A stretch of DNA of 64,000 nucleotides from Clostridiales bacterium (lineage in GTDB: Bacteria; Bacillota; Clostridia; Saccharofermentanales; Saccharofermentanaceae): the NCBI GenBank assembly GCA_017961235.1, contig JAGCXQ010000021.1:1-64000 (forward strand), given 5' to 3'. How positions within the stretch are numbered: position 1 is the first letter of the stretch; each line of letters begins with the position of its first letter. This document shows, one piece after another, positions 1 through 64,000 of the stretch. The notes beneath the pieces are model-generated. The model had not been told where the DNA came from. It worked only from the letters and a program-made list of their open reading frames with translations, and did not search any database. The translations under genes and the position numbers were made by a program.

Positions 1-83
1 CGAAAACGGCACAAGCGCTTCTGGAAAAGACGCTTGAGAAAAGAAAGCTTACCGCGGAAAAAGCACAGGCGCAGTTCGAATGA
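1..83 (+). CDS. 3' end of an unidentified gene (partial)
   Basis: The window opens inside an open frame (third frame) that ends with TGA at 81-83 and gives about 26 charged residues rich in Lys, Glu, Ala and Gln (for example LEKTLEKRKLTAEKAQAQFE). The composition is that of a real helical C-terminus and the frame runs uninterrupted from the window edge. It lies 73 bases upstream of the HAD gene on the same strand. The family cannot be named from this fragment. Confidence 0.5.
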   Translation, partial: KTAQALLEKTLEKRKLTAEKAQAQFE

Positions 84-156
84 ACAACAAAGTCAAAACG
101 AAATACAGCCGGTGGCGCGGAACCGTGTCATACATCAAAACTAGTGAGGTACTGAA

Positions 157-834
157 ATGATTAAAGCTGTTATCTTCGACATGTTCGAGACCCTGGTCAC
201 GCTGTTTACAGAACACACGTATTTCGGCGAGGACGCGGCAGCCGATGCCGGCGTCGACCCGACCCTTTACCGGAAGGTGTGGCACGAGAACGAGAAGGAC
301 AGAACCACCGGAAAAATGACTATCGGAGAAGGCATCGGCGCGACGCTCAAAAAGCTCGGTGTGTACTCGGATGAACTTCTGGAGATGATCGTCAGTAAGC
401 GCCTCTCCGCTCTTCAGGAAACCTTTGACCAGATACCGGACGAGTCGGTGCAGCTCCTCGAGGAACTTCGCCGAAGAGGCATCAAGGTCGGGCTCATCAC
501 GAATACTTTTTCCGACGAAAGAGACCTCATCAGAAGCTCGAAGCTCTTCCCGCTCTTTGATGCGACGCGGATCTCGTACGAAGAGGGTGTGCTGAAGCCG
601 GATCCGTCGATGTATTCTTCGATCATGGAAGAGCTTGGCGTGACGCCGGACGAATGTATCTATGTCGGTGACGGCGGTTCAAAAGAACTCTTCGCCGCAC
701 GCGATATCGGTATGAAAGCACTTCAGGCGTCGTGGTTTAGGGAGCTTGCCTTCGAGCCGCACATCCCCTGCCCGGTGTATCCTGAATTCCCGCAGGTCAT
801 GCGTCAGCTGGATGTTCTGGATCATCTTTCTTAA
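157..834 (+). CDS. HAD-superfamily hydrolase
   Basis: Cytoplasmic HAD-type phosphatase or dehalogenase-like enzyme of 225 residues; substrate unknown. Motif I is FDMFETL near residue 8, with the nucleophile Asp followed two residues later by Phe instead of the usual Asp, as in the haloacid-dehalogenase-like branch. Motif II is the Thr in GLITNTF, motif III the Lys in VLKPDPS, and motif IV is YVGDGGSKE. A cap region lies between motifs I and II. The start follows a GAGGTACTGAA ribosome site. Its last 38 bases overlap the 3' end of the convergent gene 797-1453. Confidence 0.85.
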   Translation: MIKAVIFDMFETLVTLFTEHTYFGEDAAADAGVDPTLYRKVWHENEKDRTTGKMTIGEGIGATLKKLGVYSDELLEMIVSKRLSALQETFDQIPDESVQLLEELRRRGIKVGLITNTFSDERDLIRSSKLFPLFDATRISYEEGVLKPDPSMYSSIMEELGVTPDECIYVGDGGSKELFAARDIGMKALQASWFRELAFEPHIPCPVYPEFPQVMRQLDVLDHLS

Positions 835-1453
835 CGATCCGGACGACCATCTGCCCCTCGAGAAAATCTGCGGCATCGTGCAGGATAACTGCGTTCTCTT
901 CAAAAGGATGAATACTGATCTTGTCCGGATCGAGCTTCTTTAGATTCCCTTCGGTGCCGGTATCCAGGACCAGGAAGCGCCTGCCGTCCTTTTCGGTGAC
1001 CATCATGAGCGCCCAGGGATAGCCGACACGGAAAGGAGTATTCGTCTTATAGGAATACTCCTGAACATGCGGAAATTCCTCACGGCCGGTATAGAGGATC
1101 TCACTTACGATCTGAAGGGATTCATCCTCGCGGGCCGGGGAGAAATCGTGTTCGGCGAAGAAAGGCGCGTAGCGCTTCTCCAGGATCGCATCCTCGTTTT
1201 TGCAGTAATAGATCGAGACAAACATCATCCAGATCGTGGGATCGAGGAAGCCGAGGAGTGCCAGATATTTTAAGGGTTTCGGCGTCGTCAGGAATCCGAT
1301 CGCGATCAAGAGCCCGCCAAGGAACGGGATGCCGGAAGCGTGGGTTTTCTTAAAACGGTGGGAAAGCATGACAGAGATATTCCCGATGATCAGAAACAGC
1401 CCCATCGCCACAAAAACTACACAGATAATGTGTTGCCGAATAAAATCCAACAT
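797..1453 (-). CDS. Membrane protein of unknown function
   Basis: About 218 residues. The N-terminal 70 or so residues hold two or three hydrophobic segments (VVFVAMGLFLIIGN; FLGGLLIAIGFL; LALLGFLDPTIWMMFV), followed by a soluble, mostly cytoplasm-like domain. I place the start at the ATG at 1453 (MLDFIRQ) rather than the in-frame ATG five codons upstream, because GGGGGA sits eight bases before it and the -10 box TATAAT at 1475-1480 would start the transcript almost at the upstream ATG. The 3' end overlaps the HAD gene tail to tail. I do not recognise the family. Confidence 0.7.
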   Translation of the reverse strand: MLDFIRQHIICVVFVAMGLFLIIGNISVMLSHRFKKTHASGIPFLGGLLIAIGFLTTPKPLKYLALLGFLDPTIWMMFVSIYYCKNEDAILEKRYAPFFAEHDFSPAREDESLQIVSEILYTGREEFPHVQEYSYKTNTPFRVGYPWALMMVTEKDGRRFLVLDTGTEGNLKKLDPDKISIHPFEENAVILHDAADFLEGQMVVRIVKKDDPEHPADA

Positions 1454-1474
1454 GTACGAATCCCCCATAGGTCC

Positions 1475-1480
1475 ATTATA
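1475..1480 (-). promoter_or_regulatory. -10 box for the 797-1453 gene
   Basis: On the minus strand this reads TATAAT, 22 bases before the chosen start. The -35 region (ATGTCA, 19 bases further) is poor. Confidence 0.45.
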
Positions 1481-1513
1481 ACACTATGTTAGGATTCTCT
1501 GACATTTATATGG

Positions 1514-1545
1514 AAAAGCCGGGCGGATTATCCGACCCGGCTTTC
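1514..1545 (-). terminator. Intrinsic terminator after the 1581-2330 gene
   Basis: Nine-base perfect stem AAAGCCGGG / CCCGGCTTT with a 12-base loop, followed on the minus strand by TTTTCC. It closes the three-gene operon that ends at 1581. Confidence 0.75.
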
Positions 1546-1580
1546 TGTTCTGTGAACTCTTCCCGGAGTTTCATATCCGG

Positions 1581-2330
1581 TTATTTTTTCTCCTCATATT
1601 CACTCATGGGATAGATCATGAAATCGATCTGTCTGCCATCGCCTTCCGCCTGGTAAAGGTAGTACATGCCAGGACTCTTATACGCAGAGTGGATCCTCGA
1701 GCTGACTTTCCGGCTCTTCTCTTGTCCCTCATGCTCATACACCAGATAATATGTGGTGATCGTGTCATCCGGACCGTCATCATTATGTTTCGTTTCCGTA
1801 TGCGTCTTCTCATTTACGAAGTGGTATGGGTACGCTTTAAAAGCTACGGCATCCGGCTCCGGCGGGAGCTTCCGGTTTATTAGTTTCTGGAAGTAGTGCA
1901 TGCCGACAAGAATGACCGGGATCAGAATGATCGATACGACAAGACTACTTATCTTCGGCTTTCTTCCGCGCGAAATATCGATCAGCATCGTCACCACAGC
2001 CGACACCATATAAACGGCAATAAAACCCAGGATCATGAGCGTGACGATAGTAACAAACGTTTTGCTGCTTTCTTTTTCGCCGACATAATACAAACGGTAT
2101 TCTTTCTTCAGGAATTCTTCCGTAAGGATCTTCTTTCCGGTCTCCTCATCGTAATTGTCATCGTGAAGTTCCTGATATTCCGTCTCGATATCCTGCCGCA
2201 GTTTCTCTGTTTTTGCACCGGCATCCTTTAACACCTTCACACCGAAGAAAAAGCACAGGACGATCGCTGCCGTGCAGGCAAGAAAAGATACGAGTCGCAG
2301 AATCGTGTCCTTCAGTTCATTCTTCCACAT
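1581..2330 (-). CDS. Membrane protein, paralogue of 3071-3814
   Basis: 249 residues: short N-terminus, transmembrane segment about 12-34, a conserved acidic loop (DEETGKKILTEEFL), two more transmembrane segments about 92-140, then an extracytoplasmic C-terminal domain ending SEYEEKK. The gene at 3071-3814 shares the same architecture, the TGKKILTEEFL(K/R)KEYR stretch and the C-terminus SEYEEQK, so the two are duplicates. Start MWKNEL follows GGAGG with five-base spacing. It is the last gene of an operon (3071-3814, alkD, this gene); its RBS begins just after the alkD stop codon. Function unknown. Confidence 0.8.
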   Translation of the reverse strand: MWKNELKDTILRLVSFLACTAAIVLCFFFGVKVLKDAGAKTEKLRQDIETEYQELHDDNYDEETGKKILTEEFLKKEYRLYYVGEKESSKTFVTIVTLMILGFIAVYMVSAVVTMLIDISRGRKPKISSLVVSIILIPVILVGMHYFQKLINRKLPPEPDAVAFKAYPYHFVNEKTHTETKHNDDGPDDTITTYYLVYEHEGQEKSRKVSSRIHSAYKSPGMYYLYQAEGDGRQIDFMIYPMSEYEEKK

Positions 2331-2342
2331 ATATGCCTCCTA

Positions 2343-3074
2343 TTATTTCGCATCGGACTTTCTGACAGGGATCTTCAGCGTCCGAAGATACGTTTTCTGA
2401 TCGTCGCTCACGCGGTAACTCTCGCAGGCCTTCTGGATAGTCTTATTCTGCACCCAGGGGGAAAGGACCAGCGGCTCCGCCTCCAGGATCGGGAGCACCG
2501 CTTCGTACTGCTTCGCCAGTGCAGTCGCAAAATACCATGCGATCATCATGTTGATATAGTACTCCTCCGATCGGATCTTCGCGACCATCTGAAGATATTT
2601 CGGATCAAAATCCTCATCGAGGAAATGGCACATGAGCATGCGGATCGCAAAGCGCACCTCGTAAGTCTTCTTCGACTTCAGCCAGACCTTGATCTGTTTA
2701 AGAAGAGCCTCGCGGTGCGACTTTTTTCCAAATACCTTCGGGTTCATCTGGTCACAGGTCGCCCAGTTATCCACATATGGAAGAAAACCGGTCACCTGCT
2801 CCATGCACGTCTCGAAATCACGTGTCTCGGAGATGATGAATGCGTGCAGCTGATCCTCATCGAAATACTTGTGAGGCAGCGCAGAAAGAAAACCGGAAAC
2901 ACCGGGGTCGCGGGCAAGTGCTTTTGCCATAGAACGAAGATCCGGTGTACGTACACCGATCATGGAATCCGTCTTCAGTTCACCATTCTCATCCGGGATC
3001 AGCTTCGCCTGGAAATCGCGGTACTCTTTATCCTGCTTCTCAAAAAGCATCCTCTGAATGTCTTTATCCGTCAT
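2343..3074 (-). CDS. alkD: DNA alkylation repair glycosylase, AlkD family
   Basis: 243 residues, all-helical HEAT-like-repeat protein typical of AlkD, which excises positively charged alkylated purines such as N3- and N7-alkyl bases without base flipping. Visible family hallmarks: GVRTPDLR near residue 40, the catalytic segment VDNWATCDQ with Trp and Asp four residues apart (matching Trp109/Asp113 of Bacillus cereus AlkD), and the Arg of EVRFAIRML. The start ATG overlaps the stop of the upstream membrane-protein gene (ATGA), so the genes are translationally coupled. The enzyme sits between two paralogous membrane-protein genes, an arrangement I do not know from elsewhere. Confidence 0.9.
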   Translation of the reverse strand: MTDKDIQRMLFEKQDKEYRDFQAKLIPDENGELKTDSMIGVRTPDLRSMAKALARDPGVSGFLSALPHKYFDEDQLHAFIISETRDFETCMEQVTGFLPYVDNWATCDQMNPKVFGKKSHREALLKQIKVWLKSKKTYEVRFAIRMLMCHFLDEDFDPKYLQMVAKIRSEEYYINMMIAWYFATALAKQYEAVLPILEAEPLVLSPWVQNKTIQKACESYRVSDDQKTYLRTLKIPVRKSDAK

Positions 3075-3814
3075 TTCTGCTCCTCGTATTCGCTCAGGGG
3101 ATAGATCATGAGATCGATTTTCTTACCGTTGCCCTCCGCCTCGATCAGGCAGTACATACCCGGGTCCGTGAATGCGCCATAGACCCGGCTATTAACAGAC
3201 AACGCCTCTAACTTGCCGTCATTCGCATACATCAAGTAATAGAACGTTTCATCCTCTTCTTCATCAATACCCGCCACTTTCATCTTCATCTCCGAGTAAA
3301 GGAAATCGTAAGAGGACGACGTAAATGTCACAGAATCCGGATCCGGCGGGAGCTTGAGATCGAGGTATTTATTAAAGTAATGCATGCCAATGAAAATGAG
3401 CGGGATCAGCAGGACCGGAATGACGATGCTGCTGATTTTTGTTTTTCTTTTGTGTGCAAGATCAGACAACAGCATAAATATGCTCACAGCCAGATAAATC
3501 CCGATCGCTCCCAGGACGAAGATCACCATAACAGAACTGTTTTTCCTGTTATTCGCTTTTTCGCCAACGTAATAGGAACGGTATTCTTTCCTGAGGAATT
3601 CTTCCGTCAGGATCTTCTTTCCGGTTTCCTCATCGAAGTTATCCTCGTGGAGTTCCTCGTATTCCGCCTCGATATTCTGGCGCTCCATGTCCGTGTTTTT
3701 GTCGAGATCCTGAACGATCTTGACTCCAAATAAAGCAATTGCGATGATCGCTGCGGCAAAGGCCAGCGTTGATATGATGCTGATGATCGAGCTGATCAGT
3801 CTATTTTTCCACAT
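3071..3814 (-). CDS. Membrane protein, paralogue of 1581-2330
   Basis: 247 residues from MWKNRLISS, preceded by GGGAGG with good spacing; the open frame extends further upstream but lacks a ribosome site there. Transmembrane segment at about 12-32, two more near 92-140, acidic loop with EETGKKILTEEFLRKEYRS, and a C-terminal extracytoplasmic domain ending SEYEEQK. It is the first gene of the alkD operon and overlaps alkD by four bases. Its upstream promoter has an extended -10 TGGTATAAT at 3846-3854. Function unknown; the paired paralogues may form a heteromer. Confidence 0.8.
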   Translation of the reverse strand: MWKNRLISSIISIISTLAFAAAIIAIALFGVKIVQDLDKNTDMERQNIEAEYEELHEDNFDEETGKKILTEEFLRKEYRSYYVGEKANNRKNSSVMVIFVLGAIGIYLAVSIFMLLSDLAHKRKTKISSIVIPVLLIPLIFIGMHYFNKYLDLKLPPDPDSVTFTSSSYDFLYSEMKMKVAGIDEEEDETFYYLMYANDGKLEALSVNSRVYGAFTDPGMYCLIEAEGNGKKIDLMIYPLSEYEEQK

Positions 3815-3845
3815 ACATGCCTCCCAAAGATTCCCCAACGACTTT

Positions 3846-3854
3846 ATTATACCA
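3846..3854 (-). promoter_or_regulatory. Extended -10 promoter of the alkD operon
   Basis: Minus strand reads TGGTATAAT, a full extended -10 element, 32 bases upstream of the first gene. No convincing -35 is present, as is common for extended -10 promoters. Confidence 0.6.
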
Positions 3855-3963
3855 TCCGGGAGCTGCGGGACGAGTGCTTTTCGGGCGGAAATATGGGGAT
3901 GCAATTCGGTGGGAATCAGAAAATCAGGCGGAATGTGGACCGGCCGCGCGCCGCAATTAGCCA

Positions 3964-4764
3964 CTAGGCTTTCCCAAAGAGTTCAGCGATACTCTTCCGG
4001 AAAAGATTCATGTCGAGCGGGAATTCCTCTGTCTCCAGCGTCAGCATCAGGTTCTTGCCGGAATAGATCCTGACTCGCTGGTACTCCTTGATTTTTCTCA
4101 TATTCTTGCGCAAATAGGCCGGATCGTCCATGCGCCCGAGATGCTCATGGTAGAAGACTTTCCCGTTCCTTACGTCAAGCAAAGCGAAGTCCACATAGCG
4201 GTATCTTCCAGGCTCCACCTCGACAGGATAATCATACTTGTACGGGATCCCCATATCGAAGTATGCATCCGCGATCATCGCCTCTGACTTCGACCGCACG
4301 AACTCTCCGCGCTTTGTCGCAAAGACCTTCTCCTCCGGAAAAGACGGATTCGCTTCAAACGGCTGCGACATCCACTTCTCCGCAAGATCTTCCCCCTCCA
4401 TAAAACTCGCATCCACCAGTGTTTTTCGCTCCGGCGCAAGATCCGAGTAAACTTCTTCCGGGGACTTGGCCGGATAGTGGTTAAAAAAGCATCTGATCGC
4501 TGCTTCTTCCTTCCGGATCGAGCGGAGCAGCTTCGTGTTGTAATCCTTCTGCGCCAGAGCTCGGGCAAGGTGACTGCTCTTCTTCCTTATGTATGCACCA
4601 TTTCTGCCACTTTGATCTGTTACGTGGTAAAACCTTGTAAACCCATCATTATTCGCGACTCGAAGCGACCCCTCCGGAGAATCTTCTATTTGCTTCAACG
4701 CTTTTTCTTCCGCGGTCTTAAGCTCTTCAAGTCTTCTTTGGAAAAGCAGCAACAGTGTCTTCAT
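3964..4764 (-). CDS. Putative PD-(D/E)XK-type nuclease-like protein
   Basis: 266 residues. The N-terminal half is helical and charged; the C-terminal half (about 155-245) shows the order SKSEAMIADAYFDMGIPY, then YVDFALLDV, then FYHEHLGRMDDPAY. The spaced Glu, Asp and Glu-x-His with alternating beta strands recall the PD-(D/E)XK restriction-endonuclease fold seen in small hypothetical proteins of clostridia. No methyltransferase or partner gene is nearby. It starts 40 bases from the GATCCTA hairpin array at 4805-5110. The nuclease assignment is inference from motif order only. Confidence 0.6.
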   Translation of the reverse strand: MKTLLLLFQRRLEELKTAEEKALKQIEDSPEGSLRVANNDGFTRFYHVTDQSGRNGAYIRKKSSHLARALAQKDYNTKLLRSIRKEEAAIRCFFNHYPAKSPEEVYSDLAPERKTLVDASFMEGEDLAEKWMSQPFEANPSFPEEKVFATKRGEFVRSKSEAMIADAYFDMGIPYKYDYPVEVEPGRYRYVDFALLDVRNGKVFYHEHLGRMDDPAYLRKNMRKIKEYQRVRIYSGKNLMLTLETEEFPLDMNLFRKSIAELFGKA

Positions 4765-4804
4765 ACATCTCTCCTTTGCTCGTTTGAGTCTTGTCTTGCC
4801 CTAT

Positions 4805-5110
4805 ATAGGATCTTATCTTGTTTTGCTTGTATTTGATCCTATGTTTTTCGGTGCTTGATAGGATCAAACATGATATTTCGGTTATTTGATCCTATGTCTT
4901 TTCTTCTTCAATAGGATCTTATTAGATGATTTCTGAAATTGATCCTATCTGTTCTCTTCTCGGATAGGATCAATTCTGCGTTTCTCCTTACTTGATCCTA
5001 TCTTTGTTTTCCTATGATAGGATCTTCTTTGACAATATGAGTTTTTGATCCTATCACCACTTTAATCCGATAGGATTCCAACACGAACTATCGTCCATTT
5101 CATCCTATCT
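4805..5110. repeat. Array of TAGGATC/GATCCTA inverted repeats (array A1)
   Basis: The octamers ATAGGATC and GATCCTAT alternate at least ten times across 306 bases between divergent genes. The word-to-word spacing alternates between about 24 and about 17 bases, giving a repeat of roughly 58 bases. Each ATAGGATC can pair with the next GATCCTAT to give an 8-bp stem with an AT-rich loop. Loops are not conserved apart from T-runs. The same words form array A2 (16170-16530) and part of array C (39410-39625). No coding potential. Confidence 0.85.
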
Positions 5111-5406
5111 TGTCTGGGGCGAGTTCTTTTCAAGAAGGAAAAGATACATCTCCAGAAGGGGTACCTCTATTGAATACTGTTTGCGCTTGCTTTTCTACCC
5201 GTTTCACTCGACAAAATCTGACAAACACGCGTGATTTGTCACTTTTTCGCGCGAAAAGCACTCGCCGCTCACATTATTTCTTTCCACTGCGGCATTTTCT
5301 ATCCACTGCAGCCTCTGGGCGAAGCAACAATCAGATGATCTGAAGAATCGAAGCTACAAGCAGCTGATCTGCAGAATCTTCGTATTTTCTTTGCACGCTC
5401 TTTTGT
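5111..5406. other. Intergenic DNA with short local echoes
   Basis: No gene is seen. It contains an imperfect hairpin TGACAAA...TTTGTCA near 5218-5243, one CGAAAAGCACT copy near 5255, the echo TCCACTGCGGC / TCCACTGCAGC near 5284-5312, and the echo TGATCTGAAGAATC / TGATCTGCAGAATC near 5335-5380. Confidence 0.5.
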
Positions 5407-5412
5407 TATAAT
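5407..5412 (+). promoter_or_regulatory. -10 box of the SGNH hydrolase gene
   Basis: TATAAT, about 80 bases upstream of the chosen start at 5492; no good -35 is visible. Confidence 0.45.
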
Positions 5413-5491
5413 GAAAATAGTTAGGGCACCGGAAACATTTGCAGGGTTCATCACATGCAAGAACACCTGTATCAGATGCGGAGGCGAAACT

Positions 5492-6208
5492 ATGAAAAAC
5501 ATTCTTTGTTATGGCGATTCAAACACGTATGGCTATGATCCGAGAAACGGTCTGCGCTATCCCCGTACGATCCGCTGGCCGGGGCACCTCCAGGAGATCC
5601 TGGATAATAAGACCGCGTATGATTCCATGAAGCGGTATCTTCTCGGCGCGATGGAACTTGCCGATGAGATCCCCGAAAAGATCCCCGAGTCCTTCACCAT
5701 CATCGAAGAAGGATGTAACGGCAGAACTACCGTGACTGACGATCCCATCGAAGGCTGGAAAAACGGGCTCGACTATCTGGCACCCTGCCTCAACACGCAT
5801 AAGCCCGTGGATATCGTGATCATGATGCTCGGCACCAATGACCTGAAAGAGGTTTTCGGGAAGTCCGCATCCCAGATCGCGCAGGACGCCGGAACACTGG
5901 TGGATGAGATCAAGACCGTAACGAAAGAAAAGCAGGGATTCATCCCGAAGATCATCCTGGTCTCCCCGCCACTGATCGGGGAAGGAATGCCGGAATCGGT
6001 ATTTTCCAGTGCTTTTGCAGAGAGATCGATCGGCGAATCGAAGTATTTCTCGGAAAACTACAGGAAGATCGCAGACGAAAAAGGGTGCATTTTCTTCGAT
6101 GCCGCGACATGCGTCGAGCCGTCGGAAGAAGACTCGCTGCATCTTACGGAAGATTCTCATATCACGCTTGCGGAAAAGCTCGCGGAAGTCGTACTGGCCG
6201 AGACCTGA
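5492..6208 (+). CDS. SGNH/GDSL-family hydrolase
   Basis: 238 residues, secreted-type fold but without a signal peptide, so probably a cytoplasmic esterase or deacetylase. Block I is YGDSNTYGYDP with the nucleophile Ser, block III is MMLGTNDLK with the oxyanion Asn, and block V is DSLHLTEDSH with the Asp/His pair. The start MKNILCYGD is chosen because GGAGGCG precedes it by seven bases; the longer frame from 5411 overlaps the promoter. It converges on a second SGNH gene with two bases between the stop codons. Confidence 0.88.
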   Translation: MKNILCYGDSNTYGYDPRNGLRYPRTIRWPGHLQEILDNKTAYDSMKRYLLGAMELADEIPEKIPESFTIIEEGCNGRTTVTDDPIEGWKNGLDYLAPCLNTHKPVDIVIMMLGTNDLKEVFGKSASQIAQDAGTLVDEIKTVTKEKQGFIPKIILVSPPLIGEGMPESVFSSAFAERSIGESKYFSENYRKIADEKGCIFFDAATCVEPSEEDSLHLTEDSHITLAEKLAEVVLAET

Positions 6209-6210
6209 GA

Positions 6211-6915
6211 TCACATTTTTTCATCGAAGCGGATGTTTCTTCTCTTCACGTGTGCCTTGATGGCTTTCGCGATAAGCTTCTGTCCTTTTTCATTCGGATG
6301 GATGCCGTCTTCGCACAGATAGAGGGAATAATTCTTATGCTCCAGGAAGATCGAAGTGATATCGATGACCGGCACTTCTTCAGCGATCGCGAGCTTAAAG
6401 ATCTCGATGTTATACCGCTCATGCCAGTTCGTGATAAACTGCCTGTTTCCTTCCATCCACTTAAGGATGTTCTCTGCGGATAGGCCCTTCGAGATCTGGT
6501 TGAAGTATCGGTTCGAATCGATCGGCGGAAGCGATAGGAGCACCGGGATCTTTCCGAGGGACTTGATCTCCCGGATAATGTTCGTATATGTCTCAACGAA
6601 GTCCTCGATCCGGCTCATCGGGAAGTGTTCTTTTTCCGGATCTGCCGATACTTCTTTCCAGTTAAAATCACAGTCGTTGCCGCCAAATTCCAGCACGACA
6701 TATTCACCGGAAGAATTGCGGATCGTATCCAGATTTTTCTCAAAAACGCTCGCGCCCCGGGTGATGGTACTTCCGAAACGCGCCTTATTCTCGACGACGA
6801 TCCCGAGCGATTCCTCGCAAATCTTCTGCAGCGAAGTATCGGCCACTTTAAAGTGGTCATCTTCGTAGATGACACCCTTAAGGACTGAATCTCCAAATGC
6901 AGTTATCGTCGCCAT
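6211..6915 (-). CDS. SGNH/GDSL-family hydrolase
   Basis: 234 residues. Block I is FGDSVLKG, the oxyanion Asn lies in FGGNDCDFNW, and the catalytic Asp-x-x-His is DGIHPNEKGQ near residue 210. It is only distantly related to the convergent SGNH enzyme at 5492-6208. The start follows GGAGATG with five-base spacing, and an AAAAGTGCTTTT palindrome abuts this ribosome site. It is probably the last gene of the operon running from 8950 (flavoproteins, TetR). Confidence 0.85.
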   Translation of the reverse strand: MATITAFGDSVLKGVIYEDDHFKVADTSLQKICEESLGIVVENKARFGSTITRGASVFEKNLDTIRNSSGEYVVLEFGGNDCDFNWKEVSADPEKEHFPMSRIEDFVETYTNIIREIKSLGKIPVLLSLPPIDSNRYFNQISKGLSAENILKWMEGNRQFITNWHERYNIEIFKLAIAEEVPVIDITSIFLEHKNYSLYLCEDGIHPNEKGQKLIAKAIKAHVKRRNIRFDEKM

Positions 6916-6974
6916 TTATTCATCTCCAAAAGCACTTTTACGGTACTTTTCAGCGTTTCCCGCGCATTTTATCG

Positions 6975-7604
6975 CTACATCTCAGCGTATTTCTTACTCC
7001 ACTTGCGGCCCGACACATCGACGCCGATGTCGCTGAGCATTTTCATGCCCATATCGAAGATCATGTGGCACGCCTCTTTCTTCGGCAGGCGGTAGTTATC
7101 CCACATCATCATGACCGCGAGGCCGTGCGTATAGATGACCGTATCCTGCACCGCCTTACCGATCTTTTTCTTCGGGACGTCCTTAAACTGCGCGACCAGC
7201 GCTGCCGCCGCCTGCGCATTCATCTGCTGGGCAAAAATACTCTGCGCGCCGAGCATATCCTCACCGATCGACTGCACCGGATCGTCGATATTCAGGAACC
7301 GGAAAACATTCGGGTGATCGCAGGCGATGGAGATATAGTGCACGCCGCTGATGAAAAAAGCATCGAGCGCGTCTTTTCCCTCCATCTCGCCGGCAAGGCT
7401 GTCCCACATCTTCCCTGCGGAATACGTGAAGAGTTCCTTTTTCAGCTCGGTCATGCTGCCGAAGATCCAGGACACAGGCTGCGTCGAGCATCCGAGTTTC
7501 GCGGCGATGTTCTTGATCGCCACGGCGCCGGTCCCCGACTCGTCCAGCAGCTCGAAAGCCGCCTGAAGCACCATTTCCTTACTGATCTTCGCTTTACGTC
7601 CCAT
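6975..7604 (-). CDS. TetR-family transcriptional regulator
   Basis: 209 residues. The N-terminal helix-turn-helix covers about residues 10-58 (AIKNIAAKLGCSTQPVSWIFGS is the recognition region); the C-terminal ligand domain is helical and contains a Met-rich stretch (AVMMMWDNY). It lies downstream of two flavoprotein genes in the same direction, so it probably represses its own operon. The likely operator is the pair of overlapping palindromes at 9105-9124 immediately after the operon's -10 box. The inducing ligand is unknown. Confidence 0.85.
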   Translation of the reverse strand: MGRKAKISKEMVLQAAFELLDESGTGAVAIKNIAAKLGCSTQPVSWIFGSMTELKKELFTYSAGKMWDSLAGEMEGKDALDAFFISGVHYISIACDHPNVFRFLNIDDPVQSIGEDMLGAQSIFAQQMNAQAAAALVAQFKDVPKKKIGKAVQDTVIYTHGLAVMMMWDNYRLPKKEACHMIFDMGMKMLSDIGVDVSGRKWSKKYAEM

Positions 7605-7706
7605 TTCATCCTTTCAGCAGGCGCGCGAGCAGCTATTCGCTCCTCCAGCTAAGTGACGGCACGGCGGCCAGCCCCTCAGCCCTCACTTAACATCCGCGCG
7701 TGCGGC

Positions 7707-8456
7707 TCACTTCGCGTACGGGCGGTCATTCAGCGGGCGTGTGCAGCCCCACTTCTTCGCCGTATCTTTAAAAGACTTTTTCGCCAGCGTCCTGAACATC
7801 AGTCCGACCAGGATGCGTACCGGAAGAGGGAATGCCTCCGGTCCTGTGAAAGTCCTGCATGCTTCATCGGTAAAAGCACCGTCACGGCCGTAGATCTTTC
7901 CCATTTCCTCATACTTGGACACGATGTTCTCGCGCTGTTCCCCTTCGAATAATCTTATACTAAAATTATCTCCTTTTACAAGTGTGCCGCCATACTCGCA
8001 GCCAAGCCTTTCTGCCAGCATCTTGAGGTACTCCTCACCGCACCGGAGCTGGCACCCTTCCGCAAAACCACTCTGAAGAAGGAAAGACAGAACAGGCTTA
8101 GCCGGAGAAGATGCACCGAAGATCGAATCGGGAGCAGTTGCACCTGAGATCGAATCGGGAGCAGATGCACCGGACTGACCGGACTGAGCGGACAAGTGCT
8201 TTTCGAGCGGAAGAGTCTCGAGGAATTCCAGGAGCAGGCCGGGGATGTTCTCGACAAAAAGCGGGAGTGCGATGAGGATGTGATCCGAAAGGAAGAAACG
8301 CTCGCGGATCTTCTCCCACTGCGCGCGGTCGGAAACTTCGTACTGCTCAAACGTGGCGCCGCTCGCCTTCATGCCGGACGTGATCTTCTCGAGGATCTTA
8401 TCGGTGTTGCTGTATTTCTTTACTCTCGGGCTTCCGTTAATGATCAGTGCATGCAT
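7707..8456 (-). CDS. Flavodoxin-fold NAD(P)H-dependent FMN reductase-like protein
   Basis: 249 residues. The N-terminus MHALIINGSPRVKKYSNTDK is the FMN-phosphate loop of the NADPH-dependent FMN reductase family, and ALPLFVENIPGLLLEFLE is the second FMN-contacting segment. Residues about 88-121 form a low-complexity insert with a nine-residue repeat (SGASAPDSI, SGATAPDSI), encoded by a 27-base repeat at 8121-8174. A very similar peptide sits in CopA. The start overlaps the upstream flavoprotein gene by 13 bases, indicating coupling. The physiological substrate is unknown. Confidence 0.8.
   Translation of the reverse strand: MHALIINGSPRVKKYSNTDKILEKITSGMKASGATFEQYEVSDRAQWEKIRERFFLSDHILIALPLFVENIPGLLLEFLETLPLEKHLSAQSGQSGASAPDSISGATAPDSIFGASSPAKPVLSFLLQSGFAEGCQLRCGEEYLKMLAERLGCEYGGTLVKGDNFSIRLFEGEQRENIVSKYEEMGKIYGRDGAFTDEACRTFTGPEAFPLPVRILVGLMFRTLAKKSFKDTAKKWGCTRPLNDRPYAK
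8121..8174 (-). repeat. 27-base in-frame tandem repeat in the FMN reductase gene
   Basis: GATCGAATCGGGAGCAG starts at 8121 and again at 8148. The repeat encodes the SGATAPDSI-type linker and ends close to an AAGTGCTTTTCG motif at 8194. Confidence 0.7.
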
Positions 8457-8950
8457 GTGACCGCCTCCTTTAATTCGTCTTTGCCAAACACGCCCAGCGA
8501 ACGGCTGTCGAAGTTCAGCGACGCTCTCTTATTCCAGCGCTCGAGATACGCGCGGTCCGCGTCCCCGGTGATGATCAGGCCGATGTCCGTTCTCTTCTTG
8601 TAGCGCATGACATGGCGCATCTGCTTCCCTTTAAACTTCAGGTGCATCGTCGCCAGCGGGATGATGCGGTCGAAGATATTCTTGCCCTTGTGGTCGAGGA
8701 AACCGAGGGCCGTGTCGGAGATGACCCACAGCTGGTCGGCGTGGACCATCTTTTTCAGGATCTCCTCGTAATCGTCTTTGATCGAGCAGACGCCGGGGGT
8801 CTTCAGCCAGCAGTAATTGCAGCCGATGCAGTGGGAGATCTTCTTTTCCGACAGTTCGAGGACCTCGAACGCTTCGCCCTTTCCGCGCAGCGCAGAAGCG
8901 AGCTCGGAGGTGACCGACCTGTCGGCAGTGGTATTCACAATCAGGATCAT
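8444..8950 (-). CDS. Flavodoxin-family NAD(P)H oxidoreductase (iron-sulfur flavoprotein-like)
   Basis: 168 residues. The signature HCIGCNYCWLKTPGVC followed by SIKDDYEEI is the Cys-rich motif of the multimeric flavodoxin-like reductases related to WrbA and Methanosarcina Isf. The N-terminus MILIVNTTADRS binds FMN phosphate. The start is placed at the second ATG (8950), seven bases after AAAGGAA; the ATG two codons upstream sits too close to that site. First gene of the operon that continues with the FMN reductase and TetR genes; the promoter and operator lie at 9105-9152. Confidence 0.82.
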   Translation of the reverse strand: MILIVNTTADRSVTSELASALRGKGEAFEVLELSEKKISHCIGCNYCWLKTPGVCSIKDDYEEILKKMVHADQLWVISDTALGFLDHKGKNIFDRIIPLATMHLKFKGKQMRHVMRYKKRTDIGLIITGDADRAYLERWNKRASLNFDSRSLGVFGKDELKEAVTCMH

Positions 8951-9104
8951 ATACATTTCCTTTCTTTCCTAAAAGCACTTGCATTCTTCAGATGTACTTA
9001 CCTTCTTTAAAAGCGTTAGCCTTCTTCAGAAGCACTTTGCTTCGCTCTATTCGGGACCGGTGATCATTCGGTTCTGAAATGGAGTTTTATGTTTTATGTA
9101 AATC

Positions 9105-9152
9105 TGTTTATATAAACACGTTTATATTATACCCGTTACTCACTTCTGTCAA
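9105..9152 (-). promoter_or_regulatory. Promoter and overlapping palindromic operators of the flavoprotein-TetR operon
   Basis: On the minus strand TTGACA (9147-9152) is followed after 15 bases by TATAAT (9126-9131). Directly downstream are two overlapping perfect palindromes: TATAAAC-GT-GTTTATA, then TGTTTATATAAACA at 9105-9118. Position at the transcription start fits repression by the operon's own TetR protein. The 15-base spacer is short; TAATAT two bases further gives the usual 17. Confidence 0.7.
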
Positions 9153-9235
9153 TATGCATGGGCGATCGGAAATGACATCTTTCTGCCGGACGGTAAAAGA
9201 AGGCTTCACGAAGCTCCACGAAACCGTACAGCAAA

Positions 9236-9266
9236 AAGGGCTGCCTCATTTTCTGAAGCAGCCCTT
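9236..9266 (-). terminator. Intrinsic terminator after the 9294-9926 gene
   Basis: Perfect nine-base stem AAGGGCTGC / GCAGCCCTT with a 13-base loop, followed on the minus strand by five T. Confidence 0.85.
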
Positions 9267-9293
9267 CGTAATCGAATATTTAAAGATGTTGCG

Positions 9294-9926
9294 TTAGTTA
9301 AAGTAAATATCGTGAGTCGAGAGCTCCATGATCATGGTGTAGGCGAGGAGCTGCTCGTCTTTATTGGGGAGGTCCTGCTCTACATAGAACGGGACGAGCT
9401 CAGGATTGTCGGCGAATCCCGGATAGCTTCTCTCTCCGTGCTTCCAGATGATCGTACTTCTCGTACCTGCCGCCGGGAGATTGGAAACTATGCCCATGGC
9501 AGACATGATGCCGAACTTATCTCCGAGCACGACAAGATAGAAATTGTTCAGCTCAAGCAGTGCTTTGATCTGCGTCCACTGCTGCTCGGTAATGAAGAGT
9601 TCATTGTTCGGATCGTTGATTATGAGCATGTGCGCAGTACAGTTGCTATGACCGTCTTTATCAAGCGCCAGAGAATAGTCATCGAACCCGGTCACGCCGC
9701 GGTACTTAAAGTTCTCCGGCGGAGCAAAGTCCTTACCATAGACCATAATGTCGAAATTATGGCTGTTCACCGTTTCGCAGGCTTCGCGCATACGCTTATA
9801 GTGGTTGTCCTTTGTGCCGTTCTTATCTTTACCGCCGCCGAAAACAACGGTGAACAGAATCAGGAGACCGCCCATGACGATCAGGGCCGCAAGTGCCACA
9901 AAACCATATCTTCGAAAATACTTCAT
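9294..9926 (-). CDS. Membrane-anchored extracytoplasmic protein of unknown function
   Basis: 210 residues: a basic N-terminus (MKYFRRYG) and one hydrophobic segment about 8-29 act as an uncleaved anchor, followed by a soluble domain outside the cell. No family recognised. It starts three bases after the stop of the lipoprotein gene 9930-11015, so the two form an operon and probably act together at the envelope. A strong terminator follows at 9236-9266. Confidence 0.75.
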   Translation of the reverse strand: MKYFRRYGFVALAALIVMGGLLILFTVVFGGGKDKNGTKDNHYKRMREACETVNSHNFDIMVYGKDFAPPENFKYRGVTGFDDYSLALDKDGHSNCTAHMLIINDPNNELFITEQQWTQIKALLELNNFYLVVLGDKFGIMSAMGIVSNLPAAGTRSTIIWKHGERSYPGFADNPELVPFYVEQDLPNKDEQLLAYTMIMELSTHDIYFN

Positions 9927-9929
9927 AGA

Positions 9930-11015
9930 TCAATCACCTTCTACGAACAACTCCGGAGCATCGATATAATATTCGGAGTGATCAAAATTTGCCACAAATT
10001 TCAGCTGGGTATCAAGATCCTCCTCCAGCTTGATCTTCTTCGGATCCTTCACACTGAATTTTTTATAGAGCTGATTTAATACATCATCTTCTTCGAACGT
10101 CATCGAGGTCCAATCATTCGGGTACACATCTTGACTTCCGTTCTGAGCAAAATAGTCGAGGTGATAGATCAGCAGGATCCGGTCCTCTTTCAGAAGAAGT
10201 GTATAGTCCATCGAATCCTGCACGAGCGAGATCCACTCCGGTTCTCCCCTTGTTTTGTAGATATCTGCAACAGCCGGCCATTGCATCTCGGAATGATACG
10301 AGAAATGGCCCTCGTTTTTCTTCTTATCAAATGAATACACGTCTTCTGGAAGATCCTTGAGACTAAAGACTTTCCGGTCGTTCATCTCTGCATCTTTATC
10401 AATCAGATAATTGGGGTATCTAACCATGATCATTTTATTATCTTCATACTCATCCAGACGGTCCTCGTAAATCTCTGATCTCTTTTCAAAAGTGTTTTCA
10501 ATAATAGCCTCAAAGCATTCTTTTGCGTAATCCTCATCTTCAAAAGTCAAAAGAGTGGCGCAAGTAAATGATTGAGTTTCCTCCTGATACCGTGACGGGC
10601 TGTTCCTGGATCTTACAGGCTCAGTCATATCATCTGATGCTTTCAGATAATTTGTAATGCTTTCCGCGCCATAGGCCTCCAACCCGCCATTGGTATTGCT
10701 TAATAGAGCGAGCGAGTCCATAAGAGTATATGGCCGATAGACCTGTGCCGCAGGAAATGTGGCACCGGAAGTAAAACGGACTTTTACAGATAACGGAGAT
10801 AAATAACTGTCAGATTGAAAATAGACACCGTTTTCTAATTCATCCAGATCTATAGTTTCTTCATACTCACTTGCTCCGAGTTTATCCTCAAGGTAACTTA
10901 TGAATTCGTCTTCCGTCGGAACTTCCGCCGGACCGTTCTTTTTGTTACATCCCGCGAGCGGCAGCATCATGGACGCGATGAGTGTAGCCGATAAGATACG
11001 CAAAGTCTTTTTCAT
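9930..11015 (-). CDS. Lipoprotein of unknown function
   Basis: 361 residues with a lipoprotein signal peptide: MKKTLRIL, hydrophobic core, lipobox LAGC with Cys at 23. The mature protein is acidic and has no motif I can name; several short DEEDY-type acidic patches are visible. First gene of a two-gene operon with 9294-9926. A -10 box TATAAT lies at 11078-11083, about 63 bases upstream. A run of purines (GAAGAAAAAAATG) serves as a weak ribosome site. Confidence 0.78.
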   Translation of the reverse strand: MKKTLRILSATLIASMMLPLAGCNKKNGPAEVPTEDEFISYLEDKLGASEYEETIDLDELENGVYFQSDSYLSPLSVKVRFTSGATFPAAQVYRPYTLMDSLALLSNTNGGLEAYGAESITNYLKASDDMTEPVRSRNSPSRYQEETQSFTCATLLTFEDEDYAKECFEAIIENTFEKRSEIYEDRLDEYEDNKMIMVRYPNYLIDKDAEMNDRKVFSLKDLPEDVYSFDKKKNEGHFSYHSEMQWPAVADIYKTRGEPEWISLVQDSMDYTLLLKEDRILLIYHLDYFAQNGSQDVYPNDWTSMTFEEDDVLNQLYKKFSVKDPKKIKLEEDLDTQLKFVANFDHSEYYIDAPELFVEGD

Positions 11016-11077
11016 TTTTTTCTTCCTTTACACTTGTTTCCAAATTATGGTTCGATTATGGGGCCTGATTATGGTCA

Positions 11078-11083
11078 ATTATA
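11078..11083 (-). promoter_or_regulatory. -10 box of the lipoprotein operon
   Basis: TATAAT on the minus strand, 63 bases before the start at 11015; no good -35 box. Confidence 0.4.
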
Positions 11084-11208
11084 AAAAAACCTTAACACCA
11101 GTATATAGCGACAAAATCTGTTTTAAAAGGGAGACTTTGGGAAATTAAAGAACGGTTAAAGGTGTGGCATGCGGACGCGGGCCGCGGGATTGGGTGCGCG
11201 GGCTGCCG

Positions 11209-11268
11209 GCCACACGTGTCGCATCGGTCCTCGGGCTTCAGGTCACGCGTGTCGCACCGGTCCGCGGG
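11209..11268. repeat. Imperfect direct repeat, two copies of about 29 bases
   Basis: CACGTGTCGCATCGGTCC and CACGCGTGTCGCACCGGTCC, each followed by a CGGGC word, lie side by side downstream of the tRNA terminator. Non-coding; one more example of the local echoes typical of intergenic DNA in this window. Confidence 0.55.
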
Positions 11269-11274
11269 CGAAAA

Positions 11275-11308
11275 ATAAGACCCCGGAGTTTTCGATCCGA
11301 GGTCTTAT
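11275..11308 (-). terminator. Intrinsic terminator downstream of tRNA-Val
   Basis: AAGACCCCGGA and TCCGAGGTCTT form an 11-base stem with one mismatch, followed on the minus strand by TTATTTTT. Confidence 0.75.
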
Positions 11309-11335
11309 GTCCGGCGGGTGACAGGTCCGCCTCAA

Positions 11336-11412
11336 TGGTGGGTAGTATTGGACTCGAACCAACGACCCCTTGCATGTCAAGCAAGTACTCTAACCAGCTG
11401 AGCTAACCACCC
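11336..11412 (-). tRNA. tRNA-Val (anticodon GAC)
   Basis: A 77-base cloverleaf with the CCA end encoded (11336-11338). Acceptor stem GGGTGGT / ACTACCC has one G-U pair; the D arm contains AGCTCAGCTGGTTAGAGT; the anticodon stem CTTGC / GCAAG encloses the loop TTGACAT, giving anticodon GAC; the T arm contains GGTTCGAGTCC. It reads GUC and GUU valine codons. It stands alone and has its own terminator. Confidence 0.95.
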
Positions 11413-11566
11413 ATCTATTGCGACTTTCAGATTTTACTAAAAGTCGAAGAATAAATCAAGAGGGTTCTTCGGCAAAAGCACTTGTCCCCTTAAAAAGGCA
11501 TCGTCGGCGGGCCGGCCGGGTTTCTTCTTTATTCATGCGGAGCGCGGCGGGCAGGCCGGGCCCGGC

Positions 11567-11782
11567 TTACTCTTCTCCGAGATATGTAAAGTCCTTCTCT
11601 TCGATCGTTTCTTTTACCTTCGCTTCATCGTAAGCGGCTTCGTCGGATACTTCGATCACGCAGTTTTTCGCGTCATGATCCGGAGCGGCGTAGCTGATAA
11701 ACGGAAGAGCTTCCAGTGCTTTTTTAACGGTTGCTTCGCAATGACCGCACATCATGCCATCGATCTTAAGTGTCTTTTTCAT
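11567..11782 (-). CDS. copZ: CopZ-like copper chaperone, candidate internal in-frame translation product
   Basis: The last 71 residues of the CopA frame, from the ATG at 11782, make a complete HMA domain ([20 protein letters not shown]). A textbook ribosome site, AAAGGAG, lies seven bases before this ATG, inside the CopA coding frame and after a low-complexity linker. This suggests that the cell makes both a long CopA fusion and free CopZ-like chaperone from one frame, or that an ancestral copA-copZ pair was fused by loss of the copA stop. Seen: domain, ATG and ribosome site. Inferred: separate translation. Confidence 0.55.
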
Positions 11783-14308
11783 AGTGGTACTCCTTTTCTC
11801 TTTTTCAGAATTCTTAGTTATTTCTTCGGGAGCCGGCGCCGGGGCGGGGCCACCGTGAAGAGACATTTTTTCGGAAGCGCCGGCGGGTGCCGCGGCGTCC
11901 TTCTTCTTGTGAAGAGGCTTATCATGCGAGCTGTCGCGCATGTTGAAAAGATTCAGGCGCAGTGCATTCATGCAGACGGTGAAGCTGCTGATGCTCATCG
12001 CGGCGGCGCCGATCATCGGGTTCATCTTCCAGGACAGCACTCCCGCCGCGACCGGGATGCAGATCACGTTATAGAAGAATGCCCAGAAGAGGTTCTCATG
12101 GATGTTGCGGACGGTCTTCCTGCTCAAGCGGATCGCTGCGGCGACATCTGTCAGGGAACTGTTCATGAGAACGACGTCGGCGCTGTCGATCGCGACGTCC
12201 GTGCCGGCACCGATGGCAACACCGGTATCCGCGGTCGTCAGCGCAGGGGCATCATTGATGCCGTCTCCGACCATGATGACCTTATTCTTTCCTTCGTTTT
12301 GAAGGGTCTGAATGACCGCGCCCTTCTCATCCGGAAGAACGCCGGCAATGACCTGATTCACTTCTGCTTTCGCGCCTATTGCCTGAGCGGTGCGCTCGTT
12401 ATCGCCAGTCAGCATGACGACTGTAAGCCCGAGGTTTTTCAGCTGTCTTATTCCAGCGGATGAATCTTCTTTCATTGTATCCGCGACCGCGATCATGCCG
12501 AGGAGCTTGCCGTCTTCTTCAAAGAACAGCGGTGTCTCACCGGAGTTCGCAGCCTTTTCTTCTGCTTCCGCAAGTTCCTTCGGGAAAGAAGCAAACATAC
12601 GGATATACTTGCCGCTTCCGCCATGAACAAGCTTGCCGCCGATCGAGCCCTCCAGTCCATTGCCGGAATGGATGGAAAAGTTCTCTATCATGAAGAGGTC
12701 ACAGGATCCGGTGGCACAAGCGGATGATCCGGCCGAAGCGCCCGTAAAAGAATCGGGCGCGGAACCGGCACCTGAATCTGAGGGTTCTTCTGCTGCACCT
12801 TCTACCTCGGTGACGATCGCTTTTGCCAGCGGGTGTTCGCTTCTTTTCTCAAGAGCATATGCTTTACGGAGAAGTTCATCTCTGCTTACGCCTTCCACCG
12901 GGAGGATCGATGTCACACGGGGTTCACCCGAGGTGATCGTACCCGTCTTATCAAGCGCCACGACCGTTGCTTTTCCGAGAGTTTCGAGTGCCTCGCTCGT
13001 CTTAAAAAGCACACCGTTTTTCGCACCAAGACCGTTGCCGACCATGATGGCCACCGGGGTGGCAAGACCGAGCGCGCAGGGGCAGGAAATAACCAGAACA
13101 GAGATGCCTCTTGCGAGGGCGAAGCTCACTTTTTTTCCCGCGATCAGCCACGCGGCGATAACCAGGACCGCGATGCCAATGACGGCCGGGACGAAGATCC
13201 CCGAGACCTTATCCGCAATACGGGCGATCGGTGCTTTTGTAGCGGAAGCATCCGACACCATCTTAATGATCTGCGAGAGTGTCGTATCCTCGCCGACTCT
13301 CGTGGCGCGGCACTTCATGTAGCCGGAACGGTTGATCGTCGCGGCACTGACCTTGTCGCCGACGCTCTTATCGACAGGGACCGACTCGCCGGTCAGCGCG
13401 GATTCATCGACTGCGGACTCACCCTCGATCACCACACCATCGACCGGGATACTTTCGCCTGGTTTTACAACGAAAATGTCGCCGACAACGACCTCTTCGA
13501 CCGGGACGGTCATCTCGGCTGAATCAGAGTCGGGACGAAGTACACGCGCGGTCTTCGGCGCAAGATCCATCAGAGATTTCAGGGCATTTGTCGTGCGGCC
13601 CTTACTCAAGGATTCGAGCGTCTTTCCAACTGTGATCAGTGCAGGGATCATCGCAGCGGACTCGAAATAAAGCTGGTTGTGATAAAGCTCATGGAGCTCG
13701 GAGTTGGCGGCACCATCCGTGATCATCCCGCACATTCTGAAGAATACAAAAAGGCTCCACAGGAACGACACTCCCGAGCCGAGCGCGACTAGCGTGTCCA
13801 TGTTCGGCGCGCCGTGAAGCAGAGACTTCGTGCCACTACTGAAGAACTTCCTGTTGATGATCATGACGATCAGGGCCAGAAGCATCTGTGTGAGCGTGAG
13901 GCCCAGATGGTTATGGTCAAAGTAAGACGGCAGCGGGAAGTTCCACATGTTATGCCCCATCGACACATACATAAGGATCAGAAGGAATCCTGCCGAAAGA
14001 ATCAGACGACGGACGAGCTTCGGGGTCTCGCGGTCTTTCAGAAACTCGGAATCATCAGGGGTGGGTGCTCTGCGGGAGGATCCGGAAGAACCGGCAGTTG
14101 CAGACGCTGCAGATTTCAAACTCGCGCCGTATCCGGCTTTCTCGACCGCTTCGATGATCGATTCCGGCGATGCCGTTCCCTCAACCCCCATGGAATTCGT
14201 CAGCAGGCTCACGGCAACCGAAGACACGCCCGGCACAGAGCCGACCGCCTTCTCCACGCGCGCGGAACATGCCGCGCAACTCATTCCCGTTACATTAAAC
14301 TGCTGCAT
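11567..14308 (-). CDS. copA: Copper-exporting P1B-type ATPase with HMA domains at both ends
   Basis: 913 residues. An N-terminal HMA domain (GMSCAAC, Cys11 and Cys14) precedes eight membrane segments with the Cu(I) signature CPC at 409-411 in [12 protein letters not shown]. The catalytic core has DKTGT at 453-457, SEHPLAKA at 490-497 and GDGINDAP at 681-688. Unusual features: a low-complexity insert at about 507-536 ([14 protein letters not shown]) in the nucleotide-binding domain, and a C-terminal tail (about 790-842) linking to a second, CopZ-like HMA domain (GMMCGHC) at 843-913. The tail contains a strong internal ribosome site. Lies 85 bases after csoR and is probably controlled by it. 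Confidence 0.95.
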
Positions 14309-14370
14309 CTTCTTACTCTTTCTAACCGGGCTTTCCGCATCGTGCGGCGCCGCCCGGAGTGGTTATAATT

Positions 14371-14415
14371 TCATCAGTTTCTGCATGACCCGGTTACTTC
14401 ATCAGTTTCTGCATA
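14371..14415 (-). repeat. Stop-codon echo of csoR
   Basis: The last codons of csoR (ATGCAGAAACTGATGAA plus TAA) are repeated 28 bases downstream: the same 17 bases at 14399-14415 and 14371-14387, again followed by an in-frame-like stop. Confidence 0.8.
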
Positions 14416-14702
14416 ACCTTGACGAACTCATCGATCGCCTCGTCTTTGCCGGCGCGGATGTCGTCCGCCACACAAGTCCTCATATGGCACGCCATCAGTT
14501 CCTTGTTGAAGCTGTTGAGCGCCGCGGTTACTGCCGCTACCTGTGTCAGGATATCCGGGCAGTACGCATCTTCCTCGATCATGCTCTCGATCCCGCGGAT
14601 CTGTCCCTCTGCGCGGCGAAGGCGCTTCAGCAGAGCTTCCTTCTCCTCATCCGTGCGGAGTTTCTTTCTATCGCTGCAATGCGGGCATTTCTTCTGTGTC
14701 AT
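14394..14702 (-). CDS. csoR: Copper-sensing repressor CsoR
   Basis: 102 residues, all-helical CsoR/RcnR family. The Cu(I) ligands are present with the exact family spacing: Cys48 (AYCPDI), His73 and Cys77 (ACHMRTC), the 25- and 4-residue gaps of Mycobacterium CsoR Cys36/His61/Cys65. The N-terminus carries an extra CPHC motif. RLRRAEGQIRGIESM is the DNA-binding helix region. Two 17-bp operators lie upstream, one of them in the promoter spacer, so csoR and the downstream copA are autoregulated and derepressed by Cu(I). Confidence 0.95.
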   Translation of the reverse strand: MTQKKCPHCSDRKKLRTDEEKEALLKRLRRAEGQIRGIESMIEEDAYCPDILTQVAAVTAALNSFNKELMACHMRTCVADDIRAGKDEAIDEFVKVMQKLMK

Positions 14703-14783
14703 AAATCGTTCCCCTTTCGCGTTTTTAACGTGGTTTTAGAATGTTTCGTGTGCTATGTAGTATTCTTTTTCTAGTGCATACAT

Positions 14784-14844
14784 ATACCCCCAGGGGGTAT
14801 CTTGTTTACGGTGTCAGTATATACCCCCCGGGGGTATGTGTCAA
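14784..14844 (-). promoter_or_regulatory. csoR-copA promoter with two CsoR operators
   Basis: On the minus strand TTGACA (14839-14844), a 17-base spacer and TATACT (14816-14821). The spacer contains the palindrome ATACCCCCCGGGGGTAT at 14821-14837; a second copy, ATACCCCCAGGGGGTAT, lies at 14784-14800 downstream of the start site. GC-core palindromes of this shape are the known CsoR boxes. Confidence 0.93.
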
Positions 14845-14904
14845 CACAGAAAACGATCTCCGGACGAATGCGGTATCGCAGGATTGTTATTAGGATAATA
14901 AAAT

Positions 14905-14930
14905 GGAGCACCTCCTCACGGAGATGCTCC
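14905..14930 (-). terminator. Intrinsic terminator after the DUF4428 gene
   Basis: GGAGCATCTCC / GGAGGTGCTCC stem around a four-base loop, followed on the minus strand by ATTTTATT. An AAAAGCACTTTT palindrome sits directly before it. Confidence 0.75.
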
Positions 14931-14957
14931 CTAAAAGTGCTTTTACCAAAGAAAAGA

Positions 14958-16061
14958 TCAGACGATCTTACTACCGCAGAACTCACAAATACCGGCAGCA
15001 CCAATTCTCGTGGTAGCCTGACACATCGGGCAGACGACCTGTGATCCGATAGCCGGTGCCGGAGCTGCCTGAGGAGGCTGCTGGAGACCATGCTGCATCA
15101 GCATACCTGCGCCAATACTATTCATTCTGGCCGCACCCATACCGGCTGCGCCCATTTGACCTGCACCCATACCTGTGGCGCCCATTGCCAGGTTGGCGCC
15201 GCCAATTGCGCCCTGCTGCCGGCTGGCATAGATCAGCGCGATCTGCTGCTGCACCTGCATAAACTGAGTCAGGAGAGTCGGATCAGGATTTCCCTGCGCC
15301 CTCTGAGCTTCAATCTGGGCTCTCAATTCGTCAGCCTGTTTTTGCAGCGACTGAAGGAATTCTTCTTCTCCGGATGCTGCCGAACCGCCACTCGACTTCA
15401 TCGCATCAACAGCAGCCTTGATCTCGTTACCGCAGTCTACGCACTTATAATACTCATCGATCTTATTACCGAGAATGTTAAAGCCCGAGCGGGAAACACT
15501 CCAGCCGCCGCTCTGTCCGGGATTCATCGGCTGTTCACCGACTTCGATGCTGCCATTCGAAAGAGCGAACTTCATCTCGTCGAAATAAGGATGATTTACG
15601 CGGATGATCGCGTGGAATTCGTAGGAATATTTATAACGCGGAGGATTATAGCTGACAGAATGACCATTGCTGTCGGTTCTTCTGATCTCGGATCTATGTT
15701 CTTTCACATCGAGGTCACAGCCAACCGCCTGCGAGAAATCGAGAACATCCGGATTCGCCGCGTTGATATCTTTTGCCGAGGTAACCATGAACTTTCTGGC
15801 ATTATCGTCGATCAGGAGCTTCGTGCTCGTATTGCCGAGAGTTCTCGTGGCATTAAAAGAAGCCACTGCCGACTTATTCTGTTCACGATACTCGAGCTGC
15901 TTATCGATGTCCGCCTTCGTGCTGTGACGACGCTCGGAAAACCACGGAGAAAGCTTGCTCGCGCAGTCCTTACACATGTTCGCATCTTCGAGTTTTTTAT
16001 TTCCCAGAAGACCGATCTTATTGCCGCAAAAATCGCAGAATTTCTTATCAAAAAGTCCCAT
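14958..16061 (-). CDS. Zinc-ribbon protein with DUF4428 N-terminus
   Basis: 367 residues from MGLFDKKFCDFCGNKIG, which follows GGAGGCG; the frame upstream is not used. The N-terminal four-Cys zinc ribbon (CDFCG...CKDC) is the DUF4428 signature common in clostridia. A central beta-rich domain (about 120-245) is followed by a Gln-rich coiled segment, a Gly/Ala/Met-rich low-complexity stretch (about 285-330) and a second zinc ribbon at the C-terminus (CPMCQ...CEFCG). Role unknown; the design suggests a scaffold or membrane-associated adaptor. A strong terminator follows. Confidence 0.85.
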   Translation of the reverse strand: MGLFDKKFCDFCGNKIGLLGNKKLEDANMCKDCASKLSPWFSERRHSTKADIDKQLEYREQNKSAVASFNATRTLGNTSTKLLIDDNARKFMVTSAKDINAANPDVLDFSQAVGCDLDVKEHRSEIRRTDSNGHSVSYNPPRYKYSYEFHAIIRVNHPYFDEMKFALSNGSIEVGEQPMNPGQSGGWSVSRSGFNILGNKIDEYYKCVDCGNEIKAAVDAMKSSGGSAASGEEEFLQSLQKQADELRAQIEAQRAQGNPDPTLLTQFMQVQQQIALIYASRQQGAIGGANLAMGATGMGAGQMGAAGMGAARMNSIGAGMLMQHGLQQPPQAAPAPAIGSQVVCPMCQATTRIGAAGICEFCGSKIV

Positions 16062-16169
16062 ATTCGCCTCCAGTTTGACCGAATTTATCAATATTACTTT
16101 ACCATTCTGATGCTGAATCTTCAAGGCTTCCTCCCCTATCAAATGATGTGGAGGGGGATGAAATGGGAG

Positions 16170-16530
16170 TAGGATCATTTGGTGCAATTGAAGTGAAAAG
16201 ATCCTATCTTTTTATAAGGCACGTAGGATCAAAGTACTTGTTTTTCGCGAAAAGATCCTATCCTTTTAGAGGGTACGTAGGACAAAAGTGCCAGTTTTCG
16301 CGAAAAGATCCTACTTCGTGACGTGCTATATAGGATCATTCTTCGATTTTTCTCGATTTAATCCTACCAAGAATCGGAAGCGGTAGGATCATTATCACTT
16401 TTTTGCACATACGATCCTACTTCCACCGAGAACAGGTAGGATCATTTCATCGTTTTTTATCATTTGATCCTAGAAGGGCCGAAATAGATAGGATTCTTCC
16501 TTAGGATTTTACCGGTCTAGTCCTACCTAG
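16170..16530. repeat. Array of TAGGATC/GATCCTA inverted repeats (array A2)
   Basis: About twelve alternating TAGGATC and GATCCTA words over 360 bases, with loops of 20-25 bases and gaps of about 18, the same design as array A1. In two units the loop carries a degenerate AAGTGCTTTTCGCG motif: after GTAGGATC at 16223-16230 (AAAGTACTTGTTTTTCGCG) and after GTAGGAC at 16277 (AAAAGTGCCAGTTTTCGCG). It lies between the 5' end of the DUF4428 gene and the ald terminator. No coding potential. Confidence 0.85.
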
Positions 16531-16547
16531 CATAAATGAAAGAAAAA

Positions 16548-16573
16548 GAGGATGCCCATTTCTGAACATCCTC
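16548..16573 (-). terminator. Intrinsic terminator after ald
   Basis: GAGGATG / CATCCTC stem with a 12-base loop, followed on the minus strand by TTTTTC. Confidence 0.8.
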
Positions 16574-16642
16574 TTCGTTTCAACGAAGTAAACTAATCCA
16601 ACTAATTCTGTTAGCTCGATCAATCCGATTATGAAGTGATCC

Positions 16643-17755
16643 TCACATCAGGCTGGCCAGCTCGGTGTACTCATAACCGAGAGCACTCGCTACATTCTTG
16701 TTTGTGCACTTACCTGCATAGCAGTTGACACCGGAAGTGATGACTTCGCTCTTCTTGCAAGCCTCCTCGAGACCCGCCTCAGCGATCTGCAGACCATAGC
16801 GCAGAGTCGCATTTGTCAGCGCGATGGTACTTGTTCTCGGAACCGCACCCGGCATATTGCCGACGCAGTAGTGAACGACGCCGTCCTCGATGAAGACCGG
16901 ATCGTCGTGGGTCGTAACGTGAGAAGATTCACCGCATCCGCCCTGGTCGATCGCGACGTCAACAAATACCGCGCCGTCCTTCATTTCCGGCAGATACTTC
17001 TTCTTAAAGAGCTTCGGTGTGGAGCCGCCCGGGATCAGTACAGAACCGATGACGAGGTCTGCATCCTTGCAGGCACGCTCGACATTGGAGTCGTTACTTA
17101 CGAGGGTCTGGATGTGTGCGCCGAACATGTTGTCGAGTTCCTCGAGACGCTTGAGGTTCACGTCAAGGATCGTGACGTTCGCGCCCATGCCGACCGCGAT
17201 CTTACATGCGTTCATGCCGACTGTACCGCCGCCGAGGATAACGACATTTGCCTTCGGAGTACCCGGAACACCTGCGAGCAGGATGCCCTCACCGCCGAAC
17301 TTCTTCTCAAGATACTTCGCGCCTTCCTGGATAGAAAGACGGCCCGCAATCTGGGACATTGGCGCCAGACACGGCAGTGAACGGTCCTTTTCCTGGATCG
17401 TCTCATAAGCGACTGCCTTTACCTTGCCGGCAAGAAGCGCATCCGCCTGCTCTTTGTCTGCGGCGAGATGGAGATATGTATAGAGGATGAGACCGTCACG
17501 GAACAGCGGATACTCCTCCGGAAGCGGCTCTTTGACCTTGATCATCATGTCCACGAGATTCCAGACATCGGCGGCGTTATCGATCAGGGACGCGCCGGCA
17601 TCGACGTACTCATTGTCCGTGAAACCGGAGCCCACGCCCGCGCCTTTTTCCATGTACACATGATGTCCGGCGGCGACATAGGCCTTTACGTTGTCCGGCG
17701 TCAAGCCGACACGGAATTCATTGTTCTTGATCTCTTTTACACATCCGATCTTCAT
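16643..17755 (-). CDS. ald: Alanine dehydrogenase
   Basis: 370 residues, full family length. It interconverts L-alanine and pyruvate plus ammonia with NAD. Visible: N-terminal MKIGCVKEIKNNEFRVGLTP, the substrate-site Lys in MMIKVKEPLPEEY, the catalytic His in YLHLA, the Rossmann motif VILGGGTVGMNACKIA near residue 170, and the conserved C-terminal MPGAVPRTSTIALTNAT. It stands as a single gene with its own terminator. An AAAAGCACTTTTCC motif lies about 40 bases upstream of the start. Confidence 0.96.
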   Translation of the reverse strand: MKIGCVKEIKNNEFRVGLTPDNVKAYVAAGHHVYMEKGAGVGSGFTDNEYVDAGASLIDNAADVWNLVDMMIKVKEPLPEEYPLFRDGLILYTYLHLAADKEQADALLAGKVKAVAYETIQEKDRSLPCLAPMSQIAGRLSIQEGAKYLEKKFGGEGILLAGVPGTPKANVVILGGGTVGMNACKIAVGMGANVTILDVNLKRLEELDNMFGAHIQTLVSNDSNVERACKDADLVIGSVLIPGGSTPKLFKKKYLPEMKDGAVFVDVAIDQGGCGESSHVTTHDDPVFIEDGVVHYCVGNMPGAVPRTSTIALTNATLRYGLQIAEAGLEEACKKSEVITSGVNCYAGKCTNKNVASALGYEYTELASLM

Positions 17756-17924
17756 AGGTCAACATCCTCACTCTACTTCTTAGATTTTTCCTGCGCGAAA
17801 AGCACTTTTCCGCAGCTTTTTTCATTGTATCATAAGTGAGTTCGTTTTTATCAATAGTGTATATCTATCAAATATAGATCGGGCTGTATCCCGCCGGCGA
17901 CGTGCGCAATATCTCTTCAGGCCT

Positions 17925-18542
17925 TTATTCTGCCGGCTGCGCTTCCTTTGTTTCTTTAGGCTCTTCTTTGACCGCCTTTTTCCCTGTCTTTCGGAGCACC
18001 GGGATCAGTCGGTGTCCGATGATCGTGGCGAGCACCATTTTGATCGCATCGGCCGGCATAAAGGTCAGGAAGTAGTCCACCAGCAGGACGCGGAATCCGA
18101 TGATCTTATCGAGGTGGAAACGGCACACCATGTAGAGGTACGGCACGCCGACCAGATAAACCATCATCAGCCCCGCATAGCAGGCCAGAATGATGCGGAT
18201 CCAGCCCGGCTTTCCGGACTTGGTCTGCGAGATCTTTCCCGTGACAAAAGCACCCGGGATCATACTGAGAAGGTACCCGAAGCTTGGCTGCAGAACATAC
18301 GCGAATCCGCCCCCGCCGGTAAAGACCGGAAGTCCGATAAGGCCGAGCAGTACATACACGCCGACCGAGAGAGCGCCGAGCTCGCCGCCGAGCAGAAGTC
18401 CTGCCATCGTCGTAAAAAACAGCTGCAGCGTAAAGGGTATCATCGGCATCGGTACACGGATAAATGCACCGATCGCCGACAGTGCGGCAAACATAGCAAC
18501 GAGTGCGATCTTATAGGTTTTTTCACGATTACTTGTCTTCAT
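17925..18542 (-). CDS. bioY: Biotin transporter substrate-binding component BioY
   Basis: 205 residues with six hydrophobic segments typical of the BioY S-component of energy-coupling-factor transporters: KIALVAMFAALSAIGAF at the N-terminus, then RVPMPMIPFTLQLFFTTMAGLLLG (biotin-binding region), and GGGGFAYVLQPSFGYLL. The C-terminus is an acidic, Lys/Glu-rich tail. No EcfA or EcfT genes are nearby, so it would use shared ECF modules or act alone. It follows birA in the same direction, 209 bases downstream. Confidence 0.92.
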   Translation of the reverse strand: MKTSNREKTYKIALVAMFAALSAIGAFIRVPMPMIPFTLQLFFTTMAGLLLGGELGALSVGVYVLLGLIGLPVFTGGGGFAYVLQPSFGYLLSMIPGAFVTGKISQTKSGKPGWIRIILACYAGLMMVYLVGVPYLYMVCRFHLDKIIGFRVLLVDYFLTFMPADAIKMVLATIIGHRLIPVLRKTGKKAVKEEPKETKEAQPAE

Positions 18543-18644
18543 AGATTATCTCTTCTTCCCGATATGTGTTTTGGAGAACATCGGTCAGCGAATCGAAAAC
18601 AGTCTATATTCATTTATATGGCGGCCGCGCGAGTAGTATACTTG

Positions 18645-18745
18645 GCCGCGCGGGCAGCACGCTCTGTCATGCGATCAATGCAGGTCCTCGCGCGCGGGCA
18701 GTTCGTCCTGATATGCGATCAAAGAAGAGCCGTGCGCGGGCATCC
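18645..18745. repeat. Imperfect tandem repeat, period 42-44 bases
   Basis: CGCGCGGGCAG followed by a degenerate TCATGCGATCAA segment occurs twice (GGGCA at 18652 and 18696), with a third partial copy at 18738. It fills the space between birA and bioY. Confidence 0.6.
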
Positions 18746-18751
18746 GGTTCC

Positions 18752-19762
18752 TTATTTTTCCGGGCGGACGCTTACCTCGCCGGAGGAAAGGACCTCAGTT
18801 GTTCCGTCCGGAAATTTCACGAGAAGCCCGCAGTCCTCCGTGATGTCCAGGACCTTCGCGCGGCGGGTCTTGCCGCCTCCGGTCGGGATCACATCCACGT
18901 TTTTTCCGAGTACCAGGCTTCTTTTCTTATACTCCGCCGCGTAATCCCCGTGGTCTTTCGAGCGGTAGATCGCAAAGAAATGATTCAGGAACTCCGCGGC
19001 TATCCTATTCTTCGCGTCGGGTACGCGCTCCGGAAGGATCGCTCCCGCAATGTCTTTCAGTTCCTCCGGGAATCCTCCCTCAGGAGAATATACGTTGAAT
19101 CCGATGCCGGGCACCGCATATTCGAGGTTTCCGTTTTCCATACTCATGGACGCTTCGGTCAGGATCCCGACGACCTTCTTCCCGTGGTAAAAAATATCGT
19201 TCACCCACTTGATCTGCGGGCGCTCATCCTTCTGCTGAAGCACTGCTTCGATGGCCCTGCACGCCGCCACGGCCGACATCGTCGTGATCTTCAGCGCTTC
19301 CTGCGCAGGCATCGCATTCGGCCGCAGAAGGATACTGATATAAAGTCCTGTATTTAGTGGAGAATAAAACGAGCGGCCCATCCGGCCTTTGCCTCCGGTC
19401 TGGGAATTCGCGATGATCACCGTGCCTTCTCCGGCTCCCCCCGCTGCTCTTTCTTTTAAAAGAGTATTTGTCGAGGTGACCTCATCGAAGACCACCAGGT
19501 CCAGGTCAAGATCAGAACGCAGGTACTTCGCCATGCCCTGCGCCGACACGATGTCCGTATCTGGCGAGAGGCAGTAGCCCTTCCCTTTCTGCGCGTCGAT
19601 CGCATAGCCCTCCTCGCGCAGCGACACGACCGCCTTCCAGACAGCCGCGCGCGACACCGAAAGCGTCTCCGCGATCTCCTCTCCCGAGAAGAACCTTCCC
19701 TTATTCTTTTCAAAAAGCACTAGCAGCGCTTCTTTTGTGTTCTTCGTGTTTTTCATATTCAT
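18752..19762 (-). CDS. birA: Bifunctional biotin-protein ligase and biotin operon repressor
   Basis: 336 residues, group II BirA. The N-terminal winged helix-turn-helix (about 8-65; GEEIAETLSVSRAAVWKAVV) binds DNA; the ligase domain has the biotinyl-AMP loop GGKGRMGRSFYSP, the catalytic KWVNDIFY and VGILTEA; a C-terminal SH3-like domain follows. It attaches biotin to carboxylases and represses biotin uptake genes. The start follows AGGTGA with seven-base spacing. A BirA-box-like inverted repeat overlaps its promoter (19838-19879), so it probably represses itself and perhaps bioY. Confidence 0.95.
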   Translation of the reverse strand: MNMKNTKNTKEALLVLFEKNKGRFFSGEEIAETLSVSRAAVWKAVVSLREEGYAIDAQKGKGYCLSPDTDIVSAQGMAKYLRSDLDLDLVVFDEVTSTNTLLKERAAGGAGEGTVIIANSQTGGKGRMGRSFYSPLNTGLYISILLRPNAMPAQEALKITTMSAVAACRAIEAVLQQKDERPQIKWVNDIFYHGKKVVGILTEASMSMENGNLEYAVPGIGFNVYSPEGGFPEELKDIAGAILPERVPDAKNRIAAEFLNHFFAIYRSKDHGDYAAEYKKRSLVLGKNVDVIPTGGGKTRRAKVLDITEDCGLLVKFPDGTTEVLSSGEVSVRPEK

Positions 19763-19837
19763 CGCTATTCACCTGAAGGATCCAGGTCTCATCTGTCTGA
19801 TGTTCTCCGCCAAAGAAGATACCACTTCACGAGTGCG

Positions 19838-19879
19838 TAGTCAACCACATTTTCAAAACAGGTTTACTACCAAATTATA
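19838..19879 (-). promoter_or_regulatory. Candidate BirA operator and -10 box of birA-bioY
   Basis: TAGTCAACC (19838-19846) and GGTTTACTA (19861-19869) are inverted half-sites 14 bases apart, matching the form of BirA operators. A TATAAT box on the minus strand lies at 19874-19879 right beside it. Confidence 0.6.
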
Positions 19880-19961
19880 CTTAGTATACTTTTCATGCTC
19901 TACTGCTTTCTGCACTTTGTTTCAAATTTCCACTTCTTCTCACTTTTTTTCGGAAAAGGTA

Positions 19962-20024
19962 TAGACATTCTCTGCAAAAGGTGTATCATATGAATTGTCA
20001 GACATATGAACGGTTGTTCATATG
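19962..20024 (+). promoter_or_regulatory. Promoter and operator of the Zn/Cd efflux genes
   Basis: TAGACA (19962-19967), a 16-base spacer and TATCAT (19984-19989), followed by a perfect inverted repeat CATATGAAC-GGTT-GTTCATATG at 20003-20024. Its ATATGAAC...GTTCATAT shape is that of ArsR/SmtB-type metal-sensor operators. A second start may come from TGGTATAAT at 20109-20117. No sensor gene is present in the window. Confidence 0.65.
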
Positions 20025-20144
20025 AACTCCTTGAAGAGTTTTCTGATCCGTCTGCAAAAGCACTCGCCCCTGCGGCGTTCCGGTCGGATATAGAATCTGA
20101 ATCCTTGCTGGTATAATCAAATCAGAAATACGGAGGCCAATATT

Positions 20145-20363
20145 ATGAAAAGAACTTTTAAACTCGAAGATCTCGACTGCGCAAACTGCGCTGCTAAGAT
20201 GGAAGATGCGATCTCCAAGCTCCCGGGCGTGATCAAAGTGTCCATTAACTTCATGGCCCAGAAGATGATCCTCGAAGCAGAAGATGATAAGTTCGATGCA
20301 GTTTTGAAAGACGCCGTGAAGTGCGTTTCGAAAGTCGAGCCGGACTGCCGCATCATTATGTAA
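20145..20363 (+). CDS. Small heavy-metal-binding HMA protein
   Basis: 72 residues, one HMA domain with the metal site DLDCANCAAKME near residues 10-20. The DCANCA form is typical of HMA domains associated with Zn/Cd/Pb ATPases rather than copper. It lies 113 bases upstream of the ATPase gene 20477-22480, which itself lacks an HMA domain, so this is probably the detached metal-binding domain or chaperone of that pump. The start follows GGAGG. A GC-rich hairpin after its stop (about 20366-20398) may attenuate read-through into the pump gene. Confidence 0.88.
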   Translation: MKRTFKLEDLDCANCAAKMEDAISKLPGVIKVSINFMAQKMILEAEDDKFDAVLKDAVKCVSKVEPDCRIIM

Positions 20364-20365
20364 AA

Positions 20366-20398
20366 GGCGCCGCCGGCACTTCTGATGCGGCGGCGCTT
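20366..20398 (+). terminator. GC-rich hairpin between HMA and ATPase genes
   Basis: GGCGCCGCC and GGCGGCGC pair across a 12-base loop; only a short T-run follows, so it may act as an attenuator or RNA-processing site rather than a full terminator. Confidence 0.45.
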
Positions 20399-20476
20399 CC
20401 CGCCTCATGAAATGAAGCGGGCGCCACGCGGAGCATCGCGCAAGCTATTAAAGGAAAAGAAAAAGGAAAAAGAAAT

Positions 20477-22480
20477 ATGACCAGAAAGCAGAAGAAAAAT
20501 TTAATACGGATTCTTGTTTCCGCGGCGCTTCTCGTAGTGCTTCATTTTCTTCCGCTTTCGGACATTCTGGAGAATATTTTCGGAAGTTCTGATGATGGCG
20601 CAGCACCTATCCTTCGCCGCGCTGCGATGATCGTGATCTATCTTATCCCCTACCTGATCGTCGGACTCGATGTAATAAAAGGAGCGATAAAGAAGATCGG
20701 TACAGGTGATTTTCTAGACGAAGAATTCCTCATGATGATCGCCACGGCAGGTGCTTTTGCCATCGGAGATTATCCGGAGGCGACCGCCGTCATGCTCTTC
20801 TACCAGGTCGGCGAACTGTTCCAGTCGATCGCCGTTGGAAAGAGCAGGAAGTCGATCGCCGCGATGATGGACATCTGCCCGGACACCGCTATCGTACTTC
20901 GTGACGGCGCCGAGGAAGAAGTCGATCCCTCCGAGGTCGAGGTCGGCGAGACCGTCCTCGTCAAGCCCGGCGAGAAAGTCCCGATCGACGGCGTGATCTC
21001 CGAAGGCTCCACATCGCTGAATACTGCGGCACTGACGGGCGAGAGCCTGCCGGTCGAGGCCGCACCCGGAAGCTCCGTTTATTCGGGCTCGATCAACCTC
21101 AGCTCCGCCATCAAGGTCACGACCACGACCGCGTACGAAAACAGCACCGTGGCGCGCATCCTCGAGCTGGTCGAGAACAGCACCGATAAGAAGGCGAGCT
21201 CCGAGAAATTCATCACCAAATTCGCCCGCATCTATACTCCTGTCGTCGTGGCCCTCGCGGTCCTGATCGCCGTGATCTGCGCAATCTTCACGGACCTCGG
21301 CGTGTCCGGCAGCATCTACAGAGGCCTCATTTTCCTCGTAGTCTCCTGCCCGTGCGCACTCGTTGTCTCCGTCCCGCTCTCGTTCTTCGGCGGGATCGGC
21401 GCTGCCAGCCGTCGCGGCATCCTCGTCAAGGGCAGCAACTACCTGGAGGCCCTTTCCAAGATCGACACCATCGTGCTCGACAAAACAGGAACCCTCACGG
21501 AAGGTGCATTTGCCGTGGAAGACATCCACCCGAACCAGATCGATGCCGATGAGCTGATCGACATCGCTGCGCTCGCGGAGAGCCGTTCGCACCACCCGGT
21601 CGCCGAGTCGATCGTAAAAGCACACGGCACGCACATCGATGCTTCCCGTCTCGGGGACGTCGAGGAGATCGCCGGCCGTGGCATCCGCGCGGTGATCGAT
21701 AATAAGGAATATTTCGTCGGAAACGGCAAGCTCATGGAGGACGTGCACGCGGACTTCCACGAGTGCCACCTCCCCGGCACGGTCGTGCACGTCGCCTGCG
21801 GTTCCGAGTATCTCGGCCACATCATCATCAACGACGTGATCAAGAAAGACTCGAAGGATGCGGTCGCTGACATGCGCAGAAGCGGCGTCAGGGATATCAT
21901 CATGCTGACCGGCGACAACGAGAAAGTCGCTGCGAAGGTCGCTTCCGAGGTCGGTATCACGAACTATCACGCGGGACTTCTTCCCGCGCAGAAGGTCGAA
22001 GAGCTCGAGTCCATTCTCGGCGCGAAAAGCACCCGTCCCGCAGCTTCTTCCGGCTCCGCCACAAACAATGAAACCTCAGCTTCCGGAAGAGCATCCTCCA
22101 GCGTCTCTGTTGCTTCTTCCCCAGCCCGTACTTCCGGTCTGGTCGCCTTTGTTGGTGACGGCATCAACGATGCACCGGTTCTGACCCGTGCAGACGTCGG
22201 TATTGCGATGGGTGCGCTCGGATCGGACGCCGCGATCGAGGCGGCGGATGTCGTGCTGATGGATGATCACTTAAGCAAGATCCCCGAGGCGATCCGCATC
22301 GGAAGAAAGACGATGCGGATCGTCACCGAAAATATCGTTTTCTCGATCCTGGTGAAGGTCGCGATCATGGTGCTCGGCGCACTGGGCCTGGTCGGCATGC
22401 GCGTCGCTATTTTCGGTGACGTCGGCGTCCTGATCCTCGCGATCCTCAACTCCCTGCGCGCCCTCTCCGTCCGCTCATAA
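20477..22480 (+). CDS. zntA: Zn/Cd/Pb-type heavy-metal P1B ATPase
   Basis: 667 residues with no N-terminal metal domain. The CPC motif at 291-293 in VVSCPCALVVSVPLS is characteristic of zinc, cadmium and lead exporters. DKTGT is at 335-339, the HP motif at 372-374 and GDGINDAP at 560-567. An unusual low-complexity insert at about 515-553 (SSGSATNNETSASGRASSS) lies just before GDGINDAP and begins with an AAAAGCAC motif in the DNA. It is probably cotranscribed with the HMA gene from the promoter at 19962. Symbol used by analogy; cadA-like is equally fair. Confidence 0.93.
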   Translation: MTRKQKKNLIRILVSAALLVVLHFLPLSDILENIFGSSDDGAAPILRRAAMIVIYLIPYLIVGLDVIKGAIKKIGTGDFLDEEFLMMIATAGAFAIGDYPEATAVMLFYQVGELFQSIAVGKSRKSIAAMMDICPDTAIVLRDGAEEEVDPSEVEVGETVLVKPGEKVPIDGVISEGSTSLNTAALTGESLPVEAAPGSSVYSGSINLSSAIKVTTTTAYENSTVARILELVENSTDKKASSEKFITKFARIYTPVVVALAVLIAVICAIFTDLGVSGSIYRGLIFLVVSCPCALVVSVPLSFFGGIGAASRRGILVKGSNYLEALSKIDTIVLDKTGTLTEGAFAVEDIHPNQIDADELIDIAALAESRSHHPVAESIVKAHGTHIDASRLGDVEEIAGRGIRAVIDNKEYFVGNGKLMEDVHADFHECHLPGTVVHVACGSEYLGHIIINDVIKKDSKDAVADMRRSGVRDIIMLTGDNEKVAAKVASEVGITNYHAGLLPAQKVEELESILGAKSTRPAASSGSATNNETSASGRASSSVSVASSPARTSGLVAFVGDGINDAPVLTRADVGIAMGALGSDAAIEAADVVLMDDHLSKIPEAIRIGRKTMRIVTENIVFSILVKVAIMVLGALGLVGMRVAIFGDVGVLILAILNSLRALSVRS

Positions 22481-22639
22481 AGATTTTGCCGCGCGCGCGA
22501 TCCGGCCCCTGATCATCTGATACATCGCTGCCTCGCGCGGTAACGGCTCTTCCAGCCGGCCACGCGGGGCCGAAAAGCTGATATATCCTCTCTCGTCCCC
22601 TCTTATCTTCCGTTGTCCGCCATTTCTTCCAACACGTGC

Positions 22640-22645
22640 TATACT
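22640..22645 (+). promoter_or_regulatory. Extended -10 of the first twin lipoprotein gene
   Basis: TGCTATACT, 60 bases before the start at 22705. A TTCAGG-TATTTG-CCTGAA hairpin follows in the leader. The second twin has the same element at the same distance. Confidence 0.5.
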
Positions 22646-22704
22646 GTTATCGGAGACTTTCTTCAGGTATTTGCCTGAAGTGATGGGGAGGAAAAGGGAC
22701 TTCT

Positions 22705-24339
22705 ATGAAAACGGGAATGACACGGGTATGTGCTTTTCTAATGAGCGCGGTCTTACTCATCGGGATGACCGGCTGTTCCGGTAAGAAGAAAAAAGAGGAA
22801 ATGAAGAATCTGGCCGAGGGCGTGGTCGAGAATTATCTCGTATTTCTTTCGACCGGAAAATATGACAAGCTCTCCCGCTACTGCGATCCGAAGGATGACC
22901 AGTTCCAGGATATCATCGGGCTCGAGAACTCCGGCGAAACAGGCACCGGAAACGCATCGGAAAATAAGAATACATATCCGCCTCGGGAGTACCTTCCCTA
23001 CTGGAAAGCCTATCTCAGCCACCTGAAGTTCAGTTTCGGTGAATTCGATCTCGACGGGACAAAAGGCTCTCTCGATGTCGATCTCGACATCATCGACGGG
23101 AAAAAAGCCCTCCGCTCCTCGATCAAACCGAGCGAAGAGGACGTCCTGCGCTACCTGACCGAGGCAGATACATACGTTACGAAAAAAGTGACGCTCAACC
23201 TGAACTTCGACACTGATGAAAATACCTGCAAAATAAAAAACGCACAAGTGCTTTTCAAAGAGGTAAAAAAGCAGTTCGACATCGTTCTCGATACTCTCCC
23301 GAAGAAGCATCCGGAGCTCGAACAGGATCTTCGGGATTTCATGGACAAGATCATTAAAATGGACACGGAATACCTCTCTGACGAGGCCTTCTATCTGGCA
23401 TTCGATCCGAACCGCTACAACACCACTGCCATGCCGCTCTATCGTGAGATGGCCTGCATATACACTTATGATTTTTCGTTCATTGACTCTGGAGACGACT
23501 GGGCGATATTCAAGCTGAACGTTACGAAAAAAGACGAGGAACGTGCACTCGACCGGCTCACTGAGAGCCCGGCCAACTGGGCACTTTCCTATGAGAAACT
23601 CCTCTCTTACGCTATCGATGCACCGCAAGGATATAACGGGCAGGAAGACCTATGGCCTTTGTCTCCCATGCTTCCGGTGTTCAGGGAGTATCTCGAGCTG
23701 GAATCAGATAAGATAGTCACTGTCGAGGGCGAGATCAGAAAAGATCCGCATACTACCCATGGGTACCGCGTGGCAGCTGATTTCGAGTACGTTTTCCCTG
23801 CCCTCTTAGAAAACTCCTACCAGTTCCGCACTTCTGATCCGGATTTTCTCGATGAGGTCTATCGGGAGGCGATGCAGAATCTTCTGGATAAAAGATCAAT
23901 TTCCCAGGAGGATCATAAGCGCCTGCAACGTCTCGTGGAATTTGATCTTAACGGCGCCAGATTCTCCGATATCATGGAAAAGCACGGCTTCACCTTAACC
24001 TCTACCAATCCGGACGGAATTAACAATTACTCTAAAGATGATCGTATTGTGATCCAGGTTACCAAACACTATACGGCGGACGAGACTCTTACCACCGCGC
24101 TGTCAAACTATACTCTTCTCGAGAGCATGATCGCAGGCGGTACCTACACCGGAGAACTTTCCGGCGGCCTGCTTTCTTTTGAGCACCGCGGTCAGCTGAC
24201 CGACAACGGGACAACGACAGAAGTCTATAGCCATTTCGCCGCTTTTAAGGATTACATCCTGAATATCTACATTACGAATTGCACAGATGCTGATATCGAG
24301 GAAGCCAGAGCGATCCTTCAGGAGTACGGTCTGGATTAA
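22705..24339 (+). CDS. Lipoprotein, twin of 24422-26068
   Basis: 544 residues. Signal peptide MKTGMTRVCAFLMSAVLLIGMTGC with lipobox and Cys at 24, so it is anchored on the outer face of the membrane. The mature part starts with YLVFLSTGKYDKLSRYCDPKD and has no motif I recognise; several regions look like DUF-type clostridial lipoproteins with alternating beta strands. The next gene encodes a paralogue aligned along its whole length, and the upstream regions of both genes match as well, pointing to duplication of gene plus promoter. The ribosome site is GGGGAGG. Confidence 0.8.
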   Translation: MKTGMTRVCAFLMSAVLLIGMTGCSGKKKKEEMKNLAEGVVENYLVFLSTGKYDKLSRYCDPKDDQFQDIIGLENSGETGTGNASENKNTYPPREYLPYWKAYLSHLKFSFGEFDLDGTKGSLDVDLDIIDGKKALRSSIKPSEEDVLRYLTEADTYVTKKVTLNLNFDTDENTCKIKNAQVLFKEVKKQFDIVLDTLPKKHPELEQDLRDFMDKIIKMDTEYLSDEAFYLAFDPNRYNTTAMPLYREMACIYTYDFSFIDSGDDWAIFKLNVTKKDEERALDRLTESPANWALSYEKLLSYAIDAPQGYNGQEDLWPLSPMLPVFREYLELESDKIVTVEGEIRKDPHTTHGYRVAADFEYVFPALLENSYQFRTSDPDFLDEVYREAMQNLLDKRSISQEDHKRLQRLVEFDLNGARFSDIMEKHGFTLTSTNPDGINNYSKDDRIVIQVTKHYTADETLTTALSNYTLLESMIAGGTYTGELSGGLLSFEHRGQLTDNGTTTEVYSHFAAFKDYILNIYITNCTDADIEEARAILQEYGLD

Positions 24340-24359
24340 GGTCTTCCCAAAAATCATGC

Positions 24360-24365
24360 TATACT
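24360..24365 (+). promoter_or_regulatory. Extended -10 of the second twin lipoprotein gene
   Basis: TGCTATACT again, 57 bases before the start at 24422, in the same context as at 22640. Confidence 0.5.
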
Positions 24366-24421
24366 GATACCAGAAGGGTTTTCATGCGTAAGCATATTGG
24401 GATGGGAAGGAAAGGTTCGCT

Positions 24422-26068
24422 ATGAAAACGGGAATGAAACGGGTAAGTGCTTTTCTCATGGGCGCGGTTTTATTGATCGGAACTGCCGGGTGCTCTAAGG
24501 GCAATAAGAAATTCGATAAAATGAAGGAAAAGGCGGAGCGCACCGTCAAAGAATATTTCGATAATCTCTCGACCGGAAATATCCCCATGCTCTCCAACTA
24601 TTGCGATCCGGAGAACGATCGGTTCCAGGATATTAAAGGAATGCAGATCATCGATGATTCTACCACCAGCGAGTCTTCGGACTACGAGAATGTCTATCCG
24701 CAGCAGGATTATCTGGTGTACTGGTATGCTTATCTCAACCACGTAAAAGTCGAGCCGGGAGAGTTTACTCTTGACGGAGATAAAGGCACGATCGAGGTCA
24801 AACTCAGTATTATTGATTCTCAAAAAGCACTTAGCTTCTCCGGCCAGCTCGATGAAGTTTATATTCTGCGTTATCTGACTGAGGCGTATGACTATACGTC
24901 GAAAACGGTCCTTCTCTCTCTCGACTGCGACCCCGATGAAGAGACCTGCAAAATAAAGACCATGCAGATGGTTTTTAACGAGGTTAAAAAACAGTTTGAC
25001 ATCGTTATTGATATGCTCCCGAAAAAGAATAATATGCTGGAGGATAAGCTCTTCAATTTCATGAGCAGACTGATCACTCTGGACACAGATTATCTGTCCG
25101 ACAGCGCCTTTGATCTCGGGGTGGATATCAGCAGCTACGCCAACGGTTTCAAGCCGTTATATCAGGCGATGCTATCCTGCTGCACCTACGAATATGAGGT
25201 CTCTAACATCAAGGGCGGCAACGCGGAATTCGATATTACCATCCATAAAAAAGACGAAGAAAATGCTCTTTATACTTTCACTTGCGAGCCGAAAAACTGG
25301 GGACCTTCCTATGAGAAAATACTCACTTACGCTGTCCATGCTCCGCAGAACTTCGATGCGCAGGAAGACCTGCGGCCTGTCGCGCCGGTGGCTTCCGGCT
25401 TCTCCGAGCAGCTCAAGATGGAAGCAGATCAGACTTTTACCGTCCATGCCAAGTTCAAAAAAGATTCGAGTGCCACATACGGGTACAGCGTGAAGGGTGA
25501 TTTTCACGAAGTCTTTCCCGCCGTTATCACGGGAAATACGGAAAGATGCAGACTCCCTTCTTTTACCGAAAGATATCTCGAAGATGTATGTCGATCGGCG
25601 GTAGAAAACCTCAGAAAGTATAACGCGATCAAGCCCGCAGATTACTTCAATCTGCGTAATATGTTATATATCAATCTCTCTCCCGAGAAATACTCCGAAG
25701 TCATGAAGAATCACAATTTCACACAAACTAAGGAAAATGTGGACGGATACAACAATTATTCCAGGGACGGCAGGTTCATCATCACAACCACGAAATATGA
25801 GGATATGGATCATCTGCTCGATAGTTCGATGTCGGACTATACGCTTCTTGAGAGCCTGATCGCAGACGGCACATATACCGGAACGCTTTCCGGCGGCTGG
25901 GTCTTCTATGAGCACCGCGGCCAGATGCCTGACAACGGAACCATGACTGACGTCTATACCCGCTCGCTTGCTTTTTCGACCCACACCATAACTATCCAGA
26001 TCTTAAAATGCACTGACGCGGATCTCCAGGAATTGCTGAAAATCCTTAAAGAGCTCGGTCTGGAATAA
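24422..26068 (+). CDS. Lipoprotein, twin of 22705-24339
   Basis: 548 residues; signal peptide MKTGMKRVSAFLMGAVLLIG with lipobox Cys at 24. It matches its neighbour in order and length: FDNLSTGNIPMLSNYCDPENDRFQDI against FLSTGKYDKLSRYCDPKDDQFQDI, GGTYTGELSGG against DGTYTGTLSGG, and EHRGQ(L/M)(T/P)DNGT near the end. Both C-termini end with LGLE or YGLD. Function unknown. Two copies of the AAAAGCACT motif fall in this gene, one of them inside the signal-peptide coding region (SAF). Confidence 0.8.
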   Translation: MKTGMKRVSAFLMGAVLLIGTAGCSKGNKKFDKMKEKAERTVKEYFDNLSTGNIPMLSNYCDPENDRFQDIKGMQIIDDSTTSESSDYENVYPQQDYLVYWYAYLNHVKVEPGEFTLDGDKGTIEVKLSIIDSQKALSFSGQLDEVYILRYLTEAYDYTSKTVLLSLDCDPDEETCKIKTMQMVFNEVKKQFDIVIDMLPKKNNMLEDKLFNFMSRLITLDTDYLSDSAFDLGVDISSYANGFKPLYQAMLSCCTYEYEVSNIKGGNAEFDITIHKKDEENALYTFTCEPKNWGPSYEKILTYAVHAPQNFDAQEDLRPVAPVASGFSEQLKMEADQTFTVHAKFKKDSSATYGYSVKGDFHEVFPAVITGNTERCRLPSFTERYLEDVCRSAVENLRKYNAIKPADYFNLRNMLYINLSPEKYSEVMKNHNFTQTKENVDGYNNYSRDGRFIITTTKYEDMDHLLDSSMSDYTLLESLIADGTYTGTLSGGWVFYEHRGQMPDNGTMTDVYTRSLAFSTHTITIQILKCTDADLQELLKILKELGLE

Positions 26069-26158
26069 GTTGCGATGCGCGGCGCTTGCAGTCTTCGCAT
26101 CTTTGCGCGCGGCGCGCGGCAAGCGGCAAGCGATCAGAGCCGCGCTCCCTTCATGCGC

Positions 26159-26959
26159 TCACTTTACCTGTTTCCAGGCGGCGTGCGGATCCTTGATCTC
26201 GACGATATTGTCGCCGGTATCGATGCCGTATTTTTCCAGGAAAGCACTTAACCCCGGCGTGTTTTCCTGCTGTCTTAAGAGCAGCGTCTGGTGGGCATCG
26301 CATCCGAGAACGAACTTCGCGCCCATGTCCTTCGCCAAGCGGAAGAAACGGTCACAGGGGTAATTGCGTCCGTCGGAAAAGCCGTACATATTTACTTCCA
26401 GCGGGATATCCAGTTCGATCGACTTTTCGATGATGCGCTTCATGTGCTTGCAGAAGATCTCATCCGGTCCCGTATAGTTCACCAGATCCGGATGTGCGAG
26501 ATAGGTGAAAAGCCCTGTCTCCATGCCTTCGACCGTGGTATCCACGTAGCAGATCAGGTTTTCTTCTTTATCCGTCTTCTCACCGACGTAGATGCCCTCG
26601 ACTTCATTCGGCGCGAAGTGCTGTCCCTGGATAAGATAGTCCAGCGGGAACTTTCTAAGTTCTTCCATCAGCGCCGCGAAGTACTTTCTCGAGTACTCCA
26701 CTTCGTATCCGATCAGGATCTGAATGTCATTCTTATATTCTTCGCGGAGCTTCACGAGAGTCTCCGTGTAGTCCGTAAGCTCGGACATGCGCATGCGGAT
26801 CCACGAATAAAACTCCGCTTCAAAAGGCTGCGGCGAGTGATCTGAGAACCCCAGCACCTTAAAGCCTTCCTTAATTGCTTTCTCAATAAACTCCCGCTCG
26901 GAACCCTTCGCGTGGTTACAGCGCGGCGTGTGTGTATGGTAATTCGCTAACATTTTCAA
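26159..26959 (-). CDS. Histidinol-phosphatase, PHP family (HisJ-type)
   Basis: 266 residues, polymerase-and-histidinol-phosphatase fold with a multinuclear metal site. Motif NYHTHTPRCNHA at the N-terminus, GFSDHSPQP near residue 37, GYEVEY near 85, AHPDLVNY near 155 and the C-terminal GCDAHQ supply the metal ligands. HisJ-type enzymes dephosphorylate histidinol phosphate; no other his gene is in the window, so a different phosphate ester remains possible. Confidence 0.85.
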   Translation of the reverse strand: MKMLANYHTHTPRCNHAKGSEREFIEKAIKEGFKVLGFSDHSPQPFEAEFYSWIRMRMSELTDYTETLVKLREEYKNDIQILIGYEVEYSRKYFAALMEELRKFPLDYLIQGQHFAPNEVEGIYVGEKTDKEENLICYVDTTVEGMETGLFTYLAHPDLVNYTGPDEIFCKHMKRIIEKSIELDIPLEVNMYGFSDGRNYPCDRFFRLAKDMGAKFVLGCDAHQTLLLRQQENTPGLSAFLEKYGIDTGDNIVEIKDPHAAWKQVK

Positions 26960-26980
26960 CTTCCTTATTTCCGGGCACAG

Positions 26981-27030
26981 CCCGAATTGTTCCGGGCGCG
27001 GCGGCCCAAATTGCTCCGGCGCAACCTCGC
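26981..27030. repeat. Local direct repeat, period 24 bases
   Basis: GCCCGAATTGTTCCGGGCGC and GCCCAAATTGCTCCGGCGC stand side by side between hisJ-like and barstar genes. Confidence 0.5.
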
Positions 27031-27083
27031 GCCGGTGGCACTTCCCTCATGTGGAGAGTCGCGCCAGTGCCCGCGGCGCCGGT

Positions 27084-27353
27084 TTAGCGCTTCTCCTTCA
27101 GGAAAAAGCCGCACTCATTCGCGGCATCGCGGAAACACTCGAGGATACTCTCCGCGTACTCTCCGAGGTTTTCCTCCAAGATCGCCGTATTCACGAAAAG
27201 AACTGCGTTATCAGTGCTTTTCGAGCTGAGGCAGTCATAAAGCGCATCGAGATTCTTCCCGAAATACTCCGGAAACTCCATCTCCTTTGCGATCACGGCG
27301 TACGCCTCGTCCCTACTCGTCATATCTTTTCCATCAAGAAGGTAGATATTCAT
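27084..27353 (-). CDS. Barstar-family ribonuclease inhibitor
   Basis: 89 residues, the size of barstar. The segment EYFGKNLDALYDCLSS matches the barnase-binding loop and helix of barstar (YYGENLDALWDCLTG), with Asp35 and Asp39 equivalents kept and Trp38 replaced by Tyr. It starts two bases after the stop of the barnase-like gene, with GAGGTG as ribosome site spanning that junction, so toxin and antidote are coupled. It protects the cytoplasm from unexported enzyme. Confidence 0.92.
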   Translation of the reverse strand: MNIYLLDGKDMTSRDEAYAVIAKEMEFPEYFGKNLDALYDCLSSKSTDNAVLFVNTAILEENLGEYAESILECFRDAANECGFFLKEKR

Positions 27354-27354
27354 G

Positions 27355-28059
27355 TTACACCTCCCCGTACAGCAGCGTGAATGTCTCGTAATGGTCGTCG
27401 GTGTAGTAGATCAGGCCGTCATTGGAGAACACGATACGCTTGGCGCCGCGGGACTTCTTGCCCTTCGTGTCGATGTCGCACTCGGTATAGGTGCGCCCGC
27501 TCTTCTTCGGAAGCGCGCCCTCACGGTTTCCGAACTTGTCGCCGCCGATGCTTGCTCCTGGGAAATAGTCCTCGAGCGAGCCGCCTTCCCAGCCCTTCGC
27601 CCTCGCCTCGTTCTTCGTCACGAAGTTCTTCGGCAGGTGGCCGTAAGTGTGGATATACAGCGCCACATCGTCCTTTGACGTGTACTCGCCATTCTCATCG
27701 ATCTTCGCTTCCGTTGGCGCACTAGTCGGCTCCGTGGTCGCCTTCGTCTTCTTCGTTTCCTTCGAAGTCGGCTCGGTCGTGGCCTCGGTGGTCGGTGCTT
27801 TTTCCGTAGTAGTAGGCGCCTCGGTGGTCGGCTCTGTAGTCGTCTCTGTCGGCGCTTCCGTGGTCGGTGCGACCGTCTCCGTCAGTTTTTCCGTCGTCAG
27901 AGCTTCGCTCTCTGTCGTCTGCGTCACGCTCTCGGCCGCCGTTGTCGTCGTAGTCGGCGCTTCTGTCTTCTTCGCTTTTTTCTTGCATCCCGCAAACAGG
28001 CCCAGCGCGATCACCGCGGTGACCAGCAGGAGCCACAATTTCAGGTTTTTCTTACCCAT
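27355..28059 (-). CDS. Barnase-family ribonuclease carried on a lipoprotein stalk
   Basis: 234 residues. Lipoprotein signal with lipobox FAGC (Cys25), then about 90 residues of Thr/Pro/Glu-rich disordered linker, then a barnase domain from about 126. Catalytic residues of barnase are all present: Lys149 (Lys27), Glu193 (Glu73) in GRTYTECDI, Arg204 and Arg208 (Arg83 and Arg87) and His223 (His102) in DDHYETF. It should therefore be an active endoribonuclease displayed outside the membrane on a flexible tether, unlike the freely secreted Bacillus enzyme. The barstar gene follows immediately. Confidence 0.93.
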   Translation of the reverse strand: MGKKNLKLWLLLVTAVIALGLFAGCKKKAKKTEAPTTTTTAAESVTQTTESEALTTEKLTETVAPTTEAPTETTTEPTTEAPTTTEKAPTTEATTEPTSKETKKTKATTEPTSAPTEAKIDENGEYTSKDDVALYIHTYGHLPKNFVTKNEARAKGWEGGSLEDYFPGASIGGDKFGNREGALPKKSGRTYTECDIDTKGKKSRGAKRIVFSNDGLIYYTDDHYETFTLLYGEV

Positions 28060-28189
28060 ATGTCATTCCTCTTTACGTCATTTCATCTTTTCGCGCTATA
28101 TTATAGCAAAACTTGCCGCCCGCGACGCACCGAAAACCGATCTTTATTGTCAAAATCCGACCTTCCATTTCGCTGGTTCATCTATTTTT

Positions 28190-28458
28190 TCGTTTTTTCA
28201 ATTTCTAGCCTACCGATTTTTGAGGCATGATAGGCTATATTTCGCATTTTTAAAATTCTAGCCTACAGCGAACTAATCCATATTTTGCATTTTTCAATTT
28301 CTAGCCTATATTGTCTCCAGCCTCAATAATCCAAATTCTCGATTTTTGCAATTCTAGCCTACTTCGACATAATCCATATTTTCGATTTTTGAGTTTCTAG
28401 CCTACTCCTTCTCGAAAAGCACTAATCCATATTTCATTTTTTTGCAATTTTAGCCTAC
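28190..28458. repeat. Array of TAGGCTA/TAGCCTA-type repeats (array B1)
   Basis: Six TAGCCTA words at about 50-base period, each preceded by an AT-rich stretch (TTTTTGCAATTC) and most by a degenerate left arm TAATCCATATTT; one unit retains the full left arm TAGGCTATATTT. The array ends with CGAAAAGCACTAATCCATA and one last unit. It is an approximate copy of array B2 at 50137-50413, in the same order and orientation. It lies upstream of the barnase gene and downstream of the ABC exporter terminator. Confidence 0.85.
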
Positions 28459-28479
28459 TTTTCTTCCTCGCAGCCATAG

Positions 28480-28517
28480 AAAAACTCCCACACGGCCATT
28501 TCCGCATGGGAGTTTTT
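28480..28517 (-). terminator. Intrinsic terminator of the ABC exporter operon
   Basis: AAAAACTCCCA / TGGGAGTTTTT, an 11-base perfect stem, with a T-run on the minus strand. Confidence 0.85.
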
Positions 28518-28605
28518 GAGTTATCTACTTAAGAAGCACCCGATCCGAGCCATTCCCGGACCGGCCTCAGCGCGCCACGGCATCGTCCGCGTCCCGCACG
28601 CCCGC

Positions 28606-30309
28606 TCACCTATTCACCAGGAAGTGCGGCGTCATCAGCGTGAACAGCGCGCCGATGCCGACATTAAATATCGAGCCGATGATGAGCATGACCATCGGGA
28701 CGTGGAAGACCACACCGAGCACGACAAAGATCGCAGCCGGCATAAGTCCGAAGTACAGCATCATGATCTGCACAAATGTCTTCAGCGTCGAGCCGGCCTC
28801 GCCCGGAACCGATACATCGATAAAAGCACCGACCGTCGTGCCGAAGAGCGACACAGACAGGATGAATACGTACCAGCTGATCGCGATTACCGGAGAAGTG
28901 CCGAGCATGATCGCCGCCACCACGACAGGCAGCAGCAGGTCGATCGCATTGACCGCGATGCTTCCGAGAAGCGAATACCAGATCTTCTTCAGCGGTGACT
29001 CCGGGATCAGCACGAAAAACTCGCGCTTCGTATCCTCCAGGAGCGGGTTACCGAGCGTTCTGTAGAACATCAGGAACGTCAGTGCGCACGCCGGGATGAT
29101 AAACGGATCGACGGAACCGGTGTTCGCGTCTTTTGCGATCCAGGCCGCAAAGCCGGCCACCAGTGTGAACACGACCAGTGTATTTGAGAAGATCTTGAAC
29201 TTGCTGAATCTCAGGCGGTTGAAGATCGCCTTATGAAGAAATACACTCGCTCCGGATCCGTGATGGAATCCGTCACGCTCGATATTTCCTTTTCTTTCCT
29301 TCTGGCGCACCATGACACCGCCCTTGGATACGCTTTTCGCGCCATCCAGCAGAGCCGCCTGCTTATCGGTTTCCGTCATCGCATCTTCGTAGAAGTCCGC
29401 CTTCACCTTCCAGATCAGGGCAACGATCAGTGTGCAGGAGAATACGAACAGCACGAGGTACAGCAGCGACATCGCGACTTCGCCCTCGATCGCGTGATAG
29501 CACATGCCGCGCATCCAGCCCCAGAACGGGATCCAGAACGTATGCTTATTCGCGAAGAAGTCAAAGGCACCCGTCAGCCAGTCTTTGCCGGTGGCCATTA
29601 CGTATGCGGCAAAAGCACCTGCAATGATGGCATATACGATGATGACGTATCTGGAAAGCCCGGATGTGCCGTGCTTTGTCTTACTCATTATCGTGTAGAA
29701 CGTGACCTGTACGAGTGTGCCGAAGATCAGGATCAGGCCGTAGGCGATGATCAGCGAGATCGCGCCCCAGGTGGTAAAACCTGCATTGTAGATGAGGTTC
29801 GGCAGCTGGAACAGCATGTAGATCGACAGGAACAGCGACATCGCCAGTGTCCCGATCAAGCGGAACATCAGGACCGACTGTGGTTTCATCGGACTGGCAA
29901 ATAGCATCGGCACGTCGGCCGGTTTGAAGATCTTTCCGGATGATTTCGCGTTCGAGATATTCATCGCGAGCGTCAGGAAAAATACGATGCTGATGATAAG
30001 GCCGACGAGGTCATTTGCGGTCTTTCCGCGCTCTGTCAGAAAGCTCGGCAGCTTAATTTGCTTCTTCGCCGCGGTCACTTCCGTGCCGTCCGGGGAAACG
30101 ACTGTCTCGCCGTCCTCTCCGATAACTACAGAAGCCTCGGTATCCTCCTTCGATTTATCCTTATCGGATTTCGGTGCGATCGCGCTGATGCCTAGACCGA
30201 TCACCACACCCAGGAGCATACACGCGAGCATGATCGCTACCCACGTCTTCAGCACCTTCTTGATCGTATTGATGAAGGAGTGAAAGGTGTAATAGAAAAA
30301 AAGTCTCAT
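28606..30309 (-). CDS. ABC-2-like exporter membrane protein
   Basis: 567 residues with about 12 hydrophobic segments in two halves, of the putative ABC-exporter permease type common in clostridia. Cues: N-terminal MRLFFYYTFHSFINTIKKVLKTW, NAKSSGKIFKPADVPMLFASPMKP (a conserved cytoplasmic segment of this family) and PLLEDTKREFFVLIPESPLKKIWYSLLGS in the second half. Residues about 50-90 form an acidic extracytoplasmic loop. It overlaps the ATPase gene by one base (ATGA arrangement), forming a two-component exporter of unknown substrate. Confidence 0.85.
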   Translation of the reverse strand: MRLFFYYTFHSFINTIKKVLKTWVAIMLACMLLGVVIGLGISAIAPKSDKDKSKEDTEASVVIGEDGETVVSPDGTEVTAAKKQIKLPSFLTERGKTANDLVGLIISIVFFLTLAMNISNAKSSGKIFKPADVPMLFASPMKPQSVLMFRLIGTLAMSLFLSIYMLFQLPNLIYNAGFTTWGAISLIIAYGLILIFGTLVQVTFYTIMSKTKHGTSGLSRYVIIVYAIIAGAFAAYVMATGKDWLTGAFDFFANKHTFWIPFWGWMRGMCYHAIEGEVAMSLLYLVLFVFSCTLIVALIWKVKADFYEDAMTETDKQAALLDGAKSVSKGGVMVRQKERKGNIERDGFHHGSGASVFLHKAIFNRLRFSKFKIFSNTLVVFTLVAGFAAWIAKDANTGSVDPFIIPACALTFLMFYRTLGNPLLEDTKREFFVLIPESPLKKIWYSLLGSIAVNAIDLLLPVVVAAIMLGTSPVIAISWYVFILSVSLFGTTVGAFIDVSVPGEAGSTLKTFVQIMMLYFGLMPAAIFVVLGVVFHVPMVMLIIGSIFNVGIGALFTLMTPHFLVNR

Positions 30310-31130
30310 CAGTCTTTCTCTCCCTTCGCCTCAGCGTCCGCTTTTTCCGCGTCCGCGCCAAAAGCACTGTCCCCGGAAGTGTCCGAAGAGTCATCCGAAG
30401 CTGCGTCTGCGGGTGCTTTTACAGAGGAAGGAGAAATACCCTCGGTTACGAGGAAGAACTGATCTTCGAGGGTCTTGCCGGCGCTCTCGATCTCTTTGCG
30501 AGTAACGTTCGCGCAGACCTGGCCGTTCTGCATGATGACGGTTCTGTCCCACAGCATATCGACACTATCGATGATATGCGTACTGATCAGCATAGTCTTG
30601 CCGGCCTGACGCATCTCCTCGATGTAGTTCTTGAGTTCTTTGATCGCGTGCGGATCGAGGCCCAGGAGCGGCTCGTCCATGAGGATGATGTCCGGGTCCG
30701 GAAGAAGGCCGATACAGAGATTCAGTTTCTGCTGCATACCCTTACTGAGCTCGTCGCCGAATTTCTTTTTCTTGTCGGCGAGCTCGAAACGGTTGAGGAG
30801 CATCTCGACGCGGTCCTTATAATTCGTCATCTTGTACGCGCGGGCGATGAACTCCAGGTGCTCGACGACGGTAAGATTCGGATGAAGAGACGGCAGCTCC
30901 GGGATATAGCCCATGATCCTTCGGGCTTCGGAAGTCTTATTCGGGAAACCATCGACCGTGATCTCGCCCTCATATTTCAGGAAACCGATGATCGACTTGA
31001 TGATCGTACTCTTGCCCGCGCCGTTCGGCCCGAGAAGAACCGTCAGCGATCCCGGCTCCAGCGTGAAGGAAACATCCTTGCACGCGACATTTTTCCCATA
31101 CTTCTTGGTAACACGATTAACTACTAACAT
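30309..31130 (-). CDS. ABC transporter ATP-binding protein
   Basis: 273 residues. Walker A GPNGAGKST near residue 36, Q-loop region in IPELPSLHPNLTV, signature LSKGMQQKL, Walker B IILMDEPLLGLD and the switch His in STHIID. The last 40 residues are an Asp/Ser/Ala-rich low-complexity tail (KAPADAASDDSSDTSGDSAF) not needed for ATPase function, and its DNA carries two copies of the AAAAGCAC/GTGCTTTT motif. It pairs with the permease 28606-30309. Confidence 0.95.
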   Translation of the reverse strand: MLVVNRVTKKYGKNVACKDVSFTLEPGSLTVLLGPNGAGKSTIIKSIIGFLKYEGEITVDGFPNKTSEARRIMGYIPELPSLHPNLTVVEHLEFIARAYKMTNYKDRVEMLLNRFELADKKKKFGDELSKGMQQKLNLCIGLLPDPDIILMDEPLLGLDPHAIKELKNYIEEMRQAGKTMLISTHIIDSVDMLWDRTVIMQNGQVCANVTRKEIESAGKTLEDQFFLVTEGISPSSVKAPADAASDDSSDTSGDSAFGADAEKADAEAKGEKD

Positions 31131-31309
31131 TGATACTCTCCCTGTTTCGCGGCCAATTCCCGGTGCTCCTTGTTTCCCTATTTCACCGGAAAACGGGCTT
31201 CGGGCGTCTTTTTCATTTCCCTGCCCGCCGCATTTTATGATTTTATCCTAAAGTATATGGTTCAAGCAATCGCCAAGAAAGATTTAAGAATTTCTAAAGT
31301 TGCACGTGC

Positions 31310-31400
31310 GATGGACTAAGCATCGTTTTTTCTGGGCTTTAGTCCATCGTTTTTCAAGAGGCGATGGACTAAACGGCGTTTTTCCGGGCTTTAGTCCATC
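31310..31400 (-). repeat. Two tandem hairpins built from the pfkB-type stop region
   Basis: GATGGACTAA, the last codons and stop of the kinase gene, alternates with its complement TTAGTCCATC: stems at 31310-31319 with 31339-31348, and 31363-31372 with 31391-31400. Loops are 19 and 18 bases; the unit repeats every 52 bases. T-runs inside the loops may allow termination. Confidence 0.85.
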
Positions 31401-32365
31401 TCCTGCAGGAAGGCCTCGACCTGTTCCCTGTTCTGAAGCGCCGTTCCCGCGCCCACCGCCGTCGTGCAGATCGCGCCACACGCATTGGCGAAAAGAAGCG
31501 CCTTTTTCATCTGCTCTTTCTCGAAAAGCACTTGTCCGGCGGCATTCTTTGCCCGCAGGATCTCCGCAGCAAGCCCTGCCACGAAGCTGTCCCCCGCACC
31601 GGTCGCATCCACCGCATTGATCGGAAAAGCCGGAAGAGCAATGGACATCTGCGCATTCTTGAAGAAACAGCCCTTGGCGCCGAGCTTGATCAGCACATTC
31701 TTCACGCCATAGGAGAGGAATACATCCGCCATCTCCTCCGGATCTTCTTTGCCGGTATAGTACTTGGCCTCATCTTCATTCGGCGTGATGAAATCGATCA
31801 GCGGCAAGGTCTTTGCAATATCGTCAAGCCCGAGCTTTACAAAGTTCGGAAGTTTCGTATCCGCGAAGATCATCGTGCCTGATTCCGATGCGCGCGAGCA
31901 AACATCATGGATGATCTCAGGATCATTAAATGGCGCGCGGAACAGCGATCCCAGAATGATGATCTTCGCACCGGAAAACGCGTCCGGGTGCTTTTCGGGA
32001 TGAAAATTATAGCGGTGTGAGGAATTCGTGATCGACTTTCGTGTGCCGTCCTCATTTACAAACATCGTTGTCACCGGTGTCGGGTGATCCTTTTCGCGAA
32101 GGATCCTCGAAGTATCGACATGGTTCTTCTGAAGATAGGAGCAGATCATGTCGCCGGCCGGGTCATCGCCCAGGAAGCAAAAGATCCCGGTACTTACTCC
32201 GAGGCGGGCGGCCGTGACTGCCTCATTTACAGCTTCGCCGCCGACATTCAGTGAACCGGACGCCGCCGTAAAACCGGAAGCCGAGACGGGCTCAGGATCA
32301 AAACCCTTGATAATAGAGTCCACCAGGGCCGTACCCATGCAAATGATATCCAGCTGCTCACTCAT
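31391..32365 (-). CDS. PfkB-family carbohydrate kinase
   Basis: 324 residues, ribokinase/fructokinase fold. Substrate motif GGEAVNEAVTAARLG near residue 42, the PfkB signature with the catalytic Asp in DATGAGDSFVAGLAAE near 253, and TPNEDEAKYYTG near 193. It phosphorylates a sugar or nucleoside; the exact substrate cannot be read off. The stop codon lies within the hairpin word GATGGACTAA repeated downstream at 31310-31400. Start MSEQL follows AAGGAGCGG. Confidence 0.9.
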   Translation of the reverse strand: MSEQLDIICMGTALVDSIIKGFDPEPVSASGFTAASGSLNVGGEAVNEAVTAARLGVSTGIFCFLGDDPAGDMICSYLQKNHVDTSRILREKDHPTPVTTMFVNEDGTRKSITNSSHRYNFHPEKHPDAFSGAKIIILGSLFRAPFNDPEIIHDVCSRASESGTMIFADTKLPNFVKLGLDDIAKTLPLIDFITPNEDEAKYYTGKEDPEEMADVFLSYGVKNVLIKLGAKGCFFKNAQMSIALPAFPINAVDATGAGDSFVAGLAAEILRAKNAAGQVLFEKEQMKKALLFANACGAICTTAVGAGTALQNREQVEAFLQEMD

Positions 32366-32382
32366 ATATTCCGCTCCTTAAA

Positions 32383-32415
32383 GAACAGTGACCGGTAATA
32401 AACCGATCACTGTTC
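32383..32415 (-). terminator. Terminator-like hairpin after the small peptide gene
   Basis: GAACAGTGA / TCACTGTTC, nine bases, extended by CGGT/ACCG after one mismatch. A short T-run (TTCTTT) follows on the minus strand. Confidence 0.6.
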
Positions 32416-32440
32416 CGCATTTTTTGTATTGAAAATCTTT

Positions 32441-32557
32441 TCAGTTTTTCTTTCCGTGAATCGGATCTGTATCAACATTTCCATCCACGCTATCAGTAAT
32501 AACATCTATGTTTTCGAAAAAGATTACTTCTATGTCCAGTTCCTTGTAGTTTTCCAT
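32441..32557 (-). CDS. 38-residue peptide of unknown function
   Basis: A short frame starting after GGAGAG and ending TGA at 32441, immediately downstream (11 bases) of the transglutaminase-like gene and upstream of a hairpin. The peptide begins MENYKELDIEVIFFENIDVI and ends in a polar, Asp-rich tail with a GKK near the end. The core pattern, a hydrophobic EVIFFEN followed by DVIT(D/T)S, resembles small clostridial peptides often seen as unannotated genes and sometimes proposed as RiPP precursors. Real-gene evidence is the ribosome site, tight operon position and terminator; function is open. Confidence 0.55.
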   Translation of the reverse strand: MENYKELDIEVIFFENIDVITDSVDGNVDTDPIHGKKN

Positions 32558-32568
32558 CTCAACTCTCC

Positions 32569-34389
32569 TTATGGTGCATTGTTGTAATCTACCGCTGCGA
32601 GATAGTAATTATACATCGCAACCATCACATATTTCTTTTCCGGTTCCATATCGTCCATGTTGATAATGGAATTCGCATAAGCCAGAACACTTACAGATCC
32701 ATCATCTGCAAGGAGCGGAATTTCTTCACCGAATTCAAGCGGACCAAGGTGTTCTTGTTTAAAAACTTCCCATTCCTCGCCATTGATGACCTGCTTTTCA
32801 CCATGAAGAGTATAGCCGGAAGCAATCTTAAAGTACATCTTTACGGATACATCCGAATTTAATACCAGGGAAACCATCACATCCTCAATGAGAGGATTAG
32901 ATGGTGTTACAAACTTATAATCAGCCAGTGCGGGCTTCGCCTGCTCGACAGAATCATCATCGATAACGTTTACAGCTTCCACTACTGTATGTCTGTTCTT
33001 ATCTGTCCAGCCGAACTTAGCAGCGCCCTGTAAATAATGTCCATAGTCCTGGATCGCATTGACAAGATCGACTGCCTCTGATCCATACAGCGCCTCACGC
33101 TCACGGATATCATCGCAATACTGCAGTACAGAATAAGTATCAGTGATCGTATTATTTTCACCATAATAGAGAGTAGCAGTAATAATATCAGCGACCTCCA
33201 GTGCATTTACATCAAAAACGAACAGATAGTATGTCATGCCGTTAGTTGTCGATACCGGATATGCTTGTGAGATGTCCAACGCTTTTGATCTTCCACTTGC
33301 AATCGCAAATTCAACATGGACCGTATTAAGATCGATACCTGCAGGGATCTCCACCATGTATTTAACAGCGATATCATCCTCGATCGTAAGAGCATGTCCC
33401 AGGAAGGAAGGTTCAACAACGTAGCTCTCACCGCTCGTATCATGATTCGAAGTGAATTCAGAAGTCAGATACTCCGCGTCTCTCGTATGATTCGGGAAGT
33501 CCGCATCGGATTTCAAGCGGTAGGACATGGGGTAATATCTTGCAGAACCCTGATACGAAATGCATCCGGTACTATCCCATGTTGAATCGACATTGTACCA
33601 GGTCTCACCGATCTTTACGACGTTCCAGGCATGTGCTTCGTTTCTGCCCCATCCGGATATGATGCGGTTCTCGATGCCGACCTTCTCAAGCATACGATTA
33701 AGAAGTGTCGCGTAACCCTGGCAAACCGCGGTATGTTTGATCAGAGCGGAATACGCCGTATATTCATATTTTTCTTCCGGTTCTTTCCCAGGTACAGTAT
33801 GAGAATAAGCTGTGTTTTTTACGATATAGTCGTAGATCGCAATGAACTTCTCATACTCGGTTTTATTCTCCAGATCAAGAGAAGCGAGAACTGCATCCAT
33901 GGCAGCTTCCGTTTCCTGGAACTCATCGTCTGTCACACGGTAGTATGCCTTATATGTAAATACAATTGAAGAAGTTGTCGGGATGTAAATACCGCTCGCG
34001 CTATAACCTACTGTCCTCATAGAATAGCGCAGATAATCGCCGTTTTCATTTTCTCCCAGAGCAGCATCAACAAGCGTTTTGATTTCCATAAAAACAGCTT
34101 GGATATTCGCACCCCTTACATCCTCTGTTGTGTCGATCGGGTTTTCCAGGTTGATCTTGAATGGAATTTCCTTTTCACCACCCACTATTTCTGTGGCAAT
34201 ATACTCCGCAGCCTCTTCATAAGTGTTAAAAGCGGGAGTTTCGGCAGCTCTATTTGCCAAAGAAAAAGATACAGCCGGAACGTTGTTTACCGGTGCTTTT
34301 GCCGTATCTGCCATGACCGTTGCCGGAATCAAGCTGATCGCCATAGCGGCAGTAATCAATAAAGATAGCAGCCTCTTACTATGTTTCAT
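32569..34389 (-). CDS. Secreted transglutaminase-like (papain-fold) protein
   Basis: 606 residues with a cleavable signal peptide (MKHSKRLLSLLITAAMAISLIPATVMA). The transglutaminase-like core lies at about 185-290: IAIYDYIVKNTAYSH, the catalytic Cys in AVCQGYATLLNRM, His in NEAHAWNVVKI and Asp in YNVDSTWD. The C-terminal 300 residues are beta-rich and probably bind a surface polymer or protein. Such proteins act as peptidases or cross-linkers at the cell surface. Promoter TATCAA... gives TTGATA-17-TAAAAT on the minus strand. The mature N-terminus begins TAKAPVNN, encoded by a GTGCTTTT motif. Confidence 0.87.
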   Translation of the reverse strand: MKHSKRLLSLLITAAMAISLIPATVMADTAKAPVNNVPAVSFSLANRAAETPAFNTYEEAAEYIATEIVGGEKEIPFKINLENPIDTTEDVRGANIQAVFMEIKTLVDAALGENENGDYLRYSMRTVGYSASGIYIPTTSSIVFTYKAYYRVTDDEFQETEAAMDAVLASLDLENKTEYEKFIAIYDYIVKNTAYSHTVPGKEPEEKYEYTAYSALIKHTAVCQGYATLLNRMLEKVGIENRIISGWGRNEAHAWNVVKIGETWYNVDSTWDSTGCISYQGSARYYPMSYRLKSDADFPNHTRDAEYLTSEFTSNHDTSGESYVVEPSFLGHALTIEDDIAVKYMVEIPAGIDLNTVHVEFAIASGRSKALDISQAYPVSTTNGMTYYLFVFDVNALEVADIITATLYYGENNTITDTYSVLQYCDDIREREALYGSEAVDLVNAIQDYGHYLQGAAKFGWTDKNRHTVVEAVNVIDDDSVEQAKPALADYKFVTPSNPLIEDVMVSLVLNSDVSVKMYFKIASGYTLHGEKQVINGEEWEVFKQEHLGPLEFGEEIPLLADDGSVSVLAYANSIINMDDMEPEKKYVMVAMYNYYLAAVDYNNAP

Positions 34390-34463
34390 AACTATTCTCC
34401 TCCTATGCTGTCCTGCTCTTTCCTTCCAGAAGAGCTATCAAACAACGCAATATATCATTATTA

Positions 34464-34492
34464 TTTTAATCAATGTATAGGAGATTATCAAC
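34464..34492 (-). promoter_or_regulatory. Promoter of the transglutaminase-like gene
   Basis: Minus strand: TTGATA (34487-34492), 17-base spacer, TAAAAT (34464-34469), about 75 bases before the start. Confidence 0.65.
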
Positions 34493-34529
34493 TTGGCAAC
34501 CGTAAAGAAAGTGTAACGAATGCACTTGG

Positions 34530-34612
34530 CGGCGAGCAAGGATCTTTGACCGGGTTCGCCACTGTCCCCTACAATAAGCCAGCCTCGCCGGGTTCGCCAC
34601 TGCCCCCTTTAA
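34530..34612. repeat. Two copies of CCGGGTTCGCCACTG
   Basis: The word, followed by TCCCC or CCCCC, occurs near 34549 and 34588 in the gap between the transglutaminase and zinc-ribbon genes. Confidence 0.5.
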
Positions 34613-34619
34613 ATCGCCA

Positions 34620-35459
34620 TTACTTCACGTTATATCCTGCCATCGTAAGCTGTTTATTCAGTTTCATCCACCGGCTGAAGTAGATCCTGGCGATGAGAAA
34701 GAACACGAAAATTCCGAACTGCGCCAAATAGAAACCTCCGGACACCTCAAAAGCCCCGTGGAACAGTGATTTTTCAGAACCTTTAAGCGCAAGCACCGCA
34801 ATTAAGATCATGAAATTTCCCATCAGAACTCCCAGCGCACCTCCGGAAAGATTCGCCCAGAACTTCTCCACTTTCTTATTCGAGCCGGAAATATCGGCAA
34901 TACCTGCAATCGTGGCAACGATGCCGAGAGCGAAGAACACTGTCGCAACATACACAAATATCGCAACGCCACCGATTTCCTCGCTTTTGACTCCGAGCTT
35001 TCTAACGGTATCAGATACATTGGCTACCCACTTCAACAGATCAAACGACGACACATCTTCACCAAAAGCTTTAAACATCGGAAAAAATGGCACGGCCGCG
35101 ACAACAAGCATTAAGATCAGCATTATCACCCTAACTCCTGTCGTATCAGGGCTCGGCTGTCCATTTATCATATTCGGCGCATAAGACGGAGCTACCATCG
35201 GCTGCTGCGGATACTGCTGCGGAACCTGTGGCGGATACTGCGAAGGAACCTGCTGCTGCGGATATTGCTGCTGTGGGAAAAGCACTTGTCCCTGCGGATA
35301 CTGCTGGCCCACCGGCGCTGCATCTGCCTGTGGATTTTGCGGCTGTTCGCCGGTCACCGGCGCCGGCTCTGCCTGCGGGAACTGAAACCCGCAATAACAG
35401 CAAAACTTATCCGTATCGTTAAGTTCAGCATGACAATTCGGACACTGTCTCATACTCAT
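34620..35459 (-). CDS. Zinc-ribbon membrane protein with Gln/Pro-rich linker
   Basis: 279 residues. An N-terminal zinc ribbon (CPNCHAELN...CCYCGFQF) is followed by a Gln/Pro/Tyr-rich linker (about 30-105, repeats of the QYPQQ type) and four hydrophobic segments from about 108 onward. This architecture (zinc_ribbon_2 plus membrane domain) is common in clostridia, function unknown. The linker DNA contains a GGGAAAAGCACTTGTCCC motif copy. Start MSMRQC or MRQC cannot be decided. Confidence 0.8.
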   Translation of the reverse strand: MSMRQCPNCHAELNDTDKFCCYCGFQFPQAEPAPVTGEQPQNPQADAAPVGQQYPQGQVLFPQQQYPQQQVPSQYPPQVPQQYPQQPMVAPSYAPNMINGQPSPDTTGVRVIMLILMLVVAAVPFFPMFKAFGEDVSSFDLLKWVANVSDTVRKLGVKSEEIGGVAIFVYVATVFFALGIVATIAGIADISGSNKKVEKFWANLSGGALGVLMGNFMILIAVLALKGSEKSLFHGAFEVSGGFYLAQFGIFVFFLIARIYFSRWMKLNKQLTMAGYNVK

Positions 35460-35489
35460 AACCCCCTAAAATCCCCAAATTGACCCTTT

Positions 35490-35590
35490 ATTGATCCATC
35501 TAGTCTTTCAACAATCGACTCAACACTTGATCCGATCGATCCATCAATCATTTCAACAATTGATCCATCAATCGATCCATCAACAGAATC
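35490..35590. repeat. Array of TTGATCCATC words
   Basis: TTGATCCATC or close variants occur five times together with TTTCAACAATCGA / TTTCAACAATTGA in about 100 bases, just upstream of the zinc-ribbon gene. No stem pairing is obvious. Confidence 0.6.
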
Positions 35591-35636
35591 ATTATACTAC
35601 TCCACCACCACATCGTGCGGGTGCTCTCGTTTCTGG

Positions 35637-37733
35637 TCATCCTCTCGTCGGTTCTCGACTATTACGCGAACATTCTTTAAGATACCAGTAGATGCCGTAC
35701 CGCTCGTTCTCGGTCTGATAATACGGGATCAGCGGAAGCTCGACCGCTTCCTCTTTCCAGTCGGAAAGCCCTGTCAGGACGAGTTTTCCGTCTTCTTTCC
35801 GTACGACATATTTTTCAGGATGCGACTTAATCTCCTCTGCAGAAACGCCCTCCGGAAGTGTAAGGAACTCCCTGTCGAGAACGGCCTTCGTCGTCCTTCC
35901 GTAGTGGATATCCGTCTTCACTGACGCGTCAAAGACGACCTTCCAGGCAGGCGCCACAACATCGATACCGGCAACCTCCGTGATCCCCCACTTCTCATTT
36001 CCGAGCGGGACACAGAGCACGAGCGGACCGTACGAAAAACCGATAGCCGGAACACGCGGCGCAGAAGTCGCAAAGAAAGGTGCTTTTGCCGAAGGATCAT
36101 CTGAAGCCGGGTTCGCATCTGAAGCCGGCATCGGGATCGAATCCGGCAGGATATGCGCATCGATCTCCACCTCGAACGTCATCACGATCCTCGAGACCGC
36201 GTCAAGGATCAGATTGAGGTAATCCTGATCGTCCGGGAGGTACTTGCTGCGGTCCTTGATCCAGCGCGGAACACGGAGCTTCACGTGCGTCTCCTCCTCA
36301 CAGGGTGAGTGGACTTTTCCATCGGAACAGTCCGGGATCGTGTCATCCGAATAGGTCTTATCGTGGTGCTGAAGGATCAGTTTTCCTTCCTCCAGATCAA
36401 CCATAAGCGACAGGCTCCGGTTCTCGGAAACCCTGATGTCGGAGGAGATCCACTGCGTGATGACCACCGTGTCGCCATCGCGGTAGTACACCTGATCCTG
36501 AAGCTTCGTAAAGTCCTCCATCGCCGTTCCGACGCAGCACCAGAACGGATTCTCCGCAGGATGCGCCGGCGAATACAGCCGGTAGTAGCCGGTCGCCATC
36601 GGGTTGAAATAGGAATAGCCGCCCTCCGGGCCGACCGAGCCGAGCTTCGCATTCCAGAGCGTCCGCTCGATGTACTCGGCATACTTTATTTTTCCCGTCA
36701 GCTCGAAAAGCATCTGGCACAGTTTGATCATGTTGTGCGCGCAGCAGCTCTCGCCATTGCACTGCGTTCTGGATCCATCGAGAAGTCCGTCCTCGAAGAA
36801 GTGCTCCATATCGCCGACGCCGCCGGTCATGTAGCTCTGCTTCGTATCTACTACATCGAAGAAGCGCTCCGCCACGGCGATACGCGCCTCGCCCGAAGCA
36901 CTCGAACCACATACGGTCGCGCCTCTCAGATACCCGATGATTTTCGGCATCGTCGTATTCGCATGAACGCCCTTGAGGCGGTTCTTAAATCCGAGAAGAT
37001 CCGCATAAAGATCCGGCTGGTCAAAGGCCGCTGCTGCGCGCCGGTATTTCTCATCTCCGGTCAGCCCGTAGAGCTGATAAAGGCTGTCATTCATGCCGCC
37101 GAATTCGACCGCCAGAACTTTCTTTCTCGCCTCCTCATCCCAGGCGAGGACACGGTTACAGGTCCATTCGCCAAGCGCCAGGCAAACCTCCTTCGCACCT
37201 TTGGTCTCTGAAACCGCCCAGAGATCGATCAGGCCCTGGAGCACCTTATGCATCGCATACCACGGCACCCACTGCTCGCCCTGTGCTTTTCCCTCGAGAA
37301 TATCGAACTGGAGCTCCTTATTATCCGGATCCGGAATATCCGCTGCACACAGGAAACCGCTGCCGTACTTTTCCTGGCACTCGCGAAGGCCCGAGACGAT
37401 TCTCTCGGCCTGTGACTTACTGAACTCAAAGGACTTTCGGATCTCCATGCATTCCTGGATTTTCATCGCTTCGCCTGCAGCGACCGCCTGCCCGCAGAGA
37501 TACACGATCCGCATCGCGAGCGCCGAGAAATAGTGACCCACGCCATGGCCTGCGATGAGACCGCTTTCCCAGCCGCCATAGGGCTCTGCATCGGTACTGA
37601 TCCCGGCGGTCCTACGAAAACCGGCGAGCACTCTCTCCACATCCATCTCATCAAGAAAAGCCGCATTCAGGTCGAATTTCTCGGCCCAGCGCGGCTCCGT
37701 TATCTGCACTTTATCCAGTGAAAATCTCTTCAT
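35637..37733 (-). CDS. Beta-L-arabinofuranosidase, GH127 (DUF1680)
   Basis: 698 residues from MKRFSLDKVQ after GAGAGGTG; the longer frame has no ribosome site. An (alpha/alpha)6-barrel glycosidase that releases L-arabinofuranose from arabinan or hydroxyproline-linked arabinosides. The zinc-Cys catalytic site of GH127 is present: Glu-x-Cys in CNGESCCAHN and the Cys pair in FWCCVGTAMEDF. No signal peptide, so it acts on imported oligosaccharides. A low-complexity insert (SDANPASDDPSAKAP) in the C-terminal beta domain carries a GTGCTTTT motif in its DNA. Confidence 0.9.
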   Translation of the reverse strand: MKRFSLDKVQITEPRWAEKFDLNAAFLDEMDVERVLAGFRRTAGISTDAEPYGGWESGLIAGHGVGHYFSALAMRIVYLCGQAVAAGEAMKIQECMEIRKSFEFSKSQAERIVSGLRECQEKYGSGFLCAADIPDPDNKELQFDILEGKAQGEQWVPWYAMHKVLQGLIDLWAVSETKGAKEVCLALGEWTCNRVLAWDEEARKKVLAVEFGGMNDSLYQLYGLTGDEKYRRAAAAFDQPDLYADLLGFKNRLKGVHANTTMPKIIGYLRGATVCGSSASGEARIAVAERFFDVVDTKQSYMTGGVGDMEHFFEDGLLDGSRTQCNGESCCAHNMIKLCQMLFELTGKIKYAEYIERTLWNAKLGSVGPEGGYSYFNPMATGYYRLYSPAHPAENPFWCCVGTAMEDFTKLQDQVYYRDGDTVVITQWISSDIRVSENRSLSLMVDLEEGKLILQHHDKTYSDDTIPDCSDGKVHSPCEEETHVKLRVPRWIKDRSKYLPDDQDYLNLILDAVSRIVMTFEVEIDAHILPDSIPMPASDANPASDDPSAKAPFFATSAPRVPAIGFSYGPLVLCVPLGNEKWGITEVAGIDVVAPAWKVVFDASVKTDIHYGRTTKAVLDREFLTLPEGVSAEEIKSHPEKYVVRKEDGKLVLTGLSDWKEEAVELPLIPYYQTENERYGIYWYLKECSRNSREPTRG

Positions 37734-37799
37734 ATGAACACCTCTCAATAAGGCTACTTTGAAAGATATTATAGCAGACCTGCCGCCCCGAAAACACAT

Positions 37800-37905
37800 A
37801 CGATGCGGGAAAGTGCTTTTCGAGGAGAAAAGAGTGAGCTTCGGGCAAGTGATTATCGCGGAGAAATAGAGGTAAGCTGCGGGCAAGTGCTTTTCGCAAA
37901 GAAAA
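37800..37905. repeat. Local cluster of the AAGTGCTTTTCG motif
   Basis: AAAGTGCTTTTCGAGG, CAAGTGATTATCGCGG and CAAGTGCTTTTCGCAA stand at 37812, 37849 and 37885 (spacing about 37), each preceded by a CGGG word and followed by GAGAAA-type purines: three units of a small tandem repeat upstream of GH127. Confidence 0.7.
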
Positions 37906-37967
37906 GGGTAAAGGTTTTATAAAGATTGCGTTTTCCTTTCTTGAAATCGCTCACGCGGAGGCGTAAA

Positions 37968-37996
37968 TTGACAATAGGAAACTGGGTTAACTAAAT
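37968..37996 (+). promoter_or_regulatory. Promoter of the 38014-38619 gene
   Basis: TTGACA (37968-37973), 17 bases, CTAAAT (37991-37996). It would start RNA near 38003, which supports the ATG at 38014 over 37996. Confidence 0.55.
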
Positions 37997-38013
37997 TGAT
38001 AGGGGGCGTTCCG

Positions 38014-38619
38014 ATGGAGATCATCTGGAAGCGTAAGGACGAATTCACTCTTCAGCCGAAGCTCTATTCTTTTCCGGAGCTTTTTGCCATGGCGGCTCTT
38101 GTGTCGCTGCTCGGTTTTCTCGTCGAAAACATGTGGATGCTGACACGAAGCGGCTTCATCGACAACCGGAACATGAACCTGCCGTTTCTTCTCGGCTATG
38201 GCATCGCGGTCGTCGGCATGTATCTGGTCCTCGGCACCCCGAAAAAAGGTCATTTCCTGCTTTACTATTCGCTGGTTTTCCTGTTCGTCTCGCTCGGCGA
38301 GATCGCGCTCGGCTTCACCGTCGAGGAGTTCTGCGGCTTCTATTACTGGGATTACACGAGCCTGCCGATGCACCTGACGCGCTACACCAGCTTCTTCACG
38401 AGCCTCGGATTTTCCGCGCTGATCACGCTTTTCATGTACTACTGCTACGAGCCGATCATGAGCTTCGTGCACCGTACAATGACCCCGCGCAGAAAGCGCA
38501 TCGCGATCGCGCTTTTCATCGCTCTCGTCGTCGATATGCTCTATAGCTTCCACCTCATGAGAGAGATCGGCGACGTCTATAAGTCCTGGAAAATCTACGT
38601 TTCAATACCACTGAAGTAA
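38014..38619 (+). CDS. Membrane protein of the putative ABC-transporter CmpB family (PF06541-like)
   Basis: 201 residues with five hydrophobic segments. The segment ENMWMLTRSGFIDNRNMNLPFLLGYGIAV (given here in part) has the pattern of the PF06541 family, in which a Trp/Arg-Gly-Phe/N(R/M)xxLPFLL block is conserved. Function in the cell is not known. The start MEIIWKRKD follows GGGGGCG; the upstream ATG is excluded by the promoter position. It is flanked by minus-strand genes. Confidence 0.72.
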   Translation: MEIIWKRKDEFTLQPKLYSFPELFAMAALVSLLGFLVENMWMLTRSGFIDNRNMNLPFLLGYGIAVVGMYLVLGTPKKGHFLLYYSLVFLFVSLGEIALGFTVEEFCGFYYWDYTSLPMHLTRYTSFFTSLGFSALITLFMYYCYEPIMSFVHRTMTPRRKRIAIALFIALVVDMLYSFHLMREIGDVYKSWKIYVSIPLK

Positions 38620-38689
38620 CGCTTGATCCTCGGCGCGTCGTATCTGCGCCGGTTCGCCGCTTGCCTAAAGATCGTCACCGATCCGGTAA

Positions 38690-39277
38690 TCAGAACAGCT
38701 TATCGATCTCCTTGATCGCGTCGCCCACGATCTTCTTCTCATCCGCGCCGTCGATGTCCAGCCCCAGCGCCTGAATGTACTCGAATTCCTTGATCCCGTA
38801 GAAGCTCTCCGACATGGCGCGCACATACCCGAAGCCGAATTCCTCCGGACAGAACACCCCACCCGCAGTCATCACGTAGTAGAGTTTCTCCGCCTTGCAC
38901 ATCGCCCTTGGCGTCCCCTCCGGCGTGTATTCGAAGGTGATCCCCATGACATTGATCTGCTCGAAGTACTGCTTCAGCGCAGCCGGGAAAGACAGGTCCC
39001 AGTAAGGCGCCGCCACGACGACCTGATCTGCCCGCGCAAACTGCTTCGCCAGGTCGAACATCGGATCGTCCCACGAACACGCTTCCTCCAGGTCCACGCG
39101 GTGGTTGATGAATTCCTCGTCCGCCACCGGGAAAAGCACTTTTCCGAGGTCAACTTCTTCGACCTTTTCTTTCGCGCCCTTTTTCTCCGCCTGCTCCAGA
39201 AGCTTTCCGATCAGGTGATCCGCGAGCACCTTCGTTCTCGACTCTTTCCGCACACATGCATTGATGTAAAGTATCAC
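38690..39277 (-). CDS. FMN-dependent NAD(P)H quinone reductase / azoreductase-like flavoprotein
   Basis: 195 residues from a GTG start at 39277, seven bases after AAGGAGG; the ATG-initiated frame upstream lacks a ribosome site. Flavodoxin fold of the AzoR/NQO2 family: ILYINACVRKESRT (FMN phosphate loop), APYWDLSFPAALKQYFEQI (second FMN segment) and GITFEYTPEG. Such enzymes reduce quinones and electrophiles with two electrons. A CsoR-type palindrome lies about 360 bases upstream (39640), but with array C in between. Confidence 0.85.
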   Translation of the reverse strand: MILYINACVRKESRTKVLADHLIGKLLEQAEKKGAKEKVEEVDLGKVLFPVADEEFINHRVDLEEACSWDDPMFDLAKQFARADQVVVAAPYWDLSFPAALKQYFEQINVMGITFEYTPEGTPRAMCKAEKLYYVMTAGGVFCPEEFGFGYVRAMSESFYGIKEFEYIQALGLDIDGADEKKIVGDAIKEIDKLF

Positions 39278-39409
39278 GTCCGCTCCTCCTTCTCCGCTAT
39301 CCGGTCTCATCACCATTGTCCGCGGCTGGCGCAGTCACGCCCGCGCCATCCTTTTCGCTGACCAGGGCACCTCAACAAAGCAACTCTTCACTGACCAGTT
39401 TACCCCAAA

Positions 39410-39625
39410 TAGGCTAGAATTGCGAAAATGAAGATTTTAGCCTACCAGGCATGGGGTATCTATAGTACCTTTTTGGCAAATTCTTCCATTCATGCAGCAT
39501 TCAGGTAGGACAAAATCGTCAAAAACGCTTTTCTAGCCTACCGACATAGGATCAAAACAAGTGCTTTTCGAAAAAGATCCTATCAGCATGTAAGCTATAA
39601 TTGCAAAAATGAAGATTCTAGCCTA
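39410..39625. repeat. Mixed hairpin array with both stem types (array C)
   Basis: Two near-identical 37-base units TAGGCTA-N22-TAGCCTA (39410-39446, with GAATTGCGAAAATGAAGATT in the loop; and a variant at about 39591-39625) flank a GATCCTA unit. That unit, ATAGGATC (39546-39553) to GATCCTAT (39576-39583), holds AAGTGCTTTTCG in its loop. This links stem arrays A and B and the dispersed 9-mer in one place. Confidence 0.85.
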
Positions 39626-39639
39626 TCGGAGATCGCCGG

Positions 39640-39656
39640 ATACCCCCCGGGGGTAT
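39640..39656. promoter_or_regulatory. Isolated CsoR-type operator
   Basis: ATACCCCCCGGGGGTAT, identical to the operator in the csoR promoter (14821-14837). It lies 34 bases after the YitT stop and about 360 bases before the azoreductase start. No matching -35/-10 pair is obvious around it. Confidence 0.6.
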
Positions 39657-39690
39657 ATCTTTCCCGCTCGAAAAGCACTCGTCCCGCAGC

Positions 39691-40539
39691 CTAGTGGTTC
39701 TTACGAGCGCCGCCCCGCGTCTTGCTGGAAATGATCTCGTCGATCGTCGATACCGTGATAAAAGCACCGCCCTTGAATTCATTGATCTTCTCTCTGAACT
39801 TCTGCAGCTCGAAGTACGTGACGTAGCAGATCAGTGTCTTGTTCTCGCCGGCCACGGCGCCCGCGGAGTCCATCACGGTGCAGGTCTTGTGCATGTCGTC
39901 GCGGATCCAGTTGATGATCGGCTCCGGCTCTTTCGTAATGATCGTGACCTGCTTGATCGCCTCGAAGCGGTCGGTAAAGTGGTCGATCACGGCGGTGGCA
40001 ACGATATAGACCAGCAGGCTCAGCAGCGCGCTGTTTCTGTTGATCAGCAGGAACGCCGCCGTATAGACGCACGCATTAAATGCGATCAGGATGCCGATCA
40101 TGCTCATATTCCGCCCGCTCTTCTGCTGGAGCTTACTGACGATCATGGCCGCCAGGATCTCGGAGCCGTCGATACATCCGCCGGCCCGCAGAATCAGTGA
40201 AAGCCCCGCGCCCAGGATCGCGCCGCCAAAGACGACCGCGATGAAGTGCTCGGTATTCAGTTCAAATGGGATCCGCTCGAAGAGCTCCAGTCCGAGCATA
40301 TACGCGCCCGATCCGAAGATCGCCTTGATGAGAAATTCTTTTCCCAGCGCGAAAAATCCGACAAACAAAAACGGCAGGAATACGAAGAATACTGCCTCGG
40401 AGAGGTTCATGCCGGTGAGCTTGCTAATGATGATCGCGATACCGGCCGTACCGTAGTCGATCGCGTCGTTCGGAAGCAGGATGCACGCGACCGCAAACGC
40501 CGCCACAAGCGCGCCAAGCACGATCACCAGCAAAGACAT
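39691..40539 (-). CDS. YitT-family membrane protein (DUF161/DUF2179)
   Basis: 282 residues. Five or six transmembrane segments (GALVAAFAVACILLPNDAIDYGTAGIAII near the N-terminus; GGCIDGSEILA in the middle is a family hallmark) followed by a soluble C-terminal DUF2179 domain (about 205-275; YVTYFELQKFREKINEF, AFITVSTIDEI). Function is unknown in general. It lies 112 bases downstream of a TetR gene and is likely cotranscribed with it. An ATAAAAGCACC motif falls in the DUF2179 region. Confidence 0.88.
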   Translation of the reverse strand: MSLLVIVLGALVAAFAVACILLPNDAIDYGTAGIAIIISKLTGMNLSEAVFFVFLPFLFVGFFALGKEFLIKAIFGSGAYMLGLELFERIPFELNTEHFIAVVFGGAILGAGLSLILRAGGCIDGSEILAAMIVSKLQQKSGRNMSMIGILIAFNACVYTAAFLLINRNSALLSLLVYIVATAVIDHFTDRFEAIKQVTIITKEPEPIINWIRDDMHKTCTVMDSAGAVAGENKTLICYVTYFELQKFREKINEFKGGAFITVSTIDEIISSKTRGGARKNH

Positions 40540-40650
40540 AATTTATCGAATATTGACTTTAATACCCGGTCACCCCGTTCCTTCGATCATTCCACTGCAA
40601 AAGCACTTGCCTCGCGGCCTTTTCCGCCCCGCGCCGCCGGGCATTTCACC

Positions 40651-41232
40651 TCAGATTCTCTTGCCGTACTTGCTGTCGCAGAACGACCGGAAACGCTTCT
40701 CAAGTCCGTTGATACCCTGCACGATCAGGTCCTTCGGCTGGTCGTACCCGGCGTTCTCCCATTTTTCCAGGATCGACAGGCATCCGCTCACATGGTAGTG
40801 GCACAGATACTCGAACTCGATATCTTTTTTCCTCATATTGTATCTTTCCTTACAGATCGTTAGATACGTGCCGTCGAACATTTTCCCGATCTTATTTCTG
40901 ATCGTACCGGTACAGAAAGGACTCATGATCATAGAGAAATAGATCCTGTTCTCATCTATATAATCTATAAGACTCTTCATATACTCGGGATTTCTCTCGC
41001 CGTCGAGGATCACGAGCTCGATCTCCATGATCACTTCCTTCTCGAGCTTCTCATAAAGATCATATACATCCAGATAATGCTTATAGAAAGTAACGCGGTT
41101 CACGTCCGCCTTATCCGCGATCTCCTGCACCGTGATGCGGTGGAGTTCTTTTGTCGTCAGGAGTTCCGCAAGCGCCTCGCAAAGTGCTTTTCGCGTCCTA
41201 AGAGTTCTTCTGTCCGGTTTCTTACTGTCCAT
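40651..41232 (-). CDS. TetR-family transcriptional regulator
   Basis: 193 residues from MDSKKPDRRTLRT, which follows AAAGGTG. The helix-turn-helix (ITVQEIADKADVNRVTFYKHYLDVYDLYEKL) is very typical of TetR proteins, especially the TetR_C_7-like group of Firmicutes with small, aromatic-rich C-terminal domains. It lies upstream of yitT in the same direction and probably controls both. Its upstream region contains TATAAT (41351-41356) and the paired words CTACAGGCGG / CTGTAGCCGCC as a possible operator. Confidence 0.85.
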   Translation of the reverse strand: MDSKKPDRRTLRTRKALCEALAELLTTKELHRITVQEIADKADVNRVTFYKHYLDVYDLYEKLEKEVIMEIELVILDGERNPEYMKSLIDYIDENRIYFSMIMSPFCTGTIRNKIGKMFDGTYLTICKERYNMRKKDIEFEYLCHYHVSGCLSILEKWENAGYDQPKDLIVQGINGLEKRFRSFCDSKYGKRI

Positions 41233-41307
41233 ATTCTGCACCTTTCCCGCATCAAGTTCGGCCCAATCCGATTCCTTCACCAAGTAAGATATCCATCCCT
41301 GAAGTCA

Positions 41308-41356
41308 GATATCATTTCGGCGGCTACAGTTTCATCACCGCCTGTAGTCTATTATA
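41308..41356 (-). promoter_or_regulatory. Promoter region and possible operator of tetR-yitT
   Basis: TATAAT on the minus strand at 41351-41356 with a weak TTCAGC 17 bases before it. Downstream the imperfect inverted words CTACAGGCGG and CTGTAGCCGCC (about 41313-41349) could bind the TetR protein. Confidence 0.4.
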
Positions 41357-41408
41357 CACAATCCCAGCGAAATGCTGAATATGCTACAGGCACCGCATTT
41401 TCTGAATA

Positions 41409-41437
41409 TTGAGGTGGCGGACCGGCAATGGTACATT
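41409..41437 (+). promoter_or_regulatory. Promoter of the small Cys-containing peptide gene
   Basis: TTGAGG (41409-41414), 17 bases, TGG-TACATT (-10 at 41432-41437, extended). Leader of about 70 bases to the start at 41517. Confidence 0.5.
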
Positions 41438-41516
41438 GTAGTCACAACAAAGGAATGACACGCAAACAAAACCGAAATGACACCACAAAATCATTTCGAT
41501 CAAAGGAGACAAAAAT

Positions 41517-41708
41517 ATGAAACCAGTATTTGAATTAATCACCGCAGCGATCCTCTCGACAGGCACCATGCCGCAGGTCCCACAAAATTGCTATACCCCC
41601 TCTTTTTTCTTCGATACTACCGACTACTATGATTCAACCGCACCAAACCCTGATTATTACCCCTGTAACCTCTATGAGCAATCTTCCGCCTGCAGGACTC
41701 ACCACTGA
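41517..41708 (+). CDS. Small Cys-containing peptide, 63 residues
   Basis: Short frame with a strong ribosome site (AAAGGAG, seven bases before ATG), its own promoter-like sequence upstream and an intrinsic terminator downstream at 41836-41872, so a discrete transcription unit is plausible. The N-terminal 17 residues (MKPVFELITAAILSTGT) are mildly hydrophobic; the rest is rich in Tyr, Asp, Pro and Thr with Cys near positions 25, 50 and 59 (YYPCNLYEQSSACRTHH). It could be an exported peptide or bacteriocin-like product. No homologue known to me. Confidence 0.42.
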   Translation: MKPVFELITAAILSTGTMPQVPQNCYTPSFFFDTTDYYDSTAPNPDYYPCNLYEQSSACRTHH

Positions 41709-41835
41709 GCCCTTCGCGGAGAATCACTAACTGGAAATGCTTACTATGAACAGATCTTTCTCCAAACTTCCAATAAAAAGCAGATCCTAACCAAACCCAA
41801 CCTCGCTGGTTGAACATTATTAGTCGGTAAAAGAA

Positions 41836-41872
41836 CTCCCGCAGCCTTCGGGCTCCCCGGGAGCTTTCTTTT
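41836..41872 (+). terminator. Intrinsic terminator after the small peptide gene
   Basis: CTCCCG / CGGGAG outer stem with an inner AGCC-TTCG-GGCT tetraloop hairpin, followed by CTTTCTTTT on the plus strand. Confidence 0.8.
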
Positions 41873-42171
41873 GCCCATTTTAATGATCTTTCTTTTATTT
41901 TTCCCTTTCTTCTATTCTTCCTTTTGCACTTTCATATGTCTTTTTCGATGCTTACGTCGAATTCGAAGAATTGATAGTTTTCCACGTAAGCCATCGGATC
42001 AAGCCGGGGGCACACCACTCTATCAAAGCTCACGACACGCCATCGCACTCACCTATTTTTTATGGTATGATTCTCTATAGGAAAAAGAAAAGGGAAACGG
42101 ATGCGGCCGCGACCGGGAAAGCCCACACACGAAAACCGCGCACGGGGCAGCATCACTAAAAGGGAGATCTC
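41873..42171. other. Intergenic region without a gene
   Basis: AT-rich at first, then GC-rich near 42090-42150. Only a possible extended -10 (TATGGTATGAT at about 42058-42068) and the ribosome site AAAGGGAGA for the next gene are seen. Confidence 0.5.
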
Positions 42172-42807
42172 ATGAATAAGGAAAAAACCAGGATCATGCT
42201 GGCAGGCTTCATCCTTCTGAGCCTTTTATTCTCATTTGTAGGATACTTTATTGCCAAGAATAACTCATATCAGAAATATAAGTCCGGCGAGTACTTTTTC
42301 CGTGAAAAAGCACATACCTGGAGTTCGACTGATCCATACGAGATCCTGGGCGAGGACGCTATGAATACAGATTATACCGACCCCATGAATATTCTTTTGA
42401 GGACCAACAATGTGACCGTCTATGCATATGATCCCGAGGGTTCCGTGTGTACTATCATCAGTGATAAAACTACGATCGAGAATTTCCCGATCGGCAATCT
42501 CGAATTCGAAAACGAAGATCTCGGAAACTTCTACGGCACCAGACAGTATTCTTCCGACGAATACTTCGATCTCATCAATAGTCTCTCGAAAGCTGAACTG
42601 AACAGCCCCCGCGTCAGCAGTAAAAAAATGGTCGCATATAAGGACGCGATCAAAAGCACGATCATGCTCTTCATCATTGATCTTTGTCTGGCCATTGCGA
42701 TCTATGCGTTTTTAAAGTTTGATTTTGTAAAAGCAGTCGACGTGGTCTTAATCCTCGGCACCGGCATCAGCGTCATCTTCAATATCCAATCCGCTCTCAG
42801 ATTCTGA
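42172..42807 (+). CDS. Membrane-anchored protein of unknown function
   Basis: 211 residues: a transmembrane segment at about 8-28 (IMLAGFILLSLLFSFVGYFIA), an extracytoplasmic domain of some 130 residues, and two further transmembrane segments near the C-terminus (STIMLFIIDLCLAIAIYAFL; VDVVLILGTGISVIFNI). No family recognised. It converges on the 42748-43443 gene and their 3' ends overlap by 60 bases. Start follows AAAGGGAGA. Confidence 0.72.
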   Translation: MNKEKTRIMLAGFILLSLLFSFVGYFIAKNNSYQKYKSGEYFFREKAHTWSSTDPYEILGEDAMNTDYTDPMNILLRTNNVTVYAYDPEGSVCTIISDKTTIENFPIGNLEFENEDLGNFYGTRQYSSDEYFDLINSLSKAELNSPRVSSKKMVAYKDAIKSTIMLFIIDLCLAIAIYAFLKFDFVKAVDVVLILGTGISVIFNIQSALRF

Positions 42808-43443
42808 CACTTCTTCTGTCGCCGGTTCTTCTCGATCGACGGGATCGTTCTCCGCGGCTGCATCTGCGTCATCTGTGCGCTCGACAGGATCGTTCTCCGC
42901 GGCTGTGTCCGCGTCATCTGCTGCATCTGCGCGATCGATCTTTTTTGCTTCCTGCAGCACCACGATCCCCTTCTTCGGATCTGCCGGCGAATAAAAAACA
43001 GGAATCGTCGTATTCTCGTACTTTTCTTTATTCTCAGAGAGCATCTTCTGAAGCTTCGGCTCGCAGCCATCTTCATAGTCTCCATATGCACTGAGTACGA
43101 TCTGAAGCTGCTGCCTGCTTCCGTCGTCCACATCATAAGTGACCCTGGCAAATACCATCGGCAGCGGACTTTTATCATCGAGGAACACTTCTTCCACCGT
43201 TCCCTCCGTCAGCGGCCAGCGTCTGACACGGATAAGCCAGGAGATGCACATATAGAGCATGATCAGAAGCGGGATCGAAAATATCGTCGCAAAAGCCGTC
43301 ATCGCCCTTCTCACTGAGCCCGGCAGCGCATACACCAGCCACCAGAGAAGAATCAGACCGCCGATCGAAACCAGCATCAGCAGCAGTTCTTTTTTCAGAT
43401 CGCGGCGAAACAGCCTTTTCCTAACCTGTTTTTCGTTCTCCAT
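42748..43443 (-). CDS. DUF3592-like membrane protein with acidic repeat tail
   Basis: 231 residues from MENEKQVRKR. Two transmembrane segments (about 17-40 and 48-70) are followed by a beta domain (EGTVEEVFLDD...VFARVTYDVDD...IPVFYSPADPKKGIVV) that resembles DUF3592, in which a V-x-V-x-Y-x-P-x-x-P motif is typical. The C-terminal 60 residues are an Asp/Ala/Glu-rich tail built on a 15-residue repeat (ENDPVERTDDADAAA), encoded by a 45-base DNA repeat at 42838-42927. The start is uncertain; upstream codons are in frame. Confidence 0.68.
   Translation of the reverse strand: MENEKQVRKRLFRRDLKKELLLMLVSIGGLILLWWLVYALPGSVRRAMTAFATIFSIPLLIMLYMCISWLIRVRRWPLTEGTVEEVFLDDKSPLPMVFARVTYDVDDGSRQQLQIVLSAYGDYEDGCEPKLQKMLSENKEKYENTTIPVFYSPADPKKGIVVLQEAKKIDRADAADDADTAAENDPVERTDDADAAAENDPVDREEPATEEVSESESGLDIEDDADAGAED
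42838..42927 (-). repeat. 45-base in-frame repeat in the acidic tail
   Basis: GGATCGTTCTCCGCGGCTG occurs twice 45 bases apart, followed by a similar GCGTCATCTG word. Confidence 0.65.
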
Positions 43444-43556
43444 CTTCCTTCGTTCCCCGTAAAGTTTCGCATCGGCCCGCCCGCGAGCTCCCTGCGTCAA
43501 TTCATTCGCCCCTGCGGCCGGCGCCGCATCTATCTTACCATAGGAGCGTCCATCTT

Positions 43557-43857
43557 TTCACCTATTTGCTCACCTAAAAGTGCTTTTCAGTGACTGTCTG
43601 GTGAATAACTGCTCGAAAAGCACTTCTCCGGTCATTTATTCACCTATTTGCTCACCTAAACTGCTTTTTAAGTGAGTGTCTGGTGAATAACCGCTCGAAA
43701 AGCACTTCTCCGGTCATTTATTCACCTATTCGCTCACCTAAAAGTGCTTTTCGGTGAGTGTCTGGGGAATAACTGCTCGAAAAGCACTTCTCCGGCCATC
43801 TTTTCACCTATATGCTCACCTAAAAGTGCTTTTCGGTGAGTGTCTGGTGAATGGCCA
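43557..43857. repeat. 82-base tandem repeat, four copies (last truncated)
   Basis: Units start with TTCACCTAT at 43557, 43639, 43721 and 43803, exactly 82 bases apart. Each unit contains CTCACC, the motif AAAAGTGCTTTTC, (C/G)GTGAGTGTCTGGTGAA and, inverted, CTCGAAAAGCACTTCTCC. CTCACC pairs with GGTGAG around the AAGTGCTTTT motif, and TTCACC with GGTGAA outside it, so every unit can form a nested hairpin. Unit 2 has lost the first motif copy (ACTGCTTTTT). No open frame of credible coding type runs through it. Confidence 0.92.
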
Positions 43858-43887
43858 CTCAGAAACGAGCACTCCCCGCATAAAAGA

Positions 43888-43921
43888 ACCTCCCCGGGGG
43901 TGAAGCGTTTCCCGGGGAGGT
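43888..43921 (-). terminator. Intrinsic terminator of the BlaI-regulated lipoprotein gene
   Basis: ACCTCCCCGGG / CCCGGGGAGGT, 11-base stem with a 12-base loop, followed on the minus strand by TTCTTTTAT. Confidence 0.85.
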
Positions 43922-43946
43922 CTTCTGTCATCTTTTGGAGGGGGCT

Positions 43947-44028
43947 CCATATCTATGTAGTAAAGGAAGCTCAATATCTATCTGTGCAATAGCGAGGGTT
44001 TATAGAGCGTGCTCTCAATATCTATCTG
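43947..44028 (-). repeat. Stop-codon echoes of the BlaI-regulated lipoprotein gene
   Basis: The 3' end of the gene, CAGATAGATATTGA (44015-44028), recurs unchanged at 43971-43984 and, degenerate, at 43947-43959 (ACATAGATATGGA). Confidence 0.75.
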
Positions 44029-45397
44029 CGAAGGTGAAGAAGTATGTCTCTTCACGGATGAATTCGCCGCCGACGAATTCACTCGACAGATCGTATCTGG
44101 AGTCGATGTCCCGGGCATTACACTCTTCAAATGTCATCTTGATGCCGTCATCAAGAAGTTCGATAGTGCATTTTCTGTAGTAGCTCTCGCCCGAATCACG
44201 TCTGGAATTCCAGTTCGAGTCCGTATAGCCCTGGTAGTAGAATACTCCGACATTTCCGTCCATCGGGATCCGTACCTGTCCCATATAAGCTGTTCTATTG
44301 ACCCACAGTGTGATCTGCGCTTCATCATTATTATTATTCGTCGGTCCATAGAATGTGAAGTGCACTGTGTCAGAGAGATTTCTATAGTTTGCGTTGTACT
44401 TCTCGTAATCAGAGAAACCATATTTTCGATCCGGCTGATAGCCTTCACCCTTTTTGTAGAACTGATCATCCGTCGGAACATATCCCTTGGCGAGGTAATC
44501 CCAGGCAGTCAGGGCATCGATATACCCTTCGAGCGGATAACCATAGTTGACGATCTCTTCATCAACACTTTTACCGGATTTATTTGCGACAAGATCTTCG
44601 AGTGTGAACTTTGTCGGGGAAGCATAACAATCGTTATACTGTACCAGATAGTATATCGTATTTTGATTCGGCTTATAGTAATAGTATGCACCCTGACCGG
44701 AATAGATATTGTCCATCGCACTCACTACTTTTCCGTCCTTATATGTGTAAACTTTCAGTTCAGAAGCATTATCCACATAACGCTTGTCAGCGATCACGAG
44801 CTCCGGATAACCGTCTCCATCGAGGTTCAGGAACGAGAATTTTACCTTATATATACCGTGACCGTTCTCGTCGAGATACGCCTTAACGTACGGCTCGTAG
44901 GCTGCGAAGCAGTATTTAAGATCGAGCTCACTGGGAGCCTTCGGGGCTTCCGTCTCTTTCGGCTGTTCCTGCTCGGGTGTTGTCGCCGGAGCCTCAGTTT
45001 CCTTCGGGGCTTCCGTTGCCTTTGGAGCTTCTGTCGTCTTCGGAACCTTTGTCTCGTTCGTCTTCGGCGCCTTTGTCTCCTTCTGCTTCGGAGCAGTTTC
45101 CGGATTCTCTGTCGGAACCTGTGTCTCGATTACTTCCGGCTGTGTCTCCGAAGTGATCTCCGTTGTTTCCTGCTGCGCTGTCGCATCCTGCTCTTCGCTC
45201 GTCTCTCTGGAAGCATCTTTGACAGCTCCCTCTGCAGGATCTGCTTTCTCGCTGTTGACAACGATCTCCACGTTATCCGCGACACTCGAGAGCATATCTG
45301 CAGCGTCACCACTGAGGTTCAGTGTACATCCTGTCGCTGCCAGAGCCATCATCGATGCCAGAGCTGCTGCTGTAACTTTGATTCTCATCTTTTTCAT
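44015..45397 (-). CDS. Lipoprotein sharing both sensor modules of the adjacent BlaR1-like protein
   Basis: 460 residues. Lipobox AATGC (Cys24), Thr/Lys/Pro/Glu-rich stalk (about 70-155; repeats of TEAPK), then two modules. The first (about 183-260) has NLDGDGYPELVIAD, a calcium-loop-like DGD-x-PEL motif; the second (about 360-455) has LWVNRTA, VGVFYYQG, YYRKCTIELLDDGIKMTFE and FVGGEFIREETYFF. Both modules recur in the same order in the BlaR1-like sensor 45733-48009 (HVDGDDIPELLMTE; LWVNRTA, IGIFYYKG, FYRKATIELLPDGVKITIE). Its promoter carries three BlaI boxes, so it is the predicted target of that system. Function unknown. Confidence 0.85.
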   Translation of the reverse strand: MKKMRIKVTAAALASMMALAATGCTLNLSGDAADMLSSVADNVEIVVNSEKADPAEGAVKDASRETSEEQDATAQQETTEITSETQPEVIETQVPTENPETAPKQKETKAPKTNETKVPKTTEAPKATEAPKETEAPATTPEQEQPKETEAPKAPSELDLKYCFAAYEPYVKAYLDENGHGIYKVKFSFLNLDGDGYPELVIADKRYVDNASELKVYTYKDGKVVSAMDNIYSGQGAYYYYKPNQNTIYYLVQYNDCYASPTKFTLEDLVANKSGKSVDEEIVNYGYPLEGYIDALTAWDYLAKGYVPTDDQFYKKGEGYQPDRKYGFSDYEKYNANYRNLSDTVHFTFYGPTNNNNDEAQITLWVNRTAYMGQVRIPMDGNVGVFYYQGYTDSNWNSRRDSGESYYRKCTIELLDDGIKMTFEECNARDIDSRYDLSSEFVGGEFIREETYFFTFADRY

Positions 45398-45476
45398 TTT
45401 ATTTATCCTCCGATAAATCCTATTTCCAAGTTTTTCGCGTTTCTTTTTTGAATGTCTCTTTCAACATTGCAAGGTC

Positions 45477-45549
45477 ATTCTACACATGTAGTACTATCGT
45501 GTCAATAGATTTTTCTACATTTGTAGAAATTTTTTCTACTTTTGTAGAA
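45477..45549 (-). promoter_or_regulatory. Promoter with three BlaI-type boxes
   Basis: Minus strand TTGACA (45500-45505), 17 bases, TAGAAT (45477-45482). Box 1, CTACACATGTAG (45480-45491), covers the -10. Boxes 2 and 3, TTCTACAAATGTAGAA (45513-45528) and TTCTACAAAAGTAGAA (45534-45549), lie upstream, 21 bases apart. TACA-N2-TGTA is the BlaI/MecI half-site pattern. Confidence 0.88.
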
Positions 45550-45585
45550 TTTTTTGTTCGGGAAAAGCACTCACAAACGACGGAA

Positions 45586-45627
45586 AAGGCTGTCCCCTCT
45601 GCGTTTGCAGTGTTCGGGAACAGCCTT
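45586..45627 (-). terminator. Intrinsic terminator after the blaR1-like gene
   Basis: AAGGCTGT / ACAGCCTT, extended by GG/CC, with a T-run (TTTTCC) on the minus strand. Confidence 0.75.
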
Positions 45628-45732
45628 CTGTTGTTTTATAAAAATCTATAATTTCAGGGATAAGTGCTTTTCGAGCGGAAAAATCGCGCCCGACTTCGCG
45701 CTTAAGATGCAGCAAGTGCTTTTCGAATCAGC

Positions 45733-48009
45733 TCAGGAAGATCTCGAGGAGAACGGATAGAAAAGTGTACCGGCCCTGATATACTCGCCGCCTGCAAATA
45801 CCGAAGACACGTCTTTCGATAACTCAAACTCGTTACTATTCACATCCTCGATCGTTATCTTGACGCCATCCGGAAGAAGCTCGATCGTTGCTTTCCGGTA
45901 GAATTCCTCTCCATCATCGATCACGCCATTCCAGTTTTCATCCTTTACGCCCTTATAATAGAAGATTCCGATATTATCCTCAAACTCAACAATCGCCTGC
46001 TCAAGATTTGCCGTCCGGTTGACCCACAGGTTCACTTCGATCAGGTTGTCACGGACATAAAAAAGATAAAGAATCTCGCATCCGCCATTCACAACATAAT
46101 TGCCGTTATAGAGGCTGTAATCAGCGATCGGTTCTCTCTGCGGCTGATATCTGGTCGGGGTCTGCTCCGGCGGTTCCGTCGTAGTAGTAGGCTCTTCCGT
46201 CGGAGTAGGCGTTGGCGCCTCTGTCGGCTGCGGTGTAGGAGTAGGCGTAAACGGCGCATACTGCGGATGCTTCTCATACTTATTATCCATCGGGATGTTT
46301 CCGCTCTTCAGATAACCGATCACAGTATCGCCATCTTCATAGCCCATCATGAGCCAGTTCGGAGTATCTTTCGTATAATCGATATCTATACCATTCGCGC
46401 CCCGGATATAGTTATCCATCGTATTTCTCTCCACGAGATATGGAGTCGCCGGATCATCGTTCTGCGGCCTTCTGTACTGGCAGATCGCATCCTGATAGGG
46501 CTGATAGCAGAAGAAATTCACATACGCGCCATCTCCGGCAAAATAACTCAGTACCAGTTCCTCGCGGCCATTTCTAAAGGTATATAAATACAGGCAGTAA
46601 ACATCCGTCTGATCCGCTTTAGGCTCTGTCATCAGAAGTTCCGGGATATCATCTCCATCCACATGGATCAGTGTTAACTTTGCCTCCCGACTATCTGTCT
46701 GCAGATCCTCGATGAGCTTTATATATGCCTGCGCATAGTCAGAAAGCGGAGCGGTACTCTCCGAAGGTTCTTCCGTCTCCGAAGGTGTCTCGGAAGGAGT
46801 AGTTTCTTCGGTATTCTCCGTACTATCTGCGGTGTCCGCTGTACTTTCTTCCGTCACTTCCGTCACTTCTGCTTCTGCCGGGCTTCTTCCCAGCTTCGCG
46901 AAATAATCCTCCGCCGGCGATCCGAACGATCTGGACGAGGCGAAGAATACGACGCTGAAAGTGATGATGATCGCGAGGACCGGCATGAACTTAGACACTT
47001 TCCGGCTAGTCAGAAGGTTCTTGATGCGGAGCTTCGTCTCCATCCCGCCGAATCCCAGGCCGCTGAAAGCCGTGCTCTCCAGGAATGTTCCGCCGGAGTC
47101 CGCCGCGGCATGCTTGACCAGTGACATGCAGTATTCCTTGACCATGTCCATGTCAAAAGAATCCGTCGTCTCTTCATCGACGCGCATCTCGATATCCGCG
47201 CACAGCATGACGAAAGCCAGCCATACCAGTGGATTGAACCAGTGGATGCACAGCACGGCGTAGCTGATGAGCTTGATGATGCCATCTTTATTCTTAATAT
47301 GTGTCCATTCGTGATTGAGGATATATTCCCTCTCATCGTCGTCGAAGTGCTTCGGGATGAAGATCTTCGGATTGACGAATCCGATCACGAACGGCGACTT
47401 GATGTCGGTCGTGAAATACCGTCCGTCGTAGGATCTCGAGCTCCAGCGCGCCTTCGAATAGAAGATCACATACCGTACGCCGAAGAGCACGATCAGTCCG
47501 ACGATGACCAGTAGCCAGACATATGCGATGACACGGAAGGCCTGTGCCTGCTTGGAGTTCAGCCGCGCGGGCTCCTCTTCGGCCTTCACAGTCTCCGCCT
47601 TATTTGCAGCACCTTCCCCGGAAGCGTCCGAAGTCACGGCAGCGTCTGCACCCGCTTTTCCAGCGTTTGCAGCATCGGCTTTATCCGCGCCGCCGTCCGC
47701 CGCATCTATATCCATTTCTCCGGCAAAAGCACCTGCCCCGGAAGCGTCGCCTTCTTCGTCCACCATCTTATCCACTTCGGTAACTTCGGTCTTCTCCCCG
47801 CCGGAGCGGAACAGCCGGCTCACATTCAGAATGCTCGTCGGCGATGCGAAGTTAAGAGGCAGCAGAAGACGCACGGCCACGATCATCCAGAAGACGATCA
47901 GGACGCGCTTCGGAAGCTTACGGAAAACAAGTCGGAACAGCAGCACGATTAGGATCGCGATGCTGCCATAAAGGCTCATCTCCAGTACTTTTGCATAAAT
48001 AGCATTCAT
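45733..48009 (-). CDS. BlaR1-like M56 membrane metalloprotease with a novel sensor region
   Basis: 758 residues. N-terminal M56 part: transmembrane segments near 13-30, 36-55, 158-180 and 343-357; zinc site HEWTH at 233-237 with the third ligand in ADIEMRVDEE. A low-complexity insert (about 75-145) lies in the first loop. In place of the penicillin-binding domain of classical BlaR1 there is an outer region of about 400 residues: an acidic Thr/Ser/Glu linker, a module with HVDGDDIPELL (about 425-585), a Pro/Thr stalk (586-620) and a module with LWVNRTA...FYRKATIELL (about 655-755). Both modules match the lipoprotein 44015-45397. It starts 13 bases after blaI. Confidence 0.92.
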   Translation of the reverse strand: MNAIYAKVLEMSLYGSIAILIVLLFRLVFRKLPKRVLIVFWMIVAVRLLLPLNFASPTSILNVSRLFRSGGEKTEVTEVDKMVDEEGDASGAGAFAGEMDIDAADGGADKADAANAGKAGADAAVTSDASGEGAANKAETVKAEEEPARLNSKQAQAFRVIAYVWLLVIVGLIVLFGVRYVIFYSKARWSSRSYDGRYFTTDIKSPFVIGFVNPKIFIPKHFDDDEREYILNHEWTHIKNKDGIIKLISYAVLCIHWFNPLVWLAFVMLCADIEMRVDEETTDSFDMDMVKEYCMSLVKHAAADSGGTFLESTAFSGLGFGGMETKLRIKNLLTSRKVSKFMPVLAIIITFSVVFFASSRSFGSPAEDYFAKLGRSPAEAEVTEVTEESTADTADSTENTEETTPSETPSETEEPSESTAPLSDYAQAYIKLIEDLQTDSREAKLTLIHVDGDDIPELLMTEPKADQTDVYCLYLYTFRNGREELVLSYFAGDGAYVNFFCYQPYQDAICQYRRPQNDDPATPYLVERNTMDNYIRGANGIDIDYTKDTPNWLMMGYEDGDTVIGYLKSGNIPMDNKYEKHPQYAPFTPTPTPQPTEAPTPTPTEEPTTTTEPPEQTPTRYQPQREPIADYSLYNGNYVVNGGCEILYLFYVRDNLIEVNLWVNRTANLEQAIVEFEDNIGIFYYKGVKDENWNGVIDDGEEFYRKATIELLPDGVKITIEDVNSNEFELSKDVSSVFAGGEYIRAGTLFYPFSSRSS

Positions 48010-48022
48010 CCGGAGGACCTCA

Positions 48023-48388
48023 TTACTTGGTGTGCTTCTCGATCATCTCGATCAGTTTCGCCGCTTCGTCTTTGCTCAGGCTGTTATCGCCGTTTCCGAG
48101 AAATGCATTAACGAAGCTCGGCAGAGATCCCTGGAAATTCTTCTGCACCAGGTCATTGCTCTGGTGGTGCTGGATCTCTTCTCTTCTTACAAGATAGGTG
48201 ATCTTTGCTTTATTATTCGCGATAAATCCCTTATCGCAGAGACGCTTGATCATGGTATAGACAGTCGTCTTCTTCCAGCCGTGCACCTGCTCGCAGATGT
48301 CCGACAGTTCACCGGAAGAGATCGGCGCATACTGCCAGATCAGCTCCATCAGTTTATATTCGCTGTCACCAATAGAATAGTCTTTCAT
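48023..48388 (-). CDS. blaI: BlaI/MecI/CopY-family repressor
   Basis: 121 residues from MKDYSIGDSEYKLMELIWQY, seven bases after GGGAGA; the frame continues upstream without a ribosome site. Winged helix with DICEQVHGWKKTTVYTMIKRLCDKGFI as recognition region, then YLVRREEIQ and the dimerisation helices. In the classical system the M56 protease cleaves the repressor near an Asn-Phe bond; here SFVNAFLG and QKNFQG are candidate sites. It should bind the TACA-N2-TGTA boxes upstream of itself and of the lipoprotein gene. Confidence 0.93.
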   Translation of the reverse strand: MKDYSIGDSEYKLMELIWQYAPISSGELSDICEQVHGWKKTTVYTMIKRLCDKGFIANNKAKITYLVRREEIQHHQSNDLVQKNFQGSLPSFVNAFLGNGDNSLSKDEAAKLIEMIEKHTK

Positions 48389-48416
48389 GGGCATTCTCCC
48401 TTCATATATCAAGACC

Positions 48417-48467
48417 ATTCTACTCGTGTAGAATTACATTGTCAACACATATTCTATGATTGTAGAA
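48417..48467 (-). promoter_or_regulatory. blaI-blaR1 promoter with two BlaI-type boxes
   Basis: Minus strand TTGACA (48440-48445), 17 bases, TAGAAT (48417-48422), exactly the design of the promoter at 45477. Boxes: TTCTACACGAGTAGAA (48418-48433) over the -10 and TTCTACAATCATAGAA (48452-48467) upstream. The latter includes the stop codon of the preceding HAD gene. Confidence 0.88.
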
Positions 48468-49047
48468 CAGACAGTACCTGATCATAGTCTCCCTTGAAGC
48501 AGAACGTGTTCATTCCCGCCTTTGCCGCGCCTTCTACATTATCCTGACGGTCATCGACAAAGAGGCACTCTTGCGCCGTTAGTCCGTACTTCTCAAGGAA
48601 CGTCTCGTAGATCTTCACATCCGGTTTTAACATCAGGTAATCCGAGGAGACGAACACGCCGTTAAAGAAAGAAAGCGGCAGAAACTTCGGAAAATAGGTA
48701 TAGAAAAGATCGCTCGCATTCGAAAGGACATAGATCCCGAGGCCCTTCTCCTTCACGCTGCGGCAGAAGCTTTCCGCGCCGGGAAGCGGGTCCATGCAGA
48801 TATCCCAGTGGTCTGCGCAGTTTTTCAATGCCTCGTGGTACTTTTCCGGGATTCTTCCCTTCACCAGATCAAATCTGTCCTTATCCTTGATGTCGCCCTT
48901 ATCTCCGAGCGCCCACTCCGGCCCCTCGAACAGTTCTTTTCGAATGACTGCTTTTTCTTCCTCCGAGCTGCAGAACTGAGAAAGCACGAACTCCGGGTTA
49001 AAGTCCAGAAGTACATTTCCCATATCCAGTACGACGTTTTTGATCAT
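48454..49047 (-). CDS. HAD-superfamily phosphatase (YihX-like)
   Basis: 197 residues. Motif I LDMGNVLLDF, motif II Ser in YVLSNAS, motif III Lys in LKPDVKIY and motif IV FVDDRQDNVEGA are the pattern of the HAD-IA subgroup that contains YihX (alpha-D-glucose-1-phosphate phosphatase). Cytoplasmic; the substrate here is unknown. Its stop codon falls within the upstream BlaI box of the blaI promoter. Confidence 0.87.
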   Translation of the reverse strand: MIKNVVLDMGNVLLDFNPEFVLSQFCSSEEEKAVIRKELFEGPEWALGDKGDIKDKDRFDLVKGRIPEKYHEALKNCADHWDICMDPLPGAESFCRSVKEKGLGIYVLSNASDLFYTYFPKFLPLSFFNGVFVSSDYLMLKPDVKIYETFLEKYGLTAQECLFVDDRQDNVEGAAKAGMNTFCFKGDYDQVLSVLQS

Positions 49048-49075
49048 GATCTCACCTGTATTCGTTTTTCAGATA

Positions 49076-49483
49076 TTATAGAAAAGATTTCGCGAATTCC
49101 GCAACCTCTTTCAGATCTACTTCGTTCGGGCGGCCTTTATGGAACGCCTTAAACTCGCCCTTGCAGTGAAATTCTCTCGGATCCATGGCGATCCCGACCT
49201 TGTCAGCCTCCGCCTTTACTTTCTTATAGGTAGAGTTCAGCATCGCCGCCGAACCGAAGTTGACGATCCGTCCGACCTTCTCTTTATCGAGGGATTTTAT
49301 GAAGTCGCGGACCTCCGGATCGATGCTGAATGCATAGTAGGAATTTCCGAGGAAAAGGATATCGACCTTCTCCGTCACGGGAGTGGTGATCGGCTGCGCC
49401 TCGACGCCGACAGCCTGTGCGACCGCCTCAGCCATTCTCTTCGTGTTGCCTGTCTTGGTGTAGTATCTGACTGCAATTTTCAT
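49076..49483 (-). CDS. Short flavodoxin-like protein
   Basis: 135 residues. The FMN-phosphate loop YYTKTGNTKRMAEAVAQAV is at the N-terminus and the second loop LFLGNSYYAFSIDPEVRDF follows; it is a short-chain flavodoxin-like electron carrier. It is the second gene of an operon with the OhrR-like regulator (41-base gap) and is presumably induced under peroxide stress. Confidence 0.85.
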   Translation of the reverse strand: MKIAVRYYTKTGNTKRMAEAVAQAVGVEAQPITTPVTEKVDILFLGNSYYAFSIDPEVRDFIKSLDKEKVGRIVNFGSAAMLNSTYKKVKAEADKVGIAMDPREFHCKGEFKAFHKGRPNEVDLKEVAEFAKSFL

Positions 49484-49524
49484 GGTCCCGCTCTCCTTTT
49501 TCTTTACTCTCTTTCTGTCCGATC

Positions 49525-49983
49525 TTATTCTGCTTCTTTCGCCCTTTTATTCTGTGCATCCAGAAGATCGTACAGCAGCGTGTACAGTGCTTTTGCCTTA
49601 TCCGGCGGAAGCTCGATATTGCAGGCGACCTGCATCGGCACATCCTTCGCCTTCTCCTGGAGCTTCTTTCCTTCTTTGGTCAGCGTGATCACGACGACAC
49701 GGTCATCCCCGGAACTTCTCTGCCGCTCGACATAGCCTGCGCTCTCGAGCTTTTTCAGAAGCGGCGAGACCGTCCCGTTATCGAGCATCAGCTTCTCGCA
49801 GATCTCCCCGACGGTGATCCCGTCCTGCTCCCAGAGGACCAGAAATACGAGGTACTGCGTGTACGTAAGCCCCAGCGCCTTCAGGATCGGCGTGTACTGC
49901 CCGATCACATTTCTCGAAGCCGCATAAAGGGGAAAACACAGCTGGTTTTTGAGTTTCATAGCTTCACGATAATCATATTCCAT
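49525..49983 (-). CDS. ohrR: MarR/OhrR-family redox-sensing repressor
   Basis: 152 residues from MEYDYREAMKLKNQLCF, after GAGGCG; the longer frame runs over the promoter. OhrR-type: the reactive Cys16 in NQLCFPLYAASRN corresponds to Cys15 of Bacillus OhrR, with the partner Tyr residues in GLTYTQYLVFLVLWE. Winged helix with KLMLDNGTVSPLLKKLESAGYVERQRS. It senses organic peroxides and represses the operon; the usual ohrA target is absent and a flavodoxin gene follows instead. An inverted repeat overlaps its -10 box. Confidence 0.88.
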   Translation of the reverse strand: MEYDYREAMKLKNQLCFPLYAASRNVIGQYTPILKALGLTYTQYLVFLVLWEQDGITVGEICEKLMLDNGTVSPLLKKLESAGYVERQRSSGDDRVVVITLTKEGKKLQEKAKDVPMQVACNIELPPDKAKALYTLLYDLLDAQNKRAKEAE

Positions 49984-50014
49984 ACTAATCGCCTCACATA
50001 ATTTGATGCAATTA

Positions 50015-50044
50015 TATTGTATGCAATACTTTATCAATTGTCAA
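50015..50044 (-). promoter_or_regulatory. ohrR promoter with candidate autorepressor site
   Basis: Minus strand TTGACA (50039-50044), 17 bases, TACAAT (50016-50021). The inverted repeat TATTG-CATA-CAATA (50015-50028) lies over the -10. Confidence 0.75.
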
Positions 50045-50136
50045 CTCTTCTCCGCGAAAAGCACCCGCCCACGCGTCTATTATCTGTATCTTAACGATCC
50101 CCCCCGTAAACAGACCTTCTCTTTCGCAAATGTCAG

Positions 50137-50413
50137 CTAGATTTTCGATTTTTCAAAATATAGCCTACCGGTTTTTGAGGCACGATAGGCTATATTTCGC
50201 ATTTTTCAATCTCTAGCTTACTGCGAACTAATCCAGATTTTGCATTTTTCAATTTTTAGCCTACATAGTCTCTGACCTCGATAATCCATATTTTCGATTA
50301 TTGCAAATCTAGCCTACTCCGACATAAGCTATATTTTCATTTTTTGAATTTCTAGCCTACTTCTTCTCGAAAAGCACTAATCCATATTTCACGTTTTCGC
50401 AATTCTAGCCTAC
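50137..50413. repeat. Array of TAGGCTA/TAGCCTA-type repeats (array B2)
   Basis: Collinear with array B1 (28190-28458): both contain, in order, TAGCCTACCG, GTTTTTGAGGCA or its match, GATAGGCTATATTTCGC, CGAACTAATCCA, TAGCCTA, TCGATAATCCA or match, CGACATAA and CTCGAAAAGCACTAATCCATA. Identity looks like about 80 percent by eye. The array lies between the ohrR promoter and the end of the ABC transporter gene. Confidence 0.87.
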
Positions 50414-50445
50414 TTTTTTCCACTCAGCTGCCGCGGTGGCCGCCG

Positions 50446-52161
50446 TCAACCGGCGACCGTGTAGAGGGCTTTGAAGTAGCTGTCGTTTTTCATCAGATCC
50501 TCGAAGGAACCCTTCTCTTCGATGGTGCCGTCCTTGATGACGATGATCTCGTCATAGCGGCGCAGGAGCGACTCATCCAGCGAGTGGGTCACGACGACGC
50601 GTGTCATGGAGTCAAGGTCCAGGATCTCGTTGATCACTTCGTAAGAGGTCTTCGCATCGAGCGCGGAGGTCGCCTCATCCGCCAGGAGGATCGACGAATC
50701 CTTCAGAAGGCTTCTCGCGATCGAGATGCGCTGCTTCTCACCGCCGGAAAGTCCTTTTCCATTCTCACCACAGAGATAATCTTCGCCGCGCTCGCTGACC
50801 AGGGCCTCAAGGTGGGCCTTATGCATCGCCGACTCGATCTTCTCCTTCGGGAAGTCGCGGAACATGGTGACGTTGTCCTTGATCGAAGAATTGAAGATAA
50901 AGACATTCTGCGAGATGACGGACATCAGGTCATAGAGGGACTCGGGACGGATGGAGCGGAGTTCTTTTCCATCGATGGAGATTTCTCCCTTGTACTCGTT
51001 ATTGGCAGCCATCAGGAGATTGAGGAAAGTGGACTTGCCGCTGCCGCTGCCGCCGACGACGGCGTATGATTTTCCGGGCAGGAGGTCGCAGCTGATATCG
51101 TGCAGGACTTCTTTCCCGCCTTCTTCGTATGCGAAAGAAACATTCTTAAAGGAGATCTTCTCACCGACTTCCGATACTTCCTCGGATCCGATTTCACCGG
51201 CATTCTGCGAGAGCGATTCCGCGAGCTTGTCCACCAGGCCGGACGCTGCCTTTTTCCCCGCGAAAAGCTTCGGCAGCTCGGACACCGGCGGGATCAGGAA
51301 GTTCATCAGGTTCACGAACATTAAGATCGATCCGGCGGTGATTCCTCTTCCGCTTTTTGCAAGATAGATGCCGAAAAGGAATACGCCGAGCTGGGAGATC
51401 ATGCCTGCGATCATGCCGAGGGATCCGGTCAGAGAAGCGATCCGGCGCATGCGGCACTTCGCATCCTCGAGTTTTCTGTTCTCATCGATGAAGAGCTGAT
51501 TCGCTTCTTTTTCTGCACGGAAACTCTTGATGACCTGAAAACCGCTGAGGCAGTCAGTCATCGTCGAAGTGAAGGCGGCATTTCTGTCCGACACTTCCTT
51601 CTGGACCTTCGCCATTTTCTTCCCCATAACCAGTGATACCAGCATCGGGAGAATGATGATCAGGATCGAGAACAGCGTGAGCTCGGGCGAGTAGATAAAC
51701 ATCAGGATAAGAGATCCGAAAAAGGAGACTACTTTTGTTACGATCGGAAGGATCGAAGATACGTAGTTCGTTTCGATCGTGGTCGCGTCATTCGTCAGCG
51801 CAGAGAGATAGGAAGCGGTGTCTTCTTTTCTGAAAGAAGAGATATTCTTCATGGAAAGGAACTGAAATGCCCGGTTCTTATACTGTGTCATCGCACGGCG
51901 GATAAAGGCGGGCTCGGCCAGGTAATTCACTACGGTGATCACGATGGCCAGACCGAGGAATGCGAGGCAGATGAGGGACATCTCGGTCAGTGTGTATGCA
52001 CTCTGGCCGGAGATAATATCGATCAGTTCTTTGATGATCCACGAGACGACAATACCCGTGATGCCGTTTAAGACCGAAGCAGTAATTGCCGTAAAAAGGG
52101 CGCAGTGATTTTTCCTGTAGAACCGGGATACCAGTTCCGCACGAATGGAGCGGTTATTCAT
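50446..52161 (-). CDS. ABC exporter, fused membrane and ATPase domains
   Basis: 571 residues. The ATG at 52161 (MNNRSIRAEL) is used, six bases after GAGGTG; the GTG three codons upstream is part of that ribosome site. Six transmembrane segments in the first 300 residues, then Walker A GGSGSGKST, signature LSGGEKQRIS, Walker B SILLADEATSALD and switch His in VVTHSLDE. A half-transporter that should work as a homodimer, possibly for a peptide or drug. The XRE-TPR regulator gene lies 72 bases upstream in the same direction. Confidence 0.93.
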   Translation of the reverse strand: MNNRSIRAELVSRFYRKNHCALFTAITASVLNGITGIVVSWIIKELIDIISGQSAYTLTEMSLICLAFLGLAIVITVVNYLAEPAFIRRAMTQYKNRAFQFLSMKNISSFRKEDTASYLSALTNDATTIETNYVSSILPIVTKVVSFFGSLILMFIYSPELTLFSILIIILPMLVSLVMGKKMAKVQKEVSDRNAAFTSTMTDCLSGFQVIKSFRAEKEANQLFIDENRKLEDAKCRMRRIASLTGSLGMIAGMISQLGVFLFGIYLAKSGRGITAGSILMFVNLMNFLIPPVSELPKLFAGKKAASGLVDKLAESLSQNAGEIGSEEVSEVGEKISFKNVSFAYEEGGKEVLHDISCDLLPGKSYAVVGGSGSGKSTFLNLLMAANNEYKGEISIDGKELRSIRPESLYDLMSVISQNVFIFNSSIKDNVTMFRDFPKEKIESAMHKAHLEALVSERGEDYLCGENGKGLSGGEKQRISIARSLLKDSSILLADEATSALDAKTSYEVINEILDLDSMTRVVVTHSLDESLLRRYDEIIVIKDGTIEEKGSFEDLMKNDSYFKALYTVAG

Positions 52162-52173
52162 TTTTTTCACCTC

Positions 52174-52258
52174 ATTTAGTTATGGATTTCTGAGTTCATC
52201 TATTTTCAGATCTTGGGGTTATTTGTTTACTTATTACTTTATGGATTTCCAGAGTTTG
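52174..52258 (-). repeat. Stop-codon echo of the XRE-TPR gene
   Basis: The gene's end, AACTCTGGAAATCCATAAAG plus TAA (from 52258 to 52234), recurs about 60 bases downstream as AACTCAGAAATCCATAACTAA (52196-52176), next to the RBS of the ABC gene. Confidence 0.75.
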
Positions 52259-53298
52259 AGAAGTTCCTTTGATTCGACGAGACGGATCGTGGACTCGATC
52301 CCCTCGATGCAGGTCTCGCCCGTCGTATCGAAGGCCAGGCACGATTCGTCGATCTCGACGAAGCGTTCTCTCCGCGCATCGAAATCCGGAGAAGCATCGA
52401 ATTCTTCTGCTTTCTTCTTCGCTTTCTTCAGGTGATCGGCCGCGGCTTTCTCATTCTTCAGTTTCAGTTCCACATACGCAAGGCCGGTAAGAAACAGGCA
52501 GTCGATGCGGTCGAGGAAGCACAGCACGCCTTTTCTTTTGAAAAGTGCATCGAACTTCAGCCCCGTTTCCAGGATGTCCTTCGTCTTTTCAAAATCACCT
52601 TTCCCCACGTAGCACAGTGCTTTTGACGAAATAAGATTGATCATGTCGCTGATCCGGTTCACGAGCGAATACGACAGGAAGGTATCCGCTTCTTTATATT
52701 CCTTCTTCGAAACGAGGATCTGGCCGATGTTGGAATTGAAGATATATCCCGCGTTATGGGCTTTATAGATCTCCAGGCTCTTATCGAGGTTCCCCATGGC
52801 CATATAGATCGTGGCGAGCTGGCCGTAGAGGGTGGTCGCGTCGATGTTGGGGTCACTGTTCTGGGAGGAAAGAGAGATCGCTTTCTCGTAGAGCTCGATG
52901 GCGCGGAGGCAGTACTCTTCGTTGATCTTGAACATTAGGCCGAACGCGCGGAAAAGATACGCACATTCATACACGATCCGAAAGGAATTCGGGTACTTCT
53001 TCAGTGCCTTTTCCGCCTCCTCCGGGCCATGCGGATCCTGTGTGTCCGTCATCTTCCGGAGCCTCTCGGCAAGTGCACCGTTTCTGTTGTCGCGGACGGT
53101 AAAGCCGACCAGCACGTCCAGCGAGACGTCGAAGAAATCGGCCATCTCCATCAGGAGCGAAATATCCGGAACCGACAGTCCCGCTTCCCACTTATGGACG
53201 GCGCCGATCGTAACGCGGAAGACCTCTGCGAGCTGTTCCTGCGTCAGTCCCTTTTCTTTTCTAAGTGCTCTGATATTGGCTGCAAGATCGTTTTTCAT
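52234..53298 (-). CDS. XRE-family regulator with TPR-like sensor domain
   Basis: 354 residues. N-terminal helix-turn-helix (NIRALRKEKGLTQEQLAEVF...GAVHKWEAG, residues 8-40) followed by about 280 residues of tetratricopeptide-like helices (CLRAIELYEKAISLSS; LYGQLATIYMAMGNLDKSLEIYKAH; ALCYVGKGDFEKTKDILETG). Proteins of this plan often respond to small peptides. It precedes the ABC exporter gene and probably controls it. An inverted repeat TATACT-GAT-AGTATA lies upstream at 53402-53416. Confidence 0.88.
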   Translation of the reverse strand: MKNDLAANIRALRKEKGLTQEQLAEVFRVTIGAVHKWEAGLSVPDISLLMEMADFFDVSLDVLVGFTVRDNRNGALAERLRKMTDTQDPHGPEEAEKALKKYPNSFRIVYECAYLFRAFGLMFKINEEYCLRAIELYEKAISLSSQNSDPNIDATTLYGQLATIYMAMGNLDKSLEIYKAHNAGYIFNSNIGQILVSKKEYKEADTFLSYSLVNRISDMINLISSKALCYVGKGDFEKTKDILETGLKFDALFKRKGVLCFLDRIDCLFLTGLAYVELKLKNEKAAADHLKKAKKKAEEFDASPDFDARRERFVEIDESCLAFDTTGETCIEGIESTIRLVESKELLKLWKSIK

Positions 53299-53401
53299 GA
53301 CTTCATCTCCTCTACCGTCAGTATTGCTTCAACTGTCTTTATTGTAGAGGAAAACGCCGAAGAAGAAAATACACTACCAATACAATTAGAATAGAACTAT
53401 T

Positions 53402-53416
53402 TATACTATCAGTATA
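53402..53416. promoter_or_regulatory. Inverted repeat upstream of the XRE-TPR gene
   Basis: TATACTATCAGTATA, six-base arms and three-base centre, about 105 bases upstream of the start; possible binding site of the regulator itself. Confidence 0.4.
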
Positions 53417-53524
53417 GTTTTTCTTTTTTTACGGCAAAAGCACTTGCCTCGCCGCGAGGGCGCTTACCCCGCAATACGAGCACTTTCTCGCGAATATGCG
53501 CACTATCTCTGCCGCAAAAAAAAG

Positions 53525-53556
53525 AACTCCCATGCGCAAGATGCGTCATGGGAGTT
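53525..53556 (-). terminator. Intrinsic terminator after the diguanylate cyclase gene
   Basis: AACTCCCATG / CATGGGAGTT, ten-base perfect stem, followed on the minus strand by TCTTTTTTTT. Confidence 0.88.
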
Positions 53557-53591
53557 CGCTTCGTCTTGTTGGTTTACCCGGGATTTCAGTC

Positions 53592-54899
53592 TTACAGCTT
53601 CGTGACCATGTTTCTTCCGTTATGCTTGGAAGCATACATCGCGCGGTCAAGTCTGTTAAAGGCTTCCTGGAAGTCATCCTCACCGGTGATCTCGGTGACA
53701 CCGATCGAGCAGGTGATGTGCATGATCTCCGGGAACTCATAGACATCGACAGAGTGTCTCAGTTTCTCTGCGATGGCGGCCGCCTGCTCACCGCTCTTGC
53801 CGTAGCAGACGATTACAAATTCCTCACCGCCCCAGCGGCCGACCGAGCACTTCTCCTCGAGAGAGATATCTGTCATGATCTTCGCCAGGTGCTTGAGTGT
53901 CGTATCACCGACAGCATGTCCGTAGTTATCGTTGACCTTCTTAAAGAGGTCGAGGTCGATCATCATGATCGATACCGGCTCGTCATTCTTCACACGCATC
54001 GCCAGTGCATTGTGGAGCTGGGACTCGATCTCGCCGTGGTTATAAACACCGGTCAGCGGGTCGGTGATCGCCATCTCCTCATACTTCTTCAGCGTGGAGA
54101 GCATCTCCATGGAGTTCTCGTGGATATCCTGGACCATGAATACGAAACGGTAATCCGACTCGTCATTGGTCTGCGCGCGGGAAAAGATGAGCTTGACCCA
54201 GATGAACTTTCCTTCGAGGTTACGCATCATGCAGTCAAAGGAAGCCGTACGTCCCTGCGGGAAGTTCTTCTTTAAGTACTCCGGATCGGATCTTCGGAGG
54301 AACTGATCCTGATCCTCCGGAAGGAACATGTTCACGATCATCATGCGCCAGTCGGAGTACTTGAGGTTATAGTTCACGACGTTGTCGGACATCTCCGCGA
54401 CGTTGATGCTGCTGGTCGTATCGAGAACGAGGTCGATATACATCGAGAAAAGATACGAGCTCTGGATCGTACGGATCTTCTTCGAAGTGAGCGATTCCTG
54501 AAGTGATTCGTTATCATCAAATTCATCCATCACGAAGAGGTACTTTTCCGACGGGACCAGCGGATAGACCGTCAGCTGTACCAGATGCGGCTTCTCTCCT
54601 TCGGCCGTTACGATATTTAAGCGTCGGCTGTATTTCTTTCGAAAATCACCTGTATTGTCAGCGAAGATCTGATAGTCGGATGTGACCTTCTCGCTCGATC
54701 CGTCAAAGTGGAACCACAGGTCGATGATGAGATCATGGTAGCTTCCGGACTCTTCGATATACTGCTCGAAAAAACCTTTTCGGAGGAGCGCCTTATATTG
54801 GTCGGTCGGCGCATCCACGACGATGACCGCGTCCACATTATCCAGAAGAAGCTCCGGTACATCAGCAATACTATAGTCTTCAAAACTCTTAATCATCAT
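53592..54899 (-). CDS. Diguanylate cyclase with PAS-like domain
   Basis: 435 residues. Residues about 150-262 look like a PAS-type sensor (CMMRNLEGKFIWVKLIFSRAQ...FVFMVQDIHE); the GGDEF domain spans about 275-430 with DPLTGVYNHG at 280-289, the metal Asp in IDLDLFKKVNDNYGHAVGD and the active-site loop GGEEF at 357-361. It makes cyclic di-GMP from two GTP. No RxxD inhibitory site precedes the loop, so product inhibition is unlikely. No membrane segment. Single gene with its own terminator. Confidence 0.93.
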   Translation of the reverse strand: MMIKSFEDYSIADVPELLLDNVDAVIVVDAPTDQYKALLRKGFFEQYIEESGSYHDLIIDLWFHFDGSSEKVTSDYQIFADNTGDFRKKYSRRLNIVTAEGEKPHLVQLTVYPLVPSEKYLFVMDEFDDNESLQESLTSKKIRTIQSSYLFSMYIDLVLDTTSSINVAEMSDNVVNYNLKYSDWRMMIVNMFLPEDQDQFLRRSDPEYLKKNFPQGRTASFDCMMRNLEGKFIWVKLIFSRAQTNDESDYRFVFMVQDIHENSMEMLSTLKKYEEMAITDPLTGVYNHGEIESQLHNALAMRVKNDEPVSIMMIDLDLFKKVNDNYGHAVGDTTLKHLAKIMTDISLEEKCSVGRWGGEEFVIVCYGKSGEQAAAIAEKLRHSVDVYEFPEIMHITCSIGVTEITGEDDFQEAFNRLDRAMYASKHNGRNMVTKL

Positions 54900-55009
54900 A
54901 TGCTTTCTCTCACTCCTTGCCTGCGTCTCAATTTATATTAGAAATAATAAATCCTAAAAAAATTATAACGCTTGAAACGGAAACAAGCATGAATAAAATG
55001 AAAACATTA

Positions 55010-55080
55010 AGGCTTTGAATTGTTACAGATAGGCTTTGACTTGATTCAGACAGGCTTGTTACAGATGGTCAGGCTCTCTC
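55010..55080 (-). repeat. Stop-codon echoes of the solute-binding protein gene, period about 21
   Basis: The word GCCT that carries the stop codon (GAGAGCCTGA) recurs as GCCTGTCTGAATCAA, GCCTATCTGTAACAA and GCCTTAATG. AGGCT words on the plus strand stand at 55010, 55031, 55052 and 55071. Confidence 0.7.
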
Positions 55081-57444
55081 ATCGAGGACCTTCTGTACTC
55101 TGTCCTGAAGTATCTTTATCACATCGGCAAGATCCTTCTGTCCGAGGAAATACGCGGGCATCTCTTCAATCAGGATCAGGTTGATCGAGGAGTCGGACGA
55201 TTCAAAATACGAGCAGCTGGAAAGGATCTTCTCCAGCTCTGCCATATGGTCTTTTCCGAACTTCATTCTGCGCTCGGAAGGCATACCGAAAGACATGAAG
55301 TTGGAGTTCCCTTTGGGGCCGTTGATGTAATTAAGGGTCGCCTCTTCTGTCTTCCGGTATGCTTCTCGGTTTATGGTAAAACCCGAGGTTTTTGCCATCT
55401 CATAAAGAAGATCATCGGAAAGGAGTATCTTTAGAAAATCCACGCAGGCATCTGTATCCTTGGCCCTGGCAGAAACCGCTACGGAACAGTGGAGCCGGGC
55501 AAGAGGTCCCCGCCCGTCTGCAGAGGGGATACCCAGGATCGAGCCCGCACCATTCAGATCATTCACGCCGACCAGATATAAATGCGGCCATTCGTACACG
55601 GAAAGCTGCGCGATCCCGTTCACATACTCGCGCATTTCGGCCTCCGGATCTTCGTCCGGAGCTACGATGGGCCGGGACTCGGAACTGACATTCTTCTTGA
55701 CATAATCTGCCAGTTCCGCGAACTCCGATCCCGAAAAATCCGCCTTACCGTTCACGATGAATTTGTCCTTCATCGCGTTAAAAAGCGTGACGAAATACGT
55801 GGCCTGCCCGTTGTCAAAGAGATCATACCCGTTTAGCGGGCCATGGAGAAAATCTTCATATTCAGTTGTGGTGAATCCGACGCCGGATGATCCTGCATAC
55901 TTCGCGTCCGTATGGATCCCCTTGATCCCGAAAGAAAGCGGCAGCTGATAGAGTTTGCCGTCGGTCTTCGCCGCGTCGATGATATTCGTAAAGTATATAT
56001 CGGCATCCATGTTGCCAAAATAACTGCTTAAGTCGAAAAGATAATTACTGTTATTCAGCCTGCCCATATCATCGGTAATGATCAGAATGTCCGGACCTGT
56101 ACCGCTTACGATGTTCATGGCAAGCGTATCATTTAATGACAGATTCCGCTGAAGGATCTCATTTTCAGCATCGTCCGCCGTGTCTGTCTGTGAGTGGTAG
56201 ATCACACCATCGATCCGGTACTCACCGGTCACTTCGATGAGGAAGTCTTTATTACTTGAGTTAAACCGGACGATCGCTTCCGAAACCACCGGATCGACAT
56301 ATCCGTTCGCTGCATATAGCTCGAGCACTGTCTTTCCTGCGTGAGGATTCTCCGAAGTTTTCGATAGTACAATCAGATCAAAGCCGATCTCTATCGGATC
56401 TCCGAGCGATAAGTAGCCTGTTTTCCCGCCCAGGAAAAGAACTCTCCCGTCAGAGCAGTCGATCATCTGGGAATCCCCCAGAAGGCTATGCTTGACCAGG
56501 CATGCATCATAATCGAAAAACACTTCGCTCCGTTTATTCTTCAGGTCGAGCCTCGAGATCCCGTCCGAAGACGAGAAATACACCTGTCCGTCGTTTCCTG
56601 TAAGGCTATCTGTGATACTTCTGAAATCGATCCACTCATAGTCCTTCCCGTCCACTTCAGAACACTTTTCATTCTTTAGATCCACCTCGAAGAAAAGCGG
56701 AATATTCGTCTGATCCGGCGTCGCAGGGATCAGCAGCTTATCTCCTTCCAGAGAAAGGATCATCGGGATATGCGAAAGACTGGTACTTTCCTTTCTTACC
56801 TCGACATGGTTCTGCTGCCCGTCGGAAGATTCGATATCAAGTGCGTAGAAGGCAATATGACTTTGTTCATCAAACATCCTCCTCACAAGAACAGTATATT
56901 TCCCGGCACGGAACAGAGAGCTGTATCCATTCGAGAGCTGGTCTTCACTATGTTCCCGTTCCTCAAGTTTTTCTCCGGTCCTTGCATCGACATCGATGTC
57001 GACCAAGGTGCCCTCCTGCCAGTCGGAGATCGTCGCAGTGATCCTGCCGTGAGAATACTCAACGTTATCGATATACCCCTGTTCCGGCAAAAACTGATTC
57101 AGATCCGTCGTGTGGATCTCTTCACACGTATCGTGGTCAACTACGGTAACACAGCAGAACATATTGTTCGCCTCGGGATCTTCCTCAGCAAAGTACGCGC
57201 GTGACAGTACCACGATATCCTTCTCGTCGGTACCTAGTATCTTCTGCTCTTTAAAAACAATGTCCCTTCCACCGGTATCCACATCCGGGGCTATATGGAT
57301 CACTTTCGAATCGAACCAGGGATCCTCCGGGCGGATCTTCCGGTGTTCTGTGGAAGTGCTTTTCGCGCGGCAGGATGCGCCTGAACACAGCATCGCGAAT
57401 ATAAGAGTAAGGGATACCGCCCTGTTTCTTAAAACATGCTTCAT
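55069..57444 (-). CDS. Large extracellular solute-binding-like lipoprotein
   Basis: 791 residues from MKHVLRNRAV, eight bases after GAAGAAGG. Lipobox SGASC (Cys25). Residues about 40-370 are beta-rich with repeated segments ending in short hydrophobic strands, perhaps a propeller-like domain; from about 375 on the sequence looks like a family 1 extracellular solute-binding protein (EAIVRFNSSNKDFLIEV, TGPDILIITDDMG, LYQLPLSFGIKGIHTDAKYAG, AVSARAKDTDACVDFLKILLS). The fusion of an extra N-terminal domain to a binding protein is unusual. No permease is nearby; it pairs with 57468-59084. Confidence 0.78.
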   Translation of the reverse strand: MKHVLRNRAVSLTLIFAMLCSGASCRAKSTSTEHRKIRPEDPWFDSKVIHIAPDVDTGGRDIVFKEQKILGTDEKDIVVLSRAYFAEEDPEANNMFCCVTVVDHDTCEEIHTTDLNQFLPEQGYIDNVEYSHGRITATISDWQEGTLVDIDVDARTGEKLEEREHSEDQLSNGYSSLFRAGKYTVLVRRMFDEQSHIAFYALDIESSDGQQNHVEVRKESTSLSHIPMILSLEGDKLLIPATPDQTNIPLFFEVDLKNEKCSEVDGKDYEWIDFRSITDSLTGNDGQVYFSSSDGISRLDLKNKRSEVFFDYDACLVKHSLLGDSQMIDCSDGRVLFLGGKTGYLSLGDPIEIGFDLIVLSKTSENPHAGKTVLELYAANGYVDPVVSEAIVRFNSSNKDFLIEVTGEYRIDGVIYHSQTDTADDAENEILQRNLSLNDTLAMNIVSGTGPDILIITDDMGRLNNSNYLFDLSSYFGNMDADIYFTNIIDAAKTDGKLYQLPLSFGIKGIHTDAKYAGSSGVGFTTTEYEDFLHGPLNGYDLFDNGQATYFVTLFNAMKDKFIVNGKADFSGSEFAELADYVKKNVSSESRPIVAPDEDPEAEMREYVNGIAQLSVYEWPHLYLVGVNDLNGAGSILGIPSADGRGPLARLHCSVAVSARAKDTDACVDFLKILLSDDLLYEMAKTSGFTINREAYRKTEEATLNYINGPKGNSNFMSFGMPSERRMKFGKDHMAELEKILSSCSYFESSDSSINLILIEEMPAYFLGQKDLADVIKILQDRVQKVLDERA

Positions 57445-57467
57445 ATATAGCCTTCTTCTCTGACGGA

Positions 57468-59084
57468 TCAGGACTGCGATTCCTTCTGATACGCTTCCCA
57501 CCGGCTTCTCACCGTGTCGAGATAGTCATCGATACCATCTGCTTTCAGTTTTTCGGAATGGATCCCGATCGCCTCATCCAGGGTCTTACTGTTAAGTTCT
57601 TCTAGAAAAGCATCCAGATCATCGGAAAAGATAAGATCCTGGTCACTGTCTGATACAAACCCGATAAATGGAGATACCTGCGCATGATCATAAAAGTCGA
57701 ACATGGCTTCCTTTCGATTCACCGCAAACTGCTCGCCCCTGGCCGGGTGCAGATTTATAAACAGATTCAGCCACGTCTCACGCCAGGGAGCGCTCTGCTT
57801 ATCCGTGCCATCCATATTCACTGCAAAGCCATTCTCGAGCTTATAAGTTTCTCCGAGTCTTCCATAGATCAGAAGATTGCCATACTTTTCCTGTCCATAT
57901 AAAAGGCTGAGGAAATCCAGACACGCACCGGTCTTATCCGGATCATTCGTGATACCGATAGAGCCGTTGATCCTGGTCTTTAGGACAGGTGCCAGTTCTT
58001 TTATCACGTAATTACCGCCGAGCTTATTCCCTTCAGGTGAAATGACAGATAAAACCGCGAGGAAATTGCCTGCCTTCATCGCTTCTTCTGCGTCGGCCCA
58101 GGAAGCATTCTGATGATACGAGACAGTCTCCTTGATAAAACCTTCGTGCTTCATCTTCTCAAGAAGCCGCAGATAACCGATGAACTTTTCGGACTTCAGC
58201 GGGTTTTCGATCTGCATCGTTTCATAATCATAAAGCAGCCCGTTTCTGATTTCACAGCCGATCATCGAATCGAAATCATAATCCGATAAGAGATACTGGA
58301 AGCGCGGAGCCGCAGCATCATCCCACTTCACATCCTTGATCATCTCATAGATGCCCTCAAGCGATCCATCCCATTTTTCGATCGCTTCCTCAGATATATG
58401 ATCCTTATTAAATGCGGCATACAGACCCGCATCGGACCAGGTCGCATTCGGTATGGAATAGATATGCCCGTCAACCTTGACCGCTTCCCACATCGATTTC
58501 GGAAATGCCTCATACAGTGCTTTTCCCTTATCGGTGGTAAGGATCTCATCCAGCTTAACAAGCTTTCCGGACTTTAAAAGCCTGGAAATATTATTACTTC
58601 CGTCACCCAGACCCATAAAGGAAATATCTACTTTTCCCTCGTTCAGCAAGATCTCAAGGTCCTCAAAATACGTATCGAATTTGACATATTCGATCTGCAG
58701 CTGATACGGGTGGCCATCTTTCTGCAGTTCCTGGTTAAAGAGCCGGAGGTAATCCTCATCAATTTCATTCACATTGGGAACAGCAAAAGTGATTGTTGTC
58801 AGTTCTTTTGGATCGGAAGGAGATGTCGCATCGGAGGAAGATGCTTTATCTACGGAAGCGTCCTGATCTACAGAAGTTTCTTTATCTTCACCGGACGGAT
58901 TATCCGAAGTTTTTCCTTCGCCCGTATCCTCCGTGCCTGTGATCGTCTGGCTGATATTTCCGGTACTTTCTTCTGTCTTTTTTCCGTTTTCCGGAATCAC
59001 TTTCGCTATAAGAAACATTCCCAGGGAAACTACGAGCGCAGTTAACCCAAGAAGCACAAATAAAAGGCTTCTCTTCATTTTCAT
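57468..59084 (-). CDS. Membrane-tethered extracellular solute-binding protein (DUF3502-like C-terminus)
   Basis: 538 residues. One N-terminal hydrophobic segment (about 5-30) with no lipobox Cys acts as anchor, then a Ser/Asp-rich linker, then a solute-binding fold (ITFAVPNVNEIDEDYLRLFNQEL...). The C-terminal region PFIGFVSDSDQDLIFSDD...LDEAIGIHSEKLKADGIDDYLDTV resembles DUF3502 of carbohydrate-binding ABC lipoproteins. Ribosome site GAGGT, six bases before ATG. Cotranscribed with 55069-57444 (23-base gap). No permease or ATPase genes adjoin, suggesting a sensing role or shared transporter. Confidence 0.8.
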   Translation of the reverse strand: MKMKRSLLFVLLGLTALVVSLGMFLIAKVIPENGKKTEESTGNISQTITGTEDTGEGKTSDNPSGEDKETSVDQDASVDKASSSDATSPSDPKELTTITFAVPNVNEIDEDYLRLFNQELQKDGHPYQLQIEYVKFDTYFEDLEILLNEGKVDISFMGLGDGSNNISRLLKSGKLVKLDEILTTDKGKALYEAFPKSMWEAVKVDGHIYSIPNATWSDAGLYAAFNKDHISEEAIEKWDGSLEGIYEMIKDVKWDDAAAPRFQYLLSDYDFDSMIGCEIRNGLLYDYETMQIENPLKSEKFIGYLRLLEKMKHEGFIKETVSYHQNASWADAEEAMKAGNFLAVLSVISPEGNKLGGNYVIKELAPVLKTRINGSIGITNDPDKTGACLDFLSLLYGQEKYGNLLIYGRLGETYKLENGFAVNMDGTDKQSAPWRETWLNLFINLHPARGEQFAVNRKEAMFDFYDHAQVSPFIGFVSDSDQDLIFSDDLDAFLEELNSKTLDEAIGIHSEKLKADGIDDYLDTVRSRWEAYQKESQS

Positions 59085-59101
59085 AGTATTACCTCTTTTC
59101 T

Positions 59102-59208
59102 TGATGAATCAGGCAGTTATTCTGCCATGTATTTCACGGATGAACCAGGCAGTTATTCTGCCATGTTTTTAACGGATGAATCAGGCATTATTCTGCCATG
59201 TATTTCAC
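59102..59208 (-). repeat. 36-base tandem repeat, three copies, including the stop region of the anti-sigma gene
   Basis: Units at 59102, 59138 and 59174, nearly identical (ATGAATCAGGCAGTTATTCT core, then GCCATGTATTTCAC). The third copy, with one base deleted, forms the last codons and stop of the gene; the other two lie downstream. Confidence 0.9.
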
Positions 59209-60192
59209 GCCGTTGATCTCCACGCCGCTAATGTTGTCTATGTTAAAAGCTCTTTTGAATTTCATCGTAAAATCGCCACTTTCCAGTGAACCGGTAACAG
59301 AAAAGCTCGCTTTACCATCAGAAGCAACAGTGATACCGCCGTCGGCAGTTATTCCGCCAAATTTCCCCGCATCAAATATCTCGATACGTTCTCCGTCAGT
59401 AGTAATGACAGTAACATTATTCACAACAGAAGGCTTCTGACCAACATAGTCCTTATCCAGCCGGCTGATTCCATAGGGCGAAAGTGTGAATTCTTTGCCA
59501 TCCGGTGAACGAAGGGTCTTCGTCGGAACATTCGGTTCCGAAAGAAGATCTATGTAGATACCTTCGAAATACGTGTAGTCTTCTCCTAAAACGTATCCAC
59601 CATACTCGTTTCTTTCATCGGTTTCCACCCATTCCATAAACTGCAATCTGGTCGGGCGGGAATTATCGACGTAAGGCTCATTCACCGCATATGTACAGTT
59701 CCAGGTAATCTCGTATTCACTCTGTGCATTCCCGTCACTGTATCCGGATCCCTGCGCCGGGACGATCCATTCGCCTGTATCAGCATATATTCGTTTTCTG
59801 TATATGTCATGTGTTTTAATATGATTCTTCGCATCTTCCGTAAGGGCTGTCAGCGTATAAACCATCTCGGTATAATTGCCATCACATATCTGCACGTCAA
59901 CGGTTAACCGGACCTTCCCGTTTTCAACAGTACTTCCACTAGCGAGCAGGTTCTTCTCGATCATCTCCGCACCCTCTTCGCCGTAATAGATACTTACTTT
60001 ATCACGGTGCGTGAGCTGTCTATGGGCAAAGACACTGACAGGGATCATGATGGCTACCGCAGCGGCAACGAGGACAGCGGTTCTGATCCTCTTTCGCATA
60101 GTGATCGTATGCTTCGCTTCGATGATCTTATATTCATTGACATATTGCTCGTCGATCTTACTTGTGATGTTCATATATTCCTGCTCGTTCAT
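59188..60192 (-). CDS. Transmembrane anti-sigma-like protein
   Basis: 334 residues: a cytoplasmic N-terminus of about 35 residues (MNEQEYMNITSKIDEQYV), one transmembrane segment (RTAVLVAAAVAIMIPVSVFA) and an extracytoplasmic beta-rich domain of about 270 residues. Its start overlaps the ECF sigma gene by four bases. Position, topology and coupling are those of an anti-sigma factor that holds the sigma at the membrane; the cytoplasmic part lacks a clear zinc-binding HxxxCxxC motif. Its stop codon lies within the 36-base repeat 59102-59208. Confidence 0.78.
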   Translation of the reverse strand: MNEQEYMNITSKIDEQYVNEYKIIEAKHTITMRKRIRTAVLVAAAVAIMIPVSVFAHRQLTHRDKVSIYYGEEGAEMIEKNLLASGSTVENGKVRLTVDVQICDGNYTEMVYTLTALTEDAKNHIKTHDIYRKRIYADTGEWIVPAQGSGYSDGNAQSEYEITWNCTYAVNEPYVDNSRPTRLQFMEWVETDERNEYGGYVLGEDYTYFEGIYIDLLSEPNVPTKTLRSPDGKEFTLSPYGISRLDKDYVGQKPSVVNNVTVITTDGERIEIFDAGKFGGITADGGITVASDGKASFSVTGSLESGDFTMKFKRAFNIDNISGVEINGVKYMAE

Positions 60193-60752
60193 AGTGATCC
60201 GTCCTTCCTGTCAATATACTGTCTCAGGTCTTCTCTCATGCGGTGCAGCATGGTCTTGATCTTACTCTGTGAAAAACCTGTCTTTCTGGCAATGTCAGCG
60301 ATCGAATCACTGTACCAGTACCGTCCTACGAATACTAATCGTTTTTCTTTGGGAAGAGTGCTGAGAAATTCGTTGATGTACTCTGCTATTTCATCACTTC
60401 TGTCGTCAGATATGCTGCTTCTATCGGGGATGCACTCGTTCATTTCAGATGTCAGCTCCACAAGCTGAACAGACCGTTTCTGCGCAGTGTTTTTCTTGAT
60501 CACATCCAGTGCCGAATTCCGGCAGAGCGCGGCAAGATACGCAAACAGGTTCTCCGGACGCGTCGGAGGGATCGTGTTCCAGGCTCGCGCATATGCGTCA
60601 TTCACACATTCCTCCGCATCTCTTCTATCGGAAAGAAAGCGCGAGGCAAACCGGAGAAGGCGGCCGTTGTAACACTCGATGGTGTTACTGATCGCCTCTT
60701 CATCTCTGTTAAAATACAGATCGATTATGGCTGAATCGTCCATTTTTTTCAT
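60189..60752 (-). CDS. ECF-type RNA polymerase sigma factor
   Basis: 187 residues (start at 60752, MKKMDDSAI; the ATG at 60743 is equally possible). Region 2 is ECYNGRLLRFASRFLSDRRDAEECVNDAYARAW, given by its parts RFASRFLSDRRDAEE and VNDAYARAW; region 4 is LPKEKRLVFVGRYWYSDSIADIA with the helix-turn-helix GFSQSKIKTMLHRMREDL. It directs transcription in response to an envelope signal released through the partner 59188-60192. The upstream TGTAACCATTTT resembles an ECF -35 box, so autoregulation is possible. Confidence 0.9.
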   Translation of the reverse strand: MKKMDDSAIIDLYFNRDEEAISNTIECYNGRLLRFASRFLSDRRDAEECVNDAYARAWNTIPPTRPENLFAYLAALCRNSALDVIKKNTAQKRSVQLVELTSEMNECIPDRSSISDDRSDEIAEYINEFLSTLPKEKRLVFVGRYWYSDSIADIARKTGFSQSKIKTMLHRMREDLRQYIDRKDGSL

Positions 60753-60867
60753 CACTTCCAGTACTCTCTTTCCCTGTAAGTAGAAATCCACACCAAAATG
60801 GTTACACATTATTCCGGAATATTCAAAGAAAAATGGCAAAAAACCGAAACATTAAATAATCATAATA

Positions 60868-60897
60868 AAAAGCAGTCCAGAAATTCCTGACTGCTTT
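60868..60897 (-). terminator. Intrinsic terminator after the HAD-GNAT gene
   Basis: AAAGCAGTC / GACTGCTTT, nine-base stem with an 11-base loop, followed on the minus strand by TTATT. Confidence 0.8.
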
Positions 60898-60981
60898 CGT
60901 CGATCTGTTCACTTATCTTCATTATATTCTGTGAGGTTCTTCACCTGTTCTTACACAGATCGGAACCGGCTCGCGGATAAT

Positions 60982-62106
60982 TTAATCCAAGGACTGGCAC
61001 TCGATGGTCTTCATCATCTCGCAGAAGCCGTTTCTTTCATAAAAGCGCATGCCGTCCACATTCCCGGGGAACACCTGCGTGCGGATGAAGTCCACGCCTT
61101 TTTCTTTTCCGTACTTCTTCGCCTCTTTGACCAGAATGGTGCCGATACCTTTACTGCGAAGATCTTCACGGACGCAAAGATCCTGCATATAGACCACGCT
61201 CTGCGGCTTCAGGCAGGAAACCTTTTTCTGCTGAAGGATCATCACATGCACAAATCCGACTGCTTCGCCGCCGATATCTGCTACCAGGATATCCTGGGTA
61301 TCGCTATCAAAGATCGACTGGAAGAATTCATCTGTTCTCTCGCCGATGACAAAGTGCTCCGGCTGATACCGGACGCCGTCTTCCTCCAGCGCCAGATAAA
61401 GAGCACGCAGAGCCGGAAGATCTTCCGCCGTTGCTTTTCGGATAGTCGTATCTAACCGCATAAATACCTCCAGAAGAGTTGAAATTGAAGTTACCCCGGA
61501 AGGAATCTCCTTGCCGAAGCGGTTCAGCCATAAAGTCCTGATCCCCAGTGCCGACGCACCTTTGACATCGCTGCTTACCGAATCCCCGATATGGATCACT
61601 TCCTCCGGAGCAAGGCCGGTCTTAGAAAGCGCCAGCTCGAACAGTTCTTTTCGCGGCTTATAAGACCTGGCATCTTCTGATGTAAACACGCCGGCCGGAT
61701 GAAGCCCGTGGTAGTCAATGGCACTTCGGATATCTATGTTATCGATGTTGGAAACGATATAGATCGGGAGCAGACTCCTGTCGAAAAACTCTTTCGTGTC
61801 TTCAAAGATCTCCGGCCGGCTCCACTGGGCAAAAAGGCGGTCACATAAGGCGGACGCATCTGCCGTAGATCCGAAGTTTTCGATCGTGTGGGAAAGAGCT
61901 TCCCGCTCGATATCGCGCTGCAGCTCGAAGCTGTCGCCAAAGGAAGAAACGAACATACTCTGAAAGTCCTTCCACCAGAAAGAATCGATCTCGGAAGTCT
62001 CCGCTCCGTTTCCTGTGTCATGGATGATCTTGGAAATCTCACTAATGATCTCTCCATCCTCATGGACAAGCGTGCCGTAAAAATCGACAAACAGTGCTTT
62101 TATCAT
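60982..62106 (-). CDS. HAD phosphatase fused to a GNAT acetyltransferase
   Basis: 374 residues from MIKALFVDFYGTLV, after AAGGAG. Residues 1-215 are a HAD domain (VDFYGTLV with Tyr in the acid/base position, IVSNIDN, SYKPRKELF, IGDSVSSDVKGA); residues about 220-374 are a GNAT domain (IRKATAEDLPALRALYLAL, VYMQDLCVREDLRSKGIG with the acetyl-CoA loop, FYERNGFCEM). The combination joins dephosphorylation with N-acetylation of perhaps related substrates. A lone GNAT gene lies just upstream in the same operon. Confidence 0.87.
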   Translation of the reverse strand: MIKALFVDFYGTLVHEDGEIISEISKIIHDTGNGAETSEIDSFWWKDFQSMFVSSFGDSFELQRDIEREALSHTIENFGSTADASALCDRLFAQWSRPEIFEDTKEFFDRSLLPIYIVSNIDNIDIRSAIDYHGLHPAGVFTSEDARSYKPRKELFELALSKTGLAPEEVIHIGDSVSSDVKGASALGIRTLWLNRFGKEIPSGVTSISTLLEVFMRLDTTIRKATAEDLPALRALYLALEEDGVRYQPEHFVIGERTDEFFQSIFDSDTQDILVADIGGEAVGFVHVMILQQKKVSCLKPQSVVYMQDLCVREDLRSKGIGTILVKEAKKYGKEKGVDFIRTQVFPGNVDGMRFYERNGFCEMMKTIECQSLD

Positions 62107-62120
62107 CGTAATCTCCTTCG

Positions 62121-62144
62121 CCTTATTCCTGGTCTTATTCCTGC
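62121..62144 (-). repeat. Stop-codon echo of the GNAT gene, 12 bases
   Basis: CAGGAATAAG, ending the GNAT gene with its TAA (62135-62137), is repeated directly downstream (CAGGAATAAGG at 62121-62131). Confidence 0.65.
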
Positions 62145-62719
62145 GGAACGATCCGGTCCTCGTACTCCGGATGACCGGCCAGTGCTTTTCGGACATCAAT
62201 ATTGTAATCAACCACCTCACAGTGCGCATCTACGTCATCGAAATACTCGCGGATGCGGACGCCGCCAAATGCCTCCATCGTCTTCCAGGATGCCGGATTA
62301 TGAAGGTCCGCGTCCATAAACACCGTCTCGATGCCGTGCGCGGCGCAGACCTTCAGGCCCAGGTAGAGGTTTACGTTATTGTATCCCTTGCCGCGCTCCG
62401 TCGGACGGATGCTGTAGCCGATGTGGCCGCCGTACTTGCGGAGCCGTTCATTCAGCGCCAGGCGGATATTGATCATGCCCACGATGCGCTTGTCCGATTC
62501 TCTGACCAGAAAATAGGTCCGCGCCGGCACCCGCTCCTCGTTCGGCACCTGCACATAATCCCTTTCCAGCTTCTCCAGCCAGCCTTCGTAGTCATCGACA
62601 TAGCTGTCCAGCGCGCCGGTGCCGTTGATGTCCGAGTGATGCTCGTAGAACTCTTGGATGAACTCGATCGCATCCTGCTTCCTGCCGATGCCCGGCACCT
62701 CGAAATACAGCCTCTCCAT
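62135..62719 (-). CDS. GNAT-family N-acetyltransferase
   Basis: 194 residues. The acetyl-CoA site is in HIGYSIRPTERGKGYNNVNL (Arg/Gly-x-Gly-x-Gly/Ala type), followed by VFMDADLHNPASWKTMEAFGG. The DYVQVPNEERVPARTYFLVRE and VGMINIRLAL strands are typical of the branch that acts on amines or aminoglycoside-like compounds. The HAD-GNAT fusion follows 28 bases later. Stop codon repeated downstream. Confidence 0.87.
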   Translation of the reverse strand: MERLYFEVPGIGRKQDAIEFIQEFYEHHSDINGTGALDSYVDDYEGWLEKLERDYVQVPNEERVPARTYFLVRESDKRIVGMINIRLALNERLRKYGGHIGYSIRPTERGKGYNNVNLYLGLKVCAAHGIETVFMDADLHNPASWKTMEAFGGVRIREYFDDVDAHCEVVDYNIDVRKALAGHPEYEDRIVPQE

Positions 62720-62737
62720 ATGGTCTCCTTGCTACTG

Positions 62738-62858
62738 TTCGACACTTAGTTTTACAATCACTATGCGAGTGTCGAACGATTTGTCGAATACTGCCGCTAT
62801 TTACACTTTGTTTGACAATCACCTTGCGAGTGTCGAACAATATGTTGAATAGCTGCCA
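62738..62858. repeat. 61-base direct repeat with GTGTCGAAC words
   Basis: ACAATCACTATGCGAGTGTC (62754) and ACAATCACCTTGCGAGTGTC (62815) begin two copies 61 bases apart, each followed by GAACRATWTGTYGAATA and CTGCC. An inverted GTTCGACAC precedes them at 62738. Non-coding. Confidence 0.8.
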
Positions 62859-62898
62859 GGCTAAGTGCTTTTCCAGCGGGAACATCCGCACAAAGAAA

Positions 62899-62936
62899 AA
62901 ACTTAGTCCGGACAGGTCACCCTCCGAACTAAGTTT
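62899..62936 (-). terminator. Intrinsic terminator downstream of the PEBP gene
   Basis: AAACTTAGTCCGGA / TCCGAACTAAGTTT, 14 bases with one mismatch, T-run on the minus strand. It lies about 120 bases after the gene. Confidence 0.8.
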
Positions 62937-63059
62937 AGTATATCATTTAAGCTCATCGCCAAGAAACAGCTTCGTAGTATAAAGCCGTCAGCCGCGCGTC
63001 TTGCCTCAGCTCTCGAGCCTTTACCTCGCTATTCAATAGCGCTGCCGCGCGAAAAGCAC

Positions 63060-63740
63060 TTACACGTTATCCTTGAACAGCCCGGAAATCTTTCCTGCGC
63101 CGAGGATGTTGCCGGTGTTCCCGTCTTTGTCGGTGTCCAGCGCCTTGATGAAATCTCCGATCTGCGGACAGCCGTCTCTCAAGCTGCCCTGGATCTTCTC
63201 GACGGGGTTCTTCAGCGCGATCACGTAAACCACGTAATTGTGCGTACTCCCTTTCGGCGGATACGGTCCGACGTAGTGCCGCCTGTCGGAGAATCCCTCG
63301 GCGACCTTCGGCTCCGTAATGTTGTCCTGCTTCCAGTGCAGGAAGTAGTTCGCGCTCACATCGACCATATAGACGACATAGCAGGACGCGCCCTCGACCG
63401 GATCCCAGGAAAGGTCCGGCGACAGGCTCTTATTCGAGCCGGCGTTCGAGTTCTCATCGTCCCAGTGTCCGTCATGGAGGCTTTCCGATCTTACGGCAAA
63501 AGCACTGTACTGGTTTATGTTTTCATCGTCGCTGTAGTCTGCAACGGGCGCCGCAGTTTCCGTCGCGGTGGTATCTGATGCAGCATCTGAAGCAGAATTA
63601 TCCGCAGTGGTATCAGAAGCAGCCGCCTGCGTAGCGCTGGTCCCTAATGCAGATGTACTCTCCTTATCTTTCGAACCACATCCTACCAGCGAAAGCACGA
63701 CCGCCCCACACAGAATGCCTGCCAGTATTCTTTTTTTCAT
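63060..63740 (-). CDS. YbhB/YbcL-type PEBP-family lipoprotein
   Basis: 226 residues from MKKRILAGIL, seven bases after GGGAGG. Lipobox LVGC (Cys21), Ala/Ser/Thr-rich linker, then a phosphatidylethanolamine-binding-protein fold: SPDLSWDPVEGASCYVVYMV near 110, FLHWKQDNI, the YVGPYPPKGSTHNYVVYVIAL block with the conserved GPxPPxGxxH, and a C-terminal helix. Bacterial PEBP proteins of this kind have no firm function; here it is anchored outside the membrane. A SAFAV-coding AAAAGCACT motif falls between linker and domain. Confidence 0.9.
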   Translation of the reverse strand: MKKRILAGILCGAVVLSLVGCGSKDKESTSALGTSATQAAASDTTADNSASDAASDTTATETAAPVADYSDDENINQYSAFAVRSESLHDGHWDDENSNAGSNKSLSPDLSWDPVEGASCYVVYMVDVSANYFLHWKQDNITEPKVAEGFSDRRHYVGPYPPKGSTHNYVVYVIALKNPVEKIQGSLRDGCPQIGDFIKALDTDKDGNTGNILGAGKISGLFKDNV

Positions 63741-63772
63741 GTTCTTTCCTCCCAAATTATGCATTCCTATAT

Positions 63773-63778
63773 ATTATA
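63773..63778 (-). promoter_or_regulatory. -10 box of the PEBP lipoprotein gene
   Basis: TATAAT on the minus strand, 33 bases before the start. Confidence 0.5.
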
Positions 63779-63779
63779 C

Positions 63780-64000
63780 ACATTCCTTCGAAGCAGCTCA
63801 TTCCGCCAACGCATTATTCGATCAGTGCATCAGCGGCCGGAGCATCAATCAATCGAGCATCATTCCGCCACGAATATTATTTTGCAACAGAACCGGATCC
63901 AGTGTCGTCTTTTATGCAGAGTGAAAAATGCATAGAGAAAAAGTGCAGTGAATGAAAGAAAGAAAAGCAGTTTGAATGAATGAAAAAGGATGGAATCAGG
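63780..64000. other. Right end of window, no gene seen
   Basis: Only purine-rich sequence at the very end and a few AGCATCA words are visible; open frames here lack ribosome sites. Confidence 0.4.

Follow-up and report, generated by a model that had tools for sequence, protein, structure and literature searches.

A predicted BlaI/BlaR1-type switch whose sensor shares two outer modules with a neighbouring lipoprotein

Introduction

BlaR1/BlaI/BlaZ and MecR1/MecI/PBP2a are the beta-lactam switches of staphylococci and Bacillus (PMC7593790). A second precedent comes from RsgI/SigI of Clostridium thermocellum, where the sensor and the secreted products share carbohydrate-binding or hydrolase domains; RsgI6 has a GH10 domain, and SigI6 promoters drive GH10 xylanases (PMC4711584). 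The locus described here lies in a 64-kb stretch of Clostridia DNA, which as a whole we call the window. Like the two beta-lactam switches, it combines an M56 membrane zinc protease, a BlaI-family repressor, palindromic operators and an autoregulated operon, and like RsgI/SigI, it pairs a membrane sensor with a secreted protein, predicted to be under its control, that has domains similar to the outer part of the sensor.

Results

A BlaI-M56 operon without a penicillin-binding domain

The first-pass annotation placed a BlaI repressor, an M56 protein and a lipoprotein at this locus, and Pfam searches and open reading frames found all three where it had put them, on the minus strand:

48023..48388, minus strand: blaI-type repressor gene (PF03965, 2.5e-23, over cut-off; promoter geometry)
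45733..48009, minus strand: M56 (BlaR1-type) sensor protease, 758 aa (PF05569, 1.5e-40; hydropathy)
47299..47313, minus strand: zinc-protease motif HEWTH of the sensor, residues 233-237 (aligned sensors)
46270..46734, minus strand: sensor module N, residues 426-580, with D..PEL motif (alignment A3; sister-genus sensors, hhalign 99.4%)
45736..46158, minus strand: sensor module C, residues 618-758 (46% identity to lipoprotein module C; A3)
45907..45942, minus strand: EF-hand-like loop of sensor module C, DENWNGVIDDGE (invariant in 18/18 sequences at positions 1 and 12)
44015..45397, minus strand: predicted output lipoprotein, 460 aa, with signal peptide, Cys24, Thr/Pro/Glu-rich linker and modules N and C
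45326..45397, minus strand: lipoprotein signal peptide and lipobox-like ATGC, Cys24 (sequence; kept in orthologues)
44444..44908, minus strand: lipoprotein module N, residues 164-318 (A3)
44018..44443, minus strand: lipoprotein module C, residues 319-460 (A3)
44186..44221, minus strand: EF-hand-like loop DSNWNSRRDSGE in lipoprotein module C

The repressor matched the Penicillinase_R domain of Pfam at 83.1 bits (cut-off 22.6) and the sensor matched Peptidase_M56 at 139.7 bits (cut-off 31). The blaI reading frame opens at 48418, and because this first ATG falls within the promoter -10, translation more likely starts at 48394 or 48388. Hydropathy placed hydrophobic segments of the sensor at residues 11-29, 36-54, 160-178, 252-270 and 341-359, with an ectodomain from about residue 361, a pattern compatible with the predicted topology in which the C-terminal domain lies outside. 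The HEWTH motif, which is of the HExxH type, was invariant in 10/10 aligned sensors from both genera studied.

The sensor had been described as lacking a penicillin-binding domain, and this held: neither Pfam nor NCBIfam returned a penicillin-binding or transpeptidase family (class D beta-lactamase-like) in the M56 protein at E <= 1, and the NCBIfam BlaR1 models (blaR1_generic, 78.9 bits against a cut-off of 400) matched the protease part only. The lipoprotein matched no Pfam family above cut-off, so that it is neither a recognisable beta-lactamase nor a resistant PBP. There was likewise no Pfam match to an RsgI N-terminal domain or a cognate SigI, the cytoplasmic part of the sensor being M56. 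PADLOC had no match for sensor or lipoprotein, and its match to BlaI (0.0019) was taken to reflect a shared winged helix. The viral contigs searched yielded no relative, and the named genomes searched yielded one, in Mageeibacillus sp. UBA3781.

Sensor and lipoprotein share modules N and C

Both outer modules of the sensor recur in the lipoprotein, in the same order, as the first-pass annotation had proposed (BLASTP, 30% identity over 384 aa, E 2e-42); module C taken alone is 46% identical between the two proteins. In an alignment of 18 module pairs (A3), D..PEL is among the residues of module N that never vary and DGD is not, the corresponding loop reading LDGDG, LNTDD, IGWDD or VDYDQ in different members. 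Calcium binding at the DGD loops, which had been suggested, finds no support, given this lack of conservation. Module C contains an EF-hand-like loop, DxNxNGxIDxxE, which had not been listed previously and in which Asp at position 1 and Glu at position 12 are invariant in 18/18 sequences, sensors and lipoproteins together. This hairpin would be a better calcium candidate than the DGD loops, and we treat it as a lead only, because Pfam EF-hand matches were weak and confined to single members (best E 0.0034).

A search for further occurrences, which had been recommended, found the modules in relatives across the genus; module N also occurs in sister-genus sensors and is frequent across the class, where it appears in further proteins that are secreted or membrane-bound and in many unrelated contexts. 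Its matches to FG-GAP stayed below the Pfam cut-offs (16.2 against 26.9 bits and 13.5 against 22.1 bits). One lipoprotein (L085, 3934-5175) joins module N to a C-type lectin domain (PF00059, 3.2e-7).

Identical promoters and a local predicted regulon

The two promoters and their BlaI-type boxes are arranged as follows:

45477..45505, minus strand: lipoprotein promoter TTGACA-17-TAGAAT (12/12 consensus score)
45478..45493, unstranded: BlaI-type box over the -10 of the lipoprotein promoter
45513..45528, unstranded: BlaI-type box upstream of the -35 of the lipoprotein promoter
45534..45549, unstranded: third BlaI-type box of the lipoprotein promoter
48417..48445, minus strand: blaI-sensor promoter TTGACA-17-TAGAAT (12/12 consensus score)
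48418..48433, unstranded: BlaI-type box over the -10 of the blaI promoter
48452..48467, unstranded: BlaI-type box upstream of the blaI promoter

The identical layout claimed for the two promoters was thus present, with a palindrome overlapping the -10 in each, and palindromic operators accompany both the repressor-sensor and the output promoter, as in BlaI/BlaR1 systems. The same arrangement, TTGACA-17-TAGAAT with a box over the -10, was found at 20 lipoprotein and blaI promoters of both genera (2 in the window and 18 in relatives). Allowing two mismatches or fewer, TTCTACANNTGTAGAA occurs at exactly five sites in the window, all within the two promoters; shuffled windows held a mean of 0.11 sites and never reached five. 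Across the 2.73-Mb genome, there were five sites with one mismatch or fewer, and four of these belong to this locus. Whole-genome scans at two mismatches amounted to noise, with control counts similar or higher.

Since four of the five genome-wide sites lie here and the promoters are identical, the lipoprotein is the predicted main output, and a BlaI/BlaR1-type switch with this output is well supported by the sequences. The output role that had been assigned to the lipoprotein is upheld by the local boxes, by the match between the promoters, by synteny kept among relatives and by a sister genus in which another domain is mirrored. By family resemblance to BlaR1, the repressor would bind the boxes and the sensor would cleave it.

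The locus is conserved as an accessory element of the genus

Sensor and lipoprotein are linked at seven loci of the genus, namely the window, G006, G011 (with two lipoproteins), G012, G017, G019 and G022; in G001, G015 and G016, the locus is cut by contig ends. Several near-complete genomes of the genus are without the locus, which is therefore accessory. The G019 lipoprotein contains an in-frame TGA (L041, ∼4710-4731) and the G006 sensor a split frame (L036, 6127-8461), each reflecting assembly error or decay.

Downstream of the lipoprotein gene, a tandem array at 43557-43852 (period 82, 3.6 copies, 90% match) contains the 11-mer AAGTGCTTTTC in both orientations. This 11-mer occurs 22 times in the window, where 0.04 are expected (e.g., 43578-43834, 45662 and 45714), and 214 times in the genome against 4 for a reversed control. 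With 187 and 124 occurrences in two genus members and 3 and 8 in two sister-genus genomes, it is a dispersed motif specific to the genus.

A sister genus mirrors a different domain

A profile search with the ectodomain found sister-genus sensors that matched through module N alone. Their chassis of BlaI, M56, boxes and module N is that of the window, and their distal domain, which we call D, is unrelated to module C (hhalign, 0.4% for module C against D and 99.4% for N against N). In 12/12 sister-genus loci having an M56 match, a lipoprotein unit with one or two D copies lies nearby, and these copies are 25-43% identical to the sensor D. As D was absent from the search query, its mirroring in the lipoproteins was a prediction that held. 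The D-lipoprotein units are preceded by three or four boxes, the D lipoprotein of L083 being the second gene of its unit, and G119 has, ∼10 kb away from its operon, a further cluster of boxes with one more D lipoprotein behind it. That the sensor-output match is kept even where the shared domain differs suggests that both proteins may recognise one outside molecule.

In L080 (3979-5175) and L083 (4224-5522), an extra lipoprotein whose domain does not match the sensor stands behind the same BlaI-box promoter. We rejected these as module N proteins, their resemblance being at D..PEL only.

Distal domains may have been exchanged, and subtypes are loosely paired

In a tree of M56 cores, the G060 and G126 sensors group with those of G119, G064 and G115 (100/100), and the D domains of these same two sensors cluster with D copies from lipoproteins (97/93). 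Aligned with each other, the loci of G060 and G064 are ∼87% identical in nucleotide sequence, and only the distal domain of the sensor and the body of the lipoprotein fail to align; the promoter between these two blocks aligns, as does the lipoprotein start. Replacement and rapid divergence are both compatible with these blocks. In pairwise estimates from few pairs, dN/dS ranged from 0.08 to 0.83 in distal domains and from 0.03 to 0.08 in M56 cores, the distal value being the larger in most cases, and this pattern, together with discordant dS, is compatible with recombination.

We tested for strict pairing of sensor and lipoprotein subtypes and did not find it. Most sister-genus sensors best resemble the lipoprotein of another species, and the same type of sensor can occur alongside lipoproteins of more than one type. 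At its operon, for example, G119 combines a sensor of the G064 type with a lipoprotein of the G060 type; a lipoprotein of the G064 type (98.6% identical) is encoded elsewhere in this genome.

Structure models match no known fold with confidence

Structure prediction, which had been advised for the modules, gave models of the window lipoprotein modules (pLDDT 87.5) and of domain D (91.0), and no confident known fold followed from them. The modelled ectodomain is mostly beta. Foldseek returned nothing at E <= 1e-3 for either modelled ectodomain, and the best VIA-align Z scores, 5.2 for module C (Aeromonas AimA) and 7.7 for domain D (propeller blades), are both in the range of common arrangements. 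A PDB sequence search had no match for A3 and chance-level matches only for A5. Pfam, NCBIfam, PDB sequences and fold comparison did not identify the modules as a known beta-lactam or peptidoglycan sensor.

Mirrors are rare at other BlaI-M56 loci

M56 proteases occur in 82/148 genomes of the class (Clostridia). We surveyed other BlaI-M56 loci by blastp of the ectodomain against neighbours within a few kilobases on each side, a design that remote or distant mirrors would escape, and found a mirror in 3/40 loci of the order (L117, L118 and L134) and, tandem sensor paralogues aside, in 0/39 of the class; the loci are related by descent, so these counts are not independent. Two apparent mirrors were set aside: L123 is probably a decayed second sensor, as sequence upstream of its start resembles a sensor N terminus, and L186 consists of two M56 paralogues.

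At L134 (G064, 683-10545), two tandem BlaI-M56 sensors have ectodomains that are ∼42% alike, and the lipoprotein carries the same ectodomain, including a solute-binding-protein domain (SBP_bac_1), which is a ligand-binding family. L117 (1979-7612) and L118 (5459-9170) are BlaI-M56 loci with one to three neighbouring lipoproteins that carry the sensor's repeat domain, and no window-type box was found at either. Literature searches within one open-access library turned up no previous report of an M56 system with a mirror of this kind.

Discussion

We propose, with a probability of roughly 55%, that this is a BlaR1-style switch whose sensor and output lipoprotein bind one extracellular ligand. 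The proposal builds on what the sequences above show: the genes present, the zinc-protease motif, the promoters with their boxes, a local regulon, the modules common to both proteins, conservation, and the apparent exchange of the mirrored domain. In it, another ectodomain would have replaced the penicillin sensor. In the off state, the BlaI-type repressor would sit on two to three palindromes at each of the two identical promoters and keep the blaI-sensor operon and the lipoprotein gene low. Binding of an extracellular ligand to the outer modules of the sensor would activate its cytoplasmic M56 zinc protease, which would cleave BlaI; the lipoprotein would then be made, exported and anchored outside, where its modules would recognise that same ligand, whether to capture, mask or neutralise it. 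Activation, cleavage and derepression are what we infer from the BlaR1 family. A common ligand would be the best mechanism and the most economical reading of the mirror, and the BlaR1 and RsgI/SigI precedents support it, as does the solute-binding domain mirrored at L134. Against it stand the loose pairing of subtypes and the extra lipoproteins of L080 and L083 with their non-matching domains, and local duplication could by itself account for the sharing of domains. Of the original interpretation, the BlaI/BlaR1-type switch, the non-beta-lactam sensor and the neighbouring lipoprotein as predicted output stand, and calcium at the DGD loops does not.

The same modules in both proteins, an operator-linked loop and domain exchange between sensor and lipoprotein types could also accompany self-sensing. 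Here the modules common to the two proteins would bind one another or a partner that both recognise, the sensor would gauge the surface lipoprotein or be kept inactive by it, and the loop would serve feedback rather than ligand capture. Homotypic specificity should then keep subtypes paired, yet pairing is loose, and the mirrored solute-binding domain of L134 suits ligand binding better; we consider such feedback rather unlikely. The lipoprotein might instead be a true output without common sensing, its shared modules being generic envelope domains (for the cell's own wall or a surface polymer) spread by local duplication, and the signal being, for example, envelope stress. Local duplication alone could also yield shared domains, module N is a common extracytoplasmic module in many unrelated contexts, and the extra lipoproteins of L080 and L083 carry non-matching domains behind the same promoter. 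The distal domains of the two genera, however, are unrelated and yet mirrored in each, and mirrors are rare at other BlaI-M56 loci, which makes this account improbable in our estimate. A conventional sensor of beta-lactams or of peptidoglycan damage, its penicillin-binding domain having diverged, would fit the kinship of the M56/BlaI chassis with BlaR1 and MecR1, but the lack of a PBP-type family in Pfam and NCBIfam, the confinement of the BlaR1 matches to the protease part and the mostly beta ectodomain without a confident Foldseek match leave it very little room.

If sensor and lipoprotein do share a ligand, the same molecule should bind both, and the BlaR1/BlaZ logic would extend beyond antibiotics. 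We know of no ligand for any Clostridia M56 protease lacking a penicillin-binding domain. With the recognition domain present in sensor and output alike, the search for one becomes narrower, since either protein could serve as bait. Exchange of matched domains would, in addition, show how such switches gain new specificities. On a wider and, to us, doubtful picture, a fixed BlaI-M56-promoter chassis would receive matched recognition domains, with one copy in the sensor and at least one in the output lipoproteins, and recombination between related species would swap them, so that cells detect and coat or neutralise changing outside molecules.

Among described systems, the BlaI regulons of Clostridium thermocellum are alike in being small and local, with paired operators and outputs without known function, and differ in that the covered part of that source contains no sensor-output domain mirror (PMC8457756). 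RsgI/SigI employs an anti-sigma and a sigma factor rather than a protease and a repressor, and its ligands, polysaccharides, are known. In BlaR1/BlaZ-type systems, sensor and output act on the same ligand, the beta-lactams, and the window locus would by analogy have its own counterpart. Unlike BlaR1 and MecR1, the window sensor has no penicillin-binding domain and shares two modules with its output lipoprotein, and the distal domain of such sensors differs between lineages and is mirrored each time.
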